From positions 2,728,001-2,792,000 of the forward strand of contig NZ_CP104272.1 in assembly GCF_025244865.1 (NCBI RefSeq): a stretch of DNA of 64,000 nucleotides. Reading direction: 5' to 3'. A program made the translations under genes and the position numbers. Each line of letters starts with the position of its first letter. The stretch's first letter is position 1. The notes below the pieces were generated by a model. That model saw only the letters and a list, made by a program, of their open reading frames with translations, ran no database searches and was not told the origin of the DNA. Below, one piece after another: positions 1-64,000 of the stretch. This DNA comes from Arthrobacter sp. zg-Y1110. GTDB lineage: Bacteria > Actinomycetota > Actinomycetes > Actinomycetales > Micrococcaceae.

Positions 1-1450
<1,450 letters not shown>

Positions 1451-1500
1451 GCGTCCTCCTGAAGTTTGGAAAGTCCGATCCGGACTTGTGACAGAAACAG

Positions 1501-1506
1501 AGTCTA
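1501..1506 (-). promoter_or_regulatory. candidate -10 box for secY-adk
   Basis: The minus strand reads TAGACT here, 51 bases before the secY start. The same hexamer lies upstream of tuf and in the leader of the str operon. No good TTGACA-like -35 is visible at 16-18 bases, so this rests on the -10 alone. Confidence 0.3.
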
Positions 1507-1566
1507 GCCGCTCGCGGCCCGTACTGCGTTAACGCCGTACTGGACGCGGTAGTTGCCTTAAACGGA

Positions 1567-1610
1567 ACTGAACTCCCGGCGGACCGGATAGGGTCCGCCA
1601 GGAGTTCAGT
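1567..1610 (-). terminator. hairpin after rplO (probable spc operon terminator)
   Basis: An 18-base-pair stem with one mismatch (1567-1585 with 1592-1610) and a 6-base loop lies 86 bases after the rplO stop. On the minus strand it is followed by only a short TTT run, so it may be a weak intrinsic terminator, a processing site or part of an attenuator. Confidence 0.55.
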
Positions 1611-1695
1611 GGTGAAACGTTGGATCGTGCGCCCCTCCCCTGCCGGTGCACGCAAGGTGTCCGGACGGGGAGGGAAACAGACCCGCCACGAGGTC

Positions 1696-2151
1696 TTAGA
1701 CCGTGGTGGTGGATCCGCCGGCTGCGGCGATCTTTTCTGCAGCGCTGGCGGAGAAGGCGTTGGCGGAGACATCAACCTTGACGGTGATGTCGCCGGAGCC
1801 GAGCACCTTCACGGGCTGGTTCTTGCGAACCGCGCCCTTGGCAACCAATGCTTCGATATCCACGGCGCCGCCTTCGGGGAACAGTTCCGAGATCTTGTCC
1901 AGGTTTACAACCTGGAACTCGACCCGGAACGGGTTCTTGAAGCCGCGCAGCTTCGGCAGACGCATGTGCAGCGGAAGCTGACCGCCGGCGAAGCCTGCCT
2001 TGACCTGGTAGCGGGCAGCCGTACCCTTGGTACCGCGGCCTGCCGTCTTACCCTTGGAACCTTCACCGCGGCCTACGCGGGTCTTGGCCGTCTTGGCACC
2101 GGGTGCCGGACGCAGGTGATGGACCTTCAGAGTTCTGTTTTCTTCGGGCAT
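1696..2151 (-). CDS. rplO: 50S ribosomal protein L15
   Basis: L15 is a late-assembly protein of the large ribosomal subunit. The 151-residue product begins [20 protein letters not shown] and carries the conserved [17 protein letters not shown] basic loop and the KLRGFKNPF motif. The ATG at 2151 was chosen over an upstream in-frame ATG because it gives the family N-terminus. It starts one base after the rpmD stop. It is the last gene of the spc operon proper. Confidence 0.98.
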
Positions 2152-2152
2152 G

Positions 2153-2365
2153 TTACTTCGCCTCCTCAACCTTCACGAGGTGCGGAACCGTGTTGATCAT
2201 GCCAACGGTCACTGCATCAGCAGTACGGACGACAGAGTCGCCGATGTGCTTCAGGCCCAGTGAACGCAGCGTGTCGCGCTGATTCTGCTTACCACCGATG
2301 GTGGACTTGATCTGAGTGATTTCCAGTCGAGCCGTGCTAACGACGACGTTCTTCGGAGTCGACAT
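2153..2365 (-). CDS. rpmD: 50S ribosomal protein L30
   Basis: L30 is a small protein of the large ribosomal subunit. The 70-residue product has the family core [20 protein letters not shown] followed by [10 protein letters not shown]. Its ATG overlaps the rpsE stop (TGATG), which indicates translational coupling within the spc operon. Length is slightly above the usual 58-62 residues because of a short C-terminal extension ending VKVEEAK. Confidence 0.98.
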
Positions 2366-3078
2366 CAGGCACCTGCCTTCTGCATGTTGCGGAGCATCGC
2401 GTAGGGAACGACCTGGTCGAGCGGAAGGCCGCGGCGTGCTGCCACTGCCTGGGGCTCTTCGAGGCGCTTCAGCGCATCAACCGTGGCGTGCACGATGTTG
2501 ATGGCGTTGGAGGACCCGAGCGACTTGGACAGGACGTCGTGGATACCGGCGCATTCGAGAATGGCGCGGACCGGACCACCGGCGATAACACCGGTACCGG
2601 GGGAAGCCGGACGCAGCAGGACAACGCCTGCAGCAGCTTCACCCTGGACGAGGTGCGGGATGGTTCCACCGATGCGCGGGACGCGGAAGAAGGTCTTCTT
2701 GGCTTCTTCAACGGCCTTTGCAATAGCGGAGGGAACTTCCTTTGCCTTGCCGTAGCCAACGCCGACCATGCCGTTGCCGTCACCGACAACAACGAGGGCG
2801 GTGAAGCTGAAGCGACGGCCACCCTTGACCACCTTGGCAACGCGGTTGATGGTCACGACGCGTTCAATGAACTTGTCCTTCTCATCGTTGCGTCCGCCGT
2901 CGCGGCCACCGCGGCCACCGCGTTCGCCGCGGCCTCCACGGTCGGAACCGCGCTGCTCGCCGCGACGTCCGCCGCGGCGGTCGTCGGTACCGGTGGCTGC
3001 GGCTTCCTTGGTCTCAGTTGCCTCAGCAGCTGTAGCTTCAGTCACCTGATTTTCCTTTTCCTTGTTTACCTCGGTCAC
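2365..3078 (-). CDS. rpsE: 30S ribosomal protein S5 with long RG-rich N-terminal extension
   Basis: S5 sits at the mRNA entrance of the small subunit and affects decoding accuracy. At 237 residues it is about 70 longer than E. coli S5. Residues 1-70 are an acidic/Ala-rich stretch followed by an Arg-Gly-rich block ([11 protein letters not shown] and [12 protein letters not shown]), after which the S5 double-stranded-RNA-binding domain starts at [20 protein letters not shown]. The start is GTG overlapping the rplR stop as GTGA. Such N-terminal extensions occur in actinobacterial S5; their role is not settled. Confidence 0.97.
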
Positions 3079-3458
3079 AGTGCCAGCCCACCTTCACGTG
3101 CGCCGTCTGCAACTGCAGCAATACGGCCGTGGTAGCGGTTACCACCGCGGTCAAAGACAACGGCTTCGATGCCGGCGGCCTTGGACCGCTCAGCAACGAG
3201 TTCGCCAACGCGCTTGGCCTTGGCGGTCTTGTCGCCGTCCATTGCACGCAGATCCGCTTCCATGGTGGAGGCGGAAGCCACGGTTACGCCGCGGCTGTCA
3301 TCGACAACCTGGACGAAGATGTGGCGGGCAGAGCGGTTGACCACGAGGCGCGGACGAACCGCGGTTCCGGAAATCCGCTTGCGGATACGCAGCTGGCGAC
3401 GGCTGCGCAGGGCAGACTTGCTCTTGCTGTTTCGCTTCTTATTAATGCTGATGGCCAT
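3075..3458 (-). CDS. rplR: 50S ribosomal protein L18
   Basis: L18 binds 5S rRNA and helps dock it into the large subunit. The 127-residue protein has the N-terminal basic patch [20 protein letters not shown], the central [13 protein letters not shown] strand and the C-terminal [20 protein letters not shown] motif typical of the family. It begins 2 bases after the rplF stop and overlaps rpsE by 4 bases. Confidence 0.98.
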
Positions 3459-3460
3459 GG

Positions 3461-3997
3461 TTACTTACCAGCCTTTCCGACCTTGCGGCGGACAATCTCG
3501 CCGGCGTAACGAATACCCTTGCCCTTGTACGGGTCGGGCTTACGCAGCTTGCGGATGTTGGCGGAAACCTCGCCCACCTGCTGCTTGTCGATACCGGACA
3601 CGGTGACCTTCGTCGGGGCGACCACGGTAAGCGTGATGCCTTCGGGGGCCGCGACGGGGACCGGGTGGCTGTAGCCCAGGGCGAACTCGAGGTCCGCACC
3701 CTTCGCGACTACGCGGTAACCGGTACCAACGATTTCCAGATCCTTCTTGTAGCCCTCGGTCACGCCGGTGATCATGTTGGCGATCAGCGTGCGGGTCAGG
3801 CCGTGGAGGGAGCGGGATTCACGCTCGTCGTTCGGGCGGGTAACGGTGATGGTGCCGTCTTCAAGCGTTGCCGTGATCGGGCTGGGCACAGTGTGGCTCA
3901 GCTCGCCCTTGGCGCCCTTGACGGATACAACGTTGCCGTTGATGGCGATATCTACTCCGGCAGGAACCGGGATGGGCAGACGTCCAATACGTGACAT
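3461..3997 (-). CDS. rplF: 50S ribosomal protein L6
   Basis: L6 lies near the GTPase-associated region of the large subunit. The 178-residue sequence shows the [16 protein letters not shown]-terminus, the two repeated L6 folds, and the signature [16 protein letters not shown] near the C-terminus. Normal length. It is 18 bases downstream of rpsH in the spc operon. Confidence 0.98.
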
Positions 3998-4015
3998 TTT
4001 TCTTTCCCTTCCCTG

Positions 4016-4414
4016 CTACCAGACGTAGGCGAGGACTTCCCCACCTACGCCCTTCTTGGCGGCCTGGCGGTCGGTCAGGAGACCTGACGACGTCGACAGG
4101 ATTGCGATACCCAGACCACCCAGCACGTGCGGCAGGTTGGTGGACTTCGCGTAAACGCGCAGACCGGGCTTGGAGATGCGGCGAACGCCGGCGATGGAAC
4201 GCTCGCGGTTCGGACCGAACTTGAGATCCAGGGTCAGCTTCTTGCCGACCTCGGCCTCTTCTTCCTTCCAGCCGGCGATGTAGCCTTCGGCCTTCAGGAT
4301 GTCAGCAACGCGCGCCTTGAGCTTGCTGTAAGGCATGGACACGGAATCGTGGTATGCCGAGTTTGCATTGCGCAGACGCGTGAGCATATCTGCGACAGGA
4401 TCTGTCATTGTCAT
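4016..4414 (-). CDS. rpsH: 30S ribosomal protein S8
   Basis: S8 is a primary 16S rRNA-binding protein (central domain) and in E. coli the translational repressor of the spc operon. The 132-residue product starts [20 protein letters not shown] and ends with the S8 signature, including [20 protein letters not shown]. The 90 bases upstream, where many bacteria carry rpsN between rplE and rpsH, hold no gene; this matches the Micrococcaceae order. Confidence 0.98.
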
Positions 4415-4504
4415 TTGGGCTCTTGCCCTCCCTCGTAACGGTTTCCTGCAGGATCCCCGTGCGGCGTCGCCTCACGGATCTCCGTCGGACCTGTTACGTA
4501 GTAA

Positions 4505-5074
4505 TTAATCTTCGGATTTGAACGGGAAGCCGAGCGCCTTCAGCAGCGCGCGTCCCTCGTCATCGGTCTTTGCGGTGGTAACCACGGTGATGTCCATGCC
4601 GCGTACGCGGTCGATCTTGTCCTGATCGATTTCGTGGAACATCGACTGCTCGGTCAGACCGAACGTGTAGTTGCCGTTGCCGTCGAACTGCTTGCCGTTC
4701 AGGCCGCGGAAGTCACGGATACGGGGCAGTGCCAGGGTGACCAAGCGGTCCACGAATTCCCACATGCGGTCGCCACGCAGCGTAACGTGCGTACCGATCG
4801 GCATGCCTTCGCGCAGCTTGAACTGAGCGATGGACTTGCGTGCCTTGGTGACCTGGGGCTTCTGGCCCGTGATCTGGGTGAGGTCGCGTACCGCACCGTC
4901 AATGAGCTTGGAGTCCTTAGCGGCATCTCCAACACCCATGTTCACAACCACCTTGACGAGGCGGGGAACCTGGTTGACGTTCGAGTAGTTGAATTCGTCC
5001 TGCAGGGTCTGCTTGATCTCCGCTGCGTAGCGGGTCTTCAGACGGGGAACGATCTTGGTGACAGTCTCAGTCAT
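4505..5074 (-). CDS. rplE: 50S ribosomal protein L5
   Basis: L5 contacts 5S rRNA and the P-site tRNA elbow in the central protuberance. The 189-residue sequence contains [20 protein letters not shown], the [18 protein letters not shown] segment and [20 protein letters not shown], all characteristic. Its ATG overlaps the rplX stop as TAATG. Confidence 0.98.
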
Positions 5075-5433
5075 TAGAGGTCCTTCCCAGAGCCCTTGGC
5101 CACGCGGATACGCACAGTGCGCTCACGGCCATCTTTTTCGACGGTTTCAGTGCGGAAGCCAACGCGGGTCGGCTTCTTGGTCTCCGGGTCGACAATGGCG
5201 ACGTTGGAAACGTGGATCGGGGCTTCAACAACCTCGATGCCGCCGGTCTTGGAACCGCGGGAGGACTGGCCAACCTTGGTGTGCTTGGTGACGCGGTTGA
5301 TGCCTTCAACGAGGATGCGGTTGCTCTCGGGGAAGACCTTCAGAACCTTGCCCTGCTTGCCGCGGTCTCCGCCGCGCTCAGCCTTAGCACCGGTGATGAC
5401 CTGAACGAGGTCACCCTTCTTGATTTTTGCCAT
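5074..5433 (-). CDS. rplX: 50S ribosomal protein L24
   Basis: L24 is an assembly-initiating protein of the large subunit with a KOW domain. The 119-residue product has the KOW core [20 protein letters not shown] followed by [19 protein letters not shown] and a C-terminal RVGFR segment. Spacing to rplN is 3 bases and it overlaps rplE by one base. Confidence 0.98.
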
Positions 5434-5436
5434 GGA

Positions 5437-5805
5437 CTACAGCACCTCCGGAGCCAGCGAAATGATCTTCATGAACTTCTTGTCGCGAAGTTCGCGGCCA
5501 ACGGGCCCGAAGATACGGGTACCGCGGGGGTCGCCGTCATTCTTCAAGATCACTGCAGCGTTCTCATCGAACTTGATGTAGGAACCGTCCTGGCGGCGGC
5601 GTTCCTTCTTGGTACGGACGATGACGGCCTTGACCACGTCGCCCTTTTTGACGTTGCCGCCGGGAATTGCATCCTTGACGGTGGCAACAATGGTGTCGCC
5701 AATGCCTGCGTAGCGACGGCCGGATCCACCGAGAACGCGGATGGTCAAGATTTCCTTGGCACCCGTGTTGTCGGCGACCTTCAGTCGCGACTCCTGCTGA
5801 ATCAC
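5437..5805 (-). CDS. rplN: 50S ribosomal protein L14
   Basis: L14 is a beta-barrel protein at the subunit interface. The 122-residue sequence begins [19 protein letters not shown] and has the family signature around [20 protein letters not shown]. The start is GTG at 5805 with AGGAG six bases upstream. It is the first gene of the spc operon and is preceded by 382 bases without a gene that contain a terminator-like hairpin, so it probably has its own promoter. Confidence 0.98.
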
Positions 5806-6187
5806 TTATTACTCCTGTCGTCGCGCCGGTTCTCGAAATGAGCCTTGCGGAACGGATATGGGTGGACCCCGTAATACTGGTACTCAACGCCGGGTGGGCC
5901 GGCCGCACGCCAGTGCAGCCGCCTTACGCGGCGTCGAACAAGATTATCGGGCTTTTGTCTCATTCGGCGGTGAGGAAGTGCGTACCGGAGCCCCGATTCG
6001 AGACCGGATTCCGGACACACTTCCGCACCACACAGACAAGATTTCAAGTTTATCGCGAAAAGGCCCCGGAAGCGAAATCGAAGATGATAACGCGGCCGGG
6101 GCCCTCACGCTTTGGACGGTGCCGGCGTGTTCTCCGCTTGTCGCGGGGAACACACCGGCGGGCCGGCCGGTACTTCTTACTACTAGG
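5806..6187 (-). promoter_or_regulatory. S10-spc intergenic region with candidate spc promoter
   Basis: These 382 bases hold no convincing gene. Close to rpsQ lies a terminator hairpin (listed separately). Downstream of it the minus strand has a GATAAT -10-like hexamer at 5948-5943, about 140 bases before rplN, without a clear -35 partner. An 81-codon open frame here lacks a ribosome binding site and family resemblance and was not called. The layout suggests that spc is transcribed at least partly from its own promoter. Confidence 0.4.
6058..6103 (-). terminator. intrinsic terminator after rpsQ (end of S10 operon)
   Basis: On the minus strand an 8-base-pair GC stem GGCCCCGG/CCGGGGCC (6096-6103 with 6062-6069) and a 26-base loop is followed directly by TTTT. 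It lies about 85 bases after the rpsQ stop. The long loop makes it less certain than the other terminators here. Confidence 0.55.
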
Positions 6188-6493
6188 TTACTTGGCCTTT
6201 TCGAGGATCTCGACCAGGCGCCACCGCTTGGTAGCGGACAGCGGCCGGGTCTCGGCGATCAGCACGAGGTCACCAATGCCGGCAGCGTTCTGCTCGTCAT
6301 GGGCCTTGCGCTTCTCGGTCCGGCGAATAACCTTGCCGTAAAGGGCGTGCTTCACGCGGTCTTCAACCTGGACAACGATGGTCTTATCCATCTTGTCCGA
6401 GACCACGTAGCCGCGTGCGGTCTTCCGGTACCCGCGGGCATCGGCGCCGTTTGCGTCAGTTGTCACTGCTGCCTCATTCTTGTTTTCGCTCAC
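6188..6493 (-). CDS. rpsQ: 30S ribosomal protein S17
   Basis: S17 is an early-binding 16S rRNA protein. The 101-residue product carries [20 protein letters not shown], then [21 protein letters not shown] and the signature [20 protein letters not shown]. The start is GTG overlapping the rpmC stop as GTGA. A roughly 15-residue variable N-terminus ([17 protein letters not shown]) precedes the core. It is the last gene of the S10 operon. Confidence 0.98.
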
Positions 6494-6819
6494 TTGGCAT
6501 CATCCTCAGCGACCTTGGCTTCAGCTTCAGACTTGTCAGCCTTCTTCTTTGACTTCTTCGGTGCCTCGGGTGCTGCTTCCTCAACGGGAGCGACAACCTC
6601 GGGACGAATGCCCAGCTCGCGCTCACGCAGCACCGTGTAGATGCGGGCGATATCGCGCTTCACTGCACGCAGACGACCGTGGTTTTCCAGCTGGCCGGTA
6701 GCCGACTGGAAGCGGAGGTTGAACAGCTCCTCCTTGGCCTTGCGCAGTTCTTCTACGAGACGGTCCTTATCGAAGCCGTCCAGCTGCTCGGTTGTCAGCT
6801 CTTTTGATCCAACTGCCAT
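6490..6819 (-). CDS. rpmC: 50S ribosomal protein L29 with charged C-terminal tail
   Basis: L29 sits at the polypeptide exit tunnel beside L23. Residues 1-70 form the L29 helices ([20 protein letters not shown], then the [19 protein letters not shown] segment). The remaining 35-40 residues are a low-complexity Glu/Lys/Ala tail including [15 protein letters not shown], so the protein is 109 residues against about 65 in E. coli. C-terminal extensions of L29 are known in actinobacteria. Start ATG at 6819, two bases after the rplP stop. Confidence 0.97.
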
Positions 6820-6821
6820 TT

Positions 6822-7238
6822 CTATTCACCACCCTCGCGACGCACAATGCGTGCCTTCAACGGCAGCTTATGGATCGCCAGGCGCAGGGCCTCACGAGCT
6901 ACCTCTTCGGAAACACCGGAGAGTTCGAACAGAACCCGGCCCGGCTTGACGTTTGCAACCCACCACTCCGGAGAACCCTTACCGGAACCCATACGGGTTT
7001 CAGCAGGCTTCTTCGTCAGCGGACGGTCCGGGTAGATGTTGATCCAGACCTTACCGCCGCGCTTGATGTGGCGTGTCATGGCAATACGCGCAGCTTCAAT
7101 CTGGCGGTTGGTGACGTATGCAGGCGTCAGAGCCTGGATACCCCACTCGCCGAAGCTGACGGCAGTGCCGCCGGTTGCAGCGCCGGAGCGACCCGGGTGG
7201 TGCTGCTTACGGTATTTGACTCGACGTGGGATAAGCAT
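6822..7238 (-). CDS. rplP: 50S ribosomal protein L16
   Basis: L16 organises the A-site tRNA region of the large subunit. The 138-residue sequence has [39 protein letters not shown] and the [18 protein letters not shown] signature. The start follows the rpsC stop immediately (TAAATG). Confidence 0.98.
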
Positions 7239-8081
7239 TTAAGCCTGTCCTCCTTCTGCTGCGGGGGCAGCTGCCTCAGCGGCCGGAGCCTCTGCAGCAG
7301 CAGGCGCGGCGGCTTTGTCGCCGCGCTCGGGACGACGACGGCGGTCGCCGCCACGGTCACCGCGGTCGGCCGGGCCGCGGCCCGGACGGTCGTTGGAGCG
7401 TCCGCGGGACGGTGCAGCAGCCTGCTGTGCAGCCAGTTCCTTAGCGGTAACGTCGCCCTTGTAGATCCAGACCTTTACGCCGATGCGGCCGAAGGTGGTC
7501 TTGGCTTCGAAGAAACCGTAGTCGATCTGCGCGCGGAGGGTGTGCAGGGGCACACGGCCTTCGCGGTAGAACTCGGAACGGCTCATTTCAGCGCCGCCCA
7601 GACGGCCGGAGCACTGGATACGGATACCCTTGGCGCCTGCACGCTGTGCGGACTGGATGGCCTTCTTCATCGCACGGCGGAAAGCCACGCGGGAAGAGAG
7701 CTGCTCAGCAACACCCTGGGCAACAAGCTGTGCTTCCATCTCGGGGTTCTTGACCTCGAGGATGTTCAGCTGGACCTGCTTGCCGGTGAGCTTTTCGAGC
7801 TCGCCGCGGATGCGGTCCGCTTCGGCGCCGCGGCGGCCGATCACGATGCCCGGACGTGCAGTGTGGATATCCACACGAACACGGTCACGGGTGCGCTCGA
7901 TCTCAACCTTGGCGATGCCGGCGCGGTCCATGCCGGTGGACATCAGCTGACGGATCTTGATGTCCTCGCGGACGAAGTCCTTGTAACGCTGGCCCGGCTT
8001 GTTGCTGTCAGCAAACCAGTGCGATACGTGGTCAGTGGTGATGCCGAGTCGGAACCCGTGCGGGTTTACCTTCTGTCCCAC
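7239..8081 (-). CDS. rpsC: 30S ribosomal protein S3 with C-terminal Arg/Ala tail
   Basis: S3 lines the mRNA entry channel and has helicase-like activity there. It starts GTG (residues [13 protein letters not shown] follow). A type 2 KH domain with the core [19 protein letters not shown] follows, then the C-terminal S3 domain ending near [15 protein letters not shown]. Residues from about 220 to 280 are an extra tail with an Arg/Gly/Asp block and an Ala/Glu-rich end, making it about 47 residues longer than E. coli S3. Confidence 0.98.
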
Positions 8082-8447
8082 TTAGCGTTCCTCCTCGATC
8101 GTAGGGGTTGCGACTACCACGGTGACGTGGCTGGTCCGCTTGTTGATGCGGTAGGCGCGGCCCTGGGCCCGCGGCTGGAACCGCTTCATGGTGGGTCCTT
8201 CATCAACGAATGCTTCGCTGACGAAGAGGTCACCCTCGTCGAAGGCCACGCCGTCACGGTCCGCGAGGACACGTGCATTGGCCATAGCCGACTGAATTAC
8301 CTTAAGTACCGGCTCCGAAGCTGCCTGGGGGGCAAACTTCAGAATTGCCAGAGCCTCATTCGCTTGCTTGCCACGAACAAGGTTGACGACGCGCCGGGCC
8401 TTCATAGGCGTTACGCGGATATGACGCGCAATTGCCTTGGCTTCCAT
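8082..8447 (-). CDS. rplV: 50S ribosomal protein L22
   Basis: L22 lines the exit tunnel and its loop affects macrolide sensitivity. The 121-residue sequence begins [20 protein letters not shown] and contains [20 protein letters not shown] plus the C-terminal [20 protein letters not shown] signature. The tunnel loop shows no insertion or deletion. The stop abuts the rpsC GTG. Confidence 0.98.
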
Positions 8448-8485
8448 TGCTTTCCTTCTCTCGTCTTCTGCCGAAAGAGCAGCGC

Positions 8486-8767
8486 CTAGCGGCGCTTGCC
8501 CTTGCGGTCGTCCTTCACATGGCCGCGGAATGTCCGCGTCAGAGCGAATTCGCCGAGCTTGTGCCCGACCATCGACTCGGTGACAAACACCGGAATGTGC
8601 TTACGTCCGTCGTGTACGGCGATCGTGTGCCCGAGCATGTCGGGGATGATCATCGAACGGCGGGACCACGTCTTGATGACGTTCTTGGTGCCCTTTTCGT
8701 TTTCGGCCGCTACCTTGAGAAACAGGTGCTGGTCGACGAAGGGGCCTTTCTTCAGGCTGCGTGGCAT
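8486..8767 (-). CDS. rpsS: 30S ribosomal protein S19
   Basis: S19 is a head protein of the small subunit that contacts 23S rRNA bridges and S13. The 93-residue product is standard in length, begins [15 protein letters not shown] and carries the signature [20 protein letters not shown] followed by [16 protein letters not shown]. It lies 12 bases after rplB. Confidence 0.98.
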
Positions 8768-8779
8768 GTTTCCAGGCTC

Positions 8780-9619
8780 CTATCGCTTGTTCTTGCCGGA
8801 ACGACGGCGACGCACAATGAGGTTGTCGCTCTCTTTATTGGGACGGCGGGTACGGCCTTCGCGCTTACCGTTCGGGTTGACCGGGTGGCGTCCACCGGAG
8901 GTCTTACCTTCACCACCACCGTGCGGGTGATCGACCGGGTTCATGGCGACACCACGGACGGTCGGGCGTACGCCCTTCCAGCGCATACGGCCGGCCTTGC
9001 CCCAGTTGATGTTCGACTGCTCGGCGTTGCCGACCTCGCCGATCGTGGCGCGGCAGCGCACATCAACGTTGCGGATTTCGCCGGAGGGCAGACGCAGCTG
9101 GGCGAAGCGGCCTTCCTTGGCAACGAGCTGAACGGATGCACCGGCGGAGCGGGCCATCTTGGCACCGCCGCCCGGACGAAGTTCAACGGCGTGGATGGTG
9201 GTACCCACGGGGATGTTGCGCAGGGGCAGGTTGTTGCCGGGCTTGATATCAGCGCCGGCGCCGGCCTCTACGAAGTCGCCCTGCTTGAGCTTGTTCGGAG
9301 CAATGATGTAACGCTTGGTGCCATCAACGTAGTGCAGCAGGGCAATGCGGGCGGTACGGTTCGGATCGTATTCGATCTCGGCAACGCGTGCGTTGACGCC
9401 GTCCTTGTCGTGGCGGCGGAAGTCGATCAGACGGTACTGACGCTTGTGTCCACCACCCTTGTGCCTGGTCGTGATCTTACCGGTGTTGTTACGGCCGCCC
9501 TTTTTGGGCAGCGGACGTACCAACGACTTTTCCGGCGTCGACCGCGTGATTTCGGTGAAGTCGGCTACGCTCGAGCCGCGACGGCCCGGGGTAGTCGGCT
9601 TGTATTTACGGATTCCCAT
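8780..9619 (-). CDS. rplB: 50S ribosomal protein L2
   Basis: L2 is an essential 23S rRNA-binding protein needed for subunit association and peptidyl transferase integrity. The 279-residue sequence begins [20 protein letters not shown] and contains the conserved [19 protein letters not shown] loop and the C-terminal signature with [17 protein letters not shown], including the His of the HPHGGGEG motif. Normal length. Confidence 0.99.
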
Positions 9620-9649
9620 TATTTATTCCTCGTTAAAGTGGTCTCCGCC

Positions 9650-9955
9650 CTAGCTGAGCGGACCGCCGAAGATGTCGATTGTGCCGTCCTTGAGGGTGAC
9701 AATGGCGCGCTTGGTGTTCTTGCGCTGTCCCCATCCGAACTTGGTGCGCTTACGCTTACCGGCACGGTTGATGGTGTTGATCGAGTCGACCTTGACGGAG
9801 AAGATTTTCTCCACGGCCAGCTTGATCTCGGTCTTGTTGGAGCGGGGGTCGACCAGGAAGGTGTACTTACCTTCGTCGATCAGGCCGTAGCTCTTTTCCG
9901 AGACGACGGGTGCAAGCACTACGTCGCGCGGATCCTTAGCGGTGGTCGCGCTCAC
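9650..9955 (-). CDS. rplW: 50S ribosomal protein L23
   Basis: L23 forms the docking site for trigger factor and SRP at the tunnel exit. The 101-residue product has the segment [20 protein letters not shown] and the signature ending [20 protein letters not shown]. It starts GTG overlapping the rplD stop as GTGA. Confidence 0.98.
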
Positions 9956-10566
9956 TTGGCGTCCTCCTTGACTGTGTTCTTGCCGACGAACTCGTCGTAG
10001 GCAGCCTTGGTGAAGACCACGTCGTCGGCAACAAGCACGTCATAGGTGTTCAGCTGATCTACGTAGATCACGTGAACAGCCGGAACGTTGCGCACGGAAA
10101 GTGCGGCAACATCGTTGGCGCGCTCGATAACAACGAGCAGGTTCTTGCGGTCGGAAACCGAACGCAGGGCGCTCAGTGCGTCCTTGGTGGAAGGCTTGGT
10201 GCCTTCAACCAGGGATTCGAGGACGTGGATACGGCCGTTGCGTGCCCGGTCCGACAGGGCGCCGCGCAGTGCAGCAGCCTTCATCTTCTTGGGGGTGCGC
10301 TGGCTGTAATCGCGGGGCGTCGGTCCGTGGACTACGCCGCCGCCGGTCATGTGAGGAGCACGGATGGAGCCCTGACGAGCCCGGCCGGTGCCCTTCTGCT
10401 TGAACGGCTTGCGGCCTGCGCCGCTTACCTCGGCACGCGTCTTCGTCTTGTGCGTACCCTGGCGGGCAGCTGCAAGCTGAGCAACTACCACCTGGTGGAG
10501 CAGCGGTACGTTCGTCTGAACGTCGAAGATCTCTGCGGGGAATTCAACAGTGGTTTCGTTAGCCAT
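9952..10566 (-). CDS. rplD: 50S ribosomal protein L4
   Basis: L4 lines the exit tunnel and in E. coli represses the S10 operon. The 204-residue product contains [20 protein letters not shown], the [20 protein letters not shown] tunnel loop and the C-terminal Rossmann-like half. Four bases separate it from rplC. No extra RNA-binding extension is visible. Confidence 0.98.
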
Positions 10567-10570
10567 GAGA

Positions 10571-11227
10571 CTAATCTCCCTTCACGGCAGAGCGTACGAG
10601 GACGACCTGGCCGCGGGCGCCGGGAACGGCACCCTTGATCAGCAGGAGCGACTTCTCGGCGTCCACACCGTGAACCGTGAGGTTCATGGTGGTGTGACGG
10701 ACGCCGCCCATGCGGCCCGCCATCCGAACGCCCTTGAAGACGCGGCCCGGGGTGGATGCGCCACCGATGGAACCCGGCTTACGGTGGTTCTTGTGTGCAC
10801 CGTGGGAGGCACCAACGCCATGGAAGCCGTGACGCTTCATGACACCGGCAAAGCCCTTACCCTTGGAGGTTCCGGTGACGTCGACCTTCTGGCCGGCTGC
10901 GAACATCTCAACGGAGAGTTCCTGGCCCAGCTCGTAAGTGTCGGCATCGGCGGTACGCAGTTCAACTACGTGGCGGCGCGGCGTAACGCCGGCCTTTTCA
11001 AAGTGGCCGGCCAGCGGCTTGGTCACCTTGCGCGGGTCGATCTGGCCGTAGCCGATCTGAACGGCGGTGTAGCCGTCCTTTTCCGCGTTGCGCAGCTGCG
11101 TGATGACGTTGGAGTCAGCCTGGACGACGGTTACGGGGATGAGTTTGTTGTTCTCGTCCCAAACCTGGGTCATGCCGAGCTTGGTGCCCAGCAGTCCCTT
11201 TACCTGGCGTGTAAGTGAAGTAGACAT
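10571..11227 (-). CDS. rplC: 50S ribosomal protein L3
   Basis: L3 is an early assembly protein that reaches the peptidyl transferase centre. The 218-residue sequence begins with [18 protein letters not shown] and has the signature [17 protein letters not shown], with [16 protein letters not shown] after it. The start is ATG at 11227, 17 bases after rpsJ. Confidence 0.98.
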
Positions 11228-11244
11228 AAGTATCCGCTCCCCCC

Positions 11245-11553
11245 CTACAGCTTGATTTCGATGTTCACGTCGGCAGGCAGGTCGAGACGCATGAGCGAGT
11301 CAACGGCCTTAGGCGTGGGGTCAATGATGTCGATCAGGCGCTTGTGCGTGCGCATTTCAAAGTGCTCGCGGCTGTCCTTGTACTTGTGCGGCGAACGGAT
11401 AACAACGTAAACGTTCTTTTCCGTGGGCAGCGGCACAGGGCCTACTACCGTTGCGCCTGCACGCGTGACCGTCTCAACGATCTTCCGTGCTGATACGTCA
11501 ATGACCTCGTGGTCATACGACTTCAGCCGGATGCGGATTTTTTGTCCCGCCAT
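11245..11553 (-). CDS. rpsJ: 30S ribosomal protein S10
   Basis: S10 (NusE) works in the small subunit and in Nus-dependent antitermination. The ATG at 11553 gives the standard 102-residue protein starting [19 protein letters not shown], with [20 protein letters not shown] in the centre. An open frame continues 55 codons upstream but without family resemblance, so the shorter start is used. It heads the S10 operon behind a leader of more than 300 bases. Confidence 0.98.
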
Positions 11554-12063
11554 GGCGTCGTGCCTCTTTCTTCGAGTAATGCTCTCTGTACAGTTTTTGC
11601 ACCGAACTGCCTTACGGCCTGGCGCCCCTCCAACAGACTGAATCCGGATAATTCCGGGTTCCTCACCCTGCCGAGGCTCCGACCCCCGCGCTCGGGCGTG
11701 TCGCGGTGTTGAGGCCAACGACGCCGAGCAGGATTAGGGGCGGGTTATATATGGGCTCTTTCCCTGAAGGATCCGACCCTGCATCAGGCATTATCCTGAC
11801 CGGGACGAAATCTCACCACTGCCTGGCCCCTGCTGTTCGCAGGAACATGGGCGCGTGTGGGCACAAAAGCGCTTGAACAACTTCTCTAGTCTGCCAGACT
11901 CGGGCACAGATGGCTAATCAGGCATCTGTCTCCGGAGGTCTCCCTCCAGGGTCCCGACGCCGGTCCGCCCAAGTCCGTGCACGCTGCTCCCGGGGTAAAC
12001 CCCTCAACGGGCAGCGTGTTAACTTCCACCAGTCTAACGCACAGCCAGCGGCACTTTTGAAAG
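11554..12063 (-). promoter_or_regulatory. S10 operon leader and upstream region
   Basis: About 500 bases without a convincing gene separate rpsJ from the next small ORF. The inverted repeat AGTCT-GCC-AGACT lies at 11888-11900, 335 bases before rpsJ; nearly the same element lies 295 bases before rpsL. Candidate -10 boxes on the minus strand are GATAAT (11795-11790) and a TATATA run (about 11745-11752), both without clear -35 partners. A short repeat CAGTT/AACTG near 11590-11609 could fold just before rpsJ. Nothing recognisable is seen in 11901-12063. Confidence 0.45.
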
Positions 12064-12195
12064 TCAGGCGCGGCCGTCCCGGTTGGACCGGCGGATGCGC
12101 TTGGCCCGTTCGATTTCCGGGCGGAACCGCTTACGGGACCACCCGACACCTGCCACCACTGCGGCCACGATCACCAGAAGGATAAGGAATTCCAT
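12064..12195 (-). CDS. small single-span membrane protein (43 aa), unknown
   Basis: I do not recognise this gene. The minus strand from ATG 12195 encodes 43 residues beginning MEFLILLVIVAAVVAGVGW: a hydrophobic segment at residues 3-19 followed by a strongly basic tail (SRKRFRPEIERAKRIRRSNR). The layout predicts an N-out/C-in or tail-exposed membrane peptide under the positive-inside rule. The ribosome binding site is weak (CGGAA at a short distance). It stands alone, 180 bases after the giant membrane protein gene on the same strand. It could also be a chance ORF. Confidence 0.5.
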   Translation of the reverse strand: MEFLILLVIVAAVVAGVGWSRKRFRPEIERAKRIRRSNRDGRA

Positions 12196-12307
12196 GTTCC
12201 GAGCCTAGCGGAGCCATGGCCCGGCGTCAGCGGCACGGGGCTCCTCCCTGGTCTGCGCGCGGCGGTCTGCGCCTTGCACGGGATCGTTGCTGATCCATCC
12301 CCGCCGT

Positions 12308-12330
12308 CTCCGGCCCGGGCCGGGCCGGAG
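12308..12330 (-). terminator. GC hairpin after the giant membrane protein gene
   Basis: A perfect 9-base-pair stem CTCCGGCCC/GGGCCGGAG with a 5-base loop lies 47 bases after the stop of the 1932-residue gene. No T-run follows on the minus strand, so it may be a weak or Rho-assisted end signal. Confidence 0.3.
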
Positions 12331-12376
12331 AACAGCCTCTCCCCTGCGCTGCACGCGTCCAGGATCCGCCGGGACG

Positions 12377-15300
12377 TCAGTGCGTGCGGTCCTCTTCCGG
12401 GCCCTGCCTGCGGCCCGGACCGTGTGCATCCGTTCCGGGTCCGGTGTTGCCGCCCGGTGCAGGCCCGACTCCATCGGCACCGCCGGTGGTGGCGGGGCCG
12501 GAGACCGCCGGGGCACTCCCCTGCGCCGGGTACACCGCCGCCGGTGGCGCCGGCGGAGCAAACCCGGGCGCCGAACCCGGCGGAGTGAACCCCGTTGCCG
12601 AACCCGGCGCAGCGGATCCGTTGGCCCCATCCATCGGCCCGTACCCGAGCGCCGACACCGCCGGCATGTTGCCGGGTGACGTACTCGCCGGTGAAGGCAC
12701 CGGCACCGGAATGGCCGGTGGGGTCCCCTGCGTAGTTTGAACAGGTGGATTCCCCGGGTCATCGGTCCGCACGCGGGTGAGCCGCCAGACGGCCAGGGCG
12801 ATCAGCCCGATACCCAGCAGGGCCAGGAGCAGGAACGTGTAACCGCGCAGGTACCAAAGCACCGCCAGCACCACACCCGCCGCGCCCCACAGGGTGAACA
12901 GCCTTCTGCTGGCCAGGAGGCCGAAGGCAAGGAGCCCGGCATGTGCCACCAGCGCCCAGAGCTGTTTTCCGCCTCCACCGAAGATGACCGTGGACAGACC
13001 GCTGGCGGAAAGAATGACAGCCGAAACCACCAGGACCGCGGTGCCCCTCTGGTCACGTTTGCGAAGGAACTCGTAAGCCGCCAATCCGGCCAGGACAGTG
13101 GCCCAGTACTGCAGGGACCAGAATCCGTTGACGTTGCCCAGGACGAGCCAGCCCATCCGCTGCACTGCGAGTGCAGTCACCAGTACGGCGGCCTGCACGG
13201 CCGGCTCCCGGAACCGGGCTGGAACCTCCAGGAGGGCCAGCGCCAACGCAGCAACCACGGTCAGTGCACCGGCTGCGGCTGACGAGTCGGGGGCCATCGC
13301 CGGTATGGCGGCCAGAGCCGGGATAAGAGCCGAGGCCGAACCCAGGATGCGCCGGCGGAGCTGCGAGGGCGAAATCCGGGCCGCCGCGCCACCGGGCAAG
13401 GACGCTTCGACCGGACGGGCGGGGGTAAGGAGGCGGATCGCTTGGAGAACGGCTGCGGTCACCCAGAGCGGCAGCAGCGAAGCGAAGCCGGTGTCCCAGC
13501 TGCCGGCCAGGACAGTGTCGAAGAGTCCCCGGAACAGGAACAGCATTCCTACGGTGAGCAGGACCGGCGTCCCCACGGCCAGCCAGGTAAGGCTGCGGGT
13601 AGAGGAAACAACCAGGAAGATCGCTGCACCCAGGACGAAGGCAGCAGCCGGCAGGAATCGGCTATCTGCGGCCGGGCTGACCGCAAGGACCGCAGCGGTA
13701 TAGCCGATGGCAGCTGCCAGCAGTGCCGTACGGGTGGGCTCGTCGAGGGACCGGCGCGCTTCCCCGCACAATGCCGCCGCTGCGAGGATGAGCAGAATCG
13801 ATCCTGCTGCGCCGGTTGCGAGCAGCGGTTCCGGAATTGCCCCCCGGCTGCTGAACTCCAGCAGGTTGGCGAGGACCAGCCCAAGCGCACCCAAAGCGTA
13901 CGCGGCGGGATAAACAACCCAGGCTGATCTCGGGTGACCCTCCGCCCGGCGCCGGGTGAACGCCGCCGCGGCCGTGATGAGCAGCAGGAACAGGTGCAGA
14001 GCGACGACGTCCCGTTGGATTGCCGTTCCGGCAAGGAATCCGTAGGGGATCGGAAGCAGGGCCAGCAAGGCGATGCTCAGCCACTGCGACGTTTCCGAGT
14101 ATCCATGCGCGTCGAGCCGGCGATGCAGCAGGGTACGGATCAATTGCTGTATTGCCAGCGCCATTGCCCCGGCAATGTACAGACCATGCATGCCGACGCC
14201 GAGGTCGGCAGCTACGAGCACCGTCTGGACCACCAGGAGGCCCTGCACGCCGAGGAGATAGAGACCGCGGTTGGGTTCCGAGCGCTTCAGTGCAAGGTAC
14301 GCAGAGTAGGCCAGCGCTGCCAGCACCAGCAGTTCGTAGCCGCGCAGCCCCAGCACTCCGGCACCTACGGCCGCTGCAGCAGCGAATCCTGCCAGCGCCG
14401 CTGCTTCATACCGATCGGGAAGCAAGAGCGATGTGGCTGCGTTTGCGGCCAGCGCGGTCCAGAGCAACGCCAAGGTCCAGCCGGTCCCGTGGCCCTCGAC
14501 CCCGCGGGATGCGGCAGTAGCCAGCAGCGCCACCAGTGCGGCGGCGCAGAGGAACTCGGCAGCAAATTTCAGCGGCCTTCCCCTCCGTACCCGGACGACG
14601 GCGGCCAATTGGCTGAACACTGCCACGCCGGCGGCGCAGAGGACAAGGAACATCAGCATGCCGCTTTGCGCTGCCGGCCCCTGCAGTCCGATATATGCCA
14701 GCGGAACTCCTGTTGATGCCGCCAGGCCGCCCCACCGCGCCCACGATGCAAGCCCCAGGGGTTCCAGCAGCCTTGCAAAGACGGTCCGCAGCACCTGTCC
14801 GACAGCAATGCCGACGGCCACGGCAGCGAAGACCTGGTGCACGTCCCCGGTCAGGTCGGCCGCCGCCAGCCCGGCCAGGACAACCGCCAGGATGTGGGCA
14901 GCCAGGAGATAGGCACCACGGAGGGGATTGCTGCGTCCCAAAACGAGGTAAGTGCAGTAGGCAAGGGCTGCCAGCACGAGGATCTCGTACCCCCTGATCC
15001 CCAGGACTCCCGCGCCGACGACGGCGACTGCGGTGAAGCCGGCGGGTGCAGTCAGGGCCGGCCAGCTGCGGCGGAGCATCAGCGCCGTAAACACGTTGAC
15101 AGCAAGCGCCGCTGCGAGGACGGCCACGGTGGCAACTGCTCCGTTGCCTTCCGCCGCCCGTACTCCGATCTCCAGCAGCAGCACCAGTCCTGCTGCAGCG
15201 GCAGCGCCGATAGAAGCCTTGGTGCCGGAGACCCTCATACGGCCGGTAACGCCGGCGGTCCCGCCGGAAGCTGCGGCAGCTGGCCCCGGCAAACCGGTAC

Positions 15301-18175
15301 CGGCCGCGCCGCGTTCACCGAAGCACGTCCGTCCCGTCGCCGCAAGTGTGTAGGCACCCTGGGTAAGGACCGCGGACCCGACACCGATGAGCAGCAGGAC
15401 GACACCGGTCTCCGAACGTGCCGCCGTGTAGGTGAGGAGGTAATAGAGCGGGGGCAGCACCGCCAGCACGGTGACGGTTGCCCACAGGAGTGTCTGGGAG
15501 AGTCCGAGCCCGCGGAGTTTCCGGTCCAGGAGAACCCGCAGGAGGTGCTGGGCAGCCAGGCAGACCGCCATGGCAATGAAGATCCCGTGCACCCCGGCTC
15601 CGAGGTCTGCGGCAATCAGGGCAGACAACGCAGTCAGCTGGGTCTGTCCTGCCGCCAGGTAGTAGGTCCGGTGCGTCCTGGGTGCCAGCTTCCAGGCCAG
15701 GACGGCACAGTAGCAAAGAGCAGCGGCTGCAAGCAGTTCGTAGCCCCTGACGCCCAGGACGCCCGCACCCATAAGTGCGGCAGCGGCGAAACCGGCCGGC
15801 GCAGCAATGAGGTACCTTCCGCCGGGCCGGAGCGTGGATGTCAAAACGTTTCCGGCCACAACGGTCCACAGGCCGAGCAAGGTCAACACCAGCCCCGGCG
15901 ATTCCTGGAAGCGGAGCAGCAGGGTCAGGACCGCTGCGGCAGCAGCCGCAGCGGTGATGGCGGCACCCGGGAAGCGTTCGGGTTTTGCGCGCCGGGTACG
16001 GACAACTGACACGGCCTGGTTGGCCGTCAGTGCGAGCACCGCGGTGGCGAGGGCCCAGGCTCCGGCATTCACACCGGGTATTCCGGCAAGGGATGCAAGG
16101 ACAGTCAGGGCCACCAGCAGGATGGCCGCAGCACGTGCGGCGAGGACGAATACCAGGCGTTCCGCCGCGCCGCCCCGCACCGCACGGACCACCAGATACC
16201 CAGCGAGGACTGCGGTGGACAGGACACCCGGCCACAGTGCGTCACCGGGCATCAGCGTGTTGGGCACGAAGGCGAGGGCGGCCGGCACCAGGACGGCATA
16301 CTCAAGGCGCCCGCCCAGTTTCCATGCCGCGGCCAGATACGTCACAAGGACCACGACGGCGGTTCCGGCGAAGGCAGCGGAACTGCCCGAAGACTCCCAC
16401 TCGCGAACCACGTGCCAGAGTCCGGCTGCCAGTGCGGTGCACGCCTGCAGAACCAGCAGGGCGGCCACATCGACGCGGAAGAACCTGCGCGCAGCCTCTT
16501 CGGGGGCGACCGCCGGTTTCTTGAGGCTGACGGTTGCCGCCGCTGCAGCCACGGAATCGGATGCCGGGGCGGGCGTGAACGCGGCGGGAGATGACGGTGC
16601 CGGCGGTGCCGGTGGTGCCGACAGTGGCACGGCCTTTTCGCCCTGTCCCGCTGCCGTTCCCAGCGGAGCGGAATCCCCTGTTGAGTCAGCGCCGGCCTCC
16701 GGGCGGGGACGCTCGTCGCTCTCCCGGTCCAAAGGCAGCCCGGTGCTCTTGGCAGCCACCTGCAGTAGGGCCGCGGCCCCGTACATGGGGCGGCGCGCCA
16801 GGACCCCTGCCGTCTGGACCGCAACCTGCACCGCGAAAGCGAGCAACGTCAGCTGGGTGCTGTCCGTAAAGGAATAGAACAGGGACGTAAGTCCCACGGT
16901 GCCGGCGGCCCGCAGCCCGTAGCTGTTGACGAGCTGGTGGCGGGCGGGGCCCTGCCAAAGCATTACTGCGTAGTAGAGGGCGAATGCGAGGAAGAGGATC
17001 CCCAACTGCGCCGCGCTCAGCTGGCCGGAGATCTGGACGGAGGCGATGGCTGTAGCCGGAACCAGATAGCGGTGGGAGCGGACAAATGCATCCACATAGA
17101 GATTGTTCAGCCAACCCGGACGCCGGATCGCCGCGAGGCTGATCAGGGTGGCGAGAATGACGGTGAAGAGGAAGTACCAGACGATTCCCCAGCGCAGTGC
17201 CGCTCCGGAAGCCAGGCCCGAGGACAGCAGGAACGTCAAGGCGAGATAGGTGACTACCCGGCTTTCAATCTTTGCAGCGGCGTAGGCAAACGCCGCGGTT
17301 CCAACCACCGAGGTAACAAGCCAGGCTGCCGGGCCGTCCGGAAGCACGAAATTGAACAGGGCGAGTCCGACCACGGGGATCAAGGCAAGGCCCGTACCCG
17401 TAAATGCTACGGCTGCCGGTCGAAGGCGGGCGCTCCGGGCATGGATGACCAGTCCTGAAACGTAGAACAGGGCCGTGACAGCGACAACTCCGAAGAAGCG
17501 GGCCTCTGCCGGGATGGCGAGCCCGATGAACAATGCCGCGGCAGCCACCAGGAGGAGGCTGGCGGAGTAGAGCGTGATGTTGATATTGCGCAGGTCCCGG
17601 CGGCGTTTTTCTTCCTTCAGCTCGGCTTCGGTCTTGACCGGCGGAGCCGGCCTGGGCGGAGCCGGCCTGGGCGGAGCCGGCCTGGGCGGGACGGGAACGT
17701 TCCGGTTCGGGGCGGCGGGCACGGGGGCGACGGTGGACGGGTGGCCGGCCGGCTCGCCGGGAGGGGGCACAGCTGCTGACCGAGAGTGGGACGGAGACGA
17801 GGGAACAGCGTAGGAAGTGACATACGAAGCAGTGGGTGCCGGGGCTGGAGCGGGGGCCGCTGCAGCGGCGGCAGGTGCGGCAGGAGCACCGGGGGCAGGT
17901 GCGGCAGGAGCACCGGGGGCAGGTGCAGCCGGAGCCGGTGCGACGGCGGCAGCACCCGAAGCTGCAGAGCCCTCTGGAACGTGGACGGTCGCGGGTGGCC
18001 GGAACCGCACTGCTGCGTCGTTGAATCCCGCCCGGTAGCCGTCCTCATAGATTTGGGCCGGCGGCGGCAGCGGCCGGCCCTGGCCGTCCACGGGTCGGGC
18101 GGCTTTTTTACCTACCGCCCGCCCGACGGCGAAACTGGCTGCGGCTGCGGCCAGGAATAAGAGAAAGACCCCCAT
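12377..18175 (-). CDS. giant multi-spanning membrane protein (1932 aa) with triplicated module
   Basis: The ATG at 18175 is preceded by GGAAGG and opens a single TM anchor (GVFLLFLAAAAASFAVGRAV). Residues 60-180 are a Pro/Ala low-complexity linker with tandem PAPPR and APGAPAAP units. From about 200 to 1800 the protein is nearly continuous hydrophobic segments, interrupted by a Pro/Ala/Ser loop near 480-560. The motif GAGVLG-hydrophobic-RGYE recurs at about 803, 1054 and 1271, each followed by an A-D-L-G/T-x-G/D-hydrophobic-H segment, so a module of about 220-250 residues is present three times. The last 130 residues are a Pro/Gly/Ala cytoplasmic-type tail ending charged. It resembles actinobacterial proteins named after a SCO7613 C-terminal domain, from memory. 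No catalytic motif is visible and function is unknown. Confidence 0.85.
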   Translation of the reverse strand: MGVFLLFLAAAAASFAVGRAVGKKAARPVDGQGRPLPPPAQIYEDGYRAGFNDAAVRFRPPATVHVPEGSAASGAAAVAPAPAAPAPGAPAAPAPGAPAAPAAAAAAPAPAPAPTASYVTSYAVPSSPSHSRSAAVPPPGEPAGHPSTVAPVPAAPNRNVPVPPRPAPPRPAPPRPAPPVKTEAELKEEKRRRDLRNINITLYSASLLLVAAAALFIGLAIPAEARFFGVVAVTALFYVSGLVIHARSARLRPAAVAFTGTGLALIPVVGLALFNFVLPDGPAAWLVTSVVGTAAFAYAAAKIESRVVTYLALTFLLSSGLASGAALRWGIVWYFLFTVILATLISLAAIRRPGWLNNLYVDAFVRSHRYLVPATAIASVQISGQLSAAQLGILFLAFALYYAVMLWQGPARHQLVNSYGLRAAGTVGLTSLFYSFTDSTQLTLLAFAVQVAVQTAGVLARRPMYGAAALLQVAAKSTGLPLDRESDERPRPEAGADSTGDSAPLGTAAGQGEKAVPLSAPPAPPAPSSPAAFTPAPASDSVAAAAATVSLKKPAVAPEEAARRFFRVDVAALLVLQACTALAAGLWHVVREWESSGSSAAFAGTAVVVLVTYLAAAWKLGGRLEYAVLVPAALAFVPNTLMPGDALWPGVLSTAVLAGYLVVRAVRGGAAERLVFVLAARAAAILLVALTVLASLAGIPGVNAGAWALATAVLALTANQAVSVVRTRRAKPERFPGAAITAAAAAAAVLTLLLRFQESPGLVLTLLGLWTVVAGNVLTSTLRPGGRYLIAAPAGFAAAALMGAGVLGVRGYELLAAAALCYCAVLAWKLAPRTHRTYYLAAGQTQLTALSALIAADLGAGVHGIFIAMAVCLAAQHLLRVLLDRKLRGLGLSQTLLWATVTVLAVLPPLYYLLTYTAARSETGVVLLLIGVGSAVLTQGAYTLAATGRTCFGERGAAGTGLPGPAAAASGGTAGVTGRMRVSGTKASIGAAAAAGLVLLLEIGVRAAEGNGAVATVAVLAAALAVNVFTALMLRRSWPALTAPAGFTAVAVVGAGVLGIRGYEILVLAALAYCTYLVLGRSNPLRGAYLLAAHILAVVLAGLAAADLTGDVHQVFAAVAVGIAVGQVLRTVFARLLEPLGLASWARWGGLAASTGVPLAYIGLQGPAAQSGMLMFLVLCAAGVAVFSQLAAVVRVRRGRPLKFAAEFLCAAALVALLATAASRGVEGHGTGWTLALLWTALAANAATSLLLPDRYEAAALAGFAAAAAVGAGVLGLRGYELLVLAALAYSAYLALKRSEPNRGLYLLGVQGLLVVQTVLVAADLGVGMHGLYIAGAMALAIQQLIRTLLHRRLDAHGYSETSQWLSIALLALLPIPYGFLAGTAIQRDVVALHLFLLLITAAAAFTRRRAEGHPRSAWVVYPAAYALGALGLVLANLLEFSSRGAIPEPLLATGAAGSILLILAAAALCGEARRSLDEPTRTALLAAAIGYTAAVLAVSPAADSRFLPAAAFVLGAAIFLVVSSTRSLTWLAVGTPVLLTVGMLFLFRGLFDTVLAGSWDTGFASLLPLWVTAAVLQAIRLLTPARPVEASLPGGAAARISPSQLRRRILGSASALIPALAAIPAMAPDSSAAAGALTVVAALALALLEVPARFREPAVQAAVLVTALAVQRMGWLVLGNVNGFWSLQYWATVLAGLAAYEFLRKRDQRGTAVLVVSAVILSASGLSTVIFGGGGKQLWALVAHAGLLAFGLLASRRLFTLWGAAGVVLAVLWYLRGYTFLLLALLGIGLIALAVWRLTRVRTDDPGNPPVQTTQGTPPAIPVPVPSPASTSPGNMPAVSALGYGPMDGANGSAAPGSATGFTPPGSAPGFAPPAPPAAVYPAQGSAPAVSGPATTGGADGVGPAPGGNTGPGTDAHGPGRRQGPEEDRTH
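17641..17685. repeat. three perfect 15-bp tandem repeats (encode PAPPR units)
   Basis: The unit GCGGAGCCGGCCTGG occurs three times without mismatch, inside the N-terminal linker of the giant membrane protein. The period is a multiple of three, so unit gain or loss by slippage would keep the frame. Confidence 0.9.
17871..17918. repeat. two perfect 24-bp tandem repeats in the same linker
   Basis: A 24-base unit starting GCAGGTGCGGCAGGAGCACC is repeated exactly (17871-17894 and 17895-17918), with a degenerate third copy after it. It encodes APGAPAAP-type Ala/Pro repeats. Confidence 0.85.
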
Positions 18176-18507
18176 GAAACTGCTACCTTCCGGTTCAAGT
18201 TCGACTGGAGACCATCCTAGGGTGCCGCACCTCACAACCCGTTATCTGTTCGACGCCGGTGTGTGTATCTATTCCGTGCCGGCCGCACCCGGGCGCCCTG
18301 TGCAGGAACAGTCCCCGCATGCGCGCGGCCAAGGCCGCCGGACCGCGGTCCGGACCCTGAAGGCGGCACAGCGGTCCCCGGCGGAAATGTGCCCCCGGCT
18401 GCCGATCTGAGGCAAGGGCTGTTCCGGCCCGGATAACCAACTGGTAGCGTCGGCGCACGAGGAGCCAGGGGGAAGGCGCCCAGACGAACGGAAAGGGCCT
18501 TGCGGCC
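18176..18507. promoter_or_regulatory. divergent intergenic region with candidate promoters
   Basis: These 332 bases separate the giant membrane protein (minus) from the EPSPS-like fusion gene (plus). On the minus strand TAGGAT at 18219-18214 could be the -10 of the membrane protein gene, 39 bases before its start. On the plus strand TAGCGT near 18444 is a weak -10 candidate for the fusion operon, whose ATG at 18508 is preceded by GAAAGGG at about 11 bases. No operator repeat or riboswitch was seen. Confidence 0.3.
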
Positions 18508-21500
18508 ATGTATCTTTCGGTCCTCGGAACGCACTCCGGCATCTCCGGTTCGGTGCAGGTTCCCAACTCCAAATACCACGCCCACCGGGCGCTGATCCTG
18601 GCTTCCCTTGCTCCGGGCACGAGCCGCATCTCCGGGCTGACCGATGCCCGCCACGTGCAGTACACGGTGGCCGCGCTCCGCCAGCTCGGTACCGGAATAG
18701 AGGTGCAGGATGACACCTTTATTGTCCACGGCGGGCCGTACCGTCCACGGCGTGCCGTTGTCTCCGCCGGCAGCTCCGGAACCACGTTGTACTTCATGGC
18801 CGGACTCGCCTCGCTGGGGACACGCGACGTCGTCGTCACCGGACAGAAATACTTCCAGCGCCGTCCCATCGGCGCCTTGCTGGCCGCCCTCCGCGAGATG
18901 GGCGTCGACATCTCCTCGAGCGACGACTGCCCTCCCCTGCAGGTTGCCCACGGGCGGCCGCGCGGCGGTGAAGTCCATATCTCCGGAACCCTCTCGCAGT
19001 GGATTTCCGGACTGCTGCTGCTGGCACCGTTTGCCCGCTCCGAAACCACCGTGGTGGTGGAGGGCCTGCAGAATGAAACCAGCTATGTGGAACTGACCCT
19101 CGCCATGATGGCGCGGTTCGGATTGCAGGTGGAGGCCTCCGAGGACCTCAGGCGCTTCCGGATCCCGGCGGACCAGCAGGCAGTCCCCGCGGACCTGCGG
19201 CTCCCCCCGGATATCGGATCGGCGGCCTTCGGATTCGCGGCGGCGGCCCTGCATCCGGCAGATATTTCCCTTACCGGGCTCAGTGCCACCACCTCAACCG
19301 GATCCGACCATCCCGAAGCTGACTTCCTGGACCTGGCCGCGCAGATGGGTGTGCCCATGGACTACGACCAGGCAACCGACGCGGTGAGGGTCCGCCATCA
19401 GGGCCTGGACCTGCAACCCGTGGACGTCGACTGCCGCCGCGTCCCGGACATGCTTCCGGTGCTGTCCGTGATGGCGTGCCTCGCCAGGGGGCGGAGCGTT
19501 TTCCGCAACATCGACCACGTGCGGATGAAGGAGTCCGATCGGGTGGCCGCCATGCTGCAGCTGAACTCCATGGGCGCGGACCTCACCGTGGAGGGTTCTA
19601 CCTTGGTGGTCCGCGGAGTCGGCAGCTTGGACGGGGCCGATCTTTCCTCTTTCAATGACCACCGGGTCCTGATGTCCCTGGCCGTGGCGGCCTCCGCGGC
19701 AGAAGGACGCAGCACCCTCACCTATCCCAACGCCTACCGCATTTCCTACCCCGAATATCTGACGGCCATGACCGCTTTCGGGCTGCGCATGAAGGTCGAG
19801 GACGGCGTGATCCGGCGTCCCCGCCCCAGCCGGCCGGCCCGGACCGCACGCGGAAGCCGCTCCCGAAGCATTTCCGGACCGGCCGCAGTGGAGGCGGCAG
19901 CGTCCGTCACGGGTCCGGACTGGGTACGGCGCTGGGCGACGGAACGCCCCAACGAAACAGCGGTGGTCGACGGCGGCCCGCGGGTATCGGGGCACCTCAC
20001 CTGGTCCGAACTCGACACGCAGGCCGACCGCGTCGCCGCAGCACTGCTGGAGCTGGGGGTGCGGCCGGGCGACCGGGTGGCTTTCCAGCTCCCCAACCGA
20101 AGCGAGTTCGTTGTCCTCACCGTGGCTGTCCTCCGCCTCGGCGCGGTCGCCGCACCCGTGATGCCGATCTTCCGGGAACGGGAGGTGGCGCTGGCACTGC
20201 ACCGGGCCCGTGCCCGCGTCTTCGTTGCCGTCGAGGAGTTCCGCGGACGCCGGCCGGCGGAGGAACTGGCCGGGCTGCTGCAGCGCACGGACCGAGCCGA
20301 TGCGGTGCCCGCCCCCAAGGTGGCGGATGTTTTCGTGCTGCGGAATGCCGAGCCGCGGCGTCCCCTCCCCTCCGTGGCCGGCGGCCCGCGGTTCCATGAC
20401 TGGGACGCGCTGCTGGGCCCCGTTAGCCCTGCGGCTGTGCTCCGTCACGGTGCTGTGCCAACCGCCGGGGATGCTGCACAGTTGCTTTTCACATCCGGCA
20501 CCTCCGGGGAGCCCAAGGGTGTGGTGCACCGTCATGGAACGCTTAGCCGCGCTGCGGCCATGGAAGCGGCGCATCTGGGCCTCACCAGTGATGACGCCGT
20601 CTTCATCCCGTCACCCCTGGCCCACCAGACCGGCTTCCTGTACGGAATGTGGCTCTCGTTCGTCCTCGGCTGCCCGCAGATCCTGCAGCCGGTCTGGGAC
20701 GCGGAACGGGCCGTGAAACTCATGCGCGGATGGCGCGCCACCTTCGTCCAGGCAGCCACCCCGTTCCTCACCGACCTGGTTGCCGCCGTAGACGCGGGTA
20801 CCGCCGCTCCGCCCAGCCTGCGTATCTTCGTTGCGACAGGCGCCGCCGTCCCCCGGCACCTCGCCGAGCGCGCCACACGCGTCCTGGGCGCGGGTATCTG
20901 CGGTGCGTTTGGAACCACTGAAACCTGCCTGGCCACCCTGGCATCGCCCGGGGACGAACCGGTAAAAGTGTGGGGCACCGACGGGCGGGCCCTGGAGGGT
21001 GTGCGGACCCGGATAGTCGACGACGACGGCCTCCTCCTGCCGCCCGGCGTGGAAGGTAACTTCGAACTTCTCAGTCCCACCGTCTTTGACGGGTACCTTG
21101 ACCGTCCGGACCTGACCAAGGAAGTCTTTACCGAAGACGGCTGGTACCGCACGGGAGACACCGCCATCCTCGATGATGCCGGGTACCTGCGCATCACCGG
21201 ACGGGTTCGCGACATCATCAACCGTGGAGGGGAGAAAATCCCGGTGGCCGAGATCGAGCAGCTGCTCTACCGGCATCCTGCCGTACGGGACGTAGCAGTG
21301 GCCGCCATGCCCGATGACCGGCTGGGCGAGCGGGCCTGCGCCTTTGTCGTTCCCGTGACGGGGATGCGCCCGCAGCTGGCGGATCTCACCGCGTTCCTCG
21401 ACCGGCACCGCGTCGCCAGGCATTACTGGCCCGAACGCCTCGAACTGGTCGACGCCCTCCCCCGCAATGCGGTGGGCAAGGTGCAGAAGTTCCTGCTGCG

Positions 21501-21573
21501 GGACAGGGCCCGCAGCTTTCCCGCCGGCGGCGGACCGCCGGAGCCCGGCACACCGGATCGGAGCAGCCCGTGA
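18508..21573 (+). CDS. EPSP synthase-like / acyl-CoA ligase fusion protein (1021 aa)
   Basis: Residues 1-435 align by eye with AroA (EPSP synthase) over its whole length. Retained positions, E. coli numbering in brackets: K22 (22), R27 (27), D235 (242), D314 (313), K341-E342 (340-341), R345 (344), H385-R386 (385-386). Changed: S23 to Tyr23, N94 to Ser89, R124 to Tyr115, S197 to Glu190, K411 to Ile412, and one Ser of SSQ is missing. PEP and 3-phosphate contacts are thus partly lost. A basic Arg/Ser/Pro linker (436-465) leads to a complete ANL-type ligase domain (about 470-1000): FTSGTSGEPKG at 661-671, GAFGTTETC at 799-807, YRTGD at 890-894, RITGRVRDIINRGGEK from 895, and the A10 lysine K991 in NAVGKVQK. 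The stop overlaps the next gene. Inference: the ligase makes a shikimate-derived acyl-CoA and the EPSPS-like domain does an elimination rather than enolpyruvyl transfer. An ordinary EPSPS role is unlikely. Confidence 0.9.
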   Translation: MYLSVLGTHSGISGSVQVPNSKYHAHRALILASLAPGTSRISGLTDARHVQYTVAALRQLGTGIEVQDDTFIVHGGPYRPRRAVVSAGSSGTTLYFMAGLASLGTRDVVVTGQKYFQRRPIGALLAALREMGVDISSSDDCPPLQVAHGRPRGGEVHISGTLSQWISGLLLLAPFARSETTVVVEGLQNETSYVELTLAMMARFGLQVEASEDLRRFRIPADQQAVPADLRLPPDIGSAAFGFAAAALHPADISLTGLSATTSTGSDHPEADFLDLAAQMGVPMDYDQATDAVRVRHQGLDLQPVDVDCRRVPDMLPVLSVMACLARGRSVFRNIDHVRMKESDRVAAMLQLNSMGADLTVEGSTLVVRGVGSLDGADLSSFNDHRVLMSLAVAASAAEGRSTLTYPNAYRISYPEYLTAMTAFGLRMKVEDGVIRRPRPSRPARTARGSRSRSISGPAAVEAAASVTGPDWVRRWATERPNETAVVDGGPRVSGHLTWSELDTQADRVAAALLELGVRPGDRVAFQLPNRSEFVVLTVAVLRLGAVAAPVMPIFREREVALALHRARARVFVAVEEFRGRRPAEELAGLLQRTDRADAVPAPKVADVFVLRNAEPRRPLPSVAGGPRFHDWDALLGPVSPAAVLRHGAVPTAGDAAQLLFTSGTSGEPKGVVHRHGTLSRAAAMEAAHLGLTSDDAVFIPSPLAHQTGFLYGMWLSFVLGCPQILQPVWDAERAVKLMRGWRATFVQAATPFLTDLVAAVDAGTAAPPSLRIFVATGAAVPRHLAERATRVLGAGICGAFGTTETCLATLASPGDEPVKVWGTDGRALEGVRTRIVDDDGLLLPPGVEGNFELLSPTVFDGYLDRPDLTKEVFTEDGWYRTGDTAILDDAGYLRITGRVRDIINRGGEKIPVAEIEQLLYRHPAVRDVAVAAMPDDRLGERACAFVVPVTGMRPQLADLTAFLDRHRVARHYWPERLELVDALPRNAVGKVQKFLLRDRARSFPAGGGPPEPGTPDRSSP

Positions 21574-22838
21574 GCACTGCAGCCATCGCAGCCGACGGAC
21601 GGGGCAGCAGTATCCCGGACCCCGAATACCGAGACCTGCTCACGTCCGTTACCGAGTGGGTCGAGGGCGCCGGCGAGGCATGGGCAGACCGCATCGAAAC
21701 CAGTGGTACCGCACCCGATGCCCTGTGGAAGGAACTCCGCGAGGCCGGCTTCCTCTCCCTGGCGGCACCTGTGGAACTGGGCGGCCGGGGGCTGAGCTTT
21801 GTCCAGTGGATGGGGCTGATGGAGGTCTTCTCCCGTTCACACGCTTCGGTCCGCATGATCGTGCACGTGGTCAACGGCACCTGGCGGGCCATGAATCCGC
21901 ATGCCGACGGGGCGCAGCGAAGGAAATTCGTCCTTCCCTCCGTGGCAGGAGAGCTGCTTGTCGCTTTCACGCTGACGGAACCGGGCAACGGCACGGGAGC
22001 GGATATCACCTCGAGTGTCCGGCGGGTCGGCGACACCTACTACCTGACCGGCCGCAAGCATCTGATCACTTTCGGTGTGCGCTGCGACTACTGGCTGCTT
22101 TTTGCCCGGCTGGAGGGCAGTTCCGGCAGCGGCGGAACGGTGGCGCTGCTGGTGGACCGGCATGCGCCCGGCGTCGAAGTGGAAGACACCTCGCAGACCA
22201 TGGGGGTCCGCGGCACCGACCATGCCTCCCTCGCTTTCAGGGATACTCCCGTCCCCGTTGCCAACCGCCTCGGAGCGGAGGGAGACGGACTCGCCGTTGC
22301 CCTCGGCGGCTTCCTCACCCCCAGCCGGATCTCCGTGGCGATGAGCTGCGTCGGGCTGGCCCAACGCGCCCAGCAGCTCGCAGTCGCCCATGCCCTGGAG
22401 CGCACCACCTTCGGGAAGCCGCTCGCCGCACGGCAGGCCATCGCCTTTGCGCTGGCGGAAAACGCCGCCGATATCGAGGCTGCCCGCGCTTTGACCCTGC
22501 ACGCAGCTTCGGCCTGGCAGGACGGCGCTCCCGACGCCGGGGCCCTGTCCTCCATGGCCAAGCTGACCGCCGTCGATATGCTCACCCGCGTAACCGACAA
22601 GGCCCTTCAGGTCCACGGCGGCATCGGCTACTGGAAAACCGCGCCCATCGAGCGGGTGTACCGCGACGCGCGGGCGCAGCGCTTCGAAGAGGGAACGAAT
22701 GAGATCCAGAAAACCGTGATTGCCCGCGGTATCTTCCGCCGGGACCAGACACCGAGGTCCGACGCCGCGCTGCCCATTCCCGATCCGTCTCCCGATCCGT
22801 CTCCCGATCCGTCTGCGGCACCCGCCGCCCGCCCCTGA
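21570..22838 (+). CDS. acyl-CoA dehydrogenase family protein
   Basis: This flavoenzyme family introduces or removes alpha,beta double bonds in acyl-CoA thioesters, with FAD. The 422-residue protein has the N-terminal helical domain, FTLTEPGNGTGADITS for the flavin-binding beta domain, RTTFGKPLAARQAIAFALAE, QVHGGIGYWKTAPIERVYRD, and the catalytic-type Glu in FEEGTNEIQ (about E374). The GTG start overlaps the fusion-gene stop as GTGA, so it is translationally coupled. The last 25 residues are a PDPS-repeat tail not typical of the family. In the CHC-CoA pathway of ansatrienin-type clusters a homologous enzyme acts on cyclic acyl-CoA intermediates; that role here is inference. Confidence 0.9.
   Translation: MSTAAIAADGRGSSIPDPEYRDLLTSVTEWVEGAGEAWADRIETSGTAPDALWKELREAGFLSLAAPVELGGRGLSFVQWMGLMEVFSRSHASVRMIVHVVNGTWRAMNPHADGAQRRKFVLPSVAGELLVAFTLTEPGNGTGADITSSVRRVGDTYYLTGRKHLITFGVRCDYWLLFARLEGSSGSGGTVALLVDRHAPGVEVEDTSQTMGVRGTDHASLAFRDTPVPVANRLGAEGDGLAVALGGFLTPSRISVAMSCVGLAQRAQQLAVAHALERTTFGKPLAARQAIAFALAENAADIEAARALTLHAASAWQDGAPDAGALSSMAKLTAVDMLTRVTDKALQVHGGIGYWKTAPIERVYRDARAQRFEEGTNEIQKTVIARGIFRRDQTPRSDAALPIPDPSPDPSPDPSAAPAARP
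22779..22814. repeat. three perfect 12-bp tandem repeats at the 3' end of the dehydrogenase gene
   Basis: CCCGATCCGTCT is repeated three times in a row, encoding PDPSPDPSPDPS in the C-terminal tail of the acyl-CoA dehydrogenase, just before the next gene. Frame is preserved if units are gained or lost. Confidence 0.9.
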
Positions 22839-22845
22839 CGCCGGC

Positions 22846-24870
22846 ATGCTGGACCGGGTCTTCTCCCCCGTTTCCCTTGGGACGCTGCGTCTGGACCACC
22901 GGATCATCATGGGTTCAATGCACCTGAACCGGGAGGATCACCCCCGCGCCCTGGCCGCGTTCTATGCGGAACGTGCGGCCGCCGGAGCCGGGCTGATCGT
23001 CACGGGCGGAGCGGCAGTGAACCGCGCCGGCGCCGGCGGGCCCAACTACCTGCTGATCAATGAGCCGGAAGCCGCCGCTCGGGTTTCCCCGATGCTCAAC
23101 GCGGTGCACGATGCGGGCGGCAGACTTGCCCTTCAGCTGTTCCACGCGGGACGCTACGCCCGGGAGAGCACATACGGGCTGCGTCCGGCCGCGCCGTCGG
23201 AGGTGTATTCGGACTTTTCACGGACGCTGCCCCGCGCACTCACGCCGGCGCAGATCGCAGACACACTTGCGGACTTCGCCGCGGGTGCCGCTGCCGCCCG
23301 CGCCCTGGGCTTCGACGCCGTGGAAATCATGGGCTCCGAGGGTTACCTGATCAACCAGTTCGCCTCGCCCCTGACCAACCTGCGACAGGACCGCTGGGGC
23401 GGGAACCCGCAGCGCAGGCAGGCTTTTCCACTGGCGGTGCTGCAGGCGGTCCGGGACGCCGTAGGGCCCGACTACCCGGTCATCTACCGGACATCGGGCG
23501 CCGACTTCGTCGCCGGATCGAGCTCCCGGGAGGAATCGGCAACCCTGGCGGTGGCACTGGCCCGGGAGGGGGCCGATGCCGTCAACATCGGCATCGGCTG
23601 GCACGAGTCCAAGGTGCCGTCCGTGCAGGGTATGGTTCCGCACGGCCGCTGGATGGAGATTGCAGGGCAGATCCGCGCGGACCTGGCAGCTGCGGGAGTG
23701 CCCGTGCCGGTCATCGCCGGCAACCGGATCAACTCGCTGGAGCTTGCAGAGCGGGCCCTGGCCGCCGGACACGCGGACCTGGTTTCGATGGCCCGTCCCT
23801 TCCTCGCCGACCCGGCGATCGTGGCCAAGACCCGGCGCGGAGAGTCGGACCTCGTCAACACCTGCATAGCCTGCAACGAGGCCTGCATCGACCGTTCGCT
23901 GGGCGCCGAACCTGTCTCCTGCCTGGTCAACCCGCGGGCCGGCCGTGAAACAGAATTTCCGCTCCCGCTGCGGCCACCCCGGCGGCCCGTGAGCGCCTCC
24001 GCCCGGGTTGCCGTGGTGGGCGCCGGCCCGGCGGGGATGCAGGCAGCGGCAACGCTGGCGCAGGCCGGACTCCCCGTGGACCTTTATGAACAGGACAGCT
24101 CCATCGGCGGGCAGTTCCGGCTGGCCGGCAAAGTGCCGGGCAAGGCAGACTTCCTGCAGACAATCCGCTACTTCACCCATGAACTGGCCCGGCTGGGCGT
24201 CCGCGTCCTGACCGGCACCGCCCCCGAAGCCGCGCAACTGGCCGGTTATGCACACCTGGTGCTGGCCACCGGTGTCCGGCCCCGGACCGTTCATCTGCCC
24301 GGCGCCGGCCTGCTCCCTGTACTGGACTACCGGCAGGCCTTCGCGGACCCGGCACCGCTGGGCCGCCGGGTAGTCATCGTCGGTGCCGGCGGCATTGCAG
24401 TGGACCTTGCACACCTGCTGGCGGATGCCGGCGTCGCGGGCGGTCCCCGGGACGTAACGATAATGCGCCGGGGAGCCCGAATCGGCCAGGGCATCGGCCT
24501 GTCCACGCGGTGGGCCGTGCTGCAGGAAATCCGAGCTGCCGGCGTCCGGGCCCTGGCGGGGACCACGCCGCTGGAAGTCACTCCCCTCGGCCTCCGGGTC
24601 CGGAACCCGGACGGCACGACGGCGCTCCTGCCGGCTGACGCCGTCGTCCTGGCTGCCGGACAGGTACCGTTCAACCCGCTCCGCTTACAGCTCGACGCCC
24701 GGGGCTTGCCCGGTACGGTGATCGGCGGCGCGCTGGACGCCTCGGACCTGAACGCGGTCCGTGCCTTCGAACAGGGGCTGGCGGCCGGCACCGCCGTGGC
24801 ACGCCTACTCGACCCGCATGAACCGAAGGACGGGCCACGGCTTAAAAGCAGCAGGGCCCCGCTGCCATAA
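22846..24870 (+). CDS. FadH-type 2,4-dienoyl-CoA reductase (FMN, FAD, 4Fe-4S)
   Basis: The family reduces conjugated dienoyl-CoA esters with NADPH. The 674-residue length matches E. coli FadH. The N-terminal Old Yellow Enzyme barrel carries LFHAGRYA, Tyr167 in GSEGYLINQF and His253 in GIGWHE, at almost the same positions as the FadH catalytic Tyr166 and His252. The iron-sulfur cysteines are C340, C343, C347 and C359 (CIACNEAC, then SCLVNPRAG). The flavin domain starts VVGAGPAGM (390-398) and the NAD(P) motif VVIVGAGGIA is at 509-518. The ATG at 22846 was preferred to an upstream in-frame ATG because it gives the family N-terminus (MLDRVFSPV); it is 7 bases after the dehydrogenase stop. The stop codon lies in the loop of a terminator. 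The gene could serve ordinary fatty-acid oxidation, but its neighbours suggest a ring-diene substrate. Confidence 0.92.
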   Translation: MLDRVFSPVSLGTLRLDHRIIMGSMHLNREDHPRALAAFYAERAAAGAGLIVTGGAAVNRAGAGGPNYLLINEPEAAARVSPMLNAVHDAGGRLALQLFHAGRYARESTYGLRPAAPSEVYSDFSRTLPRALTPAQIADTLADFAAGAAAARALGFDAVEIMGSEGYLINQFASPLTNLRQDRWGGNPQRRQAFPLAVLQAVRDAVGPDYPVIYRTSGADFVAGSSSREESATLAVALAREGADAVNIGIGWHESKVPSVQGMVPHGRWMEIAGQIRADLAAAGVPVPVIAGNRINSLELAERALAAGHADLVSMARPFLADPAIVAKTRRGESDLVNTCIACNEACIDRSLGAEPVSCLVNPRAGRETEFPLPLRPPRRPVSASARVAVVGAGPAGMQAAATLAQAGLPVDLYEQDSSIGGQFRLAGKVPGKADFLQTIRYFTHELARLGVRVLTGTAPEAAQLAGYAHLVLATGVRPRTVHLPGAGLLPVLDYRQAFADPAPLGRRVVIVGAGGIAVDLAHLLADAGVAGGPRDVTIMRRGARIGQGIGLSTRWAVLQEIRAAGVRALAGTTPLEVTPLGLRVRNPDGTTALLPADAVVLAAGQVPFNPLRLQLDARGLPGTVIGGALDASDLNAVRAFEQGLAAGTAVARLLDPHEPKDGPRLKSSRAPLP

Positions 24871-24886
24871 GCAACGGGGCCCTGCT
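24850..24886 (-). terminator. convergent terminator shared by tuf and the fadH-like gene
   Basis: A perfect 12-base-pair stem (24850-24861 with 24875-24886, AGCAGGGCCCCG and its complement) and a 13-base loop. On the minus strand, after tuf, it is followed by GCTTTTAAG, a short T-run. On the plus strand it overlaps the last codons of the reductase gene, with its TAA in the loop. Confidence 0.85.
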
Positions 24887-24919
24887 AAGAACCGATGAGG
24901 TTCAGGCTAAACCATCAAA

Positions 24920-26110
24920 TTACTTGATGATCTTGGTGACGCGGCCTGATCCAACGGTGCGGCCGCCTTCGCGGATAGCGAAGCCGAGGCCCTCTTCCAT
25001 AGCGATCGGCTGGATGAGCTCAACGGTCATCTCAGTGTTATCGCCGGGCATAACCATTTCAGTGCCCTCGGGGAGGGTGATGACGCCGGTTACGTCCGTG
25101 GTACGGAAGTAGAACTGCGGGCGGTAGTTCGAGTAGAACGGGTTGTGGCGTCCGCCTTCATCCTTGGACAGGATGTAGACGTTGGCTTCGAAGTCGGTGT
25201 GCGGGGTAATGGAACCCGGCTTCACGACAACCTGGCCACGCTCTACGTCTTCGCGCTTGATACCGCGGAGCAGCAGGCCACAGTTCTCGCCGGCCCATGC
25301 TTCGTCAAGCTGCTTGTGGAACATCTCGATACCGGTAACCGTGGTCTTCTGGACCGGACGGATGCCGACGATCTCGACCTCGGAGTTGATGGCGAGGGTA
25401 CCGCGCTCGGCGCGGCCCGTGACAACGGTTCCACGACCGGTGATCGTGAAGACGTCCTCGATCGGCATCAGGAACGGCTTGTCCTTGTCGCGAACGGGGT
25501 CCGGCACGTTGTTGTCAACGGCTTCCATGAGCTCTTCGACGGCTGCAACCCACTTGGGGTCGCCTTCGAGAGCCTTCAGGCCGGAAACGCGGACGACGGG
25601 AGCGTTGTCGCCGTCGAAGTCCTGGGAGCTCAGCAGTTCGCGAACTTCCATTTCCACGAGGTCGAGCAGTTCTTCGTCGTCAACCATGTCGGACTTGTTC
25701 AGTGCGACCAGCAGGTAGGGAACACCAACCTGGCGGGCGAGCAGGACGTGCTCGCGGGTCTGTGCCATCGGACCGTCGGTAGCGGCAACCACGAGGATTG
25801 CGCCGTCCATCTGAGCTGCACCAGTGATCATGTTCTTGATGTAGTCAGCGTGGCCGGGGGCGTCTACGTGTGCGTAGTGGCGCTTCTCGGTCTGGTACTC
25901 GATGTGCGAGATGTTGATGGTGATGCCGCGCTGGCGCTCTTCAGGTGCAGAGTCGATAGCAGCGAAATCGCGCTTTTCGTTCAGATCAGGGTACTTGTCA
26001 GCAAGCACCTTCGAAATGGCAGCGGTCAACGTCGTCTTTCCATGGTCAACGTGACCAATGGTGCCGATGTTGACGTGCGGCTTAGTCCGCTCGAACTTTG
26101 CCTTCGCCAC
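24920..26110 (-). CDS. tuf: translation elongation factor Tu
   Basis: EF-Tu delivers aminoacyl-tRNA to the ribosome. The 396-residue protein has the P-loop [14 protein letters not shown], the switch [14 protein letters not shown], the base-recognition [12 protein letters not shown] motif and the C-terminal [14 protein letters not shown]. Start GTG. It is the last gene of the str operon but is separated from fusA by 219 bases with its own promoter-like element, consistent with extra tuf transcription. Confidence 0.99.
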
Positions 26111-26176
26111 GGGTTCCTCCTAGAGAGTTAGAAGACTCAATCTCCAGCCGCGCTTTTCGCAACTGAAACTGATGTA

Positions 26177-26205
26177 AGTCTACTTGGGGCTGTTTATTTG
26201 ATGAA
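26177..26205 (-). promoter_or_regulatory. candidate tuf promoter
   Basis: On the minus strand TTCATC (26205-26200), a 17-base spacer and TAGACT (26182-26177) lie about 70 bases before the tuf GTG. Further upstream in the same gap is a 9-base-pair hairpin (26259-26267 with 26272-26280) without a T-run. Confidence 0.45.
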
Positions 26206-26329
26206 ATTGCCGATTTCCGCAGCAGCCTCGCAAGGCCGCTCAGTCTGGCTATGCGCCCGGTCCGGGCCGAAGCCCGGACCAGCCGCACACGGTGGGTGGC
26301 CCGGCGTAAACCGGTCCACCCTCCAAGTT

Positions 26330-28444
<2,115 letters not shown>

Positions 28445-28554
28445 GGTTTCTCCCTTTTTTGGTTGCTTCCGTCAACGGCGCTTATCCGGCTGAAGCCCTG
28501 CGGCCCGCAAATGCGGGCCACAGGGCCGTCAGCGGCTGCCGTCAGCTTGGCGTA

Positions 28555-29025
28555 TTACCAGCGGTAGTGGGCGAAGGCCTTGTTGGACTCGGCCATCTTG
28601 TGGGTGTCCTCGCGGCGCTTCACAGCTGCACCAAGACCGTTGGAAGCGTCCAGGATTTCGTTGCGCAGACGCTCAGTCATCGTCTTTTCGCGGCGGGCCT
28701 TGGAGTAGCCGACCAGCCAGCGCAGGGCCAGTGCAGTTGCACGGCCCGGCTTGACCTCGACCGGAACCTGGTAAGTAGCGCCGCCAACGCGGCGGGACTT
28801 GACCTCAAGGCTCGGCTTGATGTTGTCCATGGCCTTCTTCAGGGCTGCAACCGGATCCTGTCCGGTCTTCTCCTGAGCGCCTGCAAGTGCACCGTAAACG
28901 ATGCGCTCTGCGGTGGACTTCTTGCCGTCTACCAGAACCTTGTTGATCAGCTGCGTGACCAGCGGGGAGCCGTAGACGGGATCCAGTACGAGCGGCCGCT
29001 TGGGGGCCGGACCCTTGCGGGGCAT
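28555..29025 (-). CDS. rpsG: 30S ribosomal protein S7
   Basis: S7 nucleates assembly of the 30S head and contacts E-site tRNA. The ATG at 29025 gives the usual 156 residues, beginning [20 protein letters not shown], with [20 protein letters not shown] and the [19 protein letters not shown] terminus. An upstream in-frame extension lacks family resemblance. It starts one base after the rpsL stop. Confidence 0.98.
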
Positions 29026-29026
29026 A

Positions 29027-29401
29027 TTACTTCTTCTCCATCTTCGCGCCGTAGCGGCTGCGAGCCTGCTTGCGGTTCTTGACACCCTGGGTATCGAGGG
29101 CACCGCGGACAATCTTGTAGCGGACACCGGGAAGGTCCTTCACACGACCGCCGCGCACCAGCACGATGGAGTGTTCCTGAAGGTTGTGACCCACACCGGG
29201 GATGTAAGCGGTTACTTCGATGCCGCCGTTGAGGCGGACACGTGCAACCTTACGCAGAGCCGAGTTCGGCTTCTTCGGGGTGGTGGTGTAAACGCGGGTG
29301 CAGACACCACGGCGCATCGGGCTGCCCTTGAGGGCAGGAGCCTTGGTCTTGGAGACCTTGGGTGAGCGGCCCTTGCGGACCAGCTGCTGAATCGTAGGCA
29401 C
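29027..29401 (-). CDS. rpsL: 30S ribosomal protein S12
   Basis: S12 helps set decoding accuracy and is the classical streptomycin-resistance target. The GTG at 29401, with GGAG about 8 bases upstream, gives the standard 124 residues starting [12 protein letters not shown]. The two sensitivity-linked lysines are wild type: KKPNSALRK (K43 region) and GGRVKDLPG (K88 region). First gene of the str operon. Confidence 0.98.
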
Positions 29402-29742
29402 TTTCGTGTTCTCCGTTTTTTCTCGAGATAATTCTCTGGTTGCCCCGCCCCGCTGCCGGCTGAAACCAACTAAAGGGGCGGCGCGCTTCAAGTCGTTGCC
29501 GCAATGCCCCGAGAAGTTCCGATGTTCTCGCCGAAAGCGACCGTAGGCGTGCAAAAGTGTGGCATTCGTTGCGCAAGGACCCCGCAACCCGGAAACAGGC
29601 CCGCCCATTCCTTACGGAATGCATTCCTCCGAGTATCTCTCCACGGAGGGCACGCGAGCGGCCTTCATCCACTGCCACACAAACAATTGGTTTTCAGTCT
29701 AGCAGACTTAACGACTCCCGGCGGAAAGTGCGAGCAGCGTCA
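29402..29742 (-). promoter_or_regulatory. str operon leader and upstream region
   Basis: These 341 bases between pcaR and rpsL hold no convincing gene. An inverted repeat AGTCT-AGC-AGACT lies at 29696-29708, 295 bases before rpsL; its minus strand contains TAGACT, a possible -10. A similar element precedes the S10 operon. No clear terminator for the upstream pca operon is visible. Confidence 0.45.
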
Positions 29743-30525
29743 CTAGCTGCGGGCACTCAGGGCCGCGGTAATCGTGGCCGAAGCCTGCTGCAGGTGCGGC
29801 AGCACGCGTGCGGCTGCCTCTTCCAGAGTAAGCCCCATGGTGGCCTGCATGGACGTGTTCAGGGCGGCGACCACGTTCCCCCGCGGGTCCAGGACGGGAA
29901 CGGCCACGGAGCGCAGCCCGAGTTCCAGTTCCTGGTCCACGACGGCCCAGCCCTGTTCCCGTGCCCGCGCCACGAGGGTGCGCAGGCGGTCCGGGTCCGT
30001 GACCGTGCGCTCCGTCAGGGGACTCAGGCTGGCTTTGGACAGGTAATCGTCGAACCGGTCCTCGGGGAGCCCCGCCAGCAGGACCCTGCCCATGGAGGTG
30101 GCGTAGGCCGGGAACCGGGTCCCAACGCTGATCCCGACTGTCATCAGCCGCCGGGTATGGATCCGGGCGATGTAGACGATCTCGTCGCCGTCGAGCACCG
30201 ACGCCGACGTCGATTCCGAGATTTCCCTGGACAGGTCCTCCAGTACCGGCTGCGCAAGCTGGGGAAGGGACTGGCCGGACAGGTAGGAGTAACCCAGCTG
30301 CAGGACCAGGGCGGTCAGTTCGAAAGTCCGCCCGTCGGTGCGCACGTAGCCGAGTTCCACGAGGGTAAGCAGGAAGCGGCGGGCGGTGGCCCGGGTCAGT
30401 CCGGTCCGGCGGGAAACCTCGCTCAGGGTCATCTGCACGTTGTCGGCGTCGAAGGCCCGGATCACCGTGAGGCCGCGGGCCAGCGACTGTACGAACTGGT
30501 CGCTGGCCGATGCCGTCTCGCTCAC
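29743..30525 (-). CDS. pcaR: IclR-family regulator of the pca operon (PcaR/PcaU type)
   Basis: IclR-type PcaR/PcaU proteins bind beta-ketoadipate or protocatechuate and control pca genes. The 260-residue protein has a winged HTH (about 12-70, including MTLSEVSRRTGLTRATARRF) and a C-terminal effector domain with SASVLDGDEIVYIARI and ATSMGRVLLAGL. Start GTG at 30525. It is the last gene after pcaJ (19-base gap) on the same strand, so it is probably co-transcribed and autoregulated. Sequence and context fit PcaR; the specific inducer is inferred. Confidence 0.88.
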   Translation of the reverse strand: MSETASASDQFVQSLARGLTVIRAFDADNVQMTLSEVSRRTGLTRATARRFLLTLVELGYVRTDGRTFELTALVLQLGYSYLSGQSLPQLAQPVLEDLSREISESTSASVLDGDEIVYIARIHTRRLMTVGISVGTRFPAYATSMGRVLLAGLPEDRFDDYLSKASLSPLTERTVTDPDRLRTLVARAREQGWAVVDQELELGLRSVAVPVLDPRGNVVAALNTSMQATMGLTLEEAAARVLPHLQQASATITAALSARS

Positions 30526-30544
30526 GTGTCCCCTATGTTGTCGG

Positions 30545-31210
30545 TTACTGCTGGCTGTTGGCCGCGGCGCGGATCAGCGGGATGTCCATCTTTGCCGCCA
30601 GTTCCTCGAACGTGGTTCCGAAGGTGTCGCGGACGTGGACGCCGTCTTCCTTCAGCAGGAAGACCGCTTCATTAGTGTAGACGCGGGTAACGCATCCGAC
30701 GCCGGTGAGCGGGTAGCTGCATTCCTTCACCAGCTTACTGAGGCCGTCCTTGGTGAACAGCGACATCATGACGTAGACGTCCTTGGCGCCGGTGGCCAGG
30801 TCCATGGCGCCGCCCACTGCGGGAATGGCGTCGGGAGCGCCGGTATGCCAGTTGGCCAGGTCCCCGGAGGCGGAGACCTGGAAGGCACCCAGGACACAGA
30901 CGTCCAGGTGCCCGCCGCGCATGATCGCGAAGGAATCGGCATGGTGGAAGTAGGCGGCGCCCGGCAGTTCGGTCACCGGAATCTTCCCGGCATTGATCAG
31001 GTCCGGGTCCACCTCGTCCCCGGAGGCTTCGGGGCCCATGCCCAGCATCCCGTTTTCGGTATGCAGGGTGATGTGCTGTTCCGGCTGCAGGTAGTTGGAG
31101 ACCAGGGTGGGCTGGCCGATGCCAAGGTTCACGAAGGACCCCGGGGCAATATCGGCCGCCACCAGCGCAGCGAGGTCGTTCTTGCCCAGTTTTTCGGTCT
31201 GGTTGCTCAT
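30545..31210 (-). CDS. pcaJ: 3-oxoadipate CoA-transferase subunit B
   Basis: Together with PcaI it moves CoA from succinyl-CoA to 3-oxoadipate. The 221-residue product has the subunit-B signature NLGIGQPTLVSNYL and the catalytic Glu52 in LHTENGMLGMG. Its ATG overlaps the pcaI stop as ATGA, giving equimolar coupled translation of the two subunits. Confidence 0.95.
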   Translation of the reverse strand: MSNQTEKLGKNDLAALVAADIAPGSFVNLGIGQPTLVSNYLQPEQHITLHTENGMLGMGPEASGDEVDPDLINAGKIPVTELPGAAYFHHADSFAIMRGGHLDVCVLGAFQVSASGDLANWHTGAPDAIPAVGGAMDLATGAKDVYVMMSLFTKDGLSKLVKECSYPLTGVGCVTRVYTNEAVFLLKEDGVHVRDTFGTTFEELAAKMDIPLIRAAANSQQ

Positions 31211-31890
31211 GCTGCAGCCGGCGCTTTCTCCCGGTCCACGCGGACCAGGGTGTTGACGTAGATTCCCGGGGTGACCACGACTTCGGGGTCCATTTCTCCT
31301 ATGTCCACGATCTCGCGGACCTGCACGATTGCGGTCTTCGCGGCGGCGGCCATGATCGGTCCGAAGTTCCGGGCGGTCTTCCGGTAGACCAGGTTCCCTG
31401 CCTTATCGGCCCGCAGTGCCTTCACCAGTGCGAAGTCGGCGTGCAGCGGAGTTTCGAAGACGTAGCCGCGGCCGTCGATCATCCGGGTTTCCTTGCCTTC
31501 GGCCAGCGGGGTGCCGTAGGCGGTGGGAGTAAAGAACCCGCCGATGCCTGCACCGGCGGCGCGAATGCGTTCCGCGAGGTTGCCCTGGGGTACCAGTTCC
31601 AGTTCAATCTCCCCGGCGCGGTACTTCGCGTCGAAGATCTGCGAGTCGGACTGGCGCGGGAAGGAGCAGATGATCTTCTTCACCCGGCCGGCACCGATCA
31701 GGGCGGCCAGGCCCTGTTCTCCGTTGCCGGCGTTGTTGTTGACCACGGTCAGGTCCCTGGCACCCTGGCGCAGCAGCGCCTCGATGAGCTCCACGGGCTG
31801 TCCGGCCTGGCCGAACCCGCCGATCATGACGGTGGCGCCGTCGTGGATGGGCGCAACGGCCTCATCAACGTCCTGCACAATGTTGAGCAC
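31207..31890 (-). CDS. pcaI: 3-oxoadipate CoA-transferase subunit A
   Basis: Subunit A of the succinyl-CoA:3-oxoadipate CoA-transferase. The 227-residue product carries DGATVMIGGFGQAGQPVELI near the N-terminus and GAGIGGFFTPTAYGT in the middle, both typical of CoA-transferase subunit A. The GTG start at 31890 has AAGGA seven bases upstream. Other CoA-transferases (acetoacetate type) are close relatives, but the pca context decides the substrate. Confidence 0.95.
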   Translation of the reverse strand: MLNIVQDVDEAVAPIHDGATVMIGGFGQAGQPVELIEALLRQGARDLTVVNNNAGNGEQGLAALIGAGRVKKIICSFPRQSDSQIFDAKYRAGEIELELVPQGNLAERIRAAGAGIGGFFTPTAYGTPLAEGKETRMIDGRGYVFETPLHADFALVKALRADKAGNLVYRKTARNFGPIMAAAAKTAIVQVREIVDIGEMDPEVVVTPGIYVNTLVRVDREKAPAAA

Positions 31891-31922
31891 GGTTTTTCCT
31901 TACGTCTTCGGGAACTGGATTC

Positions 31923-33122
31923 TCAGTTGGCGTTTTCGAGCACGACGGCGAGGCCCTGGCCCACGCCGATGCAGATTGCGGCCACGCCCCAGCGCTCCCC
32001 CGACTCCTGCAGCCGGCGGGCCAGGGTGCCGAGGATGCGGGTGCCGGAAGCGCCGAGCGGGTGTCCGATGGCGACAGCGCCGCCCCAGGCGTTGACGATG
32101 GCCGGGTCCACATCCCAGGCGTCCAGGCAGGCCAGGGACTGGGCTGCGAAGGCCTCGTTGAGTTCAATGGCGCCGACGTCGCTCCAGCTGATGCCGGCAC
32201 GCTTCAGCGCCGTGTTGGCCGCTTCCACCGGAGCGTAACCGAAGTACTGCGGCTCGTTGGCGGCAGCGCCGCGGCCGGCGATCCGGGCCAGCGGGTCCAG
32301 GCCCAGGATGCCGGCGGCGTTTTCGCTGCCCAGCCAGGCCGCGGAGGCGCCGTCGTTCAGGGGGGAAGCGTTGCCGGCGGTGACGGTGCCGCCGGAGACG
32401 TCCTCCGACGCCGGCCGGAAAACGGTGCGCAGCGTGGCGAGCTTCTCGACCGTGGAGCCGGCGCGGATGCTCTCGTCCCGGTCCAGGTCCACGCCGTCGA
32501 CGGCGACGGTCAGGTTCGCGTATTTGCCCTCGTCCCACGCCTTTGCGGCGAGGGCGTGCGAGGCTGCGGCGAACTCATCCTGGCGTTCCCGGGTAATGCC
32601 GTACTTCTCGCGCAGCTGCTCGGTGGCCTCCCCCAGGGAGACAGTCCATTCCTTCGGCATGGCCGGGTTGACCAGCCGCCAGCCCAGCGTGGTGGAGGCC
32701 AGGGTCTGGTCTCCGGCGGGATAGGGCTTCTCGTTCTTGGGCAGCACCCAGGGGGCACGGCTCATGGACTCGACGCCGCCGATCAGCATCAGGTCCGCTT
32801 CACCGGTGTTGATCTGCCGCGAGGCGATCAGTGCTGCGTCGAGGGACGAGCCGCAGAGGCGGTTGACCGTGGTGCCCGGGATCGAGGTGGGCAGGCCGGC
32901 CAGCAGCGTGGCCATCCGGGCAACATTGCGGTTTTCCTCGCCGGCACCGTTGGCGTTGCCGAAGACCACTTCGTCGATCCGCTCGGGGTCAAGGCCGGGG
33001 GCCCGGGACACGGAGGCCTTCAGGACCTGGGCGGCCAGGTCGTCCGGGCGGACGCCGGCGAGGGCTCCGCCGAATTTGCCGAAGGGGGTGCGGACTGCGT
33101 CGTAGATGTAGGCCTGGTTCAC
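31923..33122 (-). CDS. pcaF: beta-ketoadipyl-CoA thiolase
   Basis: Cleaves 3-oxoadipyl-CoA with CoA to succinyl-CoA and acetyl-CoA, the last pca step. The GTG at 33122, with AAGGAG five bases upstream, gives 399 residues starting MNQAYIYDAVRTPFGKFGG. Catalytic residues are visible: Cys90 in NRLCGSSL, His354 in GHPLGASG and Cys384 in CIGVGQG. The upstream in-frame extension is Pro/Ser-rich and is not part of the family. Confidence 0.95.
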   Translation of the reverse strand: MNQAYIYDAVRTPFGKFGGALAGVRPDDLAAQVLKASVSRAPGLDPERIDEVVFGNANGAGEENRNVARMATLLAGLPTSIPGTTVNRLCGSSLDAALIASRQINTGEADLMLIGGVESMSRAPWVLPKNEKPYPAGDQTLASTTLGWRLVNPAMPKEWTVSLGEATEQLREKYGITRERQDEFAAASHALAAKAWDEGKYANLTVAVDGVDLDRDESIRAGSTVEKLATLRTVFRPASEDVSGGTVTAGNASPLNDGASAAWLGSENAAGILGLDPLARIAGRGAAANEPQYFGYAPVEAANTALKRAGISWSDVGAIELNEAFAAQSLACLDAWDVDPAIVNAWGGAVAIGHPLGASGTRILGTLARRLQESGERWGVAAICIGVGQGLAVVLENAN

Positions 33123-33195
33123 GGGTGCTCCTTGAACTGGAAAGCGAAAACTGGAAGAGGGGGAAGGGCCGGGATGGGGAAGGGCTGCCGCCGGC

Positions 33196-33600
33196 TCAGG
33201 CCGCGGCGTCAATCTCGCGGAAGACGCCCTGGGCCACCTTGAAGGCGGAGTTGGCGGAGGGGACGCCGCAGTAGATGGCGGACTGCAGCACGATCTCCTT
33301 GATCTCGTCGCGGTCCAGGCCGTTGCGCAGCGCTGCCCGGACGTGCATGGCGAACTCCTCCAGGTGGCCGTGCGCTATCAGTGCCGTCAGGGTGATGGCG
33401 CTGCGCATGGTGCGCGGCAGGCCCGGACGGGTCCAGATGGTGCCCCAGGCGTACTGGGTGATCAGGTCCTGGAAGTCGGTGGTGAACTCGTCCTTGCCCG
33501 CGTTGGCGCGGTCCACATGCTCGGCGCCGAGGACTTCGCGGCGTACCGCCATGCCCTCGTTGTACACGTCCTGCCGGCTCTTGTTGGCATCTGCGATCAC
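33196..33600 (-). CDS. pcaC: 4-carboxymuconolactone decarboxylase
   Basis: Converts 4-carboxymuconolactone to 3-oxoadipate enol-lactone. The GTG at 33600, with AAGGGA upstream, gives 134 residues, the usual length. The AhpD-like fold is recognisable by GTIWTRPGLPRTMRSAITLT, LIAHGHLEEFAMHVRAALRN and QSAIYCGVPSANSAFK. In several actinobacteria PcaC is fused to PcaD as PcaL; here the two are separate genes four bases apart. Confidence 0.93.
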   Translation of the reverse strand: MIADANKSRQDVYNEGMAVRREVLGAEHVDRANAGKDEFTTDFQDLITQYAWGTIWTRPGLPRTMRSAITLTALIAHGHLEEFAMHVRAALRNGLDRDEIKEIVLQSAIYCGVPSANSAFKVAQGVFREIDAAA

Positions 33601-33604
33601 TGCG

Positions 33605-34417
33605 TCATTTCCCTTCAAGGTACTGGGCGCCGAAGAAGTCCTTCAGCAGTTCTGCGGTTACGGCCGGCTGCTCCACCGGGACCAGGTGCGCGGCGTCGTC
33701 GACGACGGCGGCGGTTCCGTTGGCCACCCGGTCGGCAATGAGCTGCGCGAACGACGGCGGCGTGACGACGTCGTCGGCACCGGCTACCGCGAGCACGGGG
33801 ACCGTGATGTCCGGCAGCCGTCCCCGGACATCGAAGGTCGCCAGTGCCCGGCAGCAGAGGGCGTAGGAGAAGCGGTCCGCGTCCTGCAGCGAGTGGAGCA
33901 GGGCGGCAGCGGCAGCGGGCTCCCGGTCCATAAAGCCCGGGGCGAACCAGCGCTGCCCCGAGCCGACCACCTGGGTGGGCGTGCCCTGGAGGCGCACCGT
34001 TTCCGCGCGTTCCTCCCAGGCTCCGGTTTCGCCGATCTTGGCACCGGAGCAGAGGACGGCCACGCCGTCGAACAGCGACCCGTGGTCCAGGCCGAGCTGG
34101 AGTCCGACGGCGCCGCCCAGCGATACCCCGGCGTAAAAGACCGGGACATCTGCGGGAATGTCTCCGGCGTTGCGGGCTGCGGTGACCATCGCCGCGACGG
34201 CGGCGGCCAGGTCCGCGATGCTGAAGGATTCCCCTGCAGCGGGGCTGGCACCGTGGCCGGGCAGGTCCCAGGCGATGACCGTGAAGGTGTCCAGGGCGGC
34301 CGCTGCCCGGCTCCACAATGGCATGGACGCAGTGCCCAGCGACGGGCCGGCGATCAGGACGGGTGCGGCGGGGCCGGCGTTGGAAAGGCGGGAGGCCTTG
34401 ATGGCGGGGATGCTCAT
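33605..34417 (-). CDS. pcaD: 3-oxoadipate enol-lactone hydrolase
   Basis: An alpha/beta hydrolase that opens the enol-lactone to 3-oxoadipate. The 270-residue product shows the nucleophile elbow GVSLGG (Ser99), an acid in AGADDVVTP (about D215/216) and His244 in DAAHLVPV. The oxyanion region has LGTASMPLW. Its ATG overlaps the pcaB stop as ATGA. Confidence 0.92.
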   Translation of the reverse strand: MSIPAIKASRLSNAGPAAPVLIAGPSLGTASMPLWSRAAAALDTFTVIAWDLPGHGASPAAGESFSIADLAAAVAAMVTAARNAGDIPADVPVFYAGVSLGGAVGLQLGLDHGSLFDGVAVLCSGAKIGETGAWEERAETVRLQGTPTQVVGSGQRWFAPGFMDREPAAAAALLHSLQDADRFSYALCCRALATFDVRGRLPDITVPVLAVAGADDVVTPPSFAQLIADRVANGTAAVVDDAAHLVPVEQPAVTAELLKDFFGAQYLEGK

Positions 34418-35871
34418 GCTGAGGGCTTTCCGGGGTAGGCCGCGGTGATCCGCTCAATGAGGGCGGTGGCCTCCCCTAGGTATTCGGCGGGGTCGAGGAT
34501 GCTCTTGAGTTCCGTATCGGAAAGGACTTCCGGGGGGACCGCTGCGCGCAGCAGCTCTTCGAAGGGCTCGCCGGAGGACAGCGAGCGGGCCACGGTGTCG
34601 GCGATGATTTCCTTGCCGCGTCCGGGCACGCCGTCGTCGAGCAGCGGGGCGGCCACGGCCATGATTTTCTCACTGACCACAAGCGGCCCGGCGGATTCCA
34701 GGTTGCGGGCCAGCGCGTCCGTGGAGACCTGCAGGCCCTCGGCCAGTTCGGCCAGCTTGGCAGCGGCTCCCCCGGCGAGGCGCAGCAGGGAGCGCAGGGC
34801 CTGCCATTCCACGTGCCAGGAGCCGCTGGGCCGCTCATCGTCCGCGGCTGCGGCAGCGGCGTTCAGCTGCATGCCGTAGCCGGGTGCGGCCAGGGCCGCA
34901 CTGCGGATCAGGACGGACAGGACGGGGTTCTGCTTCTGCGGCATGGCGGAGGATCCTCCGCGGCCGGCGGCGCGGGGTTCGGAGACCTCGCCGATTTCCG
35001 GCCGGCTGAGCAGCAGGACGTCGTTGGCAACCTTTCCGGCCGCGGCGGTGAAGTCCTGCAGTGCAGCGCCGAGGGCGGTCACCGGCAGCCGGTTGGTCTG
35101 CCAGGGTGCCACGGGGTCGGCCAGGCCGAGGCCGTGTGCCAGCCGTGCGGTGAGGTCGAAGGCGGTCAACGGTGCGCCGGAGCCGGCCTGGGCGCCGTCG
35201 CCCGGCTGTGCCGCGGAACCGGTCTGTGCGGCGGAACCGGCAGCGAGGGTGAGTGCCGCCAGTGTTCCGGAGGCGCCTCCCCACTGCAGCTGGAGGTTGC
35301 CGGCGGCGGTACGCAGTCCCTGGGCGGCGCTGCCCACCCCGTGCAGCCACTGGGCGGCGCGCAGGCCGAAGGTGGAGGGCAGCGAGTGCTGGGTCAGGGT
35401 CCGGGCCACGCACAGGGTCGCTGCGTGGCGCCGGGCGGTGGCACCCAGGGCAGCGGCGGCCCGGTCGGCATCCGCGATGATGGTGTCCAGGGCGCGGCGG
35501 GCCAGCAGCATCAGGGCGGTGTCCATGATGTCCTGGCTGGTGGCGCCGCGGTGGATGGCGGCCGCGGCTTTGGGCGAAGATTCCCGTGCCTGGGCCCGGA
35601 GGTCGGCCAGCAGCGGAATCACGGGATTGCCGCCGCCCTGCGCCCGCTCGGCCAGGGACGCGGCGTCGTACCGGGAAGCGTCGCTGACGGCGGCCACCGC
35701 GGCGGGTGCTTCCGGATCGGCCAGGCCGGCGGAGGCCAGCACGCGCACCCATTCGAGCTCCACGTCCAGGAGGGCCTGGAGCAGCTGTCGGTCCCCGGTC
35801 AGTTCCGCGACCCGGGTACCCGCCCAGGCCGGGGAGAGCAGCCCGTAGTCCGCGCTGTCCGCTGCACCCAC
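34414..35871 (-). CDS. pcaB: 3-carboxy-cis,cis-muconate cycloisomerase
   Basis: A fumarase/argininosuccinase-superfamily enzyme that lactonises 3-carboxymuconate. The 485-residue protein has the superfamily signature GGSSAMPQKQNPV and the segments GATSQDIMDTA and LTQHSLPSTFG. Between about 211 and 236 there is a Gly/Ala/Gln-rich insert (repeats of GSAAQ type) that looks like a lineage-specific loop. Start GTG at 35871, three bases after pcaG. Confidence 0.93.
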   Translation of the reverse strand: MGAADSADYGLLSPAWAGTRVAELTGDRQLLQALLDVELEWVRVLASAGLADPEAPAAVAAVSDASRYDAASLAERAQGGGNPVIPLLADLRAQARESSPKAAAAIHRGATSQDIMDTALMLLARRALDTIIADADRAAAALGATARRHAATLCVARTLTQHSLPSTFGLRAAQWLHGVGSAAQGLRTAAGNLQLQWGGASGTLAALTLAAGSAAQTGSAAQPGDGAQAGSGAPLTAFDLTARLAHGLGLADPVAPWQTNRLPVTALGAALQDFTAAAGKVANDVLLLSRPEIGEVSEPRAAGRGGSSAMPQKQNPVLSVLIRSAALAAPGYGMQLNAAAAAADDERPSGSWHVEWQALRSLLRLAGGAAAKLAELAEGLQVSTDALARNLESAGPLVVSEKIMAVAAPLLDDGVPGRGKEIIADTVARSLSSGEPFEELLRAAVPPEVLSDTELKSILDPAEYLGEATALIERITAAYPGKPSA

Positions 35872-35874
35872 CGG

Positions 35875-36441
35875 TTACGCCCCGGGGTAGGTGAGGAAGA
35901 CGGTTTCGCCTTCGCCCTGCAGGCAGATGTTCCAGCGGAGTCCGCCGTCTGCTTCGCGGGTGGCGATCAGGGTGCGCCGGCGTTCCTCGGGCAGCGAGGA
36001 CAGCAGGGCGTCGCGGGCCAGGGCCTCTTCGTCGTCCGGCAGGTACATCCGGGTGTGCAGCTTGTTGAGCAGGCCGCGGGCGAAGATGACGACGGAAATG
36101 AAGGGGGCCGATCCCTCTTCCGTAGGGCCCGGGTTGACCGTGGTGAAGGTGTAGTTGCCGGCATTGTCGACGGCGGTGCGGCCCCAGCCGGTGAAGGTGT
36201 AGCCGTCACGGACCAGGGATCCGGTCCGCTGGGGGATATTGCCGTCGGCGTCGGCCTGCCAGATTTCCAGCAGGGCATCCGGAATGGTGTCTCCGGCGCC
36301 GTCGGTCACGGTGCCCTGGAGGCGGACGCTGCCGGGCATGCCCGGGGACAGCAGCTGGTTGTCCTTCTCGAAGGGGAGGGCGTAGCCGTAGAACGGGCCG
36401 ATGGTTTGCCCGGGCGTGGCGGTTAGCTTCTGCTCGTTCAT
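35875..36441 (-). CDS. pcaG: protocatechuate 3,4-dioxygenase alpha subunit
   Basis: Alpha subunit of the intradiol ring-cleavage enzyme that opens protocatechuate to 3-carboxy-cis,cis-muconate. The 188-residue product starts MNEQKLTATPGQTIGPFYGY and includes DALLEIWQADADGN and the GRTAVDNAGNYTFTT strand. It lacks the iron ligands, as expected for the alpha chain. The ATG overlaps the pcaH stop as TAATG. Confidence 0.95.
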   Translation of the reverse strand: MNEQKLTATPGQTIGPFYGYALPFEKDNQLLSPGMPGSVRLQGTVTDGAGDTIPDALLEIWQADADGNIPQRTGSLVRDGYTFTGWGRTAVDNAGNYTFTTVNPGPTEEGSAPFISVVIFARGLLNKLHTRMYLPDDEEALARDALLSSLPEERRRTLIATREADGGLRWNICLQGEGETVFLTYPGA

Positions 36442-37265
36442 TACTCTGCGTCCTCGTCTTCCATCCAGGTGCGGTTGCTGCCGGTGAGCACGATGTCCCA
36501 GTTGTAGCCGGTGGCCCACTCATGCGAGGTGATGTTGTGGTCGTACGTGGCCACGAGGCGGTCGCGCGCCTTGGAGTCCGTAATCGACTGGTAGATCGGA
36601 TCCAGCGCGAAAAGCGGATCCCCGGGGAAGTACATCTGGGTGATCATGCGCTGGGTGAAGTCGGTGCCGAAGAGTGAGAAGTGGATGTGCGCCGGCCGCC
36701 AGGCGTTGTAGTGGTTCTTCCACGGGTACGGACCGGGCTTGATGGTGGTGAACTCGTAGGAACCGTCGTCGGTGGTGATGCAGCGGCCGACGCCGGTGAA
36801 GTTCGGGTCCAGCGGGGCCGGGTGCTGGTCGCGCTTGTGGATGTAGCGGCCGGCGGAGTTGGCCTGCCAGATTTCCACCAGCTGGTTGCGGACGGGGTGC
36901 CCGTCGCCGTCGAGGATGCGTCCGCGGACGATGATCCGCTCCCCCATCGGTTCGCCGTTGTGCTGGATGGTCAGATCGCTCTCGAGCGCGTGGACGTCCT
37001 GGTGGCCGAATGCCGGGGACCACAGCTCGATGGTTTCGGGGTCCACGTGGTGCGGATCCTTGGTGGGGTGGCGCAGGAGCGAACTGCGGTAGGGAGTGAA
37101 ATCGATGCGGGGCTGGGTTTCCTCTGCGGCGCCGTCGTCCACCCCCTTGGAGTACTCGGCGTGGACCGCGGCGATTTCAGCGGAGATCTGGTCCTGTGAG
37201 GCCTCGGCTGCGTCCAGCTTCTCGATGACATGGCTGTTCGAGAAAAGGTTCTCTTCCATTTCCAT
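36441..37265 (-). CDS. pcaH: protocatechuate 3,4-dioxygenase beta subunit
   Basis: The catalytic, non-haem Fe(III) subunit. From the ATG at 37265 (AAAGGA upstream) it has 274 residues. The four ligands of the family are present: Tyr141 in AGRYIHKRD, Tyr186 in KNHYNAWRP, and His193 and His195 in PAHIHFSLFG. The N-terminal 50 residues are an extension rich in charged helix-forming residues. It is the first gene of the pca operon and follows a putative PcaR site. Confidence 0.95.
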   Translation of the reverse strand: MEMEENLFSNSHVIEKLDAAEASQDQISAEIAAVHAEYSKGVDDGAAEETQPRIDFTPYRSSLLRHPTKDPHHVDPETIELWSPAFGHQDVHALESDLTIQHNGEPMGERIIVRGRILDGDGHPVRNQLVEIWQANSAGRYIHKRDQHPAPLDPNFTGVGRCITTDDGSYEFTTIKPGPYPWKNHYNAWRPAHIHFSLFGTDFTQRMITQMYFPGDPLFALDPIYQSITDSKARDRLVATYDHNITSHEWATGYNWDIVLTGSNRTWMEDEDAE

Positions 37266-37345
37266 GGGTTTTCCTTTCAATGAAGCGCACCCTTGCGCTC
37301 CGGCTTTCCAAGCATCCACGTGGTCGAGACCACGTTACACCGCCT

Positions 37346-37379
37346 GTTCGTTGGATGTACAGATGTTCGTTATGCGAAC
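37346..37379. promoter_or_regulatory. putative PcaR operator upstream of pcaH
   Basis: Two related 15-base blocks, GTTCGTTGGATGTAC (37346-37360) and GTTCGTTATGCGAAC (37365-37379), start 19 bases apart and end next to the pobA stop, about 80-115 bases before pcaH. The second is close to the PcaR box GTTCGATAATCGCAC known from Pseudomonas putida, and is itself an imperfect palindrome (GTTCG/CGAAC). Confidence 0.5.
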
Positions 37380-37380
37380 G

Positions 37381-38577
37381 CTAGTCGTGCGGCCAGCCCG
37401 TGTAGGCCTCGGCCAGGTAGGCGCTGCCGTGCCGGGAGGAGACGACGCCGCTGAGCTCTCCCAGCGCACGCTTGCGTTCGAAGGGGCTGGCGTCCGCCCG
37501 GGTGTGCAGCATCGACGTCATCCAATAGGAGAAGTTCTGCGCGCGCCAGACCCGCTCGAGTGCCTTGTCACTGTACCCGTCCAGCAGGTCAGGGGACTTG
37601 GTGGCGTAGAACGAGTCAATGGCCTCGAACAGTACCTTCACGTCGGCCAGGGCAAGGTTGAGGCCCTTGGCGCCGGTGGGCGGAACCGTGTGTCCGGCGT
37701 CGCCCGCCAGGAACAGGTTGCCGTACCGCAGGGGTTCACACACATAGCTGCGGAACTTCAGGACGGTCTTTTCGAAGATGGGGCCCCGCGTCAGCTCGAA
37801 GCCGTCCGGGCCGTCCACCCGCGCCTGGAGTTCGTCCCAGATGCGGTCCTCGCTCCACGCATCCGCGTCCTCGTTCGGATCACACTGGAAGTACATCCGC
37901 TGGACGGAGTCGTTGCGCTGGCTGATCAGGGCAAAGCCGCGGTCGGAATTGGCATAGATCAGTTCCGGGGCACTGGGTGCGGCCTTGGTGAGGATGCCGA
38001 ACCAGGCGAAGGGGTATTCGATGAAGTTATCCGTGCGCGCTTCCTTGGGGATGGAGCGCTTGCAGATTCCGCCGGAGCCGTCGGAGCCCACCAGGATTTC
38101 ACAATGGATTTCAAAGTCCCGGCCGTCGCTGTCTGTGAACAGGATTTTGGGGGTTTCCGTCGCCAGGTCCGCGACGGATGTTTCGCTGACTCCGTAGCGG
38201 ACATCGCCGTGGTCCCGTTCCCGGGCGGCGGCCAGGTCCGTGAAGACCTCGTTCTGCGGGTACAGCCACACGGACTCCCCCACCAGGTCTTCAAAATCGA
38301 TCCGGTGGCTCTCACCGCCGAAGCGCAGGTCGATGCCCTCGTGGCGGTACCCCTCCGTAAGCACCCGGTTGCTTACCCCGGTGTCGGTCAGCATGCGGAC
38401 ACTTCCATGCTCCAGGATGCCGGCCCGGTGGGTGGTGCGGATGGTCTCGCGGTCCCGCTTCTCCACCACGATATTGTCGATGCCGGACTTCGACAGCAGG
38501 TGCGAAAGCATCAGTCCGGCAGGGCCGCCGCCCACAATGCCGACCTGCGTCTTGAGGATAGTGCGCTCTGCACCCAT
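37381..38577 (-). CDS. pobA: 4-hydroxybenzoate 3-monooxygenase
   Basis: FAD-dependent hydroxylase that turns 4-hydroxybenzoate into protocatechuate using NAD(P)H and O2. The 398-residue product has the dinucleotide motif GGGPAGLMLSHLLSKSG, the FAD-binding FLAGDAGHTVPPTGAKGLN stretch and the RAGILEHGSVRMLTDTGV region typical of PobA. Start ATG with AAGGGAG six bases upstream. It sits upstream of pcaH on the same strand, supplying its substrate, with the putative PcaR site between. Confidence 0.95.
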   Translation of the reverse strand: MGAERTILKTQVGIVGGGPAGLMLSHLLSKSGIDNIVVEKRDRETIRTTHRAGILEHGSVRMLTDTGVSNRVLTEGYRHEGIDLRFGGESHRIDFEDLVGESVWLYPQNEVFTDLAAARERDHGDVRYGVSETSVADLATETPKILFTDSDGRDFEIHCEILVGSDGSGGICKRSIPKEARTDNFIEYPFAWFGILTKAAPSAPELIYANSDRGFALISQRNDSVQRMYFQCDPNEDADAWSEDRIWDELQARVDGPDGFELTRGPIFEKTVLKFRSYVCEPLRYGNLFLAGDAGHTVPPTGAKGLNLALADVKVLFEAIDSFYATKSPDLLDGYSDKALERVWRAQNFSYWMTSMLHTRADASPFERKRALGELSGVVSSRHGSAYLAEAYTGWPHD

Positions 38578-38606
38578 CTATTACTCCCTTGAAAACTTTG
38601 TAGCGG

Positions 38607-38623
38607 ACACTACCTCCCAGTGT
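38607..38623. promoter_or_regulatory. inverted repeat upstream of pobA (operator candidate)
   Basis: ACACT-N7-AGTGT lies 30 bases before the pobA start. Its position overlaps where the pobA promoter or leader should be. Either IclR-family regulator nearby could bind it; nothing in the sequence decides which. Confidence 0.3.
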
Positions 38624-38724
38624 GACTGCCGGCACACGGGGAGCAGCAAAGTGATTCTCATTGAATGGGAAATCGGTGGGTATCCGGCGCCGCGGATAGT
38701 CAGGGCGCGGTTCACGGGTCCGGT

Positions 38725-40020
38725 TTAGGGACCGGTTTGCCGTCCGGGGGCGGGCAGTGGCTCCGGCTCCGCGGGAAGCTCCGAGGCCAGCAGCGCACCC
38801 CGCCGGGGCACCCCTATCAGCAGCAGGAACACGCACTGGCCCAATGCCACGGCCACGGCCAGCCAAAGGGTCGGCACAGCACCGATCCAGCCCAGCAGCA
38901 CCGCTCCGAGGACACCGCCCAGCACAACGGAGCCCTGGGTGAGGGTGCGACGGGTGGACGAAACGCGGGCCAGAAGGTCATCCGGGATCAGTGCAGTGGT
39001 CAGGGCCGAGCTGTTCACCATCATCAGGCCAAGAGCGAGGCCGAAAAGGGTGAACGATACCCCGATGCTCAGCACCGCGAGATGCGGCCACAGTGCAGTG
39101 AGCGGCACGAGCGCGAAGTTCAGCGGCATCATCAGCGCTGCCAGCAGCATGGCGCGGAGCGGGCCGATCGCCTTCCCAATACGCGGGGCCAGCACCGCAC
39201 CGACGATTCCGCCGACGGCGCTGACGGACCAGATGGCACCGAAGAGCGCCGGGTCCATTGCCAGATCGTGAAGGATGAACCAGGACTCGGCAGCCTGGTA
39301 GAGACCGGCGGCGAAGTTGTTGGTAGTGGTAGTCATGATCAGTGCCAGCAGAACGCGATGGCCGGCGATGAACCTGACCCCCGTCGCGACGGCTTCCCGG
39401 ATGCCCGGCCGATCCGTCTTCGGCGGGGCCGGGTTGTCCGGGGGCAGCCGGGCCAGTCCCGCGGCGGCGACCAGCTGTGTGGCTGCGCTTACGGCAAGCA
39501 CGGCCGGCGCCGGGAGAAGCCGCACCAGTATCCCGCCGGCCGCCGGACCGGCCAGGGACACCACCTGCTCGGAGGCCATCAGCGAAGATGCGGCATCGGC
39601 GATCCGGTGCCGTCCCACCAGCCTCGGCAATACCGAGGTATGGGCGGCCATAAAGAACACGTCGGCAATCCCGACCACCAGGATCACGAGCAGCAGCTGC
39701 CATGCCTCCAGCCAGCCCAGGAAGAACGACGCAACGGCCCAGGCATAGGCTGCTGCACGGACCCAGGTCATGGCGAGCATGGTCCGCCGCTGCCCCCACC
39801 GGTCAACAGCCACCCCTGCCACCAGCCCGAAGAGCAGCGGCCCGGCGCTGCTTAGGGGTGCGGCCAGCCCGGCTTGGAACGGCGTAGCGCCGAGCACGGA
39901 GATCATTCCCACAGACACGGCAAACACGGCGACATCACGGCCGGCGTGCACCGCAGTGGTAGCCAGCCACAGGCCGCGGAAAGCAGGCAGCGCCCAGACG
40001 CCCGCCCCTGATTTTGCCAC
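38725..40020 (-). CDS. MFS transporter, EntS/macrolide-efflux type
   Basis: A 431-residue protein with about 12 predicted membrane segments. VDRWGQRRTMLAM matches the MFS loop 2-3 motif (D-R-x-G-R-R type), and the overall pattern resembles EntS-like exporters. Start GTG at 40020. It lies between pobA and an IclR regulator on the same strand. The substrate is unknown; an aromatic acid importer of the PcaK type is unlikely because the family resemblance is to drug and siderophore exporters. Confidence 0.75.
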   Translation of the reverse strand: MAKSGAGVWALPAFRGLWLATTAVHAGRDVAVFAVSVGMISVLGATPFQAGLAAPLSSAGPLLFGLVAGVAVDRWGQRRTMLAMTWVRAAAYAWAVASFFLGWLEAWQLLLVILVVGIADVFFMAAHTSVLPRLVGRHRIADAASSLMASEQVVSLAGPAAGGILVRLLPAPAVLAVSAATQLVAAAGLARLPPDNPAPPKTDRPGIREAVATGVRFIAGHRVLLALIMTTTTNNFAAGLYQAAESWFILHDLAMDPALFGAIWSVSAVGGIVGAVLAPRIGKAIGPLRAMLLAALMMPLNFALVPLTALWPHLAVLSIGVSFTLFGLALGLMMVNSSALTTALIPDDLLARVSSTRRTLTQGSVVLGGVLGAVLLGWIGAVPTLWLAVAVALGQCVFLLLIGVPRRGALLASELPAEPEPLPAPGRQTGP

Positions 40021-40182
40021 TCTGTCCCCCGTTGTGCCGCTCCGTTTGGTGCCGGCACGGAAGTGCCGGAGAAGGTCCCGGCAGGATGTGCTGCCGGCCC
40101 GGCACTACTATTACCCGGAAGTCCGCCGCCGGCCTGCAGCGCCACGCGGCACGGCCGGTTCCGGCCATGCCCGGCCGGTGGG

Positions 40183-40950
40183 TCAGCGCTGGTAGTGGGG
40201 TCCTGCGGCCTCTGCCCGGACGCCCAGGCCGCGGGAGATTCCGCGGGCAGCAGTCATCAGCGCCGGGATGGTCGAAGAGATGTGTTCGCTGCCGGTGGGC
40301 ACCACGACTCCGATCGCGGCCACGGCCGTGCCGCCCGGGCCGAAGACGGGCACGGCTATTCCCGTGGTGTCCGGAACGACGGCGCCGGGCAGGCTTGCGC
40401 TGCCTTCCAGGCGCATTTTTGCCCAGGAAGAACGCAGCCGCTTTTCCTCGGAGGCATCCGGGTTCTGCTGCGCCAGGTACTCCTCCTGTACGTGCCGCGG
40501 CGAGTGGGCCATCATCACCATCCCCGATGAGGAGACGTGGACAGGGAGCCGGCCGGCGACCTTCGCGTGGTTCAGCACCGATCCGTGGCTGGAGAGGCGT
40601 TCGATGAACAGCACCTCATCCTGGCGCAGCACGGACAGCTGGGTGTGCTGCCGAACCACTGCCTGGATGTCTTCCATAAACGGCATGGCAATCTGTTTGA
40701 GGCCGAGGGCGGCGGAGCTGCGGTTGGCCAGTTCCCACAGGCGAAGGCCCAGACGGACGCCGCCGTCGGCCTCCCGCTGCAGGAAGCCGTGCCCCATCAA
40801 TTCGTTCACGATCCGGTGCGCGGTGGACAGCGGCAGCCCGGCGCGGCGGGCCAGCATGGCGATGGGCATGGCCTGGTGGGTTTCGTCGAAGGCACTGATG
40901 ACCCGCACGATCCGGCTGGTCATGGACTCGCCGCTCGGGGAATTGGCCAT
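40183..40950 (-). CDS. IclR-family transcriptional regulator
   Basis: The 255-residue protein has the IclR winged HTH (about 10-75, with IAMLARRAGLPLSTAHRIVN) and the effector-binding domain with QDEVLFIERLSSHG and VSSSGMVMMAHSP. It is the first gene after the rpoC terminator, 162 bases upstream of the MFS gene on the same strand. It could control the MFS gene or pobA, since many pobA genes have a dedicated regulator. The ligand is not inferable from sequence. Confidence 0.8.
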   Translation of the reverse strand: MANSPSGESMTSRIVRVISAFDETHQAMPIAMLARRAGLPLSTAHRIVNELMGHGFLQREADGGVRLGLRLWELANRSSAALGLKQIAMPFMEDIQAVVRQHTQLSVLRQDEVLFIERLSSHGSVLNHAKVAGRLPVHVSSSGMVMMAHSPRHVQEEYLAQQNPDASEEKRLRSSWAKMRLEGSASLPGAVVPDTTGIAVPVFGPGGTAVAAIGVVVPTGSEHISSTIPALMTAARGISRGLGVRAEAAGPHYQR

Positions 40951-41011
40951 TGTTTAAGTCTCGCACAGCCAATATCCGGCACGGCGACTATCCCGGCCTA
41001 GCCGTTAAACG

Positions 41012-41048
41012 CGGCAGGTCCCGCACCCTGGGGGTGCGGGACCTGCCG
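41012..41048 (-). terminator. rpoC terminator
   Basis: A perfect 17-base-pair stem (41012-41028 with 41032-41048) and a 3-base loop lies 39 bases after the rpoC stop. The minus-strand tail is CGTTTAAC, a short T-run. It separates the rpoBC transcript from the IclR gene downstream. Confidence 0.85.
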
Positions 41049-41086
41049 TTGACGCTGCGCACTACATGCGGCGCCGGTTGCCTTGG

Positions 41087-44977
<3,891 letters not shown>

Positions 44978-45136
44978 GGGTCCCTGTTCTCTCTTGTTCT
45001 CTAAATCTGAATGTCTCGGGGTACGGAAAGAGCTCTAGGTGACCATCCCACTGGCGCCAGGCGGTCCGGGTTAGGCGGCTTTAATATTCCGTTGCGAGCT
45101 CTGCGAGCCGCGGAATTTCGTTGCCGCCGTTCCGGA

Positions 45137-45160
45137 CCGTCCCGGCGCCAGCCGGGACGG
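45137..45160 (-). other. hairpin in the rpoB-rpoC spacer
   Basis: A perfect 10-base-pair stem CCGTCCCGGC with its complement and a 4-base loop lies 9 bases after the rpoB stop. There is no T-run on the minus strand, so it looks like an mRNA-stability or processing element rather than a terminator. Confidence 0.45.
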
Positions 45161-45168
45161 TGATACTG

Positions 45169-48669
<3,501 letters not shown>

Positions 48670-49177
48670 GAGGGATCCTTCCACAGACCTTCAGGCGTGT
48701 TTCACGCCTCCTCCCCTGCACGATGCGGACCGAGTCCGTGTGCGTCCCAGTGTCCGGCATGGGGCCTATCCACAGGTTGCGGATACTGCCCGGCACGGAA
48801 CGAAGCCCACCGCTATATGAAGGCTGAAGGTTAACAGGAGGAAGCAAATATCCACTATAGGGCATTATGGGCAGACAAGTCTACCCGGTATCTGAACCCT
48901 GCTTCGCTCAACCCCTCCGAAAGGATGTTCCGGGGATCGAATTTCCGGCTGACTCATCTGAGACTAATCCCGGAATCGAGGGGGAGCTACAGGCTGCACC
49001 GGCGCACCGTTCACGCATCGGATACAGATACCTTACCGCACAACGGCGCTTTTATGCGTGCCCGCATGGTGTGCAGTGCCGCGGACCCCTGTGACGGCGC
49101 TCTCCCCCGGCGCGCCGGGGTGGCGTAGCCTTATCCCTGTCTTCAATGACGAATACACCGACGAAAGCGATGCACGA
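48670..49177. promoter_or_regulatory. divergent rpoB / thiolase region
   Basis: About 500 bases without a convincing gene. On the minus strand TATAGT (48859-48854) is a possible -10 for rpoB, giving a leader of about 180 bases; no clear -35 was seen. A small palindrome AGACAAGTCT is at 48873-48882, related in sequence to the AGTCT/AGACT repeats before the S10 and str operons but in opposite order. On the plus strand TAGCCT (49126-49131) is a weak -10 for the thiolase gene. Confidence 0.3.
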
Positions 49178-50413
49178 GTGACTAACGCACCCACAAGCAC
49201 CTCCGCAGCCCGCGAGGGCGCCGCCGTTCCCGAAGTGGTTATTGTCGGGGGCGCACGTACGCCCCAGGGCCGCCTGAACGGCCAGCTGTCCGCCTTCACG
49301 GCCGTCGAGCTCGGCGCGTTTGCCATCAAGGGCGCGCTGGACAAAGCCGGCGTTGATGCCGCGGCTGTCGACTCCGTCATCATGGGGCATGTGGTGCAGG
49401 CCGGCTGCGGGCAGAACCCCGCCCGCCAGGCCTCCATCAAGGCCGGCATCGGCTGGGACGTCCCGGCGGTCACCGTCAACAAGGTCTGCCTGTCCGGCCT
49501 GGCTGCGGTGATTGATGCCGCTCGGCTGATCCGCGGCGGCGAGGCCACCGTGGTGGTGGCCGGCGGCCAGGAATCCATGACCCGCGGACCACACCTGCTT
49601 CCCGGTTCCCGGCAGGGCTGGAACTACGGCAACATTTCCGCACTGGATTCGGTGGCACACGACGGCCTCACTGATGCCTTCGACAACGATTCCATGGGCA
49701 TTTCCACCGAGCGGGGAAACACGAAGCTGGCCATCAAGCGCCTGGAGCAGGACGAAGTAGCCGCTGCCTCGCACCGGCGTGCGGCAGCCGCCATGGCCTC
49801 CGGGATCTTCGACGCGGAAATCGTTCCCGTGACGGTGCCGCAGCGCCGCGGAGAGCCCCTGGTCCTTACCTCGGACGAAGGCGTGCGGCCCAACACCACC
49901 GTGGATACGCTGGCGGGCCTTCGTCCGGCGTTCGATTCCGAAGGAACCATCACGGCAGGCAACTCCTCTCCCCTGTCCGACGGTGCGGCAGCACTGATCA
50001 TCACGACCCGGGACTACGCCGAAGCCAACGGATTGAATGTCCTCGCCGCCGTCGGGCTTCCCGGCCAGGTCGCGGGCCCGGACAACACGCTGCATTCCCA
50101 GCCCTCCAATGCCCTCTTCGCCGCGCTCGGGCGGGCCGGCTGGAGCACCTCGGACCTGGACTTCATCGAGATCAACGAGGCCTTCGGTGCCGTGGCGGTC
50201 CAGTCCCTCAACGAACTGGGGATGGACCTTGAACAGTGCAACCTGCACGGCGGAGCGATCGCACTCGGGCATCCGATCGGCGCCTCGGGCGCCCGGCTGG
50301 CCCTCACGGCAGCGCATGAGCTTGCCCGGCGCGGATCCGGCCGGGCCGGCGTCGCGCTCTGCGGCGGCGGCGGGCAGGGCGAGGCGCTGCTGCTTTACCG
50401 CGAAGAGGCATAA
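49178..50413 (+). CDS. acetyl-CoA acetyltransferase (thiolase family)
   Basis: Condenses or cleaves acetoacetyl-CoA / 3-ketoacyl-CoA. The GTG at 49178 gives 411 residues. Active-site residues are Cys104 in NKVCLSGL, His365 in GHPIGASG and Cys395 in CGGGGQG; the C-terminal CGGGGQG form favours a biosynthetic-type acetyl-CoA acetyltransferase over PcaF. EVVIVGGARTPQGRLNG marks the N-terminus. It stands alone on the plus strand between rpoB and rplL. Confidence 0.88.
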   Translation: MTNAPTSTSAAREGAAVPEVVIVGGARTPQGRLNGQLSAFTAVELGAFAIKGALDKAGVDAAAVDSVIMGHVVQAGCGQNPARQASIKAGIGWDVPAVTVNKVCLSGLAAVIDAARLIRGGEATVVVAGGQESMTRGPHLLPGSRQGWNYGNISALDSVAHDGLTDAFDNDSMGISTERGNTKLAIKRLEQDEVAAASHRRAAAAMASGIFDAEIVPVTVPQRRGEPLVLTSDEGVRPNTTVDTLAGLRPAFDSEGTITAGNSSPLSDGAAALIITTRDYAEANGLNVLAAVGLPGQVAGPDNTLHSQPSNALFAALGRAGWSTSDLDFIEINEAFGAVAVQSLNELGMDLEQCNLHGGAIALGHPIGASGARLALTAAHELARRGSGRAGVALCGGGGQGEALLLYREEA

Positions 50414-50458
50414 CCGCCCCGGAGCAGCTGCCCCGGAGTGACCGCCCCGAAATCAAAA

Positions 50459-50494
50459 CAGAAGGCCCCGTTCCTTTCGGAACGGGGCCTTCTG
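50459..50494. terminator. bidirectional terminator between thiolase and rplL
   Basis: A perfect 16-base-pair stem (50459-50474 with 50479-50494) and a 4-base loop. Downstream on the plus strand lies CTAAGCGTTTTT and on the minus strand TGTTTTG, so it can end both the thiolase and the rplJL transcripts. Confidence 0.9.
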
Positions 50495-50526
50495 CTAAGC
50501 GTTTTTATGCTGTGAGGCAGTAAAAA

Positions 50527-50901
50527 CTACTTGACGGTGACGGTGGCGCCGGCAGCTTCGAGAGCTTCCTTGGCCTTGTCAGCGGCTTCCTTGTTGGCGC
50601 CTTCGAGGACGGCCTTCGGAGCGCTGTCAACCAGGTCCTTGGCTTCCTTCAGACCCAGCGAGGTCAGGGAGCGAACTTCCTTGATCACTGCGATCTTCTT
50701 GTCGCCGGCAGCTTCGAGGATGACGTCGAATTCGGTCTTCTCTTCAGCGGCTTCAGCGGCACCGGCAGCGGGGCCGGCAACTGCAACAGCAGCAGCGGTG
50801 ACGTCGAACGTCTCCTCGAAGAGCTTCACGAAATCGGAGAGCTCGATGATGGACAGTTCCTTGAAAGCTTCAATGAGCTCTTCGTTGGTGAGCTTCGCCA
50901 T
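50527..50901 (-). CDS. rplL: 50S ribosomal protein L7/L12
   Basis: The acidic stalk protein that recruits translation GTPases. The 124-residue product has an N-terminal dimerisation helix ([20 protein letters not shown]), an Ala-rich hinge and the C-terminal domain with [20 protein letters not shown]. Located 61 bases after rplJ in the same transcription unit. Confidence 0.98.
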
Positions 50902-50962
50902 GGTGTGGCGTCCTTCCTATAGTTGGTGCACGCAGGCACCGGAGATTGATGGAGAAGAGGAA

Positions 50963-51532
50963 TTACTCTTCGGTGGCTGCTTCTGCTGCCGGAGCTTCTT
51001 CTGCAGCGGCCGGAGCCTCTTCTGCAGCGGAGGCAGCGGGGGCGCCGCTTTCCTCTTCAAGCTTCATGCGCAGTGCATCAGCCGTGCGGGCGAGCATGGA
51101 CATCGGTGCCTTGAGGACACCGGCGACGCGTGCAAGCTGGAACTCACGGGACTCAAGGGCAGCCAGTGCGGCTACACCGGAGGCATCCAGGGCATTGCCC
51201 TCGAAGACACCGGTCTTGATGATGAGCTGCGGGTTGGTCTTGGCAAAATCCGTCAGGCTCTTTGCAGCTGCAACTGCGTCACCCTTGATGAAGGCAATTG
51301 CAGTAGGTCCGGCAAGCTGGCCTTCGAACGCGTCGATGCCGGCTTCCTTGGCTGCAATGCCAGTCAGGGTGTTCTTTACGACCGAGTACTTGGTGTCCTG
51401 GCCGAGCGAACGACGCAGCTCCTTGAGCTGTGCAACGGTGAGCCCGCGGTATTCGGTTAGGACAGCAGCGGTCGATTCCTTGAAATCGGTGGTGATTTCC
51501 TCGACTGCTGACACCTTTGTTGGCGTTGCCAT
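50963..51532 (-). CDS. rplJ: 50S ribosomal protein L10
   Basis: L10 anchors the L7/L12 stalk to 23S rRNA and, as a complex with L12, represses its own mRNA. The ATG at 51532 with AAGGAGGG upstream gives 189 residues starting MATPTKVSAVEEITTDFKES, with LTVAQLKELRRSLGQ and KNTLTGIAAKEAGID. The C-terminal 25 residues are an Ala/Glu-rich tail beyond the L12-binding helix. Confidence 0.98.
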   Translation of the reverse strand: MATPTKVSAVEEITTDFKESTAAVLTEYRGLTVAQLKELRRSLGQDTKYSVVKNTLTGIAAKEAGIDAFEGQLAGPTAIAFIKGDAVAAAKSLTDFAKTNPQLIIKTGVFEGNALDASGVAALAALESREFQLARVAGVLKAPMSMLARTADALRMKLEEESGAPAASAAEEAPAAAEEAPAAEAATEE

Positions 51533-51861
51533 AACCCTCCTTCCGGGGAAATAGTGCCGGTGGATCGGGTCCCGAACATAAAAAACGCCCCGGGCAGATG
51601 CACGGGGCTTCACTCTACGGACACGTGTTCCGGAGTGCAGTTCGTTCACCTGCGCAGGCCGCCCTATCAAGGGACTTTCGGATGTTTGTCCAACCGGGTT
51701 CCACACGTGGCGGGCTGAAGGTTCAGCCTTACGGTGGGATTGAATGCACATCGACCGACGGTCTTTGGTAGTTCCAGAGTACGGGAGATTGCGACGGGGA
51801 ACAAATCCCGGGGGCCGGCGGCATCATCCGGCAGAGGCCGGACTCAGCTGCCACCCGAATG
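51533..51861 (-). promoter_or_regulatory. rplJ leader region with attenuator
   Basis: These 329 bases upstream of rplJ hold no convincing gene. An intrinsic terminator (listed separately) sits only 47 bases before the rplJ ATG, leaving no space for a promoter after it, so rplJL transcription has to pass through it. The position matches the L10-leader attenuators known from other Gram-positives. The RNA fold that binds L10 was not modelled. Confidence 0.5.
51580..51608 (-). terminator. intrinsic terminator in the rplJ leader
   Basis: On the minus strand GCCCCG, a 10-base loop and CGGGGC are followed by GTTTTTTATG. The stem is 6 base pairs (51603-51608 with 51587-51592) and the T-run is six (51585-51580). 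It could also end transcripts from the upstream acetyltransferase gene. Confidence 0.7.
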
Positions 51862-52944
51862 TCATTCGGCGGACAGCTCCTTTTGCCACTCCCCGGAGTA
51901 GCCGATGGGCCGGAAGCCAAGCCGCTCGTTAATGGAGAGCATGTACCGGTTCTCCTCGGCATTCCAGGTGTAGACCCGGCGTGCTTCGGGCACCATCTGC
52001 CGGAGCCGTACCAGGTTCGCGGCCTTGAGCAGCATGCCCAGGCGATTTCCCCGGTGGCTTTCCAGCACCAGGGTGTCGTCCTGATAAACCACGGCAGGGT
52101 TGTTGCGGAAGATTTCCAGGACGGTATGCCCGGCAAGTTCGCCTGTCGCGACCTGCCGTGCGGCACTGACCAGGACCTCGGCGTCCATGTCGCGGGCCTG
52201 TGCCTCGGCCTCCCGTACCCGTGCTTCGTTCCATACTTCCTCCGCCAGGTCCAGTCCTCCCATCGGCGCATCGATGCTCATCTTCTGCCGCAGAAGCGCG
52301 TAGGCATCCACCAGGTCCGGAGGGCAGGCCCCGCTCCAGAAGACGAGTTCGTAGTCCGATCCGGCTACGGCCCTCGCCTGCTCCAGCACGGCTTCATCAT
52401 CTGCAGCGCTTCCCAGCTCCAGCCGGCTGACGCGGTCCACCAGTTCCAGCCGGAAGCCCAACGCGGAAGCGAACAAGGCGGCGGCGTCCTGCGGGACCAG
52501 CGACGGGGTATGGGCGATCGGGTCCGACGTCTCACCGGAGGGCAAATGGTCCGTCTCCGCCATGAGCATGCGCCGGTTGTCCGCCGCCGCCAGTTGCTCC
52601 GCCGCGGCGTAGAGCTGCGTTCCAACGCCGCGGCGCCGGGCGGAAGGTGCAACCACAACGTTGACCGTTCCACTGTGCAGGTTGTCCGTCAACGGGAGGT
52701 TTATCTGGGCCACTCCCACGATGTCAGCCCCGGCCCGGGCGACCAGGAGCTCCCGCCGCCGGGTCGGAGTACTGCGACGGCCGGCAAGCTGCGCCTGCGG
52801 CGGGCCGTAAAAGTCGTCATTGCCCCAGAACTCACGCAGCTGGGCATTCAGGAGCTCGGCAACGGCGATGAAATCCGCGGCCCCCGGTGCGTCCAGGCCG
52901 GACGGTACGGCAATCGGCTCGATGGACACGGGCAGTTGAGTCAT
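51862..52944 (-). CDS. double-domain GNAT acetyltransferase
   Basis: The 360-residue protein has two GNAT folds. The first (about 20-190) carries a good acetyl-CoA motif A, VVVAPSARRRGVGTQLYAAA. The second (about 200-360) has SHRGNRLGMLLKAANLVRLR and ends with an ENRYMLSINERLGFRPIGYS motif B. The ATG at 52944 is chosen for the AGGA eight bases upstream. Mycothiol synthase (MshD) is also a double GNAT, but its usual length is about 300 residues and I see no decisive MshD feature, so no symbol is given. It lies alone between rplA and rplJ on the same strand. Confidence 0.8.
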   Translation of the reverse strand: MTQLPVSIEPIAVPSGLDAPGAADFIAVAELLNAQLREFWGNDDFYGPPQAQLAGRRSTPTRRRELLVARAGADIVGVAQINLPLTDNLHSGTVNVVVAPSARRRGVGTQLYAAAEQLAAADNRRMLMAETDHLPSGETSDPIAHTPSLVPQDAAALFASALGFRLELVDRVSRLELGSAADDEAVLEQARAVAGSDYELVFWSGACPPDLVDAYALLRQKMSIDAPMGGLDLAEEVWNEARVREAEAQARDMDAEVLVSAARQVATGELAGHTVLEIFRNNPAVVYQDDTLVLESHRGNRLGMLLKAANLVRLRQMVPEARRVYTWNAEENRYMLSINERLGFRPIGYSGEWQKELSAE

Positions 52945-53013
52945 GGCACACATCCTGCCGCACGGACGCCGAGCTTCAAAAGCCGAAGCGGGATGCACAG
53001 CGGCCGGACACAA

Positions 53014-53047
53014 AAGAGCGGCCGCAGCAAAGGCTGCGGCCGCTCTT
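53014..53047 (-). terminator. rplKA terminator
   Basis: A perfect 15-base-pair stem (53014-53028 with 53033-53047) with a 4-base loop lies 30 bases after the rplA stop, followed on the minus strand by TTTTGTG. Confidence 0.88.
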
Positions 53048-53077
53048 CGGGGAGGTATCCCCAGGTACTACTGCTGA

Positions 53078-53785
53078 CTATGCGTCGGCGAGAACCTTGG
53101 TGACGTTCGGGTCAACGCTGATGCTCGGTCCGAACGTGGTGGACACGGTCGCCTTGGAGATGTAGCGGCCCTTGGCTGCCGACGGCTTGAGGCGAAGGAC
53201 CTCTTCCAGAGCTGCTGCGTAGTTCTCAGCCAGCTTCTGGGCGTCGAAGGACACCTTGCCGATGATGAAGTGCAGGTTGGAGTGCTTGTCGACGCGGAAG
53301 TCGATCTTGCCACCCTTGATGTCCGTAACGGCCTTGGCCACGTTCGGGGTAACCGTGCCGGTCTTCGGGTTCGGCATGAGGTTACGCGGGCCGAGCACGC
53401 GGCCCAGGCGGCCGACCTTGCCCATCATGTCCGGGGTAGCCACTGCGGCGTCGAAGTCGGTCCAGCCTGCTGCAACCTTTTCGATCATGTCATCGGAACC
53501 AACGAAGTCGGCGCCGGCAGCGATTGCTGCTTCAGCCTTCTCGCCGGTCGCGAAAACGAGGACGCGGGCCGTCTTGCCGGTGCCGTGGGGCAGGTTGACC
53601 GTGCCGCGGACCATCTGGTCAGCCTTACGGGGGTCAACGCCCAGGCGGAAAGCCACCTCAACGGTTGCGTCGAACTTGGAAGGATTGGTGTCCTTCGCCA
53701 GCTCTACAGCCTCGACCGGTGCGTACAGCTTGTCCGCATCGATCTTGGCTGCAGCTGCTTCATATGCTTTGCTGCGCTTTGCCAT
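53078..53785 (-). CDS. rplA: 50S ribosomal protein L1
   Basis: L1 forms the mobile E-site stalk and represses rplKA translation in many bacteria. The 235-residue product starts [20 protein letters not shown] and carries [20 protein letters not shown] and the signature [17 protein letters not shown]. Normal length. It follows rplK after 113 bases. Confidence 0.98.
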
Positions 53786-53898
53786 CTGCTTTTTCTCCTT
53801 GTGCAGTTGTGGTCTGTCGGACCGCGCCGGGCCCTGCCACGCGCCGTCGCCCGTTAGGGTCGGCGGCAGTTATGTGAATGTGAAACGAGTACGGGGAC

Positions 53899-54330
53899 TT
53901 AGCCCTGTACCGTGATGCCCATCGAACGGGCGGTGCCGGCGATGATCTTGGCAGCTGCCTGGACATCGTTGGCGTTGAGGTCTTCCATCTTCATGGTGGC
54001 GATCTCTTCGACCTGTGCCTGGGTCAGGTTGGCAACCTTGGTGGTGTGCGGGGTTGCGGAACCCTTGGCGACACCGGCAGCCTTCTTGATCAGCTGTGCA
54101 GCCGGAGGAGTCTTCGTGATGAAGGTGAAGGAACGGTCTTCGTAGACGGTGATTTCCACCGGGATAACGTTGCCGCGCTGGGATTCCGTTGCAGCGTTGT
54201 ACGCCTTGCAGAATTCCATGATGTTGACACCGTGCTGGCCAAGTGCCGGACCAATCGGAGGAGCCGGGTTGGCGGCACCTGCGTTGATCTGCAGCTTGAT
54301 GAGGCCGGTGACCTTTTTCTTGGGGGCCAT
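53899..54330 (-). CDS. rplK: 50S ribosomal protein L11
   Basis: L11 is part of the GTPase-associated centre and is needed for RelA activation and thiopeptide binding. The 143-residue protein has [20 protein letters not shown] with the conserved Pro residues of the thiopeptide site, [16 protein letters not shown] and the C-terminal [14 protein letters not shown]. Confidence 0.98.
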
Positions 54331-54370
54331 GAAAGGGTCCTTCTCTAAATTATGTTCCCGAAGGACAGGA

Positions 54371-54415
54371 GCGTCCGTCCGGGGCGGTGGCCGCCATGGC
54401 TTGGCGGCCGGACGC
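54371..54415 (-). promoter_or_regulatory. hairpin in the rplK leader (possible L1 control site)
   Basis: An inner 8-base-pair stem GGCCGCCA/TGGCGGCC (54389-54396 with 54402-54409) is topped on an outer 6-base-pair stem GCGTCC/GGACGC (54371-54376 with 54410-54415), separated on one side by 12 unpaired bases. It lies 41-85 bases before rplK. A long asymmetric internal loop in this leader is where L1 binds in other bacteria; no L1 consensus was confirmed. Confidence 0.4.
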
Positions 54416-54459
54416 TGCCTGCAGGTTAAAGCGGACCTGCGGACAGCGAAATCTGATAG

Positions 54460-55233
54460 CTACTGGAGCTTCGTGACCTGGCCGAAGCCGAGGGTCACAG
54501 GCGTCTCGCGCTCGAAGATGGTCACGAGGACCACCAGCTGCTGGGACTCGGGCTTGATCTCCGAGATGGTGGCCTGGAGCGTCTCGAACGGGCCTTCGTT
54601 GACCGTTACGGGCTCGCCGATCTCGAAGTCAACGGCAATGTTGGAAGACTGCTGCTGTGCAGGCTTGCCGGCCTCGGTCTTCGGGGAAACGATCGTGTGC
54701 TCGAGCATCGAGTACACCTCGGACAGGCTCAGCGGAGTCGGGTTGTGTGCATTGCCCACGAAGCCGGTCACGCCGGGGGTGTGCCGGACAACGCCCCAGG
54801 ACTCATCGGTGAGGTTCATGCGCACCAGGACGTAGCCGGGAATGCGGACGCGGTTGACGATCTTCCGCGTGGTGTTCTTGATCTCGACGACTTCTTCCAT
54901 CGGGACCTGGATTTCGAAGATGTCCTCTTCCATGTCCAGCGTCTGGATGCGGGTCTCAAGGTTGGACTTCACGCGGTTTTCGTAGCCGGCGTAGGAGTGG
55001 ATGACGTACCAGTCACCCTCCTGGCGGCGCAGCTTGGCCTTGAAGGCAACAGCCGGATCTTCCTCGGGCTCAGCGTCTTCTGCGGAATCGGCAGCCTCTT
55101 CGGCTGCGTTTTCTTCGTCTGCCGAAGCATCAACAGCAGCGGGCGCCTCGTCGACGTCGGCTGCGGTCATCTGATCCTCGGTATCCAGATCAGCGTTGTC
55201 ATTGATCTGTGATTCGAGTTCTTGCTCGGACAC
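54460..55233 (-). CDS. nusG: transcription termination/antitermination factor NusG
   Basis: NusG binds RNA polymerase and links it to Rho or the ribosome. The 257-residue protein has an acidic N-terminal extension (residues 1-80, rich in Glu, Asp, Ala), the NGN domain with [20 protein letters not shown], and the KOW domain with [20 protein letters not shown]. The long acidic N-terminus is usual for actinobacterial NusG. Start GTG at 55233. Confidence 0.98.
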
Positions 55234-55329
55234 GTAGATTCCTGCTTTCTTCTTCAGAGCACTATCGGGTTTGTCACTAGCTCATGGTCTCCGGTTCCAC
55301 GCCCAGCGGGCGGAACCTTAGGTCTCTGG

Positions 55330-55611
55330 CTAGCTTTCGCCGCCGCCCGAGCCGAAGATCCACAGTGCGCCCCTGCCAAAGGCAAAGTCGAGAGCCGTAA
55401 CGATAAGCATCATCACCATCACGAATGCGAGGACAACGAGCGTGTACCTCAGCAGTTCCTTGCGGGTGGGGGTGACCACCTTTTTCAGCTCGGCAATCAC
55501 CTGGCGCAGGAAGAGAGCTATACCGGCGAAGAACCCGCGCTTCTTGGGCCCGCTGGAGGGGTGTCCCTTGGAGCTGCTGGCAGCTGTCTCGGTCACCTTC
55601 GCCTCACTCAT
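55330..55611 (-). CDS. secE: preprotein translocase subunit SecE
   Basis: SecE clamps SecY in the Sec translocon. The ATG at 55611 gives 93 residues (MSEAKVTETAASSSK), with the amphipathic FLRQVIAELKKVVTPTRKEL helix and one membrane span (LVVLAFVMVMMLIVTALDFA). In-frame ATGs further upstream run towards the tRNA gene and have no family support. The secE-nusG-rplKA order is the common one. Confidence 0.95.
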   Translation of the reverse strand: MSEAKVTETAASSSKGHPSSGPKKRGFFAGIALFLRQVIAELKKVVTPTRKELLRYTLVVLAFVMVMMLIVTALDFAFGRGALWIFGSGGGES

Positions 55612-55695
55612 CTGTGTCGGTTCACAATCACAGCAAGCGCTGGGACTGCTCATTCCATGAAGGACTGCTGAGCTGCCGGAAATGACAGTTCTGCG

Positions 55696-55768
55696 CAGGG
55701 CAGACAGGACTCGAACCTGCAACCTGCGGTTTTGGAGACCGCTGCGCTACCAATTGCGCCACTACCCT
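55696..55768 (-). tRNA. trnW: tRNA-Trp (CCA anticodon)
   Basis: The minus strand folds into a 73-base cloverleaf: acceptor AGGGTAG/CTGCCCT with one G-U pair, D-loop AATTGGTA, anticodon loop TCTCCAAAA with CCA, and T arm CAGGTTCGAACCTG. The discriminator is G and the 3' CCA is not encoded. Its position just upstream of secE is conserved in actinobacteria. Confidence 0.97.
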
Positions 55769-55796
55769 ATGGAGGAAAACTCACCCTACCGCCACC

Positions 55797-55802
55797 ATTG
55801 TA
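55797..55802 (-). promoter_or_regulatory. candidate -10 box for tRNA-Trp
   Basis: TACAAT on the minus strand, 29 bases upstream of the mature tRNA 5' end, is a good -10 match. The -35 region at 17 bases (AATAGT) is poor. Confidence 0.35.
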
Positions 55803-55961
55803 GCCGTAACGAACCGGAGACTATTTCCCCGATCGAAAGGCACAAAGCAGCGTGGTGTGCTCAACCACCGAAGAACCAGTCTACGCAAACTTTGCCGTCC
55901 CGTCGAACCGGGGCCTGTCCGCCGCGTGCCGTCCTGACCTGCAGCGGGGATTCCAAGCGCC

Positions 55962-55967
55962 TAAACT
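55962..55967 (+). promoter_or_regulatory. candidate -10 box for the aminotransferase gene
   Basis: TAAACT, 75 bases before the start of the aminotransferase gene, fits actinobacterial -10 boxes. No convincing -35 is seen. Confidence 0.3.
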
Positions 55968-56041
55968 GGGGAACGCCGCCGTCGTCCGGCAGGACCGACG
56001 CGGCAAACGTTAGCCGCCGCCACACACCAGACGGGAATCCC

Positions 56042-57262
56042 ATGTCTTCAACCGGCCGTATTTCAGAGCGCATCGCTTCCATTGCCGAGTCCGCAACCCT
56101 CGCAGTGGACGCCAAGGCCAAGGCATTAAAGGCCGCCGGGCGCCCGGTGATCGGTTTCGGCGCGGGCGAACCGGATTTCCCCACCCCGGACTACATTGTC
56201 GACGCCGCCGTCGACGCCGCCCGCCAGCCGCGTTTCCACCGCTACTCCCCCGCCGGCGGGCTCCCTGAGCTCAAGAAGGCGATTGCTGCCAAGACCCTGC
56301 GGGACTCCGGCTACGCCGTAGACCCCGCCCAGGTCCTGGTGACCAACGGCGGCAAGCAGGCCGTCTACGAATCCTTCGCGACGCTGCTGAACCCGGGTGA
56401 CGAAGTCCTGGTTCCCACCCCGTACTGGACCACGTACCCGGAGGCCATCCGGCTCGCCGGCGGTGTCCCGGTAGAGGTTTTTGCCGGCCCGGAGCAGGGC
56501 TACCTGGTGAGCGTCGAGCAGCTTGAGGCCGCCCGCACCGGGGCCACCAAGGTCCTGCTCTTCGTTTCCCCGTCCAACCCCACCGGCGCCGTATACCCCC
56601 CGGAGCAGGTCGCCGAAATCGGCCGCTGGGCGGCAGAGCACGGGCTGTGGGTCATCACGGATGAAATCTACGAGCACCTGACGTACGACGGCGTGCCCTT
56701 CACCTCGATCGCCACCGCGGCCCCTGAGCTGGGCGACAAGGTTGTGGTGCTGAACGGCGTCGCCAAGACCTACGCCATGACCGGCTGGCGGGTCGGCTGG
56801 ATGATTGCCGCCGCTGACGTCATCAAGGCCGCCACCAACCTGCAGTCCCACCTGTCCTCCAACGTGTCCAACGTGTCGCAGATGGCCGCCCTGGCCGCTG
56901 TGTCCGGACCGCTTACGGCCGTGGATGAAATGAAGCAGGCCTTTGACCGCCGCCGCCGCACCATGGTGTCGGCCCTCAACGCCATCGACGGCGTCGAATG
57001 CCCCATGCCCGAAGGCGCGTTCTACGCGTATGCAGACGTCCGCGGCCTGCTTGGGCGCGAGTTCCCGGGCAAGGAAGGCCCGGTCCGGCCGCAGACGTCC
57101 GCCGAGCTCGCGGCACTGATCCTGGACACCGTTGAGGTTGCCGTGGTTCCGGGTGAAGCGTTCGGCCCCTCGGGCTACCTCCGCCTCTCCTATGCCCTGG
57201 GCGACGAAGACCTCGCCACCGGGATGGAGCGCCTGCAGGACTTCCTCGGCAAGGGCCGGTAA
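56042..57262 (+). CDS. class I PLP-dependent aminotransferase, aspartate aminotransferase-like
   Basis: Transfers amino groups between amino and 2-oxo acids. The 406-residue product has [18 protein letters not shown], the substrate loop [12 protein letters not shown], the PLP phosphate region [10 protein letters not shown] and the Schiff-base lysine K242 in [15 protein letters not shown]. Start ATG at 56042 after GGGAA. The pattern fits the AAT I-beta group (aspartate or prephenate aminotransferases); the exact amino acid specificity is not visible. Confidence 0.9.
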
Positions 57263-57268
57263 GGACTG

Positions 57269-57931
57269 CTAGAGCAGCCGGCGGTCCGCGGCCCAGCGGG
57301 TGAGCTCGTGGCGTGAGGAGAGCTGGAGCTTGCGCAGCACCGAGGAGACGTGGGTTTCCACCGTCTTCACGGAAATGAACAGCTCGCGGGCCACCTCCTT
57401 GTAGCTGTAGCCGCGGGCGATCAGCCGCATGACCTCGAGCTCACGGGCCGAGAGGCGGTCCAGTTCGTCATCCACTGCGGCCACGCTCGCCGTGCCGAAG
57501 GCGTCCAGCACGAATCCCGCCAGGCGCGGCGAGAACACCGCGTCGCCGCCGGCCACCCGCAGGACGGCGTCGGAAATCTCCGGTCCCGAAATGGTCTTAG
57601 TGACGTAACCGCGGGCCCCGGCCCGGATGACCGTGACCACGTCTTCGGCGGCATCGGAGACGCTCAGCGCCAGGAAGCGGGTCACCCCGAGCAGCCCGGC
57701 GCACCCCGCCAGCACTTCCGCTCCTCCGCCGCCGTTGCCGCCGGGCAGGTGGACATCGAGGAGGACGACGGCGGGACGCCGGGCCGTGATCGCTGCGATC
57801 GCGGTTTCGACGCTGTCCGCTTCCGCCACCACGTTGATGCGGGCGTCGAGGTCTGCGCGGAGGCCGGAGCGGAAGATGGCATGGTCATCAACCACGACGA
57901 CGTCGATCGGCGGCGAGGGGTGGACCGTCAT
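57269..57931 (-). CDS. NarL/LuxR-family response regulator
   Basis: The 220-residue protein has a receiver domain with DD at 15-16, phospho-acceptor Asp59 in LLDVHLPGG and the conserved Lys in GYVTKTIS. A LuxR-type HTH (about 157-215, SARELEVMRLIARGYSYKEV) follows. Its ATG overlaps the kinase stop as ATGA, so the two are a coupled pair. It converges on the aminotransferase gene with six bases between stops. The likely target is its own divergent promoter region (59354-59416). Confidence 0.9.
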   Translation of the reverse strand: MTVHPSPPIDVVVVDDHAIFRSGLRADLDARINVVAEADSVETAIAAITARRPAVVLLDVHLPGGNGGGGAEVLAGCAGLLGVTRFLALSVSDAAEDVVTVIRAGARGYVTKTISGPEISDAVLRVAGGDAVFSPRLAGFVLDAFGTASVAAVDDELDRLSARELEVMRLIARGYSYKEVARELFISVKTVETHVSSVLRKLQLSSRHELTRWAADRRLL

Positions 57932-59316
57932 TTAGGTTGTGCTCCGTTGCTTGATACGCGGTTGTCCGTCGAGGGGCTCTTCTGTGTTGCACCGGCGTCG
58001 GCCGTGCTGCCGTTGCCCGTGCTGCTGTTACCCGTGCTGTTCGCCGCGCCGGGCGCGTCGTCACGGGAACCGTTTTCCGTGCCTTTCGGCAGCGGCAGCA
58101 CCAGCCGGACCTCGGTGCCGTCGGCGGTGCTGCGGATGGCCGCACTGCCACCTGCACGCTGCATCCGTCCGATGATGGATCCGCGCACGCCGATCCGGTC
58201 GGCAGGCACAGCGTCCAGGTCGAATCCGGAGCCGCGGTCCCGCACGAAGACTTCGAGCTGCTCCGGCCTGCATTCAACATAGACCGAAACCGTGCCGCCG
58301 GCATGCTGGGCGGCGTTCAGCATGGCAGCCCGCGTAGCGGAGGCCAGGGCTTCGGTCCGCTCATCCAGTGCGGCATCCGAGACTGCCACCAGTTCAATCG
58401 GGTGGCCGTAGGCGTCCTCGATTTCTGCTGCAATCCGGCGCATGCATTCCACGAGGTGGTCTTCGGCCCGGGCACGGTCGGAATACAACCATTGCCTCAG
58501 CTCCCTTTCCTGGGCGCGGGCAAGCCGGATGACGTCCTGCTCGGAGCCGGCGCGCTTCTGGATCAGGGCCAGGGTCTGCAGCACCGAATCGTGCAGGTGG
58601 GCCGCAATTTCGGCCCGCTCGGTCTGCCGAATCCGTCCCGACCGCTCGGCTTCCAGGTCCCGCCAGTGCTTTATCGCCCACGGAGTGAACACCAGTGCCA
58701 CGCCGGCCAGCACGGCAGCGGACGCCAACAGCCCCGACATCAGGACATCCCAGCTCACCGCACCCGAGACCACCACCAGCACCCCGGCGACCACCAGCAG
58801 GAGGCCCGCCGCCAAGCGGATCATGCCCGAGGCCCGGTCGGCTCCGGCACTGTTCATCAGCCCGGCCCGCCGGCTCTCGTCCAGCTGCATCCATGCCAGC
58901 ACCGCACCGCCGGCAATGGCCGCGACCGGAATAAACAAGCCCCAGTTCAGGTTGGCACCCAACCGCTGGGCAATAAAGGCAGCTGCCACCAGCAGCAGGG
59001 CAAGGCCTGCCGCCACCTCCCGGTGCCCGGTCTTACCCGGCTGCGGGGCGGGGACCGCACCTTCCCGAAGCTGCCTTGCATAGTTCTCGGCGATGCTGCG
59101 CGGGTTGGCGGATACCTGTTCCTTCTTCTCCTGCTCCTCCTGGGTCGGAACCATGATCCACAGCCACCCGTAGAGGATGAAGCCGCTTCCAGCGCCAAGC
59201 ACCAGCACGGCCATGATGATCCGGGTCAGCTTCACGGGCCAGCCCAAGTGTGCGGCCAGCCCGGCGCAGACGCCGGCAATGATCCGTTCGCGGGGACGCA
59301 CCAGGGGTTCTCTCAT
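57928..59316 (-). CDS. PspC-domain sensor histidine kinase
   Basis: Residues 1-60 are a PspC domain (PRERIIAGVCAGLAAHLGW plus one TM). About three to four further TMs follow (105-215), then a HisKA_3-type dimerisation region with the phospho-acceptor His242 in HLHDSVLQ, the N-box NAAQHA (N334), the G1 box DRGSGFD (about 360) and the G2 region GVRGSIIGRM (about 376). The C-terminal 50 residues are low complexity. The ATG at 59316 has GGATAGG upstream; a TTG four codons earlier is possible. PspC-kinases of this type sense envelope stress in actinobacteria (related to MacS/LiaS systems); the signal here is unknown. Confidence 0.9.
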   Translation of the reverse strand: MREPLVRPRERIIAGVCAGLAAHLGWPVKLTRIIMAVLVLGAGSGFILYGWLWIMVPTQEEQEKKEQVSANPRSIAENYARQLREGAVPAPQPGKTGHREVAAGLALLLVAAAFIAQRLGANLNWGLFIPVAAIAGGAVLAWMQLDESRRAGLMNSAGADRASGMIRLAAGLLLVVAGVLVVVSGAVSWDVLMSGLLASAAVLAGVALVFTPWAIKHWRDLEAERSGRIRQTERAEIAAHLHDSVLQTLALIQKRAGSEQDVIRLARAQERELRQWLYSDRARAEDHLVECMRRIAAEIEDAYGHPIELVAVSDAALDERTEALASATRAAMLNAAQHAGGTVSVYVECRPEQLEVFVRDRGSGFDLDAVPADRIGVRGSIIGRMQRAGGSAAIRSTADGTEVRLVLPLPKGTENGSRDDAPGAANSTGNSSTGNGSTADAGATQKSPSTDNRVSSNGAQPK

Positions 59317-59353
59317 GGACCTATCCAAACACGGGGAAGCCGCCGGGCACCGG

Positions 59354-59416
59354 CCCTGACGGCAATAATCCCTTTTCTTCAGGGGCCGTTCAGGGGCGGG
59401 TCAGGGTAGTCCCTGA
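59354..59416. promoter_or_regulatory. TCAGGG repeat array in the divergent kinase/LiaF-like promoter
   Basis: TCAGGG occurs at 59379, 59390 and 59401, exactly 11 bases apart, with its inverse CCCTGA at 59354-59359 and 59411-59416. The last two copies form TCAGGG-TAGT-CCCTGA. The array fills the gap between two divergent genes of a two-component locus and is a good candidate binding site for the response regulator. Confidence 0.6.
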
Positions 59417-59450
59417 TGCAGTATCGCTGCAGCCGGAGAAGACTGGAGGC

Positions 59451-60959
59451 ATGAACCCTTCCCCATCCCCTGATTCCGGGGCCCACGGCCCCGCAGCGCG
59501 ACCTTCCGCTGAGCACCCGCCGGCCCCTGCAGGCAGCCATGCGGCAGGCAACGGTTCCACGAGCACCGGTGCGACCGCTGCGGGAGGACCCGGCGCACCG
59601 TCATCCGGCGGATTGCACAGCGGTTTCTTTAACTGGATCCGCTCCCTCGGCCTCCCGCGCGGCGGCGACCGCTGGTTCGGCGGTGTCGCGACCGGGATCG
59701 CGGCACGCACCGGGCTGGACCCCGTGCTTGTCCGCGGCCTGTTCGTAGTCCTCGGCGCTTTTGGCATCGGGTTGCTGGTTTACGGAGTCGCCTGGGCACT
59801 GCTCCCGGAACCGGACGGCAGGATCCATCTCGAAGAGGCGATCCGCGGCGACTGGACATCCGGCATGACCGGAGCACTCATTTTCGCCATCCTCGGAATG
59901 GGCGGTCCCGGTGCTTCCTTCCTCGGCGCGGACGGCTGGTTCGGCGCCGTCGTCTGGACACTGTTCTGGATCGGCGCGGGTGTGGCCGCCGTTTACTGGT
60001 TCTCCACGGGCAAGGGCCGGTTCCACCTTTCCGGCCATGGGGCCGCTGCGGATGCGTCCGGGGACCCGGACAGCACCGTCGCCTTCGCTCCTCCCGCCGG
60101 TGCCGGAGCCAACGCGCCGGAAGCCGGTCCCGGGAAGCCCGTATCGCTTGCCAAACCCGGCATGGCCGCCACCGGCACCGACCCTGCCGGTTCTGCACCT
60201 GCCGGCGGCACAGCTCCCTTCACTGCCGTACCGCTCCGCGGGTTTGCCGTTCCGTCCGGACCGGTGCCTTCACCGGCAGCCGAAACGCAGCGGAACGCGG
60301 AATGCAAGGCAAAGCGCGTCCCGGGAGCCCCCGGGTCCTTCGCAGCGGCTCTGTTCGGTGCCGCCCTGCTCGCAGGCGGAACCGTCCTCGCCATGGATTA
60401 CCTCAACGTCCTTTCCCTCGGCGCACCGGTCTCCGTTGCCTTGGCGGCCGCCGCTGCGGTCCTGGGCCTCGGCATCGTGATCCTGGGCGTAGTCGGCAGG
60501 CACTCCGGCGGGATCGGCACGGCGGCGGTGGCGGCACTCGTCGCCTCCCTCCTGACCCAGGGCAGCATGGTCAACGACAACCTGCTGGTGGCCAGCAATG
60601 CGGACTGGGTGCCCCGGGACGCTGCCCAGGCGGGCGGCGGCTACACCGTGATCGCCGCCAACGGCACAGTCGACCTGCGCGAGACCGAGACTTCGGGGAA
60701 CTTCGAGGTCCCGGCCAGCGTCGCCGCAGGGAACCTCGCCATCCTCGTTCCCGAGGACGCGCCGGTAACCATCAAGTTCGGCATGGCTGCGGGAAATGTC
60801 GAGGTCAACGACGGGTCGGACCGGCAGGAATACAGCGGACTGTGGCAGCCATCCGACGAGCGCACGCTCAACGACGGCGCCGACGGAGACCGGATCACCA
60901 TTGATGTCCGCGGACTCGCGGGCAACGTACTCGTCACGACTGAAGAAAGCGATCTCTAG
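59451..60959 (+). CDS. PspC-domain / LiaF-like membrane protein
   Basis: The 502-residue product has a Pro/Gly/Ala N-terminus (1-60), a PspC domain (about 65-125, GDRWFGGVATGIAARTGLDP plus a TM), further TMs near 135-180, a low-complexity loop, two to three TMs near 305-375, and a C-terminal soluble part (380-502) with a beta-strand pattern such as GNLAILVPEDAPVTIKFGMA, reminiscent of LiaF-type C-terminal domains. Start ATG at 59451 after GGAGG. Divergent from the PspC-kinase, so it probably belongs to its regulon. Confidence 0.75.
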   Translation: MNPSPSPDSGAHGPAARPSAEHPPAPAGSHAAGNGSTSTGATAAGGPGAPSSGGLHSGFFNWIRSLGLPRGGDRWFGGVATGIAARTGLDPVLVRGLFVVLGAFGIGLLVYGVAWALLPEPDGRIHLEEAIRGDWTSGMTGALIFAILGMGGPGASFLGADGWFGAVVWTLFWIGAGVAAVYWFSTGKGRFHLSGHGAAADASGDPDSTVAFAPPAGAGANAPEAGPGKPVSLAKPGMAATGTDPAGSAPAGGTAPFTAVPLRGFAVPSGPVPSPAAETQRNAECKAKRVPGAPGSFAAALFGAALLAGGTVLAMDYLNVLSLGAPVSVALAAAAAVLGLGIVILGVVGRHSGGIGTAAVAALVASLLTQGSMVNDNLLVASNADWVPRDAAQAGGGYTVIAANGTVDLRETETSGNFEVPASVAAGNLAILVPEDAPVTIKFGMAAGNVEVNDGSDRQEYSGLWQPSDERTLNDGADGDRITIDVRGLAGNVLVTTEESDL

Positions 60960-60961
60960 CC

Positions 60962-61336
60962 ATGGAACAGGACAACGAGAGGGATTATCTGGGACGCCAG
61001 TACGGACCCGGAAGCTACGAAGCCCCGGACCGCCCGTCGGCACCGGACCCGGGTCCCCGCAGTCCCGAAACAGACCCGGCGGAGTCCCGCGGCTCCGCTG
61101 CACCGGCGGTGGAGACCGATGACAACCCGGCTGCCGTCCCGCCCCGCGCACTGCAGGTAGGCACGGTGGTGTGGGGCCTGGTCCTGACCGTCCTCGCCGT
61201 CCTCCTGCTGCTGGTGAACACCGTGAACCTGTCGGTGGATCCTGTCCTGCTGGTCCTCTGCCTCACCCTTGGTGCGGGACTGGCCCTCCTGCTGGGCGGG
61301 TTCCTTTCCGGCCTTCAGCGGAGCCGATCCCGCTGA
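60962..61336 (+). CDS. two-TM membrane protein, unknown
   Basis: A 124-residue protein starting two bases after the previous stop. Residues 1-63 are hydrophilic, rich in Pro, Asp and Glu. Two membrane segments follow (VVWGLVLTVLAVLLLLV and LLVLCLTLGAGLALLLGGFL) with a short loop and a basic end (RSRSR). I do not recognise the family. The operon position suggests a partner of the PspC/LiaF-like protein. Confidence 0.75.
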   Translation: MEQDNERDYLGRQYGPGSYEAPDRPSAPDPGPRSPETDPAESRGSAAPAVETDDNPAAVPPRALQVGTVVWGLVLTVLAVLLLLVNTVNLSVDPVLLVLCLTLGAGLALLLGGFLSGLQRSRSR

Positions 61337-61419
61337 CGGCGGATCCCGGTCACCGTATCGGCGGACCGGTCCGGCACCCCTATTTCCCTATTTCGACACC
61401 ATCAGATAAGGCTTAGTAC

Positions 61420-61662
61420 ATGGAAAAGTTCTTCAGCATCGTGCGCTCCTCCCCCATCAAAAGGCAGAGAGGCTGGGTCGGCGGAGTCTGCGCCGGCATC
61501 GCGGCCACCTACGGGTGGGATGTTTCCCTGGTCCGGATCGGCGTCCTCCTCAGTTTCCTGCTGCCGTTTGTAGGCCTGGGCACGTACGTCGTGGCATGGC
61601 TGCTGCTGCCGAAGACGGATGGAACCATCATCCTGCAACGCCTGGTGAGCCCCCGCGCTTAG
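61420..61662 (+). CDS. PspC domain protein (80 aa)
   Basis: A stand-alone PspC domain: KRQRGWVGGVCAGIAATYGW followed by one TM (VLLSFLLPFVGLGTYVVAWL) and the terminal LLLPKTDGTI. Start ATG at 61420, 84 bases after the two-TM gene. It is the third PspC domain within 4 kb. It probably shares the regulation of the PspC-kinase locus. Confidence 0.85.
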   Translation: MEKFFSIVRSSPIKRQRGWVGGVCAGIAATYGWDVSLVRIGVLLSFLLPFVGLGTYVVAWLLLPKTDGTIILQRLVSPRA

Positions 61663-61682
61663 TCCTCCACCGGTCTGCTGGC

Positions 61683-61688
61683 TAGAAT
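61683..61688 (+). promoter_or_regulatory. candidate -10 box for pfkA
   Basis: TAGAAT, 46 bases before pfkA, is close to the actinobacterial -10 consensus. An upstream TTAGTC at 18 bases is a weak -35. Confidence 0.4.
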
Positions 61689-61733
61689 CAAAGCCAGGAC
61701 ATAACCACAGCCAGCAGATCCAGGGGTAATGAC

Positions 61734-62765
61734 ATGAAGATCGGTATCCTCACCAGCGGAGGGGACTGCCCCGGGCTGAACGCCGTGATCCGCGGTGCCG
61801 TCCTCAAAGGCATCAAGGAATACGAGGACATCGAGTTCGTTGGTTTCCGTGACGGCTGGCGCGGGGTGGTCGACGGCGACATCATGGACCTGCCCCGCTC
61901 CCGCGTCCGCGGCATCTCCAAGCAGGGCGGGACGATCCTCGGGACGTCCCGCACCAACCCGTTTGAAGGTCCGAACGGCGGGCCGGAGAAGATCAAGGCC
62001 ACGCTGGAACGCCTCGGGATCGACGCCGTTATCGCCATCGGCGGTGAAGGCACCCTCGCAGCCGCCCAGCGGCTCACGGACGCCGGCCTGAAAATTGTCG
62101 GCGTGCCCAAGACCGTGGACAACGATCTCGACGCCACCGATTACACCTTCGGGTTCGATACCGCAGTGGAAATTGCCACCGAGGCCTGCGACCGCCTGCG
62201 GACCACCGGCGAATCCCACCACCGCTGCATGGTGGCCGAAGTCATGGGCCGGCACGTGGGCTGGATTGCCCTGCACTCCGGCATGGCAGCCGGTGCCCAC
62301 GCCATCCTGATTCCCGAGCACCCGGTCAGCATCGACCAGATTGCCCAGTGGGTCAGCGATGCCCGAGACCGCGGCCGTGCCCCGTTGGTGGTTGTTGCCG
62401 AAGGTTTCGTCACCACTGATATGGAAACGCCGCACTCGGAGCGGGGCCTCGACAGTTTCGGCCGCCCGCGGCTTGGCGGCATCGGAGAACTGCTGGCGCC
62501 GGAAATCGAAGCGCGGACCGGCATTGAAACCCGTGCCACGGTTCTTGGCCACATCCAGCGCGGCGGTGTACCTACGGCCTACGACCGGGTCCTTGCCACC
62601 CGACTGGGTATGGCTGCAGTGGATTCGGTGGTGGACAGCCTGTGGGGAACCATGGTGTCGCTGCACGGTACGGACATTGTGCACGTGGGCTTCGAAAAGG
62701 CCCTCGGCAATCTCAAAACGGTCCCCGAGCACCGCTACGACGAGGCCGCCATCCTGTTCGGTTAG
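61734..62765 (+). CDS. pfkA: 6-phosphofructokinase
   Basis: Phosphorylates fructose 6-phosphate in glycolysis. The 343-residue product begins MKIGILTSGGDCPGLNAVIR and has the catalytic KTVDND segment (D129) and the substrate motif MGRHVGWIALHSG. At the phosphate-donor discriminating positions it has Gly106 in GGEGT (E. coli G104) but Lys126 in GVPKTVDND (E. coli G124), the mixed pattern known from ATP-dependent Streptomyces enzymes. ATP is therefore the more likely donor, PPi less so. Confidence 0.93.
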   Translation: MKIGILTSGGDCPGLNAVIRGAVLKGIKEYEDIEFVGFRDGWRGVVDGDIMDLPRSRVRGISKQGGTILGTSRTNPFEGPNGGPEKIKATLERLGIDAVIAIGGEGTLAAAQRLTDAGLKIVGVPKTVDNDLDATDYTFGFDTAVEIATEACDRLRTTGESHHRCMVAEVMGRHVGWIALHSGMAAGAHAILIPEHPVSIDQIAQWVSDARDRGRAPLVVVAEGFVTTDMETPHSERGLDSFGRPRLGGIGELLAPEIEARTGIETRATVLGHIQRGGVPTAYDRVLATRLGMAAVDSVVDSLWGTMVSLHGTDIVHVGFEKALGNLKTVPEHRYDEAAILFG

Positions 62766-62766
62766 G

Positions 62767-62799
62767 CGCTGCCGGTTCGGCTAGCCGCTGCCGGTTCGG
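62767..62799. repeat. 14-bp direct repeat after pfkA
   Basis: CGCTGCCGGTTCGG is repeated exactly at 62767-62780 and 62786-62799 (19-base period), starting two bases after the pfkA stop. It looks like a small tandem duplication; no function is evident. Confidence 0.8.
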
Positions 62800-62884
62800 G
62801 AGTTCCTGTGCATTTGCTGAGGATTCCGTTTGCGGCGGCAAGGCGTTTGTGTCGCCGCAACTGTCCCGGTGTAGGTTGAAAACC

Positions 62885-63601
62885 ATGAATCTGGACTCGG
62901 GAACCATCGCGATTATCCAGCTGGCCTGGTCCCGCCATCTGGGCTTGGCAGATAATGCCCTGGCGGAGACGGACACCGGCGAACGCATCTACAGCGTTCA
63001 GGACCAGGCCGACACAGCATGCTTCCTGCGCCTTTTCGGCGCCGAGGTTTTCAGCGGCCCCGAATGGGCTGCCGACCGCGCCCGGACCCAAAGCGCTGCG
63101 CAGCTGACCCGCAACTCAGGGCTGATCCAGATGTCCATGGAACACGGCGGACGGGTCCTGGGCGCGGAGCAGCTGTTTTTCGCTGACGCTTTCCCGAGCG
63201 TCATTCCGCTCGACGAGCTTGCCGTCAGCAACGAACCGGCCCTCGCCGTCGCCCTCGAACGGCTCTGCCCTCCGGACGACGTGGCGGAGGCCGGCCTGGC
63301 GGAGAAGGAAGAAGTCTTTGTCCTGGTGGATGACACCCAGGACGAACCGCGTCCCGTGGCAGGTGCGGGATACAGCATCACCGACGGAATCCTGGCGGAC
63401 ATGAGCGTTCTGACCGCCCCGGGCCACCGGTTGCGCGGGCTGGGCAGCTACATCAGTTCGGTGGCCCTCGAGGATGCCATGGCAGGCGGCTTGATCCCGC
63501 AGTGGCGGGCCCGGCTGGACAACGTAGGCGCCGCCAGGACCGCAGTGGGCTCCGGTTTCATCCCCGCCGGCAGCCGCACCTCCGTGGCTCTGAACGCCTA
63601 G
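62885..63601 (+). CDS. GNAT-like protein (238 aa), probable leaderless start
   Basis: The ATG at 62885 gives 238 residues. The C-terminal half is GNAT-like: MSVLTAPGHRLRGLGSYISS resembles the acetyl-CoA motif A (G-x-G/x-x-G-x-G/A type) and the protein ends with RLDNVGAARTAVGSGFIPAG, as in many acetyltransferases. The N-terminal half has no recognisable motif. A TAGGTT -10-like box lies 8 bases before the ATG, which would give a leaderless mRNA. Substrate unknown. Confidence 0.7.
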   Translation: MNLDSGTIAIIQLAWSRHLGLADNALAETDTGERIYSVQDQADTACFLRLFGAEVFSGPEWAADRARTQSAAQLTRNSGLIQMSMEHGGRVLGAEQLFFADAFPSVIPLDELAVSNEPALAVALERLCPPDDVAEAGLAEKEEVFVLVDDTQDEPRPVAGAGYSITDGILADMSVLTAPGHRLRGLGSYISSVALEDAMAGGLIPQWRARLDNVGAARTAVGSGFIPAGSRTSVALNA

Positions 63602-63617
63602 GCGCGACGCACCCGCG

Positions 63618-64000
63618 CTAACCGAGCAGGTCCAGCATTTCCTGCCGCTTGAAGAACCCGGCAGTGTCCCGCCCGGTGGGCGATCCCGCATCGGGATCCG
63701 CACCGGCTTCCGCCAGGATGCGGAAGATCTCCACGTACCCCTTGAACGCGGCACCGGCAAGCGGTGTCTGGCCGCGGTCATTCTGCGTGTTGACATCCGC
63801 ACCCCGTTCCACCAGCAGGGCGGTCAGCTCCGCGTGGCCGTGGTACGAGGCCAGCATCAGCAGGTTGTCTCCCGAGCCGTTCGTCAGGTTCACGGGCACG
63901 CCGGCGTCGAGGTAGCGGCGGATCCCTTCGGTATCGCCGGCACGCGCAGCATCGAAAACCAAGCCTGCGAGCTCGATAACATCATCATCGATTTGGGGGC
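63618..64000 (-). CDS. ankyrin-repeat protein, cut by window end
   Basis: The minus strand frame runs open from the window end (PQIDDDVIELAGLVFDAARA visible at the start) to the stop at 63618. Three to four ankyrin repeats are recognisable, for example DNLLMLASYHGHAELTALLV and RGQTPLAGAAFKGYVEIFRI. The C-terminus is FFKRQEMLDLLG. The start codon is outside the window; an internal TTG at 63962 is not needed because the frame continues. Ankyrin repeats mediate protein contacts; partner unknown. Confidence 0.85.
   Translation of the reverse strand, partial: PQIDDDVIELAGLVFDAARAGDTEGIRRYLDAGVPVNLTNGSGDNLLMLASYHGHAELTALLVERGADVNTQNDRGQTPLAGAAFKGYVEIFRILAEAGADPDAGSPTGRDTAGFFKRQEMLDLLG

Follow-up and report, generated by a model that had tools for sequence, protein, structure and literature searches.

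What do three tightly coupled genes, JK, L and M, on the forward strand at 18508-24870 of the window (the whole stretch of 64,000 nucleotides analysed here) make, and what is the product used for? The preliminary description had read them as an operon for an alicyclic or aromatic acyl-CoA related to cyclohexanecarboxyl-CoA (CHC-CoA). To our knowledge, the producers in which shikimate-derived cyclohexane acyl-CoA chemistry is documented are Streptomyces with its antibiotic clusters, thermoacidophiles and a small number of others, such as Curtobacterium pusillum. We give a probability of roughly 0.75 to the reading that the operon is the de novo half of a CHC-CoA pathway of the Streptomyces CHC-antibiotic type, that the reductase ChcA is supplied by a distant operon and that CHC-CoA probably serves as a primer for type II fatty-acid synthesis.

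The layout given in the preliminary description is confirmed by the sequence and by Pfam domains (Table 1). The start of L overlaps the stop of JK in the GTGA at 21570, and L and M are separated by 7 bases (22839-22845), both read in the sequence. The program's list of open reading frames starts M at an upstream TTG (22720) and the ATG at 22846 is our own reading; the gene finder also chooses this ATG, but its training set partly included M. Gene calls were made with our own codon-usage script, and a gene that is missing close to the end of a contig should not be counted as truly absent. A scan for promoters and terminators gave no promoter, where 0.5 would be expected, and 3 terminators against an expected 3.1. 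The PHROGs matches of the protein P0001 are of unknown function.

Table 1 Genes and domains of the operon, in positions of the window
Feature	Position	Strand	Details
JK, EPSPS-like/acyl-CoA ligase fusion	18508-21573	+	1021 aa; Pfam domains, conserved in cassette loci
EPSPS-like domain of JK	18535-19764	+	PF00275, residues 10-419
Acyl-CoA ligase domains of JK	19927-21480	+	AMP-binding residues 474-864, AMP-binding_C 915-991
L, acyl-CoA dehydrogenase	21570-22838	+	422 aa; catalytic Glu motif present
M, FadH-type 2,4-dienoyl-CoA reductase	22846-24870	+	674 aa from ATG; Oxidored_FMN + Pyr_redox_2

The JK fusion is conserved at 46-97% identity across the 80 loci that we kept out of 526 relatives, and is therefore not a chance joining. 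At the 77 of these loci where the gene finder called JK, the neighbours include L (71), ChcA (57), M (59), a beta-ketoacyl synthase (KAS; 27) and DAHP synthase (9). The usual cassette is JK-L-ChcA-M, where the SDR of the cassette is inferred to be ChcA, and it occurs in Streptomyces, Micromonospora, Lentzea, Sinomonas and Eremiobacterota and partly in Bacillota; several cassettes have no adjacent M or ChcA. DAHP synthase, which opens the shikimate pathway, adjoins the cassette in 9 of the 13 Eremiobacterota loci, the remaining four having less than 1 kb of upstream sequence. Close carriers of the genes include Arthrobacter koreensis and A. gandavensis. Six Arthrobacter-group genomes without M in the cassette have M-like matches of 648-671 bits, which we do not claim as true M; the one such protein inspected is 40% identical to M of the window. 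A tblastn search of plasmids gave no match at 1e-100.

Of the gene set for CHC-CoA, the window holds the EPSPS homologue and the CoA ligase, and its L and M belong to the acyl-CoA dehydrogenase and FadH-type reductase families of the cassette. ChcA is absent from the window, as had been noted, so that the set is not contiguous here. The earlier suggestion was that the route might be shortened or might use an enzyme encoded elsewhere. A search of the genome settles this for the second option: a ChcA of 473 bits is encoded 2.5 Mb from JK-L-M (G000:C1:220107-220907), and a shortened route is rejected. The 22 ChcA-type matches in the 59 genomes examined (our own included) score 461-492 bits and the next listed match scores 164. 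All 20 JK genomes among the 59 carry ChcA at 460 bits or above. In an order sample of 396 genomes the same five carry both JK and ChcA. In a phylum sample ChcA was found in 5 of 396 genomes and JK, at 1e-250, in one; in three of the four ChcA-only genomes, those inspected, JK, L and ChcA are adjacent (3/3), with identities of 49-58% that fall below the JK threshold.

The separation of ChcA from JK-L-M is shared by two Cellulomonas with the same arrangement, and in a set of 12 Arthrobacter and Cellulomonas genomes with the split arrangement, overlapping that of 59, ChcA lies elsewhere in all 12; contiguity is therefore not strictly defining. In the draft genomes L069, L070 and L098 the ChcA matches are on other contigs, which may reflect broken cassettes rather than separate loci. 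The distant operon has the order chcA, a second acyl-CoA ligase (ligase 2) and a KAS II. This KAS is 59-72% identical to the listed cassette-linked KAS of other actinomycetes, 39% to the housekeeping FabF of its own genome and only 32% to the KAS of the Eremiobacterota locus L064. The Cys, His and His patterns match 21, 16 and 21 of 32 KAS sequences, respectively, the support for intact catalytic residues being confined to a nine-row alignment. Two further genomes (G010 and G032) carry chcA-ligase2-KAS, but a search at 1e-100 found no JK in them and their matches to M are weak; the module may therefore have a role of its own. Ligase 2 of G032 reads in two frames and is possibly broken.

The catalytic motifs of the families are largely retained. 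The x-E-G-T/S motif of acyl-CoA dehydrogenases is present in all 73 members of the L family, the Fe-S cysteines of FadH in all 61 members of the M family (SEGYL in 59), and the P-loop and A10 lysine motif of the JK ligase in 73 and 76 of 78, respectively. A route can be proposed in which the ligase domain would convert shikimate, or a dehydrated form of it, into the CoA thioester and the EPSPS-like domain would drive an elimination from shikimate. The alternating reductions would fall to L, which has the acyl-CoA dehydrogenase fold, to the FadH-type dienoyl-CoA reductase M and to ChcA, an enoyl reductase of FabL-like type. This order of steps, the chemistry of the EPSPS-like domain and CHC-CoA as the end product are inferred; membership of the conserved cassette lends support to the CHC-type pathway originally suggested.

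With a score of 313.9 bits the EPSPS-like domain lies above the NCBIfam aroA equivalog cut-off of 287.25, so that automatic annotation would mislead. In alignment it retains the PEP-site residues, and K22, R27, R124, Q171, D313, E341, R344, H385 and R386 are present. These two features are what a second ordinary AroA, possibly glyphosate-tolerant and fused to a ligase, would show. Several other active-site positions are altered, however: the combination S23, S169, S197 and K411 by which we recognised AroA, with residue roles as in the E. coli enzyme, is not found in the JK domain, and the substitutions S23Y, SSQ to LSQ, S197E and K411I are fixed in the cassette family. The genome's own AroA, read by eye, has S23, SSQ and S197 and keeps a lysine in the K411 motif. 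Moreover, the domain is 27% identical to that AroA as against 48-97% to the EPSPS domains of other cassettes. We consider a second AroA scarcely credible. That the domain is the housekeeping enzyme is rejected, both from the altered positions and because the separate AroA, at C1:2479334, adjoins rsgA; the CHC-type reading thus survives the objection, raised at the outset, that the domain might be the sole aroA of the genome.

A catabolic operon, one that degrades alicyclic or aromatic acids and delivers its product to the protocatechuate cluster nearby, is suggested by the pca/pob-like genes at 29743-38577 (named by eye) and by the family matches, the best NCBIfam match of the JK ligase being a degradative cyclohexanecarboxylate-CoA ligase (TIGR03208, 454 bits) and those of L including cyclohexane-carbonyl-CoA dehydrogenase models (182 and 138 bits). 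These scores are far under the curated cut-offs (792 for the ligase, 650 and 575 for the dehydrogenases), and the pca genes are on the opposite strand, past tuf-fusA-rpsG-rpsL. When neighbours were clustered into families, those of the pca region (14 and 15) occurred only in the window and in 10 loci at the Arthrobacter ribosomal site, with no linkage across genera; outside that site the conserved neighbours of the cassette are KAS, ligase 2, DAHP synthase and others. A catabolic role is thus highly unlikely.

A different alicyclic acyl-CoA, such as a partly reduced or hydroxylated cyclohexene carboxyl-CoA destined for a small molecule or lipid conjugate rather than for fatty acids, has somewhat more in its favour. 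ChcA lies outside the operon, and in some relatives (for example, L061, L081, L083, L092 and L097) the cassette has neighbourhoods resembling those of secondary metabolism. The genomes of Sinomonas humi and S. susongensis carry JK-L-ChcA-M (L034 and L036), and their published fatty-acid profiles give anteiso-C15:0 and C17:0 as dominant and list no cyclohexyl acid (PMC10394333, PMC6617354); for S. humi a peak is reported as C18:1 w7c / summed feature 8. None of the matches listed in a literature search describes cyclohexyl acids from Arthrobacter. Like the Sinomonas profiles, the chcA modules without JK in G010 and G032, the cassettes with no adjacent M or ChcA and the divergent KAS of L064, this weighs against the CHC-CoA reading. 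Against this alternative stand the presence of ChcA in every JK genome of the set of 59, the chcA-linked KAS, which points to chain elongation, and the absence of a modular PKS from the genome in a PF00109 search. We regard it as unlikely. Returning to CHC-CoA, a type II fatty-acid synthase with FabH and KAS is present and there is no PKS as a competing sink; since the genome encodes just two KAS I/II proteins of full length and lacks a modular PKS, CHC-CoA would probably prime type II fatty-acid synthesis, and the chcA-linked KAS may be the dedicated elongation (or priming) enzyme. From gene content, a fatty-acid fate is therefore favoured. Genes linked to omega-alicyclic fatty acids, whose precursor is shikimic acid, are reported for Sulfobacillus (PMC4378227), and a cyclohexylcarbonyl-CoA cluster has served to engineer a doramectin strain (PMC10295569).

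On the best reading the genes form a pathway of the type known from Streptomyces, divided here between two sites of a PKS-free genome and probably serving unusual ring-tipped lipids. The analysis places CHC-type genes in PKS-free Micrococcaceae and, beside DAHP synthase, in Eremiobacterota. The two-locus arrangement offers a concrete test of a lipid prediction, and the fixed changes in the EPSPS domain provide a signature with which the function of this homologue in CHC pathways can be probed. As a tentative answer, the domain could be an enolpyruvyl transferase repurposed to act on shikimate that is not phosphorylated, or on the CoA ester of shikimate. It would have retained the PEP site, lost K411 and the recognition of shikimate-3-phosphate, and would turn a shikimate hydroxyl into the leaving group for the first elimination. 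On the same speculative footing, the pathway in Micrococcaceae might consist of two parts, JK-L-M for synthesis and chcA-ligase2-KAS as a separable finishing or salvage module that is also present without JK in G010 and G032. PKS-free Arthrobacter would then make ring-tipped lipids by a route of their own, starting from shikimate or scavenged cyclohexene carboxylate.

The closest known systems are the CHC-CoA gene sets of the ansatrienin (S. collinus ansJKLM, chcA) and phoslactomycin (plmJK, L, M) clusters, the EPSPS homologue and CoA ligase being fused in plmJK. They comprise the same enzyme types (EPSPS homologue, CoA ligase, acyl-CoA dehydrogenase, FadH-type reductase and ChcA), whereas here ChcA is encoded far from the other genes, next to a ligase and KAS II, and the genome has no modular PKS. 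In the asukamycin cluster two KAS III-like genes and an ACP gene lie just upstream of the cassette. In three loci from Kitasatospora and Streptomyces (L067, L076 and L087), presumably asukamycin-like, this position is likewise taken by a pair of KAS III-like genes and one ACP-like gene, assigned by Pfam for L087 and by matching translations for the other two. Their JK is 57-58% identical to that of the window and JK, L and ChcA are adjacent as in the cassette, with M adjacent only in L087; they differ in the preceding genes, which are for polyketide priming. Compared with AroA, the JK domain shares the fold family and PEP-site residues and differs in its active site, its ligase fusion and its coexistence with a separate AroA. 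Curtobacterium pusillum is a maker of omega-alicyclic fatty acids, and for the omega-alicyclic synthesis of Alicyclobacillus and Sulfobacillus the comparison is with two Bacillota MAGs that carry JK-L (L098 and L099), with ChcA near in L099 and a JK only 46-48% identical to that of the window.

A conserved pathway of the cyclohexanecarboxyl-CoA (CHC-CoA) type, with CHC-CoA as its putative product, is a real feature of Arthrobacter sp. zg-Y1110, and all enzymes of the cassette are encoded in the genome, split over two operons. The operon in the window has the gene types and the tight coupling ascribed to it in the preliminary description, namely an EPSPS/CoA-ligase fusion (JK), an acyl-CoA dehydrogenase (L) and a FadH-type dienoyl-CoA reductase (M), the first two overlapping by 4 bases and the last two lying 7 bases apart, as described. 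The TTG start listed for the M reading frame is probably spurious; the frame is open upstream of its ATG because of repeat-like DNA at 22720–22845, which codes for the Pro/Asp/Ser-rich C-terminus of L. The operon runs opposite to its neighbours: on one side is the S10 ribosomal operon together with a giant membrane-protein gene, on the other tuf-fusA-rpsG-rpsL (ribosomal names by eye). The membrane protein (12377–18235, reverse strand; family 18), which lies between the S10 operon and JK, is alanine-rich, multi-pass and ~1800–1950 residues long, and is kept in nine related loci. Beyond the str operon, protocatechuate/4-hydroxybenzoate catabolism genes (29743–40950, reverse strand; pca, pobA, IclR regulators and MFS, by eye) are conserved in part among Arthrobacter loci.

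Genes of the two operons and loci with a DAHP synthase family gene
Feature	Location	Strand
JK, EPSPS-like + acyl-CoA ligase, 1021 aa	within 18508–24870	+
L, acyl-CoA dehydrogenase, 422 aa	within 18508–24870	+
M, FadH type, 674 aa	start ATG 22846	+
chcA	L137:10093–10932	
AMP-dependent ligase (ligase 2)	L137:10963–12642	
KAS II	L137:12643–13875	
DAHP synthase family gene beside cassette, Eremiobacterota	L059, L064, L065, L066, L068, L071, L073, L074, L079	

The possibility that the EPSPS-like domain is the only aroA of the genome is excluded by a separate AroA (TIGR01356, 362 bits), whose gene adjoins rsgA. The four PF00275 proteins of the genome are this AroA, two MurA (528 and 418 bits) and JK, which exceeds the aroA cut-off (314 against 287 bits) and would therefore be named AroA automatically. 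The MurA genes are at C1:2303351 and 2403913 (L004, L001). When 77 rows (75 relatives and the window protein twice) were aligned with the genome's AroA and a Klebsiella EPSPS, residues K22, R27, G96, R124, S170, Q171, D313, K340, E341, R344, H385 and R386 were kept in every lettered row; their roles we take to be those of E. coli EPSPS. Tyrosine is found at 23 in all 65 lettered rows, and L before SQ, E at 197 and I at 411 in all 77. Judged from these residues, the domain would have kept PEP binding, with recognition of shikimate-3-phosphate changed.

A scan of genome contigs gave 526 relatives, of which the 80 best loci were kept; in these L comes after JK, and most then have an SDR of ~270 aa and, after it, M. 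The SDR has at least 54% identity to the Sinomonas copy in 58 of the 80. Over the 77 loci in which the gene finder called JK, neighbours include L (71), M (59), the SDR (57), a FabF-like β-ketoacyl synthase (KAS; 27) and a second ligase (6). The pattern for the SDR Y-x6-K motif matches 62 of 63 sequences, the exception (L140) having GYGS for SYGS with the same Y-x6-K; the top-scoring model, FabL enoyl-ACP reductase, is below its cut-off (248 against 328). From its position, and from ChcA being an SDR enoyl-CoA reductase, we infer that this SDR is ChcA. Named relatives closest to the JK protein are from Arthrobacter (L025, 96%). In a midpoint-rooted FastTree of 75 JK rows, characterised CHC proteins not being among them, the window JK falls within a supported clade (24 rows) of Arthrobacter, Sinomonas, Cellulomonas, Paenarthrobacter, Specibacter and Microbacteriaceae, near Streptomyces cassettes. 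The cassette also occurs in Micromonospora/Streptosporangiaceae clusters (L061, L081, L083, L090, L092, L097), accompanied by PaaA-like genes and genes with weak radical-SAM similarity (both by Pfam in L061) and, judged by eye, by P450-like, FabI-like and in most cases ACP-like genes. MaoC-like hydratase genes beside JK-L in two Bacillota MAGs (L098, L099; by eye) are candidates for those dehydration steps that have no enzyme assigned.

The window (C1:2728001–2792000 of the 3.9-Mb genome) lacks ChcA, as had been noted, and the suggestion that the enzyme is encoded elsewhere was borne out by a genome search, which found one homologue at C1:220107–220907 (473 bits). Among 59 genomes (this one and 58 relatives), ChcA matches number 22 at 461–492 bits, the next listed being 164; with a threshold of at least 460 bits, these 22 genomes include all 20 that have JK. 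A 21st JK match (G033) covers the ligase part only. G010 and G032 have chcA, ligase 2 and KAS (L139, L140) with no JK at 1e-100 and weak M matches (252 and 222 bits), possibly a salvage module; ligase 2 of G032 reads in two frames. In the order sample of 396 genomes, scanned with only two and six first-look candidates scored per genome, JK and ChcA occur in the same five, three of one genus.

The distant chcA is the first gene of an apparent operon, followed by the ligase (so in 22 of 22 such loci, L105–L126, own genome counted) and a KAS II. This KAS has 59–72% identity to the listed cassette-linked KAS of Streptomyces, Streptosporangium, Acidothermus and Microbacterium, against 39% to the housekeeping FabF, and it shares only 32% with its counterpart in an Eremiobacterota locus (L064). 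Its Cys-His-His positions are invariant in a nine-row alignment (A3); simple patterns match 21, 16 and 21 of 32 family members, so conservation is shown for the nine rows rather than the whole family. Of 22 genomes whose loci have no adjacent ChcA, 15 have the enzyme, and in the split arrangement of Arthrobacter/Cellulomonas it lies elsewhere in the genome in 12 of 12. For the other three of the 15 (L069, L070, L098), the separation may reflect a cassette broken over contigs. ChcA was not found in the remaining seven of the 22 (L058, L060, L071, L088, L093, L094, L101), six of them MAGs, with several loci ending at a contig edge. Since this ribosomal site is occupied by an entire JK-L-ChcA-M set in two Sinomonas loci, the simplest history would be that chcA was lost or moved from this site in Arthrobacter.

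Shikimate supply appears to be linked to the cassette in Eremiobacterota, where a gene of the DAHP synthase family lies next to it in 9 of 13 loci (PF00793 at 247 and 252 bits in the two Pfam-tested) and the other four have <1 kb of upstream sequence. In eight of these nine a KAS precedes JK; the gene set is apparently a self-contained shikimate-to-cyclohexyl module.

As for the fate of the product, a PF00109 search found no modular PKS in the genome, which makes fatty acids the most economical reading. The seven matches are the housekeeping FabF, which a FabH-like gene adjoins, the chcA-linked KAS and five of 37–46 residues, two within thiolase-like genes of the window and the other three presumably likewise. 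Against a fatty-acid fate count the published tables for Sinomonas humi (PMC10394333) and S. susongensis (PMC6617354, peaks <1% omitted), which contain no cyclohexyl acids despite full cassettes in both genomes. In S. humi, C18:1 w7c is given at 16%, or summed feature 8 at 8% (PMC10394333); to read this peak as a ring fatty acid assigned wrongly would be no more than a guess, and the published S. susongensis table (PMC6617354) has no such peak. Among the literature matches listed, no report of cyclohexyl fatty acids in Arthrobacter was found. In the portions available, other sources describe omega-alicyclic acids at ~60% in two Alicyclobacillus isolates (PMC10562698), Sulfobacillus genes for such acids with shikimic acid as precursor (PMC4378227), CHC-CoA as the phoslactomycin starter (PMC9730843) and a doramectin strain engineered with a cyclohexylcarbonyl-CoA cluster (PMC10295569); PMC6780079 offers there only a citation of Moore and Floss (1994).

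The CHC-CoA-type pathway is itself already known, and what is new is the variant split over two operons. The known genes go by the names ansJKLM, plmJK and chcA. In three loci (L067, L076, L087), JK is preceded by two KAS III-like genes and one that is ACP-like (Pfam in L087), which matches the asukamycin arrangement.
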